From a virus, in IMG/VR virus record IMGVR_UViG_3300032093_000807, positions 1 through 24,399 of that record: a stretch of DNA of 24,399 bases; one strand, 5' to 3'. This document shows, one piece after another, positions 1 through 24,399 of the stretch (within the stretch, counting starts at the first letter, position 1; every line of letters begins with the position of its first letter). The notes under the pieces were generated by a model. That model had not been told where the DNA came from. It saw only the letters and a list, made by a program, of their open reading frames with translations, and searched no databases. The position numbers and the translations under genes are program-made.

Positions 1-74
1 TGAGCAGCGCAGCAGATGTCCAGTAGGTCGTACTGAGGGATGCTGGCGGTGATGTTGGCCTGGTGATTATTCAT
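1..74 (-). CDS. Start of a small phage gene, cut by the window edge
   Basis: Only the first 24 codons are visible, beginning MNNHQANITASIPQYDLL. The ATG overlaps the TGA of the upstream gene in an ATGA arrangement, the same coupling seen repeatedly in this operon, and this is the main reason to believe it. The product cannot be recognised from so short a piece. Confidence 0.5.
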   Translation of the reverse strand, partial: MNNHQANITASIPQYDLLDICCAA

Positions 75-346
75 GAGGACTGATCGAGCTGTTCGTAGTG
101 ATAGAAGGCAGAGGCCCAAGCTGGGAACCTGGGATCCTCGGGCAGTGGATAGCCCTCGAGTTCCCAGTCAGATTCAGAGGTCCCGCAGGGCGCATACCAC
201 CCGCCTTCATCAGCAGTCCAGCCGGCCTGCCAGCGGATGGTGTTGATACGGTCCTCTTCTCGGATGGCGGCTTCCACTTTGCCGAGGTGGTCGTACCAGT
301 TAGGTCTTCGCTCGAGTTGAGCGAGGTTAAAGGAGGCGTCAGTCAT
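71..346 (-). CDS. Hypothetical phage protein, 91 aa
   Basis: The protein starts MTDASFNLAQ and ends in an acidic, aromatic-rich tail containing SDWELEGYPLPEDPRFPAW. The frame stays open further upstream, but an extension would run through the neighbouring small ORF and has low-complexity Ser/Leu composition, so the ATG at 346 is preferred. That start overlaps the end of the 48-codon ORF upstream by 8 nt, which suggests translational coupling. I do not recognise the family. Size and position match the other small accessory proteins of this leftward operon. Confidence 0.6.
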   Translation of the reverse strand: MTDASFNLAQLERRPNWYDHLGKVEAAIREEDRINTIRWQAGWTADEGGWYAPCGTSESDWELEGYPLPEDPRFPAWASAFYHYEQLDQSS

Positions 347-485
347 CTTTAGCGACTGGGTGGACTGCTTGGAGTTGCTTAAGGATCGACAGAGTGCCAA
401 GAGGCTTGCCGGTCCTAATGCGCTTGAGGGGTATTGGCTTACCGCCCCCGCGGACATCGAATGAGACTTTGTCTTTGTTGGCCAT
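339..485 (-). CDS. Small basic hypothetical protein, 48 aa
   Basis: This short ORF reads MANKDKVSFDVRGGGKPIPL and ends AKDD. It fills the gap between the RlpA-like gene, whose stop lies 6 nt upstream, and the next gene, whose ATG overlaps its last codons. Tiling with both neighbours and an ATG start are the evidence for coding. The protein is rich in Lys, Arg and Gly. No family is recognised. Confidence 0.5.
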   Translation of the reverse strand: MANKDKVSFDVRGGGKPIPLKRIRTGKPLGTLSILKQLQAVHPVAKDD

Positions 486-491
486 AGCGAA

Positions 492-821
492 TCAGTAGTT
501 AATGGCGACAGTGGCAATGCCGTCGAGGGGAACACCAAGGCGATGAGCTGCGCCGGCCGAGAGGTCGATCGAGTTGCAGTCACAGCGATCGGTGATCGGG
601 ACAGTCAGCTGTCGTCCGCGATGGCTGACGTTGACCTTGGTGCCACAGGGCAGCCAGGGATGGGCAGCGCTAATGCCCCAATGCTGGTAGGTCTGGCCGC
701 AATAGGTGATGCGTCCTGAGTACCAGGGGTGATAAACGGTGGCCGTGACATGCCGGCCGGTGTGATGGGCGATGGCGGGCTGAGCGAGAAGTGCGGCAGT
801 GAGGATGGAGCGTTTGAGCAT
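492..821 (-). CDS. Secreted RlpA-like double-psi beta-barrel protein, 109 aa
   Basis: The N-terminus MLKRSILTAALLAQPAIA has the basic, hydrophobic and small-residue order of a Sec signal peptide, with likely cleavage after AIA at residue 18. The rest follows the RlpA-like double-psi beta-barrel pattern: ISAAHPWLPCGTKVNV at residues 50-65, PITDR at 75-79, then SIDLSAGAAHRLG. RlpA proteins are septal peptidoglycan lytic transglycosylases. Here the conserved His (H54) and Asp (D78) are visible, but the usual Gly-Glu before them reads CGQTYQ, so the catalytic Glu seems absent. Four cysteines (41, 59, 80, 82) could form disulfides outside the cytoplasm. It may act on the cell wall in lysis or merely bind glycan. 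The fold is fairly sure, the activity is not. Confidence 0.8.
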   Translation of the reverse strand: MLKRSILTAALLAQPAIAHHTGRHVTATVYHPWYSGRITYCGQTYQHWGISAAHPWLPCGTKVNVSHRGRQLTVPITDRCDCNSIDLSAGAAHRLGVPLDGIATVAINY

Positions 822-832
822 GGTGATTGGAT

Positions 833-1123
833 TCAGGCAGCGTGGGTATCAGGGATTTGATTCAGGCGCGGCTGAGCTTCTGGTCCGACAATGCGAAGCG
901 CGAGCTGGTTCCATGCCAGTGCGGCTTCTTCTTCTGTGGCGTAAGAGCCGCCGTCAAAAGTCCGGCCGTTAAAGCGCAAGGCGGCGCGCCATGGCAGGCG
1001 TGGGTTGGAGTTAGCGCGTTGCACACCGCGGAAGCGACTCGCTCCACGGATGGAGTGCGGTCTTGCGGTGAGCTTGAGCCAGACCTCGGCCTTGCTGTTG
1101 CCGGATTTTGCGGAGTAGAGCAT
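833..1123 (-). CDS. Stand-alone AP2-domain DNA-binding protein, 96 aa
   Basis: Residues 30-85 match the AP2 three-strand-plus-helix pattern: RFRGV at 30-34, WRAALRFNGR at 45-54, and GSYATEEEAALAWNQLALRI in the helix. In phages this domain is usually fused to an HNH nuclease, where it gives DNA specificity. No HNH motif is present here, so the protein is either a free DNA-binding protein or a remnant of a homing endonuclease. The frame is open back to 1249, but that extension overlaps the upstream gene and is Arg/Ser/Leu-rich, so ATG at 1123, 18 nt after the upstream stop, is preferred. Confidence 0.75.
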   Translation of the reverse strand: MLYSAKSGNSKAEVWLKLTARPHSIRGASRFRGVQRANSNPRLPWRAALRFNGRTFDGGSYATEEEAALAWNQLALRIVGPEAQPRLNQIPDTHAA

Positions 1124-1140
1124 GAGGCTAGAGAACAGGG

Positions 1141-1446
1141 TCAGTGGTCGTAGACAGGGAAGTCGTCGAGTACATCGCCAGCGGGATCTAAGAGAACCCA
1201 ATTGGCGTTGTATTTCTCTCGAGCTGTTGTACAGATGTGATGAAGCCATTCAGGAATGGATTGATTGCCACAGGAAGGGTCTTCTTCGTAGGCGTAAAAC
1301 CATTCCATTCCGTGGTCTGGCAGAGATCCAAAGCTCCATGGCGAAAGGTCTTGATCTACATCGGGCATGTGCTTAGTGGAGACCGTGAGCACGGTGGCGA
1401 GCGCAACTCCGGGGACTGGAGAGGCTACTTGTCCAGAAAGGTTCAT
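1141..1446 (-). CDS. Hypothetical phage protein, 101 aa
   Basis: It starts MNLSGQVASPVPG, and its ATG lies one base after the TGA of the upstream gene (TGATATG), which fixes the start over longer in-frame extensions. The C-terminal half contains EWLHHICTTA, then NWVLLDPAGDVLDDFPVYD, a pattern that resembles small phage and plasmid proteins ending in a 'W-hydrophobic-D-x-G-D ... LP-x-YD' motif. I cannot name the family with confidence. The protein is acidic and has no signal peptide or membrane segment. Confidence 0.65.
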   Translation of the reverse strand: MNLSGQVASPVPGVALATVLTVSTKHMPDVDQDLSPWSFGSLPDHGMEWFYAYEEDPSCGNQSIPEWLHHICTTAREKYNANWVLLDPAGDVLDDFPVYDH

Positions 1447-1447
1447 A

Positions 1448-1654
1448 TCAGACCTGAGCGAACTTGCTAGCGAGTTGCTTGTAGCGCTCGAGGTGCTCAT
1501 CGCGGGCTACATCCTTCCAGTCGCTCATACAGATGTCGTCGCCCGAGAAGTATTCATAGAAGAAAGCGCAGGCATTGACCAGCGCATTAAGTTCTTCTGG
1601 GGAAGCGGAGAAGTGTTGGTTCACTTTCACAGGGAATTGGCCGAGGTAATTCAT
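1448..1654 (-). CDS. Hypothetical acidic protein, 68 aa
   Basis: The protein reads MNYLGQFPVKVNQHF and continues with SPEELNALVNACAFFYEYF and SDWKDVARDEHLERYKQL, looking like a small all-helical protein. The frame is open upstream to 1828, but that part overlaps the zinc-ribbon gene and is low in complexity, so ATG at 1654, 7 nt after the upstream stop, is chosen. A CTCCTGATCCCACC leader precedes it without a good ribosome site, suggesting coupling to the gene before. Function unknown. Confidence 0.6.
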   Translation of the reverse strand: MNYLGQFPVKVNQHFSASPEELNALVNACAFFYEYFSGDDICMSDWKDVARDEHLERYKQLASKFAQV

Positions 1655-1661
1655 GGTGGGA

Positions 1662-1922
1662 TCAGGAGTAAGCGGTTTCGATAGGGCGACTGCAGACGCT
1701 GCAGAGAAGTTCAGGGTCTTCCCAGTTGACGTCGAGGGCAATGACGCACCAGCCGTCGTATCCGCAGGTGGTGGCAATCGACTCCCGCTCGTCTCTGCAG
1801 CAAGCAGGGCAGATGGCCTGGCCGTCATCGGCGACGGCGAAACGGGGGTAGCCGCCAGGCCAGGCGTAAGGGTGCTCAGCGAGATCAGTTGCTAGGCGTA
1901 GGGATTTGGATTGCGTGGTCAT
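1662..1922 (-). CDS. Putative zinc-ribbon protein, 86 aa
   Basis: It contains two Cys pairs, CPAC near residue 38 and CSVC near residue 77, with additional cysteines between them (GYDGWC). The spacing fits a zinc ribbon that could bind nucleic acid or protein. It begins MTTQSKSLRL and overlaps the end of the upstream HicA-like gene by 38 nt. The overlap is longer than elsewhere in the operon, so the start is less certain, although no closer ATG preserves the N-terminal residues before the first Cys pair. Specific role unknown. Confidence 0.65.
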   Translation of the reverse strand: MTTQSKSLRLATDLAEHPYAWPGGYPRFAVADDGQAICPACCRDERESIATTCGYDGWCVIALDVNWEDPELLCSVCSRPIETAYS

Positions 1923-2112
1923 GAGCAGCGCGCCGGATTGAGGCGAGGATGTTGCGTTCAGAACGAGGAGATCGCTTGCGGCCGAAGGGAACGATCGTGT
2001 ACCCGCCACCGGGGTGACGGGCGTGCCAGTGCTTGCGACCTGGAGTAATCGAGAACCCCAGGTCGATGGCGTACTTGAGGCAGGGATCTTTGCGGAAGAG
2101 GGGATTGCTCAT
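1885..2112 (-). CDS. HicA-like mRNA interferase-fold protein, 75 aa
   Basis: The segment CLKYAIDLGFSITPGRKHWHARHPGGG (residues 11-37), followed by TIVPF and SERNILASIRRA, follows the HicA family: helix, strand, a His-containing strand ending in HPxGG, strand, then a C-terminal helix containing the conserved RSILKQ-like segment. HicA toxins cleave mRNA through that His (here H28 or H30). No HicB-like antitoxin lies on either side. Orphan HicA-like proteins are known in phages and need not be toxic. Its ATG overlaps the upstream TGA (ATGA), so translation is probably coupled. Confidence 0.65.
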   Translation of the reverse strand: MSNPLFRKDPCLKYAIDLGFSITPGRKHWHARHPGGGYTIVPFGRKRSPRSERNILASIRRAAHDHAIQIPTPSN

Positions 2113-2726
2113 GAGTAATTCATGGCCTTCTCGTCGAGATCGCTGAGGGTGACGCCGCGTTCCTTGAGCCAGGGAATCATGCAGGTGACGACGATCTTCT
2201 GTGCTTCCATTGGACGTGGCTTTTCTGCCGTGCCGATGAGCTTGCAGGTGAGATTGAAGGCTCGGGAAGCCTGCTCGATCAGCATCAGTAGATCGATGTC
2301 GAGGTTGTGCTCTGCGGCGCGCGCCTCAGCGTTGCGCTTGCGAACAGTGGCCGGGCGAACACCGCGATTAGGGATGACCGCAGTGCGCTGGGCGACGGCC
2401 GTCATGACGTGCGGGTCGGCGGCTTCGAAGGCAGCGAGATGGTCAGGATCGGACCAGCCTTCCTCTCGAGGAGGGAGCGCAGGATCCGCCAGTTCCTGCT
2501 CGTCAAAGTCAAGTTGGAGAACAGAAGCCTTGAGTTCCGTGTTGTACGTGAGGCAGCTGTCATCGAAGGTGAAGCCCTTCTTGACGATGTCGCGGATGGA
2601 TTCAGGGATGAGTGCGGCGCACTCGCCACCGCTTGGAAGCTTCTTGTTGAAGTAGAAGTAGTAGTAGCCGTGATGGTCCGGCTTGACGCTGGGCTTAGGG
2701 TCTGAGGTTGCGATACGGACGGCCAT
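2109..2726 (-). CDS. Hypothetical phage protein, 205 aa
   Basis: This is one of the larger leftward genes. The N-terminal part has an aromatic run HHGYYYFYFNKKLPSGG, the middle is acidic, and the C-terminal 100 residues look helical (NAEARAAEHNLDIDLLMLIE, then IVVTCMIPWLKERGVTLSDL). I recognise no domain. Start ATG 2726 is chosen because its leader carries the TTTCGC...CACCACC pattern seen before several other leftward genes; a second ATG at 2777 would add 17 residues and overlap the upstream gene by 20 nt. Placed directly after the Gp157-family gene and its coupled partner, it may belong to DNA metabolism, but that is only context. Confidence 0.65.
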   Translation of the reverse strand: MAVRIATSDPKPSVKPDHHGYYYFYFNKKLPSGGECAALIPESIRDIVKKGFTFDDSCLTYNTELKASVLQLDFDEQELADPALPPREEGWSDPDHLAAFEAADPHVMTAVAQRTAVIPNRGVRPATVRKRNAEARAAEHNLDIDLLMLIEQASRAFNLTCKLIGTAEKPRPMEAQKIVVTCMIPWLKERGVTLSDLDEKAMNYS

Positions 2727-2757
2727 TGGTGGTGGTTGCGAAAGGAAGAAGCGGGAG

Positions 2758-2985
2758 TCACTGGGGCGTGACTTCAAAGAAGTGAGAGCCGGGGCCGAAA
2801 TCGCGAACGATCTCCGGCCAGGTGTCGTAGATCTTGCGGGCGTTATTGCCGTCAGCCCTGCTGAGTGCAGTGGCTAGGCCGGAGACAAAGCCGCCGCCGT
2901 GCTTGCGCATGGCATCAACGGTGCGGCCCCGGTAGGCGTAGAAGGTCTGGAAGTCGGCCAGGGCGATCGATGGGATGGGTGTCAT
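2758..2985 (-). CDS. Small conserved-type phage protein, 75 aa
   Basis: It reads MTPIPSIALADFQTFYAY and then HGGGFVSGLATALSRAD and ARKIYDTWPEIVRDFGPGS. The pattern 'GG-x-F-x-x-x-L-x-x-A-x-x-x-AD-x-x-N ... FP-E ... GPGS' is one I associate with small unnamed proteins common in phages of many hosts, but I cannot give it a family name or function. It is coupled to the Gp157-family gene by an ATGA overlap, which suggests a shared task. Confidence 0.7.
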   Translation of the reverse strand: MTPIPSIALADFQTFYAYRGRTVDAMRKHGGGFVSGLATALSRADGNNARKIYDTWPEIVRDFGPGSHFFEVTPQ

Positions 2986-3551
2986 TTGATGGACCAGTTG
3001 GTGCGTTGAACAAGGCGAGCGCCGACAATCTCCTGGCCGCCTTTGAGTGCGGCCTTGATAGCGGTCTTGTCGGGCGTGCGGGTGGTCTTGGATTTGAAGA
3101 GGTCGTCAGGGATGAGGTCTTCGTCTTCGATCTCGACGGCTTCACTGCGCCGGGAGCGCAGTTCATGGGTCGGCAGGGAGAAGTTGCGGGCCTCGGGGCG
3201 CAAGGCGGTCAGCACCTTGAGCATGTAGTCGGTGAGCGACTGGGCACGCTTCTCATCTGCCGCCGCTAGTTCTGCCAGGCGGATCGACTGCTCCTTGCGG
3301 AACTTGGCGACCGCTTGCAGGTGGTCGATGTAGCGGCAGATGTTGTCAGCCTTGGACTCGAGCAGAGCAGCGGTGTGGGCTTGAGCTTCGAGGTACTGCT
3401 CGACCAACCGGATGGCGGTCTCCTCTTGCTCGGGATCGTCGGAGCCGAGCAATTCGGCAGCTAAGGCGAGCTCGCCGTCGATGTATTGGGTCTGGATGCC
3501 AAGGGCGTAGAGAGACTCTGCGCCCTGAGCTCTTGGGTCAGTAGAGCTCAT
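2982..3551 (-). CDS. Gp157-family phage protein, 189 aa
   Basis: The sequence follows the Siphovirus Gp157 pattern over its length: LESKADNICRYIDHLQ near residues 64-79, a long helical region with KRAQSLTDYMLKVL, then VEIEDEDLIPDD, KTTRTPDKTAIKAALKGG and a C-terminal GARLVQRTNWSIK. Members are common in phages, usually near recombination or replication genes, and one was reported to help resist other phages in Streptococcus thermophilus; the biochemical role is not settled. ATG 3551 overlaps the upstream gene by 14 nt. The open frame extends to 3698, but that part is Ser/Pro/Thr low complexity and lies inside the neighbour, so it was dropped. Confidence 0.88.
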   Translation of the reverse strand: MSSTDPRAQGAESLYALGIQTQYIDGELALAAELLGSDDPEQEETAIRLVEQYLEAQAHTAALLESKADNICRYIDHLQAVAKFRKEQSIRLAELAAADEKRAQSLTDYMLKVLTALRPEARNFSLPTHELRSRRSEAVEIEDEDLIPDDLFKSKTTRTPDKTAIKAALKGGQEIVGARLVQRTNWSIK

Positions 3552-3780
3552 GCTCGGAGTGGGCTTGGCAGTAGGACTGGAGGACGATCGCGGCCGGCCA
3601 GGAGGATGGTTCGCCGGAGCGGAGGTTGTTGACGTAGGTGTTGCGCTCGAGCTGGCTGCTGAAGTCGCAGCGCCAGCAGAGCGTGGTGCGGGTGTCATAG
3701 ACGTAGATGGAGAAGTGGTGATTAGTCGCGGCGCGTCGCAGCAGATAGCGCTTGCCGAGAGCGTTTGAGTTGGCGGTCAA
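3538..3780 (-). CDS. Hypothetical protein, about 80 aa, probable TTG start
   Basis: The reading frame between the coiled-coil gene upstream and the Gp157 gene has plausible protein content: GKRYLLRRAATNHHFSIYVYD, RTTLCWRCDFSS, and NTYVNNLRSGEPSSWPAAIV. There is no ATG in a sensible place; TTG at 3780 is the best start and overlaps the upstream gene by 59 nt. The C-terminus overlaps the Gp157 start. One CxxC pair is present. Family unknown and start uncertain. Confidence 0.5.
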   Translation of the reverse strand: MTANSNALGKRYLLRRAATNHHFSIYVYDTRTTLCWRCDFSSQLERNTYVNNLRSGEPSSWPAAIVLQSYCQAHSEHELY

Positions 3781-3934
3781 AGGACGCCAGTTGCCGCTTG
3801 ATCGTCTGGACAGAGCGACGGTCTTGGGAGGCGCAGCCAGCCTTGAGGGCGCGCTGGGCTTCTGAAAGCAGCTCTGCAGTCGCATCGCGGAGGCGAACCA
3901 GCGGAAGCAGGCTTTGATCAATGGCATCTGGCAT
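3722..3934 (-). CDS. Small helical (coiled-coil-like) protein, 70 aa
   Basis: It reads MPDAIDQSLLPLVRLRDATA, then a long charged helix with SVQTIKRQLASFDRQLKRSR. The composition is basic and almost free of Gly and Pro, so a helical hairpin or coiled coil is likely. It is the first gene after the terminator at 3984-4012, so it may start a transcription unit. ATG 3934 is chosen because a longer form would run into that terminator. Function unknown. Confidence 0.55.
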   Translation of the reverse strand: MPDAIDQSLLPLVRLRDATAELLSEAQRALKAGCASQDRRSVQTIKRQLASFDRQLKRSRQALSAATRRD

Positions 3935-3983
3935 GCTGAGTGCCGTGGCTTGCGCATTGTGGCCGGAAATTCCAGAAAGGGAA

Positions 3984-4012
3984 GCCCCGGCGTGCGGAAT
4001 GCACACCGGGGC
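3984..4012 (-). terminator. Intrinsic terminator of the 4020-4406 gene
   Basis: GCCCCGG (3984-3990) pairs with CCGGGGC (4006-4012), and the inner GTGC/GCAC arms lengthen the stem to about 11 pairs with one mismatch and a 5-nt loop. On the - strand the stem is followed by TTCCCTTTC, a moderate U-rich tail. It begins 8 nt after the stop at 4020. Confidence 0.75.
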
Positions 4013-4019
4013 GACTAGG

Positions 4020-4406
4020 TCAGGCGACCGTGATCTGCTGGAGTTCCGCGGCAGGTGCGGCAGCGACGGCCTCGGTTGCGGTTTCAGCAGCGGCCAGGCC
4101 GTGCTTCACCGCCTTGGTGTAGAGGGTCTTGGTGTAGACCTCCTTGGCCGAGATCGCATAGACGCCGGTGGGCGAGGAAACGATCTTGCCGAAGTAGAGG
4201 GTGCCGGTTGCCGGATCCTCGAAGGTGTCGGCAGGGTTATCGCGGCCGACCATATCGGTGATGTGATCGGACTTGAAGCCGGCGTTGATTGCCGTCTCCC
4301 GGCGAGCCATGCCGCCGTTGCGGTTAGAGACCCAAGCCAGTTCGGCGTGGGTCCAGTTGCTGCCGGAGTAGAGGCGAGCGGAGATAGGGCCGAGGTTGAG
4401 TTCCAT
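4020..4406 (-). CDS. Hypothetical phage protein, 128 aa
   Basis: It starts MELNLGPISARLYSGSNWTH and ends in an Ala-rich tail (AAAETATEAVAAAPAAELQQ) that is probably disordered. The middle contains TGTLYFGKIVSSPTGVYAIS, likely beta structure. It stands alone between its own terminator and a 5' region bearing the conserved 20-bp box, so it has the same monocistronic cassette design as the genes at 7.3-10 kb. The frame is open to 4451, but ATG 4406 carries the TTTCGCAATCCACC leader found before other leftward genes. Function unknown; the compact build and high-expression design make an abundant early protein plausible. Confidence 0.65.
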   Translation of the reverse strand: MELNLGPISARLYSGSNWTHAELAWVSNRNGGMARRETAINAGFKSDHITDMVGRDNPADTFEDPATGTLYFGKIVSSPTGVYAISAKEVYTKTLYTKAVKHGLAAAETATEAVAAAPAAELQQITVA

Positions 4407-4436
4407 GGTGGATTGCGAAAGTGCGAAACGAAGCAA

Positions 4437-4465
4437 GCCCCTTACATGCACTGCTGTAAGAGGGC
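4437..4465 (-). promoter_or_regulatory. Copy 1 of the conserved box, in a hairpin form
   Basis: The box ATGCACTGCTGTAAGAGGGC (+ strand, 4446-4465) lies 31 nt beyond the 5' end of the 4406 gene. Unlike the other copies it sits in a hairpin: CTTACA (4441-4446) pairs with TGTAAG (4455-4460), and GCCC (4437-4440) with GGGC (4462-4465) across a one-base bulge. No terminator precedes it here because the + strand island starts on its other side. Confidence 0.55.
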
Positions 4466-4484
4466 AAAAACAAGCAAGTAGAAT
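4466..4484 (+). promoter_or_regulatory. Possible late promoter of the 4514-5352 island
   Basis: AAAAACAAG (4466-4474) followed by TAGAAT (4479-4484) lies 30-48 nt before the ATG at 4514. The same AAAAACAAG and TAGATT pair lies directly before the large terminase gene. TAGAAT fits a TANNNT -10 element; no -35 element is apparent. Confidence 0.4.
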
Positions 4485-4513
4485 GCAAACAACGCAGTAC
4501 GAATCGTTCCGCG

Positions 4514-5005
4514 ATGTTTAGCGGTGTGCGCAACCTGGATGAGCGAATCCGGGGCTACATGGCCCAGCAGGCTGAGGGCCAATTGGCTGCTCGCCGCCAG
4601 GCCGTCATGGACGACCTGAAGAGTCAGATTCAGTCCAGCCCTGCTAGCGCAGCCAAGCGTGTTGGCGAGCGCTTCGGTGTATCAGAAGGCGGGCTCAGCG
4701 ACCTCGAGCGAGTGCTGCGAGGTGAACGAGGCGCCGTGTCGCAGGAAGTGTTTGCACCGAATAGCGGTGCGATGCTCCAGGCGACGGCTGATCGCGAGGC
4801 TGCCCGCAATCCGCTGTACAACCTGCAGCGCATGCTGTCCGGTGAAAGCACTGCGGATCGTGCTGGCCAAGTCGCGTTTTACGGTGCTGCCGCTGGTGGC
4901 GCTACTGCCGGCCTCACTGCAGCAGGTCAAGGCCTGATGGCCCTGATGGAATACCTGCAGCAAGGTCAGCAGTCCGAGCAAGAGCGCGAACAGCCTCTCG
5001 CTTGA
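4514..5005 (+). CDS. Putative virion-associated protein, 163 aa
   Basis: The protein begins MFSGVRNLDERIRGYM. It has a charged helical N-terminal two-thirds, a Gly/Ala-rich hydrophobic stretch AFYGAAAGGATAGLTAAGQGL near residues 120-140, and a Gln/Glu-rich tail ending QQSEQEREQPLA. This layout resembles the late proteins at 13971-14480 and 16211-17485, which also pair a Gly/Ala hydrophobic stretch with a Gln/Glu-rich C-terminus. It is therefore a candidate internal virion protein, although it lies among leftward early genes. No family recognised and no clear ribosome site. Confidence 0.6.
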   Translation: MFSGVRNLDERIRGYMAQQAEGQLAARRQAVMDDLKSQIQSSPASAAKRVGERFGVSEGGLSDLERVLRGERGAVSQEVFAPNSGAMLQATADREAARNPLYNLQRMLSGESTADRAGQVAFYGAAAGGATAGLTAAGQGLMALMEYLQQGQQSEQEREQPLA

Positions 5006-5006
5006 C

Positions 5007-5147
5007 GTGGAAGATCCGCAGCGCTGGGAGTGTGCTGTGTGGGTCCGGGTCAAGGCGGCTTTAGAAGCTGCTGGTAAGACCCGGACGTCGTATTACTTGA
5101 TGGCTGATGAAGCCGTTCGCCTTTGCAAGCTGAAAAGCCATGGATAA
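5007..5147 (+). CDS. Small hypothetical protein, 46 aa, GTG start
   Basis: The ORF starts with GTG one base after the upstream TGA and its end overlaps the ATG of the next gene by 8 nt, so it fills the gap exactly. It reads (M)EDPQRWECAVWVRVKAALEA and continues AGKTRTSYYLMADEAVRLCK, which looks like a compact helical protein. It is rich in charged and aromatic residues rather than low complexity, supporting coding. Function unknown. Confidence 0.5.
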   Translation: MEDPQRWECAVWVRVKAALEAAGKTRTSYYLMADEAVRLCKLKSHG

Positions 5148-5352
5148 CGACTTTCCGATGCTTGCCGGTGCCCGGCTTGGGTTGGGATCGATGGACATAC
5201 AGCGTGGATTGAGCAATGGTTCGTTGAACGGATTGCGGCTCTCGAACGCTGTTGGCCCTCTATGGCCGAGCAATCCGATGGCACCAGAGAATAGTGAGCC
5301 GCACTTCACGGCTAGCGGTGGTTACCAGCCGGAAGTAGCGTTCGGCGCCTAG
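5140..5352 (+). CDS. Hypothetical protein, 70 aa
   Basis: It starts MDNDFPMLAGARLGLGSMD, overlaps the small gene before it by 8 nt, and is the last gene of the + strand island. The sequence is rich in Gly, Asn, Leu and Pro with little charge (NGSLNGLRLSNAVGPLWP), as in some virion peptides. Its TAG overlaps the TAG of the convergent - strand gene, so the two blocks meet tail-to-tail without a terminator. Confidence 0.55.
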   Translation: MDNDFPMLAGARLGLGSMDIQRGLSNGSLNGLRLSNAVGPLWPSNPMAPENSEPHFTASGGYQPEVAFGA

Positions 5353-5534
5353 TCGATAACTGGGCCCATCATGCGCCGGAAGTCGGCGGTGAGCTTGGCG
5401 CAGTCGCTGACTGAATCCTCGACTGCAAGCAGGACGCGGGCTTCTGCTGCTAGGTCGAGGTTGGAGTCGAGGGCCAGGGTGCCGACAATGAAGCGGCGCT
5501 CGAGGGGCTTGTCGTCGACGTGGGTCGTGGTCAT
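5349..5534 (-). CDS. Hypothetical protein, 61 aa
   Basis: It reads MTTTHVDDKPLERRFIVGTL and continues ALDSNLDLAAEARVLLAVED. It is the last gene of the second leftward operon; its ATG overlaps the upstream TGA (ATGA) and its stop overlaps the convergent gene's stop by three bases. Mixed alpha/beta composition, no motif recognised. Confidence 0.6.
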   Translation of the reverse strand: MTTTHVDDKPLERRFIVGTLALDSNLDLAAEARVLLAVEDSVSDCAKLTADFRRMMGPVID

Positions 5535-5857
5535 AGGAGGGAGGTGTCGCGGCTAACAGGGAGTCCGGTGTGGCGAGAGAAGGCTTTGAGTGCCTGGGCG
5601 TTGTTGCCGCCGATATGCCACCAGTAGTCCTCGCGTGGGATGGACGGCTCTTTCCAGTCATAGATATGGAATGTGGTGCCGTCCTTGCAGCGGAAGGCCC
5701 ATTCGACATTGACTTTGCCGTCGATGTCGCGCTCATGCGGTTCGCCGAGAAGGGCGATCAAGGTGGCGTAGTTTGTGCGGCAGTAACCAGCCAGAGATCC
5801 ACTGGCGTGGTCGGCTGGGCCCAGGACTGCGAGGGGGTGGAGGTTGGAGGTGTTCAT
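5531..5857 (-). CDS. Hypothetical phage protein, 108 aa
   Basis: The central part reads VNVEWAFRCKDGTTFHIYDWK and is followed by DYWWHIGGNNAQALKAF. The pattern 'W-x-F-x-DGT-x-x-x-IYDWK ... WHIGG-x-x-x-x-A' resembles unnamed small proteins found in many phages. The N-terminal part contains TNYATLIALLGEPH. It is linked to the next gene by ATGA. Function unknown. Confidence 0.7.
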   Translation of the reverse strand: MNTSNLHPLAVLGPADHASGSLAGYCRTNYATLIALLGEPHERDIDGKVNVEWAFRCKDGTTFHIYDWKEPSIPREDYWWHIGGNNAQALKAFSRHTGLPVSRDTSLL

Positions 5858-5860
5858 GAG

Positions 5861-6052
5861 TTAGGCAGGTTGACGGTGAATGACGAGCTCGCCCTCGAAG
5901 CCGCCAAAATCGTCGTTGACGTCGGCTTCGATGAAGGCGAGAAAGCCTGGCTCGGTGGGCTCGGTGTCGTACTCAGCGCAGTATTCGAGGTAGGAATCGG
6001 GCGAGTAGATAAGGGTTTGCGTAGCTTCAACTGCGGTGACGTTGAAGGTCAT
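5861..6052 (-). CDS. Hypothetical acidic protein, 63 aa
   Basis: It begins MTFNVTAVEATQTLIYSPDS and is very acidic through its second half (FIEADVNDDFGGFEGEL). Its ATG overlaps the end of the zinc-ribbon gene upstream, and its stop lies 3 nt before the next gene's start. Net negative small proteins like this are common phage early products that bind host proteins, but no specific target is indicated. Confidence 0.6.
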   Translation of the reverse strand: MTFNVTAVEATQTLIYSPDSYLEYCAEYDTEPTEPGFLAFIEADVNDDFGGFEGELVIHRQPA

Positions 6053-6264
6053 TGATTGCTAGAGCGGAATTCAGAGACGATGCCGTGGTGATCGCAGGCG
6101 TCACAGCGGATGAAGGACCAATCGCCCCAGGAGTCGTTGTCACCTGTGGTTTCGATCCAGCCGTCGTCGTGCATGATGACGTTGGTCTCGACGGTGACTA
6201 CGAAGGGGCTATCGGATTTGCAGTCGGGGCACTGAATGCCACGCAGGCAGTTGGTGTTGGTCAT
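6049..6264 (-). CDS. Small zinc-ribbon phage protein, 71 aa
   Basis: CPDC at residues 12-15 and CDAC near residue 54, followed by DHHGIVSEF, form a plausible zinc ribbon. Between them, DDGWIETTGDNDSWGDWSF matches the acidic connector I know from small unnamed phage zinc-ribbon proteins. It is coupled to the downstream gene (ATGA) and separated from the upstream one by 3 nt. Role unknown; RNA, DNA or protein binding are all possible. Confidence 0.7.
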   Translation of the reverse strand: MTNTNCLRGIQCPDCKSDSPFVVTVETNVIMHDDGWIETTGDNDSWGDWSFIRCDACDHHGIVSEFRSSNQ

Positions 6265-6267
6265 AGT

Positions 6268-6723
6268 TCACGTACGTCCAGGGTGTGAGCGAAGGTCGCA
6301 AAGGGATTGCAGTTGTTCGTCGGTTAGGTCATCGAGCTGAGTGCTGATGCAGAGCACCTCGCCGCTGGGCATGGCTCGGTAGTAGACGCCGCCGTGTTCG
6401 TCGGGTCTGAGCTTGCTGCAGTAGTAAGCGACTGACAGGCCAAAGCTCTTAAGGATGAGCTTGCGTTCGGCGAGCTTCTCGATCACGTACTCGAAGCTGA
6501 GCGAGCAGAAGTACTCATCGCCGCTTGAGATGTAAAGCGAGCCGTCGCCGCCCATCTCGAGATCGAGGCAGCCAGCGTAGAAGTCGTCGAACTCGGCTGG
6601 ACGATCCTCCTGGTCGAGGATATCTTGGAGTTCGCCGTTGATCAGGACGGCCGCCTCGACTCCGCCCGGAGCGAAGCAGTCGGCCGGGACGCGAGTGGCG
6701 CCTATTTCGTAGTTATTGGCCAT
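6268..6723 (-). CDS. Hypothetical phage protein, 151 aa
   Basis: This is the largest gene in this operon. It starts MANNYEIGATRVPADCF, is acidic (DILDQEDRPAEFDDFYAGC) and has mixed beta/alpha stretches such as SLYISSGDEYFCSLSFEYV. The C-terminus contains DDLTDEQLQSLCDLRSH. Neighbour spacings of 2-3 nt on both sides support the ends. No domain is recognised. Confidence 0.65.
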   Translation of the reverse strand: MANNYEIGATRVPADCFAPGGVEAAVLINGELQDILDQEDRPAEFDDFYAGCLDLEMGGDGSLYISSGDEYFCSLSFEYVIEKLAERKLILKSFGLSVAYYCSKLRPDEHGGVYYRAMPSGEVLCISTQLDDLTDEQLQSLCDLRSHPGRT

Positions 6724-6725
6724 GG

Positions 6726-6980
6726 TTAGAAGTGTTCAGGGCAGGGGTAGATGGGGTCGTTGTTTTCGTCGTAGGCCCAGGTGTTGTCAGGTGTTGCTGA
6801 GCGCCAGGCTTCCTTGATGTGTCCCCACTCGATCTCAGCTACTGCGATCCAGGGGCTGGCTAGCTCGTCCCTGGTAACGGACTCGAGTAGTAGCGCGTGA
6901 TCTTTGGGGATCTCGTCGCGCTCGACTGTGAGCTGGAATGAGGTGGTGACCTCGTATTCGATGGTGATGCGATGGGTCAT
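6726..6980 (-). CDS. Hypothetical protein, 84 aa
   Basis: The N-terminal strand pattern MTHRITIEYEVTTSFQLTVE is followed by an acidic helix and a tail DENNDPIYPCPEHF. It lies 3 nt from each neighbour. The protein resembles unnamed small phage proteins with an amphipathic beta N-terminus, without a name I can support. Confidence 0.6.
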   Translation of the reverse strand: MTHRITIEYEVTTSFQLTVERDEIPKDHALLLESVTRDELASPWIAVAEIEWGHIKEAWRSATPDNTWAYDENNDPIYPCPEHF

Positions 6981-6983
6981 GGG

Positions 6984-7268
6984 TCAGAGAGGCGATAGGG
7001 GCTTGTAGTTGCGGATGCGGGAGTATCTAGTTGCTGCGCCCGTGCTGGCGCCCTTGAAGACGGGCTCGATGGAATTGGTGCGGCACCAATGCACGAAGCG
7101 AGAGGCGTCTTCGTCTTCTTCGAGGTAGACGTACTCGCCGCGTTCGTAGGAGAACGGAGTGAAGACTGAGCGCCAGTGCTCGCCAATGATTCTGGCGAGG
7201 AAGGTTTTGGGGACTTTGACCCAAGCGTGGCCTGGGTCGGAGTGGACGCGGAAGATGCGGGTTTGCAT
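6984..7268 (-). CDS. Conserved-type phage protein, 94 aa
   Basis: It reads MQTRIFRVHSDPGHAWVKVP and contains FSYERGEYVYLEEDEDASRF. The pattern 'GHAW-x-x-VP ... SY-x-x-x-x-x-YLEED-x-DA' is typical of an unnamed family found in many phages. ATG 7268 is chosen over one 12 nt upstream because it starts directly at the family-like N-terminus. It is the first gene of the 5.35-7.27 kb operon and follows a terminator and a partial copy of the conserved box. Confidence 0.7.
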   Translation of the reverse strand: MQTRIFRVHSDPGHAWVKVPKTFLARIIGEHWRSVFTPFSYERGEYVYLEEDEDASRFVHWCRTNSIEPVFKGASTGAATRYSRIRNYKPLSPL

Positions 7269-7274
7269 GGGGTG

Positions 7275-7282
7275 ATGCACTG
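7275..7282 (-). promoter_or_regulatory. Partial copy of the conserved box
   Basis: ATGCACTG lies 7 nt upstream of the 7268 start and is followed in + strand sense by AAAGAGAGAGCC, which resembles the purine half of the full box. Position between a terminator and a start codon matches the full copies, but the match is incomplete. Confidence 0.35.
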
Positions 7283-7299
7283 GGCGTGCAAAAGAGAGA

Positions 7300-7326
7300 G
7301 CCCTGCCGGCAGATGCCAGACAGGGC
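7300..7326 (-). terminator. Intrinsic terminator after the 7333-7566 gene
   Basis: GCCCTG (7300-7305) pairs with CAGGGC (7321-7326) around an inner GGC/GCC pair. On the - strand the stem is followed by TCTCTCTTTTGC. It begins 7 nt after the stop at 7333. Confidence 0.65.
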
Positions 7327-7332
7327 TTGGGA

Positions 7333-7566
7333 TCAGCAGGTGGGAGCAGGCCAGGCGTAGCGCTCCTCGAGGGTGCGCTCGTAGATGGCCTCCAGGACCT
7401 CGATCTGCTCGTCGCTGAGCTCTGCGTCGTCGTCTTCGTCGGAGGTGACGATGACTTCGCCGGGGAAGAGCTGCTCGAGGACCAGACCGATGGGCTCCAG
7501 CTGATCGGGAGTGCCGCGCACCGAGAGGCGAACGCGGCGATCGGGGCAGTACTGAGTGAGAACCAT
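7333..7566 (-). CDS. Hypothetical acidic protein, 77 aa
   Basis: It starts MVLTQYCPDRRVRLSVRG and has a basic beta-like N-terminal half, then an acidic helical half (DEDDDAELSDEQIEVLEAIY). A terminator follows directly. A poorly matching box-like stretch precedes it near 7575-7595. The split of charge between halves suggests a small alpha/beta domain, perhaps a protein-binding inhibitor, but nothing identifies it. Confidence 0.6.
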   Translation of the reverse strand: MVLTQYCPDRRVRLSVRGTPDQLEPIGLVLEQLFPGEVIVTSDEDDDAELSDEQIEVLEAIYERTLEERYAWPAPTC

Positions 7567-7601
7567 GTGCTTATTGAGAATGGATTGCAGTAAGAGAAGG
7601 A

Positions 7602-7874
7602 TTAGGAGGCAAAGCCAGCAGCGGCGGGCTTATGGCGGGTGACGCGCTGCGGGCGAGCCGGTTTGCTGCGTTCGATGACGACAGTCTCGAGCGGAGTGGC
7701 GGGTGCGGGCTCGAGGACCAGGGGCTCGATTTGTACGGCTTCTGTCCGTACAGGCGAGAAGAGATCCTCGATGCCAGGAAGGAAGTTCCTGAGGCCGGGC
7801 CAGAGGAGGCGTTGCCAGAGGGTGATGGCTATTGCTGCGGTCCAGGCCGCGATGGTGATCAGGGTGTTGCGCAT
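7602..7874 (-). CDS. Small single-pass membrane protein, 90 aa
   Basis: The N-terminal MRNTLITIAAWTAAIAITLW (residues 1-20) is a clear membrane segment or signal anchor. The rest is Pro-rich and ends with a basic stretch (RSKPARPQRVTRHK). ATG 7874 was chosen over an upstream ATG because it carries the GTTCTTTCGC leader box. Size and topology would fit a small lysis accessory protein or a host-membrane protein, with no direct evidence for either. Confidence 0.6.
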   Translation of the reverse strand: MRNTLITIAAWTAAIAITLWQRLLWPGLRNFLPGIEDLFSPVRTEAVQIEPLVLEPAPATPLETVVIERSKPARPQRVTRHKPAAAGFAS

Positions 7875-7908
7875 GGCAGGTGCGAAAGAACGAAGGAAGG
7901 TGCGCCCC

Positions 7909-7926
7909 ATGCACGGCTGCAGAGGC
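7909..7926 (-). promoter_or_regulatory. Variant copy of the conserved box
   Basis: ATGCACGGCTGCAGAGGC (+ strand) matches the box with one inserted G and a shortened purine half. It lies between the terminator at 7937-7962 and the 7874 start. Confidence 0.4.
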
Positions 7927-7936
7927 GCACTAAAAA

Positions 7937-7962
7937 ACCCCGCACGGGAGACCGAGCGAGGT
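7937..7962 (-). terminator. Intrinsic terminator after the 7977-8150 gene
   Basis: On the - strand ACCTCGC pairs with GCGGGGT (one G-U pair) and is followed directly by six T. It starts 15 nt after the stop at 7977. Confidence 0.75.
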
Positions 7963-7976
7963 AAATGGTTAGGTAC

Positions 7977-8150
7977 TTAGAAGACGTCGCCAGGCAGGAG
8001 CCCCTGCTGGCATTGGTCATAGATGTAATCACCGACCTGGCTCCAGAGTGGATCCAGGGTGAAGTCGTAGTCCGCTGCCCTGCTGGAGAGCGCAAGAGCG
8101 TCGCGCAGGGCGATGGCTTCTGCTGGGGTGAGCGTGATCTGGAGGGTCAT
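7977..8150 (-). CDS. Hypothetical protein, 57 aa
   Basis: It reads MTLQITLTPAEAIALRDALA and continues SSRAADYDFTLDPLWSQVGD, a compact strand-helix protein with one Cys. The ATG at 8150 follows the upstream terminator by about 25 nt; this is one cassette where the conserved box is not recognisable. A terminator follows the gene, so it is probably transcribed alone. Function unknown. Confidence 0.6.
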   Translation of the reverse strand: MTLQITLTPAEAIALRDALALSSRAADYDFTLDPLWSQVGDYIYDQCQQGLLPGDVF

Positions 8151-8179
8151 GACAGATGAGCGTGTTGCGCAAAAGAAAA

Positions 8180-8205
8180 GCCCCACCCGCAAAGGCGAGT
8201 GGGGC
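8180..8205 (-). terminator. Intrinsic terminator after the SSB-like gene
   Basis: On the - strand GCCCCACTCGC pairs with GCGGGTGGGGC across a 4-nt loop with one mismatch, followed by TTTTCTTTT. The stem belongs to the family of near-identical terminators repeated at 8822, 9230, 9525 and 9797. Confidence 0.9.
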
Positions 8206-8228
8206 GAGAGGGGCTGAACCGTCCGAGC

Positions 8229-8735
8229 TCAGAAGGGAACTTCCTCGCCGGTGGGTTCAGCCGAGAAGGGTGCCTCGGGTTGGGCGAACTCAGGCCCGAC
8301 GGGGGCCGAGTTGAGGACCTCGATGCGCTGAGCGCGGAGTTGTCTGCGGTAGGCGACGGGGTAGCCGCGGTCGTTGCGGGTGATCTCGCCGTAGACGGTC
8401 CAGTAGCCGCTGATGGCGACCCTGGCCCATTCGGTGTTGTTCGCAATCGAGAGGATCTCGCTGGCGATGGGCACACCGTTGTCGGTGGCGATGATCGAGT
8501 CGATGGGCAGATCGACGTTCACCTCCTTGCCACCGCGGTTGTCGCGAGTGGAGTTGGTGAGGATGGCCGAGACCGTGAGCTTGCCGCCGTCCGGACGGGA
8601 GATGTCCTTCACGGCTTTGAGCATGCCGACGAGTCGGACCATGCCAGCCGCTTTGGGATCTCCGCTGGAGGCAGCGAGTTGGGTTTCGAGCTCGGAGATG
8701 CGAGCTTCGAGGTCGGCCTTGGTGGCGGTAGCCAT
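8229..8735 (-). CDS. Putative single-stranded DNA-binding protein, 168 aa
   Basis: After a short N-terminal coiled coil (ADLEARISELETQLA), residues 31-140 look like an OB-fold: MVRLVGMLKAVKDIS, LTVSAILTNS, WARVAISGYWTVYGEIT and RAQRIEVL in the right order of strands. A Pro/Ala/Glu linker leads to an acidic tip ending GEEVPF, close to the DDDIPF tail by which bacterial SSB proteins recruit partners. This supports a divergent phage SSB-like protein for replication or recombination. The assignment is from pattern only. ATG 8735 is the only Met fitting the fold and has the GTTCTTTCGCC leader box plus a hairpin in front. The gene is flanked by its own terminator and the conserved box. Confidence 0.6.
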   Translation of the reverse strand: MATATKADLEARISELETQLAASSGDPKAAGMVRLVGMLKAVKDISRPDGGKLTVSAILTNSTRDNRGGKEVNVDLPIDSIIATDNGVPIASEILSIANNTEWARVAISGYWTVYGEITRNDRGYPVAYRRQLRAQRIEVLNSAPVGPEFAQPEAPFSAEPTGEEVPF

Positions 8736-8792
8736 GTGGTGTTCCCGGCGGTGCCGGGGCGAAAGAACCACGCCTCGAATCAGGCAGCGCCA

Positions 8793-8812
8793 ATGCACTG
8801 CTGAAGAGAGGC
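8793..8812 (-). promoter_or_regulatory. Copy of the conserved box before the SSB-like gene
   Basis: ATGCACTGCTGAAGAGAGGC (+ strand) lies between the terminator at 8822-8849 and the 8735 start. It is a few bases from the terminator's T tract, so any promoter for this gene must lie in or around it. Confidence 0.6.
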
Positions 8813-8821
8813 AATAAAAAA

Positions 8822-8849
8822 GCCCCCACCCGCAACAGCGAGTGAGGGC
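8822..8849 (-). terminator. Intrinsic terminator after the 8869-9141 gene
   Basis: On the - strand GCCCTCACTCGC pairs with GCGGGTGGGGGC around a 4-nt loop, followed by TTTTTTATTGCC. Confidence 0.9.
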
Positions 8850-8868
8850 AAGTGAAGCGCGCTCGAGC

Positions 8869-9141
8869 TCAGAAGGGGCAAACCTCCAGCTCGAGCTGAT
8901 GTATTGCTGGGCGGTTGAGCTCAGCAATCTGCTGGCACCAGGCGATGTGCCGGCGCTGGAGATCGCCGAGGGGGTGGCCGTCCATGACCTGATCGATCAT
9001 GGCCTCGAGGTGAGCGCGCGCGACTTCGATCTCCTGAGAGATCTCGCCGTGCAGCTTGCGGCCGTCCTCGGTGAGGGTGACGCCAGCGCGTGCCAGGAGG
9101 CGGAGTTGCTGGCTGAGACGGTAGAGCTTGCCTTCCGTCAT
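8869..9141 (-). CDS. Hypothetical helical protein, 90 aa
   Basis: It starts MTEGKLYRLSQQLRLLARAG and is almost wholly helical, with heptad-like stretches (ISQEIEVARAHLEAMIDQVM). It ends LELEVCPF. The last codons and stop share a GAGCTCAGAAGGG context (+ strand) with the end of the SSB-like gene, and the leader also shares the GTTCTTTCGCC box and a hairpin with that gene, so the two cassettes look related in their flanks though not in protein sequence. ATG 9141 chosen over 9177, which lies within the shared leader. Confidence 0.6.
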   Translation of the reverse strand: MTEGKLYRLSQQLRLLARAGVTLTEDGRKLHGEISQEIEVARAHLEAMIDQVMDGHPLGDLQRRHIAWCQQIAELNRPAIHQLELEVCPF

Positions 9142-9200
9142 GGTGGTAACCCGGGTGCCCCGGGGCGAAAGAACCACATGCCGTCAGTCAGTCAGCGCGG

Positions 9201-9220
9201 ATGCACTGCTGAAAGAGGGC
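9201..9220 (-). promoter_or_regulatory. Copy of the conserved box before the 9141 start
   Basis: ATGCACTGCTGAAAGAGGGC (+ strand), with only a short AATAAAAAA link to the terminator at 9230-9257. Confidence 0.6.
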
Positions 9221-9229
9221 AATAAAAAA

Positions 9230-9257
9230 GCCCCCACCCGTGAAAACGAGCGAGGGC
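9230..9257 (-). terminator. Intrinsic terminator after the 9281-9478 gene
   Basis: On the - strand GCCCTCGCTCG pairs with CGGGTGGGGGC with small internal mismatches, followed by TTTTTTATT. Confidence 0.85.
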
Positions 9258-9280
9258 AGGAGGCGGAATTTGGAGGGGTG

Positions 9281-9478
9281 CTAGCGGAAAAGTTCCGGGG
9301 TCCTGAAGGGGTTGATGTGGCCCAGGCCGTAGAGGGCAAAGCCGACTGCTGCGCCGCAGCCGCCTATGAGCCCGCCTGTGCCGAAGAGGAGATAGCCGAT
9401 GCCGCCGTAGAGGAGGCAGCCGAGAGCGAGTCCGCCGACCGAGCCAAGGATGTAGCCGATCCAGCCGTAGGTGTTCAT
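9281..9478 (-). CDS. Small Gly-rich two-pass membrane protein, 65 aa
   Basis: Two hydrophobic Gly-rich segments, YGWIGYILGSVGGLALGCLL (4-23) and YLLFGTGGLIGGCGAAVGFA (29-48), make a membrane hairpin with GxxxG packing motifs. A short polar tail PFRTPELFR follows. Size and hairpin topology would fit a holin or another membrane-disturbing phage peptide, but there is no family match and no endolysin beside it. ATG 9478 follows the full shared leader. Confidence 0.6.
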   Translation of the reverse strand: MNTYGWIGYILGSVGGLALGCLLYGGIGYLLFGTGGLIGGCGAAVGFALYGLGHINPFRTPELFR

Positions 9479-9495
9479 CGAAGCAAGCAGCGCGC

Positions 9496-9515
9496 ATGCA
9501 CTGCTGAGAGAGGGC
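9496..9515 (-). promoter_or_regulatory. Copy of the conserved box before the 9478 start
   Basis: ATGCACTGCTGAGAGAGGGC (+ strand). From the box to the start codon the leader is close to those at 9750-9767 and 10002-10019. Confidence 0.65.
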
Positions 9516-9524
9516 GATGAAAAA

Positions 9525-9554
9525 GCCCCCACCCCGAGCAAACGGAGTGAGGGC
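9525..9554 (-). terminator. Intrinsic terminator after the 9561-9749 gene
   Basis: On the - strand GCCCTCACTCCG pairs with CGGGGTGGGGGC around a 6-nt loop, followed by TTTTTCATC. It lies 6 nt after the stop at 9561. Confidence 0.85.
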
Positions 9555-9560
9555 AGGGAA

Positions 9561-9749
9561 TCAGAAAGCCTTGACCATGTAGGTGCGGCAGAACTCGGAG
9601 TGAGCTGCGTGCTTGTGAGCCGGCCAGTCTTGGGTGGCGCATTGATCACGGGTGGCGCGATCAAGCCGGGCAACGCCGGCATGGAAGACGCCGACCAGGA
9701 GAAAGCCGATGGAGGTACCGGCGGCGATGGCGAGGAAGGGATTGCGCAT
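9561..9749 (-). CDS. Small membrane-anchored protein, 62 aa
   Basis: The N-terminus MRNPFLAIAAGTSIGFLLVG (1-20) is a membrane segment or signal anchor. The remaining 40 residues are polar and hold two Cys and several His (CATQDWPAHKHAAHSEFCR), which might bind metal or form a disulfide outside the membrane. No family recognised. Own box and own terminator. Confidence 0.6.
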   Translation of the reverse strand: MRNPFLAIAAGTSIGFLLVGVFHAGVARLDRATRDQCATQDWPAHKHAAHSEFCRTYMVKAF

Positions 9750-9767
9750 CGAAGTCAGGCAGCGCGC

Positions 9768-9787
9768 ATGCACTGCTGAGAGAGTTC
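9768..9787 (-). promoter_or_regulatory. Copy of the conserved box before the 9749 start
   Basis: ATGCACTGCTGAGAGAGTTC (+ strand). The 44 bases from the start codon through the box (9747-9790) match 9999-10042 with one difference. Confidence 0.65.
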
Positions 9788-9796
9788 ACGCAAAAA

Positions 9797-9824
9797 GCCC
9801 CCACCCGCGGATGCGAGTGAGGGC
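9797..9824 (-). terminator. Intrinsic terminator after the 9831-10001 gene
   Basis: On the - strand GCCCTCACTCGC pairs with GCGGGTGGGGGC around ATCC, followed by TTTTTGCG. The stem arms are identical to those at 8822-8849. Confidence 0.9.
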
Positions 9825-9830
9825 AAGTGG

Positions 9831-10001
9831 TCAGGCGATCGGAAAGACATCGATCGATTTGTGCTCGGGGAAGAGCGCTGCGTCGTAGTGCAGCCAGCGC
9901 CAGGCGTCGTCCTCGGAGGGGAAGCCCGGGCCGAAGGGGATGAATTCACCGGCGGAGGTGATGGCAACCGCGAAGTAGCGGGTCTTGGTGGTGGTGGTCA
10001 T
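9831..10001 (-). CDS. Hypothetical protein, 56 aa
   Basis: It starts MTTTTKTRYFAVAITSAGEF and contains SEDDAWRWLHYDAALFPEHK. The pattern of a short strand, a turn and an acidic Trp-rich helix suggests a small folded domain. It is the first gene of the leftward block, directly after the long non-coding region, with its own terminator. Function unknown. Confidence 0.6.
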   Translation of the reverse strand: MTTTTKTRYFAVAITSAGEFIPFGPGFPSEDDAWRWLHYDAALFPEHKSIDVFPIA

Positions 10002-10019
10002 CGAAGTCAGGCAGCGCGT

Positions 10020-10039
10020 ATGCACTGCTGAGAGAGTTC
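10020..10039 (-). promoter_or_regulatory. Copy of the conserved box before the 10001 start
   Basis: ATGCACTGCTGAGAGAGTTC (+ strand). No terminator lies upstream, because this is the first cassette; that separates the box from the terminator as a conserved unit. Confidence 0.65.
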
Positions 10040-10110
10040 ACGAACACGAACCCGAGTGTTTAACGCGCACGGCGTGTACCCTTGGCGCGATTTAACAGCG
10101 CAGCCGGGGC

Positions 10111-10160
10111 GGAGCGAGCCGGAGCGCAAGAGAGCAGAAGGGAGCAGAGCGGAGCGGAAT
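10111..10160 (+). repeat. Five tandem 10-bp units with a GGAGC core
   Basis: Units begin exactly every 10 bases: GGAGC at 10111, 10121, 10141 and 10151, and AGAGC at 10131; the other five bases vary. One-helical-turn spacing places the cores on one face of the DNA, as in protein-binding arrays or iterons. It ends about 110 bases before the first leftward start codon. Confidence 0.6.
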
Positions 10161-10731
10161 AGGGCAACAGAAGCAACTCTCCAGTGAGAGGAGACTTGCG
10201 TTGGTAGCAATGTGCTGGATGCACAACAAAGCGTGCAATCGCAGCAAAAGACAACAACAAGACGCGATAGAATAGAGAAACGAAAAGAGCACCCCGCTCC
10301 CTAGAACCCCGGTGGGCAGTGGATTTGGCCCCACCGCGTCACGAGTGAACGGGGGTATGAGCGGATGCGAGCCGCCTAGTTACGCGCGTGTGCGTGCAGT
10401 GTTATGTACGCGTGCTGGGTTATAGCTAGCGCGTTGATGTGCAGTAGCGAGTGAAAGCTTAAGAGTGTTGCGCGTGGTGAAGCAACAGCGTCGCGTGCAT
10501 TTGTGTGCAAAAGTGTCCGCGTGGATTGTTGATGTGTACCGTTGCTGTACCACTGCCTTGCGCGCGTTGGCGTCTGCTGACATCAGCACACGTGGCGCGG
10601 CGCGCTCTCTACTTCTTTTTTTTGTTTGACAGCAATCCCAACCTGGCGGGGGTGTTTGATGTCTACCGCGCGGCGCAATAAAAATTTTGAGCTTTTCAGG
10701 GGAGCGGCCTTGCATTAGCTCTGCGCTTCCT

Positions 10732-10757
10732 CGTGTGAAATTTTGGCGTTTTACACG
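10732..10757. promoter_or_regulatory. Dyad that could be an operator of the late block
   Basis: CGTGTGAAA (10732-10740) and TTTTACACG (10749-10757) form inverted arms with one mismatch around 8 bases. It lies 51-76 bases before the late 870-aa gene. A homodimeric regulator or a stem in RNA could use it. Confidence 0.4.
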
Positions 10758-10802
10758 ACACACAGAGTGACCCCCCGCGCGGGTGCGCAGCGTGAGTCTC
10801 GA

Positions 10803-10808
10803 TAGACT
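10803..10808 (+). promoter_or_regulatory. Possible -10 element of the late block
   Basis: TAGACT, a TANNNT hexamer. Similar hexamers precede several other + strand genes. Transcription would start near the first codons, giving a very short leader or none. Confidence 0.3.
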
Positions 10809-13420
10809 TGTCTGACGTAATGCGTGAACGGGTTTACGCGATGGCTCCGCGGCAAATCAGCGAAGAGGAATATCTGCGGAAATTTCGGCCAGAGGAATAC
10901 GAAAAACGTCGCAAGTTAGGTATATATAGTGATGCAACTCCGCAACCACAAAATGTACCCGGGCTCCCCCCGCCGGAAGCTCGCTACTCGCCGGAGGAGA
11001 TTCGCGGCATCCTGCTGGACAGCGGCTCGCTGAAGGAGTACGGACGCGGCGGCACCCGGGCTGGTTCTCAGATGGACCGCGCTGCACAGCAAATCGCGGT
11101 CCAAGACGAGATTGCGCGCCAACAGCTTCTTGATGCAGGCGTCGATGGCCTGGTTGCCGGCATGTCGCAGGCGGTGGGTGCTCCGGTTGACCGGAACACC
11201 GCCCTGCTGGCCCGTGAATACATGACGATGCCGGGCGGCGAGGCCCTCGAGCTGTCCGATGCAGTGCGGTTGGCAGCGGCATCCGGCGCAGTACAGGGGC
11301 AAATCCCCGCCGAACTCAGCGCGAAAGTCGCTCAATTGGGCGAAATCGGCCGTGATCAGGGGCTCGATGTCGTCCTAAAGGCCGCGAATCAGGGTTTGAT
11401 CGACCCCTCGCTGCCGATCGAAGCCCAAATCGACGCGCTGGACCCCGAAAGCAAGGCGAAATTGGCGCTGCTGGCCCGAGTTCAGGGCCAAATCGAGCAA
11501 CTCAACGCAGAAGAGACCGGTTTGGCGGCAAATGCGCTGGGTCTTGGCCGTACGGTTGGCGGTCGTCGCAACTCATTCCGCAAAGAAAAGCGAGGCAACG
11601 AAGAAGCAGCTGTCCTGAGAACCCCTGGCAGCGTCCTGTCGCAAGGGATGGAGTTCAAGGCGGACGACATCCTCCTGCCGTTCGTGATCGCGCCCAAGAA
11701 CCAGCAGGTCTGGAGCTCTGGGAAAGCGGCCGGTCCCTACTCGGATGTCAGTGGCCCTGTGATGCAGGCCGCCCAGTACTACAACGGCGACAAATTTGCG
11801 CCATCGCTGCGGGATGCACAGGTTCTGTATGTGAACCCGTACGGCGAGGTGTCGGATGCAGTGGTCTCACGACTGGGTCTGGACCTCGTGCAGAACCCAA
11901 TCGAGAAGGATGTCTCAGGCGGGTACGACCAGGAGTCACTCAATGTCCCGGTACCTGATGTTGGGCAAGAACGCTACGGCCTGCGCCCGAAGGACGACCC
12001 CTCATTCGGCATGGATGCAGGGGCTTCGTACCGCAACCCGACCTTCGCGGAAGCTGTCAACGCCCTTTCGCTGAAATATCGGACCCCGATCGGTGTCTTC
12101 ACGGAAGACATGCTCGCTGGCGGCGGTCGTGGTTACAGCGATGTCCTCGTCAACCAGCCAGGGCGCGAAGTTTTCGCGCTGGGATCCAAGCGCCGCCCTG
12201 ACGGGAAGCCCGCGCCCATTGCCGACTACTTCCAGGAGCCCGCCGAGCCGGGCGAACCGAGAGTTGCTGACGTACGCATTGGAAGCGGACAGAAACGAAC
12301 GCCCGAGTTCTATGCCGCGCTGGACGATTTGATCGACGCCGTTGCACTGGAAGCGTACGGAGCACCCGGCCAGGCATACGGCGACCCTGGTGTCATCGAG
12401 GAGCGATCGACCGGGAATCGCTACGCCCCCGCCGCTGCAAGTCCAATGCCCGGCGAAGCGAAGTGGGGGTCGCTGATGAACCTCCGCAGCACGGACCCCG
12501 TCGTCGCTGACTACCAGCGGAGGCTCCTAAGCGAAGCAGGCTTCCCAATCAATACGAGTGCGGCCAACCCCCTGCTGGGCGTCGTTGACGTTCTTGAGCA
12601 ATTGGCGGGTGCGCCTCCCTCTGACACAGATGTTCGTCGCGGTGTACTGACCGCCGCCGCCGCTGAGCCTTTGGTAGCAGTCACTGGGCAAGCAGGAGCG
12701 GCCCGCATCCTGGAGGCAGCCAAGCAGCGAGCGAGTGAGCTAAGGGGGCGGACACGTCCCACTACTGATAACGCACGGCAGACGTACGAAAAGGCGATCT
12801 CTGATCTGGTCAAACGCGGCGTCGGCAGCGGCGAGCCTCGAGTGGAAGCTCGCGCAGTGGAACCGAAGCCTCAGGTGAGCGCTGCGACCCGTCGAGCGCG
12901 GGCCAGCCAGCCCATTATCCCCGGGCTGGAAGGCGATGTGCGCTTCCCGGCCAACGCCTTAGACCCCGTAACGCGTGATCTGGCTAGGTATATGGCAGAG
13001 CGCGCCCCGCAGGTTGGCACGCGCAATCCCGAACAAGTCGTGCAATATGTGCCGGCAGAACTGTTCAACCGATTCTTCACGCAGCAAGCACCCGAGGGGG
13101 CGGGTGGCGGCACCCGGCAGGGCGAGCTGCAGCTCAATACGCTGCAACGCGGCATGGCGGACGCTCTATTCGGGCGCTCTGATCGAGCCGCCCGCGCAGG
13201 CGGGTATACGGCTTCTTATATCGATGACGTGGCCCAATACATGGAAGCGCAACAGAAGCAGCGGGCTCTCGAGGAGAAAGCGTCAACCGCGCCTGTACTG
13301 GCATCGACTAATACTGTCCAGGAATCCCTGCTGAACGCGCCCGCCAGCCCTAAGAGCGCACCGACTGCGATGGCGGATGAGCTACTGAAGCGCAGGCTGG
13401 GCCGCATGACTGGTCGATGA
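10808..13420 (+). CDS. Large putative virion protein, 870 aa
   Basis: The first late gene encodes a large protein with no domain I recognise. Residues 1-50 are charged (EEEYLRKFRPEEYEKRRKL), 50-270 are helical and Ala/Gln-rich, the centre (about 285-560) looks globular with aromatic and Pro-rich loops, and the last 200 residues are again Ala/Arg/Gln-rich helices. There is no signal or membrane segment. Its place at the head of a structural block suggests an internal, ejection or tail-associated virion protein. The start is uncertain: TTG 10808, ATG 10820 or ATG 10841 are all in frame and none has a clear ribosome site. It overlaps the next gene by ATGA. Confidence 0.75.
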   Translation: MSDVMRERVYAMAPRQISEEEYLRKFRPEEYEKRRKLGIYSDATPQPQNVPGLPPPEARYSPEEIRGILLDSGSLKEYGRGGTRAGSQMDRAAQQIAVQDEIARQQLLDAGVDGLVAGMSQAVGAPVDRNTALLAREYMTMPGGEALELSDAVRLAAASGAVQGQIPAELSAKVAQLGEIGRDQGLDVVLKAANQGLIDPSLPIEAQIDALDPESKAKLALLARVQGQIEQLNAEETGLAANALGLGRTVGGRRNSFRKEKRGNEEAAVLRTPGSVLSQGMEFKADDILLPFVIAPKNQQVWSSGKAAGPYSDVSGPVMQAAQYYNGDKFAPSLRDAQVLYVNPYGEVSDAVVSRLGLDLVQNPIEKDVSGGYDQESLNVPVPDVGQERYGLRPKDDPSFGMDAGASYRNPTFAEAVNALSLKYRTPIGVFTEDMLAGGGRGYSDVLVNQPGREVFALGSKRRPDGKPAPIADYFQEPAEPGEPRVADVRIGSGQKRTPEFYAALDDLIDAVALEAYGAPGQAYGDPGVIEERSTGNRYAPAAASPMPGEAKWGSLMNLRSTDPVVADYQRRLLSEAGFPINTSAANPLLGVVDVLEQLAGAPPSDTDVRRGVLTAAAAEPLVAVTGQAGAARILEAAKQRASELRGRTRPTTDNARQTYEKAISDLVKRGVGSGEPRVEARAVEPKPQVSAATRRARASQPIIPGLEGDVRFPANALDPVTRDLARYMAERAPQVGTRNPEQVVQYVPAELFNRFFTQQAPEGAGGGTRQGELQLNTLQRGMADALFGRSDRAARAGGYTASYIDDVAQYMEAQQKQRALEEKASTAPVLASTNTVQESLLNAPASPKSAPTAMADELLKRRLGRMTGR

Positions 13421-13656
13421 ACAGCGCGAAAAGAGAGAAGGCCCGCGGATTAGCGCAGGCCTTCCAAAAGATGAGCAAGCCAGCGAGCAAGGGTGGAACC
13501 GGCGGCACGTTTACAACTGCGGCTACCAAGGCTGGACATGCCGACAGCCCGGAGGGCCGTAAAGAGTTCGCCGAGAAAGTCCTGGCCAACCCTGATCAGC
13601 ATTCAGAGAAGATGGTGCGAAAAGCCAACTTCTACAAGAATGTGATCAGTAAATAG
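13417..13656 (+). CDS. Small basic hypothetical protein, 79 aa
   Basis: It reads MNSAKREKARGLAQAFQKMS, has a Gly/Thr-rich middle (KGGTGGTFTTAATKAGHADS), and ends in a basic helix (KMVRKANFYKNVISK). The ATGA overlap with the 870-aa gene indicates coupled translation. It could be a small virion or assembly protein. No family is recognised. Confidence 0.65.
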   Translation: MNSAKREKARGLAQAFQKMSKPASKGGTGGTFTTAATKAGHADSPEGRKEFAEKVLANPDQHSEKMVRKANFYKNVISK

Positions 13657-13662
13657 CTTCGT

Positions 13663-13668
13663 TAGACT
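13663..13668 (+). promoter_or_regulatory. Possible -10 element before the 13693 gene
   Basis: TAGACT, identical to the hexamer at 10803, lies 24 bases before the GTG start in a 36-bp gap between genes. Confidence 0.3.
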
Positions 13669-13692
13669 GAATCGCATTGGGACGACTGCCCC

Positions 13693-13971
13693 GTGGCGTT
13701 CAGGTACGACGGCAAAGATGTTGCCACTGCCTTGGGTCAGGGAGTGGATAACAAGCTCACTCGAGCCGAGGCTCCGGTCACCTTTGGATATGAGGCCGGC
13801 ACACCGATTCGTTTTGCGGGTAAGCAGCTCGCAGACAACATCGGCATGGTTGGTGAATTCGGGGTCAGCACCAAAGACCCCAACATGAAGGGTTACTTCA
13901 AGGACTGGACCGGCTTCTGGGCGAACGGCCCCTTTGGCCCCGCAGCACCTGACAACGGAGGAATGGCGTAA
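13693..13971 (+). CDS. Hypothetical virion-type protein, 92 aa, GTG start
   Basis: It begins (M)AFRYDGKDVATALGQGVDNK and continues with beta-like stretches (APVTFGYEAGTPIRFAG) and an aromatic Gly/Pro tail (YFKDWTGFWANGPFGPAAPD). The stop overlaps the ATG of the next gene by one base (TAATG). No other start lies closer to the left gap. Likely a minor structural protein by position only. Confidence 0.65.
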   Translation: MAFRYDGKDVATALGQGVDNKLTRAEAPVTFGYEAGTPIRFAGKQLADNIGMVGEFGVSTKDPNMKGYFKDWTGFWANGPFGPAAPDNGGMA

Positions 13972-14480
13972 TGGCTGGCCCACGTATGGCCATGGGCCTC
14001 AAGAATCTTGGGGCGCTATTGCGAGACATCCTTCCGCAAAGTAAAGGAGAGTGGGCTCTGCGCCTGGGGCCTGAGGCTGGTTTCGCGTTGATTAGCGCCG
14101 GCATGGCTCCGGAGGGAACTCCTCTCAGTGACCGCATCGCGCTGGCTGCCGAAGACATGTTGATCGGTGCCGGCAGCTCGTTTCTTGGTAGCGGCGCAGG
14201 TAGGGCCGTCGGGGAGGCTCTCTACCCGGCCGCTAAGTATGCGGGCAAGAGCGCAGAACGCGCGCAGAAACTGTCGCAGGCTATGACCGCTGGCGACATC
14301 CTGGCGGCGCCGCTGCCGATGTTCGCGCCTCGCCCCATTGCATCGGGCGTCTATGAGCGAGCTATGGAAGGCCAGAGCAAGCGCGAGCAAGAGCAGCTTG
14401 TGGCCCAAGAAGAGGAGAGGCTGATGCAAGAAGCACTGCTGAGCTCCCTGCTGACCGGAGGCGGAGCATTGCTGAGCTGA
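13971..14480 (+). CDS. Putative virion protein, 169 aa
   Basis: It starts MAGPRMAMGLKNLGALLRDI, has a Gly/Ala/Ser hydrophobic section (AEDMLIGAGSSFLGSGAGRA), then a strongly charged Glu/Gln helix (SKREQEQLVAQEEERLMQEA) and a hydrophobic tip LLSSLLTGGGALLS. The combination is like that of phage internal proteins that contact membranes during DNA ejection. It overlaps both neighbours by one base (TAATG, TGATG). No family is recognised. Confidence 0.65.
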   Translation: MAGPRMAMGLKNLGALLRDILPQSKGEWALRLGPEAGFALISAGMAPEGTPLSDRIALAAEDMLIGAGSSFLGSGAGRAVGEALYPAAKYAGKSAERAQKLSQAMTAGDILAAPLPMFAPRPIASGVYERAMEGQSKREQEQLVAQEEERLMQEALLSSLLTGGGALLS

Positions 14481-15814
14481 TGGCTGAGTTCTCTCGTGAC
14501 GAACTGCTGTACGGCTTCGAGCGATCCGCAGTTGCCCTGCCTGGTGCAGCGCAGGCGCTGATTCGCCGCCGCCTCGGAGACGAGTACGAAGGCACCCCCG
14601 TCGAGCAAATGCTCCAGGGGTCGCAGCTGCTGAACTACGCCCGCCAGCGATTACCGGAAAACATCGCCCAGACAAAAGCTGGCAAAGCACTGACAGATCT
14701 GCTTCCAGAGCGAGCGGGAAAAGTTAAAGAGGCCATTGGCAGGATCCCCCTCGGCGGCTTCGGCGAGCAAGAGGTTCGCCAACTCGACGCCTATCGAGAC
14801 GGCGATCCGGCGCTCGACATGGAGGGCGATGCCGAGGTCAGGCGTAACACGGTTCGCGTCGGCAAATTTCCTGTGCCCGGCGGTGACGTGCCGACAGGTG
14901 ACAGCTTCCGCGCTGCCGCGACGCAGGCCGCTGGTGTCGGAGTGGCGGATCTTGCGTCCGATGGACTCCGTAATATCTGGTGGTTCCTGAATGCCCCGCA
15001 GGCTCTGACGCAGCTCGCGATGCTGCAGGGGACCCAGAACGCGGCCCAGGACTTCCAGGCACCGGGGCGCCAGGCACCGCTGATCAAGAATCGGACGGTA
15101 CGGATGGCGACGACCCTGCCGGCGTTGGTCGGCATATCGCTTGCAGTTGGAAATGCGTACCGGCAGCCGGGCTACAAGGCAGCGGTGCCGAGTGAGGCTG
15201 ACCCCACGCAAACTGCTGATCCCCTGGCTGAGTTGGGATCGCGTTACTTCCTCGGCAGAACCGGAGCCCTGCTCCCCTATGACGAATTCGTCAAGGAGCG
15301 TCCTGATGTTTCCAAGGGCGAATACGACGCCTACAAGTCGTACCTCTTCGGGAACGCGATGCCGCTGAAGGCCACGACTGAAGGAATCCACGGCCCTGAG
15401 GTGACGTTCTTAGGTAAGAGCATTCCCATCGCGACAGGGGTTCTGCCTGCGGTGGCTGCGGTGATTGGTGGGCGCTTTGGCGCACGCAAGGCTGGAGCCC
15501 GTCTGGCCGATCGAGGCGATCTGAATCGAGCGGCTGATCTCAGGGATGAGTGGGTAGACCTCAAGCGTGAGTCAAAGAACCCTGATTCCGGTATCCAAGA
15601 AGCGGATATCGCAGAAGCCTATAACCGCTATGAAGACCAGCAAATGAAGAATGAGCGTGAAGTTGCTCTGCAGACAATCCTGTATAGCAGCCTCGGCATG
15701 GGTGGTACGGCTATTGCAGGGCAGACTTTAGAATCAATCCGTCGAGCCCTCAAAGGGAAAGCACCTGTTGAGGATTCTGGTGAGGAGCAATCCTCACTTC
15801 CTGCCTTGAGCTGA
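14480..15814 (+). CDS. Putative internal virion or ejection protein, 444 aa
   Basis: Two hydrophobic segments, ATTLPALVGISLAVGNAY (about 210-227) and IPIATGVLPAVAAVIGGRFG (316-335), could insert in membrane. Between them lies a globular part with DEFVKERPDVSKGEYDAYKS, and upstream an amphipathic LRNIWWFLNAPQALTQLAML. The C-terminus is charged and helical. The makeup, and the location among Gly/Ala-rich late proteins, suggests a virion protein that enters or spans the host envelope. I do not recognise a family. Confidence 0.7.
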   Translation: MAEFSRDELLYGFERSAVALPGAAQALIRRRLGDEYEGTPVEQMLQGSQLLNYARQRLPENIAQTKAGKALTDLLPERAGKVKEAIGRIPLGGFGEQEVRQLDAYRDGDPALDMEGDAEVRRNTVRVGKFPVPGGDVPTGDSFRAAATQAAGVGVADLASDGLRNIWWFLNAPQALTQLAMLQGTQNAAQDFQAPGRQAPLIKNRTVRMATTLPALVGISLAVGNAYRQPGYKAAVPSEADPTQTADPLAELGSRYFLGRTGALLPYDEFVKERPDVSKGEYDAYKSYLFGNAMPLKATTEGIHGPEVTFLGKSIPIATGVLPAVAAVIGGRFGARKAGARLADRGDLNRAADLRDEWVDLKRESKNPDSGIQEADIAEAYNRYEDQQMKNEREVALQTILYSSLGMGGTAIAGQTLESIRRALKGKAPVEDSGEEQSSLPALS

Positions 15815-15816
15815 CG

Positions 15817-16143
15817 ATGGCATACGGATCTTTTGCAGGCCTGGATGGTTACGTTGGTGGATTCCAGCCATCCAGGGAAGGCGCTGACGCCCTGGGCGGG
15901 ATGGCTGCCAAGAAGTACGAGACCGGTGCAGCACTTGCTGGTAATGCCCTGGCGTCGCAGGCGCAGCTGCGGGCCCAGAAATATCTAGCCGACGCGCAGA
16001 TTGAAGCAGCTCAAATCCAGGCAGACGCGGCGAACGATCCACTCAAGCTTGGTCTAGGCCTACTTGGGCAAGTCGGTGGTGCATTTGCTGGCGGCTTCGG
16101 TGGCGGCATCGGCAAGGCGGCAGGTGCCAAGTGGTTTGCATAA
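15817..16143 (+). CDS. Putative small virion protein, 108 aa
   Basis: It starts MAYGSFAGLDGYVGGFQPSR, has an Ala/Gln-rich helix (SQAQLRAQKYLADAQIEAAQ) and ends with a Gly-rich hydrophobic segment (GLLGQVGGAFAGGFGGGIGK). The start is 2 bases after the upstream stop. Helix followed by a Gly-zipper-like end matches its neighbours, so it is placed in the same ejection or core protein group by resemblance only. Confidence 0.65.
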   Translation: MAYGSFAGLDGYVGGFQPSREGADALGGMAAKKYETGAALAGNALASQAQLRAQKYLADAQIEAAQIQADAANDPLKLGLGLLGQVGGAFAGGFGGGIGKAAGAKWFA

Positions 16144-16174
16144 GGGACAAGAAGAACATCAAATTCTGAAGTCC

Positions 16175-16199
16175 TAGAATCACCTGTATCCAGGTGGTT
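16175..16199 (+). promoter_or_regulatory. TAGAAT hexamer followed by a hairpin
   Basis: TAGAAT (16175-16180) is a possible -10 element. Right after it CACCTG (16181-16186) pairs with CAGGTG (16191-16196) over TATC, and flanking A/T and G-T pairs lengthen the stem to nine. GTTGTTGTC follows, so this could instead be a weak terminator of the upstream operon. The gap between genes is 67 bases. Confidence 0.4.
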
Positions 16200-16210
16200 G
16201 TTGTCTGATC

Positions 16211-17485
16211 GTGAATCTGCAGGAGTTCATGCAGGGCGGCGGCCTACTGCCTCCTCCGGCGCGACAGCAAAACGCTTGGAGCTTTGAAACAGGTGGCGGT
16301 ATCGACGCCGAAACAGAGCGACGGGCTCGTCTCTACGAAGACCTGCTTGTTGGCGCTCGCAATGAGGCTGTAGCGCGGCGACTCGCAACGGAAGCTCTTG
16401 AGGCTCCTGCCGCAATTGTTGGCAGTAGTCCATTCCTTGGTACTGGTTCTACCGGCAGGCTGGGTATTCGCCAAGCGGCAACACCTGCCACACCAGTCAT
16501 TGGCCGCGCGCAGAACTATCTCGACGCTGAGCGCATAGCTGACTCACTCGAGGCGCCGATGGCAACCCTGGGGAGTTCTCCCTTTGCTGGCACCGCAAGC
16601 ACTGGTCGCCTGGGGATCCCGTACACCGCAACGCCAGCAACTCCGATCGTGGAGCGGGCTCAGCGTTTCTTGGATGCAGAACGTCTGGCGCCGAGTCTTG
16701 AGGCTGCGCCCGCTGTGCTCCAGGCATCGCCCCTGCTGACGTCGGCCGCAACCGGTCGAGCCCCTACAACCACCCGCGCTGCGACTATGAACAAGGCAGA
16801 AGGACCCTCCCTGGCGGACGCGGCTCCGCTGGTTGCCACGGAGGTCGTCTCAGATGGCCTGCCCTTTGGTCGGCGCGCTCGCATGGCAGCTGAGCGCCCG
16901 CTGCAGACTCTGGGCCTAGCTAAAGATGGCAAGCTCCGGATGGGCCGCGTCGCTGGCCTTGGGTCAATCCTGACCTTGCTCTCAGCCGCGAGCGAACTGA
17001 ACGACCCAACCGAGTCCGCTGGCCGCAATCTCGCTCAAGCCGGAGGTAGTGCGGTTGGCGGCCTGAGTGGCGGTGCAGGTGGGGCATTCCTGGGCGGACT
17101 GCTCACAGCTGGTAACCCGATTGGGATTCTGGTGGGCTCCGCGATCGGCAACGCTCTAGGGGGCGGAGCCGGCAAAGGTCTGGCGACATTCGCCGCCGAT
17201 CTTGCGGAAGGCTCTCCAGAAGATCGGGCCATTCGCAATGCCCAGAAGCAAGCCCGAGCCGCCGCAGAAGCAGAGGCCGAGCGCGCGCGGATCTTGATGC
17301 CGATTCAGGATCAAGCCGCGCAGGTCGCACTGCGCAACGAGGAGGCGCGCCAAAAGATGTTGTCTGGCATCGCAGCCGAACAACTCCTGCAGCGCGCCAT
17401 GGCTGAAGGACTCCTCGCTCAACAGCAGTCAGGCGCTCAGCAGCAGTTGGCGATGACTAACGCAATCCTTGGAGGTCTCATCTGA
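16211..17485 (+). CDS. Repeat-containing, Gly-rich putative virion protein, 424 aa
   Basis: Residues 62-190 hold two and a half direct repeats with an exact 50-residue period: GSSPF at 71 and 121 (QASPL at 171), STGRLGI at 80 and 130, TPATP at 91 and 141, LDAER at 104 and 154. Residues 278-325 form a Gly-zipper-like hydrophobic region (GGLSGGAGGAFLGGLL, GILVGSAIGNALGGG), and the last 90 residues are an Ala/Glu/Gln helix. GTG 16211 is the start used, with MNLQEFMQGG following. The hydrophobic Gly-rich core suggests membrane insertion, so it is a candidate ejection protein. Confidence 0.7.
   Translation: MNLQEFMQGGGLLPPPARQQNAWSFETGGGIDAETERRARLYEDLLVGARNEAVARRLATEALEAPAAIVGSSPFLGTGSTGRLGIRQAATPATPVIGRAQNYLDAERIADSLEAPMATLGSSPFAGTASTGRLGIPYTATPATPIVERAQRFLDAERLAPSLEAAPAVLQASPLLTSAATGRAPTTTRAATMNKAEGPSLADAAPLVATEVVSDGLPFGRRARMAAERPLQTLGLAKDGKLRMGRVAGLGSILTLLSAASELNDPTESAGRNLAQAGGSAVGGLSGGAGGAFLGGLLTAGNPIGILVGSAIGNALGGGAGKGLATFAADLAEGSPEDRAIRNAQKQARAAAEAEAERARILMPIQDQAAQVALRNEEARQKMLSGIAAEQLLQRAMAEGLLAQQQSGAQQQLAMTNAILGGLI
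16394..16781 (+). repeat. Coding tandem repeat with 150-bp period
   Basis: Codons for residues 62-190 of the 424-aa protein repeat at 150-bp spacing (for example the GSSPF codons at 16421 and 16571). Third-unit similarity has decayed, so the duplication is not recent. Confidence 0.6.
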
Positions 17486-17922
17486 TGGCCGTCGCTGAGT
17501 CGTACCTGGCGAGCTTCCGGCCGGTCATGCCGGTTCCGGGCTTTGAGACGGTGCTGAGCAATATCGGCACCCAAGCGCTTGGCAAGATCCCTGGCGAGAA
17601 GGCAGCACTCCAGGCTCAGCTTGCATCCACGGCCCTGCAGGAGATTGGAGCGATTGAGCGCCTGCAGCGCAATCTTGACGCGGTCAGTGCCGAGAACGCG
17701 TTGACCCGGTCCTCCAATCGAAAAGGTGGGGCGCTGCGGATGGCAGGCGAACTGCTGGCGTTCGCTCTCCCTGGGACAGCGCAGGCCGGTGTTCAGGTTG
17801 CAGATCCGCTGGCATTGATGAATGCCATAGGTGATTTCAATCAGACGGAACGCCGCCGCCGCGCGTCCAACATGCTGAGGAGCAATAGCTTTGTATCCGA
17901 AGCGCTCAAAGGCCTGGGTTGA
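17485..17922 (+). CDS. Putative virion protein, 145 aa
   Basis: It reads MAVAESYLASFRPVMPVPGF, followed by an Ala/Gln/Leu helix (AALQAQLASTALQEIGAIER) and a short hydrophobic section (MAGELLAFALPGTAQAGVQV). The ATG overlaps the upstream TGA by one base. The composition matches other late genes here. No domain is recognised. Confidence 0.65.
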   Translation: MAVAESYLASFRPVMPVPGFETVLSNIGTQALGKIPGEKAALQAQLASTALQEIGAIERLQRNLDAVSAENALTRSSNRKGGALRMAGELLAFALPGTAQAGVQVADPLALMNAIGDFNQTERRRRASNMLRSNSFVSEALKGLG

Positions 17923-17932
17923 GCAAATTACT

Positions 17933-17964
17933 TAGGATGACATCAGTAGAACTCCCGCGGGAGT
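17933..17964 (+). promoter_or_regulatory. Possible -10 hexamer and SD-masking palindrome
   Basis: TAGGAT (17933-17938) is a possible -10 element. ACTCCCGCGGGAGT (17951-17964) is a perfect 14-bp palindrome, and its right half contains GGAG, 5 bases before the ATG at 17969, so it may serve as the ribosome site while being able to fold or bind a dimer. Confidence 0.4.
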
Positions 17965-17968
17965 ATTG

Positions 17969-18559
17969 ATGTCCACTCCAAATCTGCTGGAAGGGGCTGG
18001 CACGGCCGCCTACAACAATCTGTACAAGGCATTCACCGGGCAGCCGATCCCTGGCAGCCAGGAAGCTAAACAGCGGCAGATTGAAGACCTGCGGCTGCAG
18101 AAGCAGCTGCAGGACGAACTCAAGCCAAGAACCGGTGAAGGTAGCGCAGAGTTCCTGAAAAGAATTCAAGGGTTGAATGATCTCGCTCTTGAAACCAAGC
18201 GCAAGCAGGGCCTGATGGACCTGGAGCTTGGTGGCGGCCCCGGAACAACCAGTCAGCTTGATATCAGGCAACGCCTTGAGCAGCTGGGCATTCAACGTGA
18301 GGCTGCACGCACGCAGAACGAAAAAGATCTCTTAGGCGCCCAAAACCAAGCCAAACTGCAACTGCTGAATCCGGTTCTGGGCCAGGAGCTAGCACTAGAC
18401 GAGCGCGACTCCGCCCGCATGGATAAGGTGCTGGGATACATGGAGCGTGCCCAGGACAGGAACCTTGCCGCACAGGCGGAAGCGCGCCGTCCCAACATTG
18501 GCACCATCGCCGGACTGCTCGGAAGTCTGGGCCTTGCCGCAGCCTCACTCTTCGGTTGA
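17969..18559 (+). CDS. Putative virion protein with coiled-coil character, 196 aa
   Basis: It starts MSTPNLLEGAGTAAYNNLYK. A TTG codon directly before the ATG is also in frame, but GGAG lies 5 bases before the ATG and fits it. The middle is long charged helix (KQRQIEDLRLQKQLQDELKP; LEQLGIQREAARTQNEKDLL), and the C-terminus is a hydrophobic Gly/Leu/Ala section (IGTIAGLLGSLGLAAASLFG). A coiled coil plus a hydrophobic tip is again like an internal virion protein. No family is recognised. Confidence 0.65.
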   Translation: MSTPNLLEGAGTAAYNNLYKAFTGQPIPGSQEAKQRQIEDLRLQKQLQDELKPRTGEGSAEFLKRIQGLNDLALETKRKQGLMDLELGGGPGTTSQLDIRQRLEQLGIQREAARTQNEKDLLGAQNQAKLQLLNPVLGQELALDERDSARMDKVLGYMERAQDRNLAAQAEARRPNIGTIAGLLGSLGLAAASLFG

Positions 18560-18572
18560 TTGGTAGCTAACC

Positions 18573-19238
18573 ATGGCATCCTTCGCAAACAAGGTGAGAG
18601 GCAACGCTGCCTACAAGACAGCGGCCAAGTCTTTGGATATGAGGCCCAAAGACGTCAAGACCAAAGAGGCATTCCAGCGGGTCAAGGCATACGCACGAGA
18701 GAACAGGCCAAGCCAGGCCGCAGCGCAGCCGACCCAGCAACCTGCGCCCCGCACGACGCCCACTGGTAGCGCCGCTTACACCCCGGCAACACCCGGGGGA
18801 AGCTTTGTCGGGGCTGGCATCAGCACGATCACTGATGTCCTCAACAAGTATCCCGGCAACGAGACCTTGGCAGGTCTTGGGGTTGGCTCCATCTTTGATA
18901 TTGGTAAAACCCAGGCCAATACAGGTCTGGCGATTGCCTATAACGATGCGTACCTTGGATCACTCGGTAAGTTCCAAAGCGGTCAAGAGAACCTGAAGAC
19001 CGCCAACACAATGAAGCTCATGGGGGTTGAGGGCGCAATTGAGCGTGACATGCTCACCAAGCAAGGCGAAGAGCAGCGTGCCGGGATCCGCGAAACCGGA
19101 TCGGAGCAGCGCCTGGGCTTCCAAGAGCAGGGCCGCCAAGAGCGAGAAACGCTCTTGCAGAAGGGCCTCGAAGAAAGGAAGATGCGCGCAGATGCGCGAG
19201 GCGCGATACGTTCACAGGGTGCACGGTTCTACGGCTGA
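18573..19238 (+). CDS. Putative virion protein with repeated Glu-Gln-Arg helices, 221 aa
   Basis: The N-terminus is basic (MASFANKVRGNAAYKTAAKS), followed by a Pro/Gln/Thr linker, a central part with ITDVLNKYPGNETLAGLGVG, and a C-terminal helix made of 8-residue-like steps: GEEQRAGI, GSEQRLGF, GRQERETL, LEERKM. Such steps occur in phage tail or internal proteins that form long helices. The gene ends one base into the start of the small terminase candidate. Confidence 0.65.
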   Translation: MASFANKVRGNAAYKTAAKSLDMRPKDVKTKEAFQRVKAYARENRPSQAAAQPTQQPAPRTTPTGSAAYTPATPGGSFVGAGISTITDVLNKYPGNETLAGLGVGSIFDIGKTQANTGLAIAYNDAYLGSLGKFQSGQENLKTANTMKLMGVEGAIERDMLTKQGEEQRAGIRETGSEQRLGFQEQGRQERETLLQKGLEERKMRADARGAIRSQGARFYG

Positions 19239-19747
19239 TGGCAAATCTCGGGGATTGTCCAGTTGCGACGTTTCTGGCGGCGCTTGATGACGATCGCCGA
19301 GAAGGTTTCCTTAATTACGCCGAGAACACCTACTCCGTCTACGAGATCTGGCTCTACGCCAGCGTGCTGGGATATGACGACAGCTTCACAGCACTAGAGC
19401 GCTGGATCAATAAGCACTACCGCAAGCTCAATAAGCGGGAACTTCTCCTGGCTGAAGCCTGCAAGCTCGAGGCCGACGTCGACTTCCTTAGGCAGCAGGT
19501 CCAAGCAGATCTCGTCAAGCCGGATGCTGCGGCCAGTCGCATCGCGCATTTATCCAAGGAATTGCGAGGACACCTGACGGAGATCGACAAGATGACTCGC
19601 ACCACGGACCGCAAGGGCCTAATCATGGCCGGGGCAGATGCAGTCATGCGTCAGCTGCGGGCAATCTTCAAGGACAACGACGAAGTGGTGACGGCGTTGG
19701 ACTCGGCGTTTGAGTCTGTGTGGGCACAACTGGAAAACGAGAAGTAG
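19238..19747 (+). CDS. terS: Putative small terminase subunit, 169 aa
   Basis: This gene lies immediately before the large terminase. The protein begins MANLGDCPVATFLAALDDDR, is charged and helical with a length usual for small terminase subunits, contains YSVYEIWLYASVLGYDDSFT and ALERWINKHY in an N-terminal helical part that could bind DNA, and has a long helical middle (KRELLLAEACKLEADVDFLR). Small terminases recognise the genome for packaging and form a ring that feeds the large subunit. There is no signature motif, so the call rests on position, size and helical makeup. Confidence 0.6.
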   Translation: MANLGDCPVATFLAALDDDRREGFLNYAENTYSVYEIWLYASVLGYDDSFTALERWINKHYRKLNKRELLLAEACKLEADVDFLRQQVQADLVKPDAAASRIAHLSKELRGHLTEIDKMTRTTDRKGLIMAGADAVMRQLRAIFKDNDEVVTALDSAFESVWAQLENEK

Positions 19748-19791
19748 ACAGAAATCGCCGAAAGCGCGCGGCGTGGTCTACATGAATAGTG

Positions 19792-19806
19792 AAAAACAAG
19801 TAGATT
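19792..19806 (+). promoter_or_regulatory. Possible late promoter of the large terminase gene
   Basis: AAAAACAAG (19792-19800) runs directly into TAGATT (19801-19806), 7 bases before the ATG at 19814. The same pair precedes the island at 4514 with four extra bases between. Initiation would give a nearly leaderless mRNA. Confidence 0.4.
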
Positions 19807-19813
19807 GTGAGGC

Positions 19814-21358
19814 ATGGCAGGCGCATCGATTGCTCTAGCGCGCAAGAGAAGTGCGCTGAAGGCGGCTCAAAGCATTAAGAAGCAGCCGGAGGTGGTCGTC
19901 GAAGAGCCGGTGATCCCGCCTCATGTCCTCAAGGCGAGGGACAACTTCGGCTACTTCTGCGAACTGATGGGCAAGCCACCGGCTCGCCACATGAAGGAAT
20001 GGCACCGAGCATTCCTCACTAATCAGAGCAACGAACACCTGCTGGACATTGCAGGGCCCAACACCTGCCTGCTCAGTCCGCGGGGTAGCGCGAAGAGCAC
20101 GGTGCTGGGCCTGCTGCTGGGGTGGCTGATTGGCAGGCACGCGTTGGCGAAGAAGCTGCTGCGGATCCTGTACGTCTCCTACAACGTCGACGTTGCGCGC
20201 AATAAAAGCGCTGCGATCAAAAACCTGATCCTCTCGAGGGAATACCAGGAGATCTTCCCGTGTGTCCGTCTATCCAAAACCAGGACATCAGATGAGTTGT
20301 GGAGCATCGACTGGGACTTCGCCGAGGTGGATGTTCGCGGTGAGGATGCGTTCACCATCGCCTGCGCTGGCCTGAAGGGCACGATCACCTCGAAGCGAAG
20401 CTCGTTGATTGTGGTCGATGACGCCATCAAAAGCGCGGCGTCGATCGCGAACCCCGACATCCGCCGGGAGATGGAGACGAACTGGACGAACGTGATTGTG
20501 CCGACGATGTTCCAAGGCGCGCGCGCCATCGCCCTGGGCACGCGGTTCCATTTTGATGATCTGTTCGCGACCATCTTCACCGAAAAGAAGGGCTGGAAAA
20601 CGGTCGTCCAGTCGGCCCTGCGCTACGACGAGGACGGCCGGCCCAAGTCCTACTGGCCTGAGATGTGGTCGACGAAGTACCTGCTGAAGCTCCAGCACGA
20701 CGACCGCATTGCTTTCTCATACCAGTACTTGAACCAGCCGGTGCGATCCACCGAGCTGGGTGTGAGCCCCGAGCTGTTCGTGCGCGGTGAGGTGCCTGAG
20801 ACCTACGACATGGTGGGCGTCGGCATCGACCTCTCGGCGGGGATGAGCGAGCGCAATGACTGGACTGTCTTCACCCTGGCTGGCCGCGTTGACGATAAGT
20901 GCTACATCATTGATTACAGGCGCATGCGCTCGATGGGCAACATCGAGAAGGTGGAAGCGTTGTGCGAGCTGTTGATGGAGTGGAACCTGCTTGCCACCAA
21001 CGACGATGGTCAGTACTTTCCGACAAACTCACCGGTCACGATCTGGCCTGAAGTCGTGGCATACCAAAAGAGTTTCGAGGGGGACCTCAAGCGGATTCTG
21101 TTCAATGAATGGCAGCTGTACAACCTCCACATTTCTCCGGTGAAGGGTTTCCGCGGGGACAAGCTCGCCAGGCTGCGAGGGATCCTTGGCCTCTTCCAGG
21201 CCAAGAAGATCATTTTCAACAAGTACCGCGATTTCAGCTACATGATCGACGAGATCACGAACTTTGGCCACAGCCCTCACGACGACTGTGCCGACAGCCT
21301 GAACATCGTTGTCCAGGGACTGATGAAGCGCGGGGCTGCGCAAATCGAATGGACTTAA
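19814..21358 (+). CDS. terL: Terminase large subunit, 514 aa
   Basis: This is the ATP-driven motor and nuclease that packages DNA into the prohead. The Walker A motif is SPRGSAKST (residues 88-96), Walker B is SLIVVDDA (197-204), and the coupling-type ALGTRFH is at 240-246. The C-terminal RNase H-like nuclease starts at GVGIDLSAG (336-343, Asp339) and has Glu413 and the PHDDCADSL segment (488-496) as candidate metal ligands. Length is usual for the family. It is followed 9 bases later by the portal gene. All ATPase and nuclease motifs are present, so the protein should be active. Confidence 0.95.
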   Translation: MAGASIALARKRSALKAAQSIKKQPEVVVEEPVIPPHVLKARDNFGYFCELMGKPPARHMKEWHRAFLTNQSNEHLLDIAGPNTCLLSPRGSAKSTVLGLLLGWLIGRHALAKKLLRILYVSYNVDVARNKSAAIKNLILSREYQEIFPCVRLSKTRTSDELWSIDWDFAEVDVRGEDAFTIACAGLKGTITSKRSSLIVVDDAIKSAASIANPDIRREMETNWTNVIVPTMFQGARAIALGTRFHFDDLFATIFTEKKGWKTVVQSALRYDEDGRPKSYWPEMWSTKYLLKLQHDDRIAFSYQYLNQPVRSTELGVSPELFVRGEVPETYDMVGVGIDLSAGMSERNDWTVFTLAGRVDDKCYIIDYRRMRSMGNIEKVEALCELLMEWNLLATNDDGQYFPTNSPVTIWPEVVAYQKSFEGDLKRILFNEWQLYNLHISPVKGFRGDKLARLRGILGLFQAKKIIFNKYRDFSYMIDEITNFGHSPHDDCADSLNIVVQGLMKRGAAQIEWT

Positions 21359-21360
21359 AC

Positions 21361-21366
21361 TAGATC
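21361..21366 (+). promoter_or_regulatory. TAGATC hexamer before the portal gene
   Basis: TAGATC lies one base before the portal ATG in the 9-base gap. Its similarity to other TAGANT hexamers may be chance, since no leader would remain. Confidence 0.2.
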
Positions 21367-21367
21367 C

Positions 21368-23590
21368 ATGAGCCAACCCAAAACCGAGCGTTTTCGCCGC
21401 ATCCTTGAGGCCGCGCGCAAGCGTGATGGTACGGCTGGTGTTGACACGATGGTGGTCAACTCGCATCTCGCGCAGATGCGGCTATTCATGCTGCGCCAGG
21501 GTCTGGAGTTCTTCCCTGCGCAGGACACCTTTGGTTTCCGCAAGAGCTTCCTCGCGGATCTGATCCAGGACAACGAGATCGACGCGCGCCTTGAAGGCAT
21601 CGTCGATGACTTCCTGCTGGACGGTAAGGGGCTGTGGTACTTCCGCCCGGTGCAGGACACCTACCGCTTGATGTGGTTCAGCAAGGAGAACTACCGCGCC
21701 TATTACGACGCCGCGGGCCAGCTGGAAGAGGTGGAGCTCATCTATAGCTTCACCGTGCGTGATGGCATCGGCGCCATGGGCTCGATTGCCGGTGGCGATG
21801 GCGGCTCCCTGCGTTACGTCAAGCTGCAGGTTCGCCGGGACACCATCAAGGAATCCATCACGACCGAGAAGCCGAGCTTCGATGCTGGTGTCGCGACCCT
21901 GAACTACGCGCCCAACACGACGCGAACGCTGCGAAACAGCTTGGGATTCATCCCTGCTGTCGAGTCTTTCAACAATATGCGCTCGACTGGCATGGATGCC
22001 AGTGGCGAGTTCGATTGGCTCAGCGATCACATCGTGACGCACGATGAGCTGATCAAGAATATCCGAGCCAATATCACCTTCTATGGAAACCCGACCTTGG
22101 TTTCCAGCCGCCCGAAGCAGGACTTGATCGAGTCGGGCGATGGTGACGAGTTTCGTCCGACAATCAGTTCACAGGCCGGCTTCTACGCTGCGAATCGACC
22201 CTCGACGCGACTCAGTTCACCTTTGGGCGCCGGCGGTGGTGGCGGCGGGGTGAAGGTGCCTCGGATTATCGCCAACATCGAGGCCACCGATCGTGTCGCC
22301 TACATCACGCCGGACGCGGTGAGCGGCGATCAGAACCTCTACGCACGCCAGTACCGCGAGGAGCTGCGCAACGCCATGGGTGGCGTTGACGAGCTGGGCA
22401 TCAGCTCCGGCGCGACGGCATATGAAGTCAAGTCGCTGTATGGCCGGGCTGCGACAACAGCCGCTCGCAAGTGCCGCGGGCTGTTGACCTACGGCCTGTG
22501 CAAGCTGCTGGCACTTGTGCTGTTCAACGAAGAAAAGATCTTCCGCGAATCCTTTGCCGCTGCCGTTGGCCTCGAGGAGCCGCCCGTGCCGTTGCGTGAG
22601 GAGTTTGCGGATGCCGAGCAATACCAAGAGGCGGTTGCAGCATTCCAGGAGGCATACCAGCAATTCGAGCAAGCGCTGGAAGCCCAGATTGCCGAAGCGG
22701 TGCAAGCACGTCAGCTTCCGCCCGGTGTGGTTGGGCTGATCCCTGACGGCGATCGAAAGATCGAGTGGCGCTGGAAGGGGCCAGTCTTTGAGGATTCCAC
22801 AGAAGATATACTGAACTCAAGCATTGTTGTGCGCAACCTGCAGGAGCTCGGTGTTAACAGCATCGAGGCCCTCAGGTACCTCTTCCCGGATAAAACCGAC
22901 GAAGAGCGCAGCGCAATGCTTAGTGGCTATCCATTCCGAATGGCTCAAGCCACGCAGCAAAGCATTGGCACCTTCCTGTCGCTGATTCAAAACATGCGAC
23001 AGACCCCGCATCCGCAGGCTCCGGACCTCCCCCTGCTGGCGGATCCCAAGCTCGATTTGACGCCCTACGTCTATCGAGCCCTCGAATTCCTTAAGAGAGA
23101 ACTGACCTATGCAGGACAGTACAACGATGGCGACGGCAGTGGCGACCCCGCAGCCCTCGATCCCATCCAGCGTGGCCGCGCCGACCGTGGCCTCCCCGTC
23201 GATGCCGCAGGCACCCCAAGCTTCGTACCCGACGGCTCAACCCCAGGCTCCGGCTTACTCCCCGGAAGCTCCGGTTTCAGTGCCTCAGGCCAACCCGTGG
23301 CAGGCGGCGTACCAGGGTCTGCTCGCCAGCTTGAGCGCGACGCCGCAATCCCAGCCCCAGGCGTCCTACTCGGCACCGACCCAACAGGCGGCCCCTACCC
23401 CGGCGGCCTACCTGCAAGCACCGGTGAGCTACCAGGCGGCTCCCTCCGTTACGGCGCCGCTGACCTCAGCATTCCCACAAACGGCGGCCTATTCCCAGGC
23501 GATGCCGGCACAGGCGCCGAGCTACAGCAGCGAGCAGAGCGCAGCCGCGAGCGACGAGTATCTGCAAAGCGTCAGCAGCGAAAGTCTTGA
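21368..23590 (+). CDS. Portal protein, 740 aa
   Basis: The portal forms the dodecameric ring through which DNA enters and leaves the head. Features typical of portals are the helical stem region (YEVKSLYGRAATTAARKCRG), GFIPAVESFNN, and IEWRWKGPVFEDSTEDILNS with the following helices that lead into the crown. It lies directly after terL. From about residue 581 the protein continues for 160 residues of Gly/Pro/Ser/Arg-rich, probably disordered sequence to the only stop at 23588-23590. That extension overlaps the next gene in another frame. Because no earlier stop exists, it should be translated. Confidence 0.9.
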   Translation: MSQPKTERFRRILEAARKRDGTAGVDTMVVNSHLAQMRLFMLRQGLEFFPAQDTFGFRKSFLADLIQDNEIDARLEGIVDDFLLDGKGLWYFRPVQDTYRLMWFSKENYRAYYDAAGQLEEVELIYSFTVRDGIGAMGSIAGGDGGSLRYVKLQVRRDTIKESITTEKPSFDAGVATLNYAPNTTRTLRNSLGFIPAVESFNNMRSTGMDASGEFDWLSDHIVTHDELIKNIRANITFYGNPTLVSSRPKQDLIESGDGDEFRPTISSQAGFYAANRPSTRLSSPLGAGGGGGGVKVPRIIANIEATDRVAYITPDAVSGDQNLYARQYREELRNAMGGVDELGISSGATAYEVKSLYGRAATTAARKCRGLLTYGLCKLLALVLFNEEKIFRESFAAAVGLEEPPVPLREEFADAEQYQEAVAAFQEAYQQFEQALEAQIAEAVQARQLPPGVVGLIPDGDRKIEWRWKGPVFEDSTEDILNSSIVVRNLQELGVNSIEALRYLFPDKTDEERSAMLSGYPFRMAQATQQSIGTFLSLIQNMRQTPHPQAPDLPLLADPKLDLTPYVYRALEFLKRELTYAGQYNDGDGSGDPAALDPIQRGRADRGLPVDAAGTPSFVPDGSTPGSGLLPGSSGFSASGQPVAGGVPGSARQLERDAAIPAPGVLLGTDPTGGPYPGGLPASTGELPGGSLRYGAADLSIPTNGGLFPGDAGTGAELQQRAERSRERRVSAKRQQRKS

Positions 23591-24107
23591 AGTTCTCCAG
23601 CACTTCGGCGCTGAAGCCCCTGCCCTGCTGAATCGCTACGCCTGCGTCGTCGAGGACGCTCTCCTCGCCCAGGCCCAGCAGACCGCTCAGGCTCTGCAGC
23701 AAATCCAGGCCATCCAGGGTCAACTGCAGAACTCACACACCGTGATCGAGGCTGCCGCTGAGGACAATGCCGCGTATCACACCCTGCTGACCAATCCCGA
23801 GATCCTCGCTGAGTACGTCAACGAGTTCTTCGGTCCCGAAGGTCCCTACCCCACCGAGCTTCCCCAGGATCGCCTGGCCGCTGAGGTTGCCGCGAACGAG
23901 CGTCGCTTTGCCCCCCCGGCTGCGACCTATCAGCGCCCGCAAATGGAAATGCCCGCTCCCGACGTGCAGGCAACCAATGGCGGCGGTGATGATTTCTGGG
24001 CCACCTTCTCTGCCATCAGCGAGCGCAATCCCGCCGCTGCATGGCAGATGCTGAGCCAGGCTTCCCCCGAAGCGCTGCGCAGCAAGGTGCTGGTATCTGA
24101 AGGCTGA
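23109..24107 (+). CDS. Putative head scaffold protein, up to 332 aa
   Basis: A gene after the portal and before the capsid is normally the scaffold that templates prohead assembly. This one has a low-complexity N-terminal part rich in Pro, Gln, Ala and Tyr (SYPTAQPQAPAYSPEAPVSV), then a Gln-rich helix (EDALLAQAQQTAQALQQIQA) and a charged C-terminus (AAAWQMLSQASPEALRSKVL). The first ATG (23109) has AAGAGAG 8-10 bases before it and lies inside portal codon 581; ATG 23127 and 23202 are alternatives. Whatever the start, the N-terminal part overlaps the portal tail in the +1 frame. Confidence 0.65.
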   Translation: MQDSTTMATAVATPQPSIPSSVAAPTVASPSMPQAPQASYPTAQPQAPAYSPEAPVSVPQANPWQAAYQGLLASLSATPQSQPQASYSAPTQQAAPTPAAYLQAPVSYQAAPSVTAPLTSAFPQTAAYSQAMPAQAPSYSSEQSAAASDEYLQSVSSESLEVLQHFGAEAPALLNRYACVVEDALLAQAQQTAQALQQIQAIQGQLQNSHTVIEAAAEDNAAYHTLLTNPEILAEYVNEFFGPEGPYPTELPQDRLAAEVAANERRFAPPAATYQRPQMEMPAPDVQATNGGGDDFWATFSAISERNPAAAWQMLSQASPEALRSKVLVSEG

Positions 24108-24122
24108 GGCCAGGAGAGCGAG

Positions 24123-24399
24123 ATGGCAAACCTGCCCCCCGGCCTGCCGGCGCACTTTAATCCCGTCGCTGCTGAACTGAAGGCAGGGCCAGCACCTGCG
24201 CAAATGCAGCAATCGCTGCAGCAGGAAGCGACCCGCCAGGATGTACGCAACGAAGCGCGCGAAGCCGCAGCGAATGCTCTGGTTCAACGCGCGAAGAAGG
24301 CCGTGCAACTTGCTGTTTTGCAGCAAGGAAGTGGCGACCCTAGGGCTACTCTGCCGGGCCTGACGACAATCGCAGATCGACCGGAGCTCCTGAATAATA
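24123..24399 (+). CDS. Start of the next late gene, cut by the window edge
   Basis: An ATG at 24123 is preceded by AGGAG at 24112-24116, one of the best ribosome sites in the window. The 92 visible codons have no stop: MANLPPGLPAHFNPVAAELK, then a Gln/Ala/Arg helix (QQSLQQEATRQDVRNEAREA) and GSGDPRATLPGLTTIADRPE. It may be a second scaffold-like or head protein before the capsid gene. Confidence 0.65.
   Translation, partial: MANLPPGLPAHFNPVAAELKAGPAPAQMQQSLQQEATRQDVRNEAREAAANALVQRAKKAVQLAVLQQGSGDPRATLPGLTTIADRPELLNN

Follow-up and report, generated by a model that had tools for sequence, protein, structure and literature searches.

A conserved, singly oriented box along the early side of S-EIV1-related phage genomes: a candidate RNA leader element beside terminators

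The nut sites of phage lambda (boxA/boxB) and the put sites of HK022 are antitermination RNA elements that lie in early leaders and allow the passage of terminators. The promoters of T7-like single-subunit RNA polymerases are conserved words of about 20-30 bp that recur ahead of genes. Closer in appearance to the element described here are the SAS and ESAS of Cluster K mycobacteriophages (PMC3203893) and Cluster EF Microbacterium phages (PMC7302621), which the available portions of those reports present as short asymmetric words, repeated within the non-structural part of the genome with nearly every copy facing the same way, placed before genes of different families, with an inverted repeat near some copies, a consensus that varies by subcluster, and an unexplained role. 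The stoperators of Cluster A mycobacteriophages, in the excerpted account, are asymmetric words of 13 bp that are oriented with transcription, lie in short intergenic gaps, and occur in promoter regions too (PMC9283540). Cluster O mycobacteriophages carry a 17-bp repeat in many copies among related phages (PMC4351075, in the part accessible to us).

The window analysed here, 24,399 nucleotides of IMG/VR record IMGVR_UViG_3300032093_000807, comes from a relative of cyanophage S-EIV1 and contains a box that resembles each of the three last-named systems in the respects just given. As far as the same partial accounts go, SAS has a Shine-Dalgarno core (AGGAG) and a start codon 3-7 bp away, whereas the box has no AGGAG and lies about 0-68 nt from the start; the box mostly follows terminators and its flanks support pairing, whereas the ESAS hairpins received little support from their authors. 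Unlike stoperators as there described, the box keeps a near-fixed distance from terminators, often sits in co-adapted hairpins, and has no known repressor. The Cluster O repeat differs in being a near-perfect palindrome without orientation that lies partly inside genes (PMC4351075, same part). In contrast to T7-like promoter systems, no single-subunit RNA polymerase was matched in these genomes. Some box copies contain CTCTTACA, which we take to resemble lambda boxA; unlike in lambda nut, CTCTT is not conserved among copies, the hairpin geometry varies, and copies recur after many terminators, and a conserved boxA with a fixed boxB hairpin of the nut type was not found among the box copies. 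Our literature searches gave no description of the element, and CAGCAGTGCAT occurred in ten papers, all with unrelated titles. The features of the locus, in the direction in which its genes are read, are as follows.

10040..10807, no strand assigned: intergenic region upstream of the array, with one conserved block, ACATCAAACACCC, at about 10640-10680, distant from the box
10020..10030, minus strand: box core CAGCAGTGCAT, first in the array, with no strong terminator directly upstream
10011-10028, minus strand: 3' hairpin of the 10020 box, GCAGTGC-ATAC-GCGCTGC
9831..10001, minus strand: cassette gene, 56 aa, no convincing family
9797..9824, minus strand: intrinsic terminator, 12 pairs and then T5
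9768..9778, minus strand: box core, with a hairpin at 9759-9776
9561..9749, minus strand: cassette gene, 62 aa, one hydrophobic stretch
9525..9554, minus strand: intrinsic terminator
9496..9506, minus strand: box core, with a hairpin at 9487-9504
9281..9478, minus strand: cassette gene, 65 aa, hydrophobic and glycine-rich
9230..9257, minus strand: intrinsic terminator
9201..9211, minus strand: box core, with a hairpin at about 9193-9208, then a long leader with GTTCTTTCGCCCCGG (within 9150-9177)
8869..9141, minus strand: cassette gene, 90 aa
8822..8849, minus strand: intrinsic terminator, with the arms of 9797-9824
8793..8803, minus strand: box core, with a hairpin at 8784-8801 and a long leader with GTTCTTTCGCCCCGG (within 8744-8771)
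8229..8735, minus strand: 168-aa gene that ends the close-spaced array, with C-terminal EEVPF and no family match
8180..8205, minus strand: intrinsic terminator that closes the close-spaced array
7909..7919, minus strand: variant box CAGCCGTGCAT; stem GTGCGCC/GGCGCAC (7900-7930) has it in its loop, and a hairpin and T-run (read by eye) precede it
7275..7290, minus strand: box-like hairpin of degenerate sequence, TGCAC-GCCCA-GTGCA, preceded by another hairpin at about 7300-7326
4446..4456, minus strand: box core between divergent genes; a covarying stem, GCCCTCTTAC/GTAAGGGGC (4437-4465), has it in its loop
4020..4406, minus strand: 128-aa gene (MELNLGP...) that the 4446 box serves, with conserved counterparts in relatives

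Read in the gene direction, the box consists of a T-run, then YRTG, then CANCRGTGCATT. Conservation peaks over a stretch of 11-12 bases. Of the 20-mer given in the preliminary description, the outer letters (GGGC/GTTC) are variable; T at -10, G at -9, and C at -6, however, hardly vary among aligned copies. The copies at 4446, 9201, 9496, 9768, and 10020 differ from that 20-mer by 0-2 mismatches (shuffle mean, 0.01). The 8793 copy keeps the exact 11-base core and is missed by the 20-mer search because of an indel in its outer part. Two further sites had been listed as weaker forms: the one at 7909 is a real copy (CAGCCGTGCAT within a 7-bp stem; 20.4 bits), and the one at 7275, at less than 10 bits, stands only as a degenerate relative, since a scan of the box strand of the window at 10 bits or more gives 4446, 7909, 8793, 9201, 9496, 9768, and 10020 and nothing else. 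The boxes at 8793, 9201, 9496, and 9768 do lie directly downstream of strong intrinsic terminators, and the terminator arms at 8822 and 9797 are identical, as originally described. Terminator-like sites number 20 in bases 1-11000 (6.8 in shuffles), and sigma-70 promoter-like sites 0 (2.9 in shuffles). The EEVPF terminus of the 168-aa product resembles an SSB tip.

The box observation is real, and it is larger than first noted. The preliminary description proposed a whole-genome scan for the box; a position-weight scan of the relatives gave 144 sites of at least 14 bits, all in 17 of 22 joined records of relatives, against four in reversed sequence. S-EIV1 and 80 other locus pieces gave none at that score, nor did G011, G013, G018, G020, and G021, all of them fragments, G021 being 66.6 kb long. 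The box-bearing phages range from about 41% to 62% GC. Across nine genomes, all 89 sites lie on one strand, and in 66 of them the box starts 14-20 nt after the start of a terminator T-run; the sole site of the 144 on the opposite strand of its own record is at 10956 in G004. The exact 11-mer, held by 12 of 30 records, is confined to one strand in each, which led us to reject a phage antisense RNA. The word is thus asymmetric, singly oriented, and found in the non-structural genome part, the early and late sides being inferred from gene content; it is placed mostly right after a terminator, the other copies standing where an array or a divergent unit begins. Intergenic position was judged from sequence listings, not gene annotation. 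Three 11-mer matches in coding context (G001 60301, G005 50925, G002 82640) were left out before the position table was made, and the scan matches G002 49772 and G004 10956 before the fold tests. By a crude ORF caller, 37 of 121 sites fell within ORFs of at least 100 aa; we set this count aside, since overlapping long frames abound at such a GC content.

The virus family that bears the box probably infects cyanobacteria. A terminase scan of genome contigs was rejected as a guide to host or prophage identity: its five contigs, from MAGs assigned to Acidimicrobiales (one) and Euryarchaeota (four), are probably misbinned phage contigs.

That control parts are shared while the genes are exchangeable, as first proposed, is upheld by the relatives, whose arrays are collinear except for whole units from one box to the next, the units having been cut at boxes for comparison, so that swap junctions are known to box-to-box resolution only. 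The accompanying statement that the genes inside differ completely was slightly overstated: the neighbouring cassettes of the 9768 and 9496 boxes belong to one nucleotide family by single linkage.

The two sides of the box are adapted to each other for base pairing, a feature new here. In 35 of 43 copies from the GC-rich relatives and 19 of 45 from the others, the box and its own flank form pairs, in three geometries: with the partner 5' of the box, with the partner 3' of it, or with a stem enclosing it. By our own stem rule, a clear stem is lacking in 34 of the 88 copies, 26 of these in the less GC-rich group; given this and the variable geometry, a single RNA fold is not the conserved thing. 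Swapping left flanks within a genome matched the native stability in 0/1000 trials (84 copies; by group, 0/1000 for 39 GC-rich copies and 8/1000 for the 45 others). Flank-shuffle z averaged -2.46 in the GC-rich group (37 of 43 below -1, one above 1) and -1.14 in the less GC-rich group (22 of 45 below -1, three above 1). On the antisense strand, too, the native fold beats flank swaps (0/1000), so the swap test alone cannot separate RNA from DNA; the more stable strand is the sense in 54 copies and the antisense in 32. In the 4446-type stem, among seven rows chosen for one register, both sides changed in 6 of 10 pairs, with a covariation of 0.486 against 0.233 when shuffled (0/500) and at most 0.162 when slid. 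Where the box varies between clades, matching changes occur upstream (TGTAC/GTACA in G023, TGCAGT/ACTGCA in G027) or, in 47 rows chosen for pairing, downstream, the latter for box positions 2, 4, 6, and 7. Column-wise pairing counts for the 5' stem gave no excess over within-genome permutation. A comparison of G-U with A-C was rejected as proof of sense RNA, standing at 31 vs 5 over all stems and 23.8 vs 6.5 in flank-swapped controls; for the 3' hairpin without box position 6 it was about equal (17 vs 16) and was not counted as proof. A covariance-model search of the window against Rfam gave nothing at gathering score and six weak matches below gathering scores.

Our preferred reading, at a probability of about 0.45, is that the box works in cis at the RNA level, in the leaders of early transcription units or between their cistrons, perhaps as an aid past terminators. 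An RNA leader had been offered as an alternative in the preliminary description; the co-adapted hairpins on either side of the box favour it, as do start codons 0-5 nt past the box in 22 of 43 copies from less GC-rich relatives. The predicted hairpins would start about 2-14 nt past the terminator T-run, and we infer that RNA carrying them is made by a polymerase that has read through the terminator; where an array begins, it would come from a putative upstream promoter. Mediated by a putative sequence-specific factor, the element would act on the leader RNA, most likely letting polymerase or transcript survive the row of terminators, by antitermination or by processing and stabilising, reloaded at each cassette. 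A zinc-ribbon/HTH-like protein (G001 77612-78004) was rejected as the box-binding factor, with convincing matches only in G001, G003, G010, and S-EIV1, as was a leader peptide within the box, the reading frames being inconsistent between copies. One specific version, which we consider improbable, has true terminators end the early cassettes and the box-in-hairpin act as a reload element that re-arms the polymerase, such that one promoter would serve swappable genes. To our knowledge, the host group lacks Rho. A point against the RNA reading, and for a promoter role, is the 4446-type divergent gap, in which no separate early-strand promoter is recognised.

The promoter for a phage-encoded polymerase suggested at first found no support: among the 12 relatives, RNA polymerase models gave no match and sigma models none above cut-off, in searches that covered several incomplete records, the window included. 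PF00940, searched for the single-subunit enzyme that the preliminary description had proposed to look for, matched in none of the 12 relatives nor in S-EIV1, and matched in the P-SSP7 positive control. Sigma70_r2 was found in none of the same 13 records, against 11 of 14 control genomes; RNA_pol_Rpb2_6 was found in 0 of 12 relatives, and Sigma70_r4 gave sub-cut-off matches only, in 3 of 12. A doubtful variant takes the composite of T-run, YRTG, and box as a promoter for host polymerase altered by a phage factor, set behind each terminator to make every cassette an independent unit. It would account for the near-fixed spacing from the T-run, the one orientation, the position at unit heads, and the 4446-type site, where no other conserved early-strand element is recognised between box and divergent gene; the first boxes of arrays, moreover, are preceded by hundreds of poorly conserved bases, as in 10040..10807, where conservation among seven relatives is poor outside the ACATCAAACACCC block. 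Set against this are the polymerase and sigma results, the lack of a conserved AT-rich -10-like part just downstream (in 45 aligned copies, of which all but one come from GC-rich relatives), and the hairpins spanning the box, to which a promoter gives no role; the ATG 0-5 nt past the box in the 22 copies cited above means that a promoter would need leaderless mRNA. CATTCTA, present upstream of the 4446-type box in 10 of 10 genomes, at first looked like a host -10 and was then dropped: in G002 the divergent gene starts with its CAT, and the invariance may therefore have another cause.

A stoperator-like asymmetric operator, set just past a terminator, at which a phage repressor would block elongation and the bound protein hold polymerase on the T-run, seems unlikely to us. 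Single orientation relative to transcription and short intergenic gaps recall Cluster A mycobacteriophages (PMC9283540, as excerpted), and the box letters vary by clade, as repressor specificities would. An integrase-type domain scores above cut-off in all five box-bearing GC-rich records longer than 80 kb (PF00239 in G002, G003, and G005; PF00589 in G001 and G017), and S-EIV1 has neither such a domain nor the box. However, the box-bearing G023 (80 kb), G024, and G027 have no integrase match, G022 and G019 have sub-cut-off matches only, no repressor candidate was identified, and the co-adapted hairpins are left unexplained. No tRNA was found near the integrases (14 loci).

An ordinary translation-initiation or RNA-decay element, in which box and hairpin affect only how ribosomes reach the next gene or how long its mRNA lasts, would fit the position upstream of a gene, the hairpins, and a CTYCG word enriched between box and start (41/88, against 7/88 and 14/88 in control stretches), but is quite improbable given a distance of about 0 to 68 nt to the first frame-opening ATG and the 66 of 89 boxes that come after a terminator, by which unit heads, not every gene, carry boxes.

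The box poses a clean test of transcription start against read-through against repression. It is a control element that recurs along the early side of the whole S-EIV1-related phage family, and it presents a concrete way to keep single-gene cassettes exchangeable, with terminator and leader shared and the genes different.

In the window, a virus record of 24,399 bases, the terminase shares 51% identity with its counterpart in Synechococcus phage S-EIV1, which is our one basis for suggesting that the host would be cyanobacterial, and the 740-aa protein of the window matches phrog_20475. A longer contig, IMGVR_UViG_3300031963_000455 (36 kb; our G010), carries a 740-aa protein and box region identical to those of the window. 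On the basis of gene content, we treat the leftward genes of positions 1-10,000 as early and those that run rightward from 10,808 as structural.

The repeated 20-bp box of the preliminary description was recovered as five 20-mer matches with at most three mismatches (0.01 expected), and the copies at 8793 and 7909 have the core in common too. Among 45 non-redundant copies aligned on the core, positions -18 to -13 are T-rich and T at -10 (0.94), G at -9 (0.96), and C at -6 (0.94) are conserved; conservation of the core itself is by construction, because CAGC[A/G]GTGCAT was the search word. The box reads CAACAGTGCATT or CA[CT]CAGTGCATT in genomes of 41% GC, CATCAGTAC[A/T]TT in the relative G023, and CAACAATGCATT or CAACACTGCATT in the relative G027.

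A position-weight matrix, trained on sites from the same genomes as were scanned, was applied to 103 sequences (2.29 Mb: 22 joined records, S-EIV1, and 80 locus pieces around the 740-aa gene) and yielded 144 sites of at least 14 bits versus 4 in reversed sequences, and 121 versus none at 18 bits. All 144 sites, in 134 distinct contexts, come from 17 of the 22 records, and 143 keep to a single strand per record; no site of at least 14 bits was found in the other five records, S-EIV1, or the locus pieces. Of 30 records searched for the exact 11-mer, 12 contain it, on a single strand in each, and the controls gave no match. The exact composite with the T-run was found in 14 stretches of 10 IMG/VR contigs, a set from which records very near the window may be absent. 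Because these contigs are either relatives already studied (seven) or carriers of the same terminase at 81-86% identity (three), the composite is, as far as the exact pattern shows, confined to the phage family of the window.

S-EIV1 (L111), which lacks the box, has repeated leader words of its own ahead of small early genes (GATCCGTCAAAGCGGGT... and CCCTGGGC[AG]TCCATA...TAAGTCCCAGGA; minus strand, approximately 43490-43810 and 40730-41490); its region 38000-45000 has no Rfam match.

Terminators of 12 pairs precede the copies at 8793, 9201, 9496, and 9768. Across nine genomes (threshold at least 16 bits; 14 in G023 and G027), the box lies 14-20 nt past the start of a terminator T-run in 66 of 89 cases, and none of the 89 lies on the opposite strand. 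Of 203 terminators predicted on the same strand, only 66 have a box after them. Terminators therefore do not all include a box; those that precede further early units are marked by it, as are array heads and single divergent units.

Pairing at the box takes three forms: a 3'-side stem (GCAGTGC-ATNN-GCGCTGC), a 5'-side stem (TGCACT-N8-AGTGCA), and a stem enclosing the box. By our own stem rule, one of these occurs in 35 of 43 copies from the GC-rich relatives and 19 of 45 from the others. Native 39-nt segments fold more stably than versions whose left flank was taken from another copy in the same genome (0 of 300 swaps as stable, 81 copies; 0 of 1000, 84 copies; 8 of 1000 for the 45 copies from less GC-rich relatives alone), and the antisense strand also passes this test. 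In the enclosing stem at the divergent site typified by the 4446 copy, both-sided changes occur at 6 of 10 pairs, every control being lower, in seven rows picked for their shared register. The registers of the other enclosing stems differ from this one, as if the hairpins had arisen more than once. A single RNA fold is disfavored by two results: a clear stem is missing from 34 of 88 copies, and the 5'-stem pair columns show no excess over permutation. Sequence is thus the constant feature, and pairing a second, more flexible property.

We tentatively read the box as an RNA element, with a rough probability of 0.45; the odds of the four functions considered overlap, a translational or decay role being also an RNA role. 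That the box is a promoter seems rather unlikely. A promoter is favored by the nearly constant position of the box behind the T-run, by the sparse conservation upstream of the copies that open an array, and by the lack of any further recognised early-strand element at the divergent site (where the divergent frame of the window begins at 4514, 58 bases away from the box), but the phage RNA polymerase gene that the preliminary description proposed to look for gave no match in 12 relatives, nor did these yield a sigma match above the cut-off. The hairpins, the absence of a conserved AT-rich stretch downstream in aligned copies, and a start codon 0-5 nt from the box in 22 of 43 copies from less GC-rich relatives (versus 4 of 42 from GC-rich ones) likewise speak against it. 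Binding of a repressor, to which the orientation of the boxes and integrase-type domains in the five GC-rich records above 80 kb would point, is more doubtful still. These domains, of two unrelated kinds (PF00589 in G001 and G017; PF00239 in G002, G003, and G005), suggest that such relatives may be temperate. A purely translational or RNA-decay role is the least probable.

Between box and start codon (+11 to +50), CTYCG is over-represented, occurring in 41 of 88 copies versus 7 and 14 of 88 for the control stretches, with 26 of the 41 at +23/+24. CATTCTA/TAGAATG stands at the divergent site (window 4479-4485) in ten of ten genomes and in G002 contains the start codon of the divergent gene. Two cassettes have another leader word in common, GTTCTTTCGCCCCGG, with a small hairpin directly before the start codon (8744-8771 and 9150-9177); this word occurs in relatives too. 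A block containing GCGCCGCGCGGT..ACATCAAACACCC (approximately 10640-10680), in the region that separates the divergent early and late sides, is kept in seven relatives; it lies hundreds of bases ahead of the first box. The product of the last array gene (8229-8735) has no Pfam match and ends in EEVPF, which resembles the acidic tip of single-strand binding proteins.

Among the published elements that our searches turned up, SAS/ESAS are the nearest kind, but the box differs from them in position and Shine-Dalgarno content; of the features described for stoperators it shares orientation, protein binding at the box being only putative. Accordingly, we class it among the repeated, oriented control elements that phages carry in association with gene starts, as a new form set apart from both by terminator linkage and co-adapted hairpins.

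The suggestion that cassettes could be swapped gained support when the units of nine genomes, cut at the boxes, were clustered: whole units are present or absent within otherwise collinear arrays. G002, G005, G006, and G008 differ in units f12 and f16 and in the first unit, and the f3 unit of G003 sits between units that adjoin each other in G001. In eight of the nine genomes, the close-spaced series finishes with unit f2 (G008 ends at a contig edge), which f4 precedes in G001, G003, G004, G007, and G010. Homologous recombination within the repeated stretch probably lies behind this exchange of units.

What the first reader, a model, noticed from the sequence alone, without database searches (positions are those of the whole stretch)
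23109..23590. Portal tail and scaffold N-terminus encoded in two frames over 482 bases
The portal frame has no stop until 23588, and the scaffold frame opens at 23109 in the +1 frame. Both parts are low complexity: Gly/Pro/Ser/Arg in the portal frame, Pro/Gln/Ala/Tyr in the scaffold frame. The portal frame remains open largely because the scaffold frame has few Asp, Glu, Lys and Asn codons, and closes as the scaffold sequence turns acidic, so it may be a tail gained by loss of the original stop. Still, the ribosome has no earlier exit, so a portal with 160 extra residues is expected.
Basis: partly seen in the sequence, partly recalled or inferred. Interest (0 to 1): 0.65.

Follow-up and report, generated by a model that had tools for sequence, protein, structure and literature searches.

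The report
Phage portal and scaffold genes overprinted
In a widespread lineage of viruses of cyanobacteria, the same ~440-640 bases of DNA are read in two frames to make both the flexible end of the portal (the ring through which DNA enters the virus head) and the flexible start of a probable head-scaffold protein, and evolution keeps both readings intact, which is far longer than gene overlaps usually are in such viruses.

Summary
The portal frame (21368-23590) and a +1-frame ORF (23109-24107) overlap by 482 bases. In the window alone the open frame is only mildly improbable (P about 0.01-0.10), but comparison settles it. All 129 other S-EIV1-like loci holding both genes complete, plus 28 fetched later, keep a 443-638 nt overlap, across three clades about 50% identical in portal. 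The one conflicting sequence (L106) stops at its contig edge.

Both readings are under purifying selection. Portal-tail changes silent in the scaffold run at 0.38 of the free rate, and scaffold changes silent in the portal at 0.19. Doubly silent changes run freely. Portal-frame stops are almost absent, and control regions show none of this.

The portal identity is backed by fold matches; scaffold is inferred from position and predicted structure. The overlap joins the disordered, Gly/Pro-rich portal tail, with a conserved basic tip, to the disordered Pro/Gln/Ala scaffold N-terminus, and ends where the ordered domains begin.

A tail recently gained by loss of a stop is not supported. GenBank's S-EIV1 record omits the scaffold's overlapping N-terminus. 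Overprinting is near certain. The tail's function is inferred: probably a lumenal tether binding scaffold or DNA.

The parts
19814..21358 (+). terminase large subunit gene, directly upstream of the portal gene
   Evidence: phrog_38 terminase large subunit E=4.9e-70; PF17289 E=4e-5
21368..23107 (+). portal protein, ordered core (residues 1-580), coded in one frame only
   Evidence: phrog_20475 head and packaging E=1e-184; Foldseek best hits are phage portals, prob up to 1.00, on a low-confidence model; omega 0.046
23108..23587 (+). portal C-terminal tail (residues 581-740), predicted disordered, overprinted with the scaffold N-terminus
   Evidence: open in all 92 non-redundant relatives; tail changes silent in scaffold at 0.38 of the free rate; pLDDT mostly <50
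23552..23587 (+). conserved basic tip of the portal, RRVSAKRQQRKS
   Evidence: R-V-[S/P] motif in 48 of 48 window-clade portals; last 25 residues net +7.1 (clade mean) against +3.2 expected as by-product
23588..23590 (+). portal stop codon
23093..23099 (+). weak Shine-Dalgarno-like stretch (AAGAGAG) before the scaffold start; relatives carry AAAGGAG or TAAGGAG here
   Evidence: sequence; relatives
23103..23105 (+). TGA stop in the scaffold frame two codons before the scaffold ATG
   Evidence: sequence; present in most relatives, further upstream in some
23109..24107 (+). putative scaffold gene (332 aa) starting inside the portal gene
   Evidence: invariant or near-invariant residues from M1 to the C-terminus in 40 relatives
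23109..23590 (+). the 482-base overlap read in two frames
   Evidence: codon-position rates and two-frame omega with control regions
23292..23333 (+). conserved short helix of the scaffold N-terminus (NPWQAAYQGLLAS region), inside the overlap
   Evidence: P63, W64, A67 invariant; predicted helix 63-75
23577..24089 (+). scaffold helical domain (residues 157-327); starts where the overlap ends
   Evidence: structure prediction, block pLDDT mostly 56-89

Best explanation
This is a genuine overprinted gene pair in the head-assembly module of the S-EIV1-like cyanophage lineage. SHOWN by comparison: the portal frame has no exit before 23590, the +1-frame ORF starts at an ATG (or GTG) inside the portal gene, and both frames have been under purifying selection over the whole overlap since before the sampled clades split. 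SUPPORTED by fold and position: the upstream protein is the portal and the downstream one a scaffold-like protein. INFERRED mechanism: the scaffold is made by independent internal initiation on the portal mRNA. The overlap is tolerated because it joins two disordered segments, the portal tail and the scaffold N-terminal arm, and stops where the ordered domains begin. Portal C-termini face the capsid interior in known phages, so twelve Gly/Pro-rich tails with basic tips would project into the procapsid lumen and hold the net acidic scaffold, or later the DNA, at the portal vertex.
For: All 131 entries with both genes complete (the window, one re-fetched copy of it, 129 other loci) have an overlap of 458-638 nt, and 28 further new loci have 443-545 nt. 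The scaffold start is ATG in most of the window and S-EIV1 clades and GTG one codon downstream in others, with AAAGGAG or TAAGGAG upstream in the S-EIV1 and marine clades. Scaffold third positions evolve about half as fast inside the overlap as outside (0.20 vs 0.43; 0.24 vs 0.40; Wilcoxon p=4e-6 and 5e-7). Portal-tail changes silent in scaffold 0.38 (95% CI 0.25-0.54), scaffold changes silent in portal 0.19 (0.11-0.31), doubly silent sites 0.169 against 0.145 in the core, portal-frame stops 0.5 in 263 opportunities. Both frames are constrained in every fifth of the overlap in both clades. Control regions show no such pattern. Portal fold hits. Scaffold disordered 1-156 apart from one short helix, helical 157-327; portal tail disordered. 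MCP gene lies downstream in all clades examined. Basic tip exceeds by-product expectation; scaffold net negative.
Against: No expression or proteomic data were available. The scaffold has no sequence or fold match, so its name rests on position and predicted architecture. The portal model is of low confidence (mean pLDDT 45), although its hits are consistent. The window's own ribosome-binding site is weak. The proposed lumenal function of the tail was not tested. L106 has a portal stop 63 codons into the overlap, 9 bases from the contig end.
Confidence: 0.72

Rival explanations
1. The portal tail is a non-functional read-through extension: it is translated because there is no stop, but only the scaffold frame is selected.
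For: The scaffold composition favours an open portal frame: P(open) 0.097 or 0.012 in the window. The tail is low complexity and evolves faster than the core (0.38 against 0.046).
Against: Changes silent in the scaffold but altering the tail are held to 0.38 (CI 0.25-0.54) of the free rate, and tail-truncating changes to about 0.01-0.02. Control regions show no constraint on an unused frame. Motifs and the basic tip recur in clades about 50% identical in portal.
Confidence: 0.03
2. The scaffold really starts downstream of the overlap and only the portal is coded there, as GenBank's S-EIV1 annotation implies (AHV82225 starts at record position 59863).
For: GenBank annotation; the scaffold N-terminus is low complexity.
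Against: Scaffold-altering changes silent in the portal are held to 0.19 and below 1 in every bin; MQD start, NPW and SIPSS motifs conserved; Shine-Dalgarno before the early start in S-EIV1 and marine relatives; the start codon is kept as ATG or GTG.
Confidence: 0.03
3. The region is constrained by a nucleic-acid element (packaging signal or RNA structure), not by two proteins.
For: Reduced third-position divergence alone would fit.
Against: Doubly silent sites change at the normal rate (19.5/115 = 0.169 against 0.145); constraint follows the codon phase of both frames; overlap length varies by about 200 nt between relatives; no Rfam match in the window.
Confidence: 0.02
4. Besides the two proteins, a +1 ribosomal frameshift makes a portal-scaffold fusion that seeds assembly at the portal.
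For: Same-strand +1 arrangement; a fusion would place scaffold on the portal ring. Some relatives lack the near-upstream stop.
Against: Most relatives carry a stop in the scaffold frame two codons before the start, so a shift could only occur inside the overlap; no conserved slippery site was recognised by eye, but this was not tested systematically.
Confidence: 0.04
5. Overprinting is real, but the portal tail acts on packaged DNA or during ejection rather than on scaffold.
For: Conserved basic, Arg/Lys-rich tip.
Against: No DNA-binding domain recognised; the scaffold is net acidic and adjacent, which equally fits scaffold binding.
Confidence: 0.35

Closest known systems
Overprinted same-strand overlapping genes of viruses (survey PMC8903798)
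   Same: Two proteins from one stretch in +1 phase; here both shown to be under purifying selection.
   Different: In that survey +1 overlaps have a median of 14 nt (IQR 8-26) and dsDNA viruses have short overlaps; here 443-638 nt, fixed in a lineage, between two head-assembly genes.
Lambda C/Nu3 and herpesvirus UL26/UL26.5 nested scaffold genes (own knowledge)
   Same: Expression of a scaffold starts inside an upstream head gene.
   Different: Those are in-frame nested products sharing amino-acid sequence, and the upstream gene is a protease; here the frames differ and the upstream gene is the portal.
Lambda Rz/Rz1 (own knowledge)
   Same: Out-of-frame overlapping genes of a tailed phage, both needed in one process.
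   Different: Lysis genes with Rz1 wholly embedded; here a terminal overlap of head genes.
Synechococcus phage S-EIV1 portal AHV82224 / CDS AHV82225 (KJ410740)
   Same: Homologous pair with a 554-nt overlap in the DNA.
   Different: The record annotates only the C-terminal part of the scaffold (402 nt) and therefore no overlap.

Membership tests
Overprinted (dual-coding) gene pair | both frames open over the overlap in relatives | tested here: met
   92 of 92 non-redundant relatives open; 28 further loci
Overprinted (dual-coding) gene pair | purifying selection on each frame measured at sites silent in the other | tested here: met
   0.38 and 0.19 of the free rate with CIs below 1, controls flat
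Overprinted (dual-coding) gene pair | both proteins detected | not testable with these tools
   no proteomic data held; the S-EIV1 genome paper was not in the library
Tailed-phage portal protein | portal fold | tested here: met
   top PDB hits are portals (E1004, cyanophage A-1(L), PhiV-1, T7, SPP1), prob up to 1.00, E 7e-5 to 2e-3, though the model has mean pLDDT 45 and TM-scores are low
Tailed-phage portal protein | gene next to terminase large subunit | tested here: met
   TerL 19814-21358, portal from 21368
Tailed-phage scaffolding protein | gene between portal and major capsid protein | tested here: met
   MCP downstream in S-EIV1, marine and window clades
Tailed-phage scaffolding protein | helical C-terminal region with flexible N-terminus | tested here: met
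   prediction only: disordered 1-156 apart from helix 63-75, helices 157-327
Tailed-phage scaffolding protein | homology or fold match to a known scaffold; presence in procapsid and absence from virion | tested here: inconclusive
   no PHROG, Pfam, PDB-sequence or Foldseek match; procapsid content not testable
In-frame nested scaffold (lambda Nu3 type) | same reading frame as the upstream gene | tested here: not met
   scaffold is in the +1 frame
Programmed ribosomal frameshift product | conserved slippery site and fusion product | not tested
   only inspected by eye

The most novel reading that the evidence does not exclude
The two overprinted disordered segments are functional partners: the portal tail and the scaffold arm meet in the procapsid lumen and seed assembly at the portal vertex, so one stretch of DNA encodes both sides of the portal-scaffold contact.
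Probability: 0.15. Interest if true: 0.82.

Novelty: new variant of a known kind. Interest (0 to 1): 0.64.

Why it matters
Long, selected out-of-frame overlaps are best known from small-genome viruses; +1 overlaps in a survey of virus genomes have a median of 14 nt (PMC8903798). Here an ~80-kb tailed-phage lineage, found in many aquatic metagenomes and represented by the isolate S-EIV1, has fixed a ~0.5-kb overlap between two head genes. It shows that overprinting in tailed phages can be missed by gene annotation (the S-EIV1 record omits it), gives a large natural data set (over 150 loci, three clades) for measuring two-frame selection, and points to an unstudied long disordered portal tail with a conserved basic tip whose role in portal-scaffold or portal-DNA contact can be tested in an isolate.

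Tried and rejected
Chance open frame: rejected. Sequencing error: rejected (identical frames in other contigs). Recent stop loss: not supported, fixed in all clades. RNA or packaging element: doubly silent sites evolve freely. Polarising which frame is older by codon usage: contradictory, the window clade favours scaffold and the S-EIV1 clade favours portal. Finding relatives without the overlap: none among the fetched loci, including nine contigs from bacterial and archaeal bins. Naming the scaffold by sequence or fold: no matches (a single PDB sequence hit at E=0.81 was taken as chance). The S-EIV1 genome paper is not held, and literature searches found no report of this overlap.

Full report
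WHAT IS THERE. The window holds a 740-aa ORF at 21368-23590 and a 332-aa ORF at 23109-24107 in the +1 frame; 482 bases are shared. The upstream protein belongs to phrog_20475, head and packaging, follows the terminase large subunit directly, and its AlphaFold model, although of low overall confidence (mean pLDDT 45), retrieves phage portals as its best matches in both libraries (phage E1004, cyanophage A-1(L), PhiV-1, T7, SPP1). The downstream protein has no family match. It lies between portal and major capsid protein, with residues 1-156 predicted disordered apart from one short helix and residues 157-327 helical. I call it a putative scaffold; Foldseek found no match for it.

RELATIVES. The only annotated relative in the phage collection is Synechococcus phage S-EIV1 (KJ410740; 49.7% identity over 81% of the portal). 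In the first two fetches, 131 entries have both genes complete: the window, one re-fetched copy of it, and 129 other loci. Every one has the overlap, 458-638 nt. A third and fourth search added 28 distinct complete loci, including a marine-looking clade about 53% identical to the window in portal, with 443-545 nt. The single exception is L106, whose portal frame closes 63 codons into the overlap, 9 bases before its contig ends; I treat it as unresolved, probably an assembly edge. In S-EIV1 the overlap is 554 nt, but the GenBank record starts the downstream CDS (AHV82225) at record position 59863, after the portal stop, although the same frame is open from an ATG inside the portal gene (L081:9730). 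The overlap has therefore been hidden by annotation.

CHANCE. For the window alone, synonymous shuffling leaves the portal frame open in 9.7% of trials, and redrawing codons by the phage's own usage in 1.2%. Over 92 non-redundant relatives (<97% core nucleotide identity), clade medians are 4.2% and 0.1% (window clade, 48) and 1.7% and 0.0% (S-EIV1 clade, 44), and all 92 are open. The unused frame in the portal core and in the scaffold-only region has on average 6.7 and 10.0 stops per 160 codons.

SELECTION IN BOTH FRAMES. (1) Codon-position rates: scaffold third positions, which are portal first positions, change about half as fast in the overlap as in the scaffold-only part (0.20 vs 0.43; 0.24 vs 0.40). 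Scaffold second positions, which are portal wobble positions, rise (0.17 vs 0.09; 0.14 vs 0.08). The position that matters most in both frames is slowest. (2) Twenty-five independent, gapless, closely related pairs: core omega 0.046; portal-tail changes silent in the scaffold 0.38 of the free rate (95% CI 0.25-0.54); scaffold changes silent in the portal 0.19 (0.11-0.31); changes silent in both frames run at 0.169, against 0.145 for silent core sites; portal-frame stops silent in the scaffold 0.5 seen in 263 weighted opportunities, where the missense rate would give about 12. (3) Split in five bins, both frames are constrained throughout in both clades. (4) Control: in the core and the scaffold-only region, changes silent in the real frame are indifferent to whether they alter the unused frame (0.148 vs 0.136; 0.095 vs 0.122), and new stops there are accepted (0.079 and 0.157). 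The pair counts use a simple site-counting method with a fixed transition weight, so the ratios are approximate, but the contrasts are large.

START SITE. In the window and S-EIV1 clades the scaffold starts at TATGCAG in 145 of 150 entries scored. In the marine clade and some window-clade members that ATG is lost and a GTG one codon downstream takes its place (TACAGTGGA). S-EIV1 has AAAGGAG and the marine clade TAAGGAG upstream; the window has only AAGAGAG. Most relatives have a stop in the scaffold frame two codons upstream. This fits independent internal initiation, but no expression data were available.

ANATOMY. The overlap begins at portal residue 581, right after the last predicted core helix (565-581), and ends at scaffold residue 161, where the helical domain begins (157). 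Two disordered segments are thus overlapped and the ordered domains are spared. The portal tail is not a mere by-product of the scaffold frame. Its last 25 residues carry +7.1 (window clade) and +5.8 (S-EIV1 clade) against +3.2 and +2.8 expected, and the rest carries -8.5 and -0.7 against +3.8 and +10.9 expected. An R-V-[S/P] motif near the C-terminus is present in 48 of 48 window-clade portals, the marine portals also end in basic clusters, and many S-EIV1-clade portals end in RRRVGKxRR-like sequences. The scaffold is net negative in both parts.

HOW IT WORKS. Shown: both frames are maintained as protein-coding. Inferred: the portal C-terminus faces the capsid lumen, as in known portals (own knowledge), so up to twelve flexible tails with basic tips would reach into the space filled by the acidic scaffold during assembly and by DNA afterwards. 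I favour scaffold capture at the portal vertex slightly over a DNA role, and neither was tested. My confidence is about 0.97 for overprinting, 0.93 for portal, 0.8 for scaffold, and 0.4 for the scaffold-tether role. The single figure given for the whole statement, 0.72, is a compromise.

NOVELTY. Overlapping genes are a known kind. A survey of virus genomes gives a median of 14 nt (IQR 8-26) for +1 overlaps (PMC8903798). I found no report of a long portal/scaffold overlap, within a library that lacks most subscription papers, including the S-EIV1 genome paper. I therefore file it as a new variant of a known kind.

Noticed in passing
L239:445-4223, L240, L241, L242 (capsid-gene regions of window-clade contigs G002, G001, G003, G005): The major capsid protein gene of window-clade relatives is interrupted, four times in G002; Rfam finds group I introns at the interruptions (29-70 bits, two or three at or above the curated cut-off), and L239 holds ORFs that look like homing endonucleases by eye. 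G004, G006 and G007 show one uninterrupted match.
   Followed up: partly
L081:11302-12453: S-EIV1's major capsid protein (phrog_1357, E=1e-19) is not annotated as such in KJ410740: the record has a minus-strand CDS (AHV82227) over most of it and only the C-terminal part as AHV82228.
   Followed up: yes
L081:4523-7063: S-EIV1's terminase large subunit carries an intein (PF14890, residues 202-526); the window's terminase shows none.
   Followed up: yes
L222-L229: Contigs of this phage lineage sit in genome bins labelled Euryarchaeota, Crocinitomicaceae, Blastopirellula and Rhodobacteraceae, probably binning contamination.
   Followed up: no
L006:8347-9513: In a window-clade relative an endolysin-like gene lies between scaffold and capsid gene (phrog_28234, phrog_7), unlike the S-EIV1 order.
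   Followed up: no
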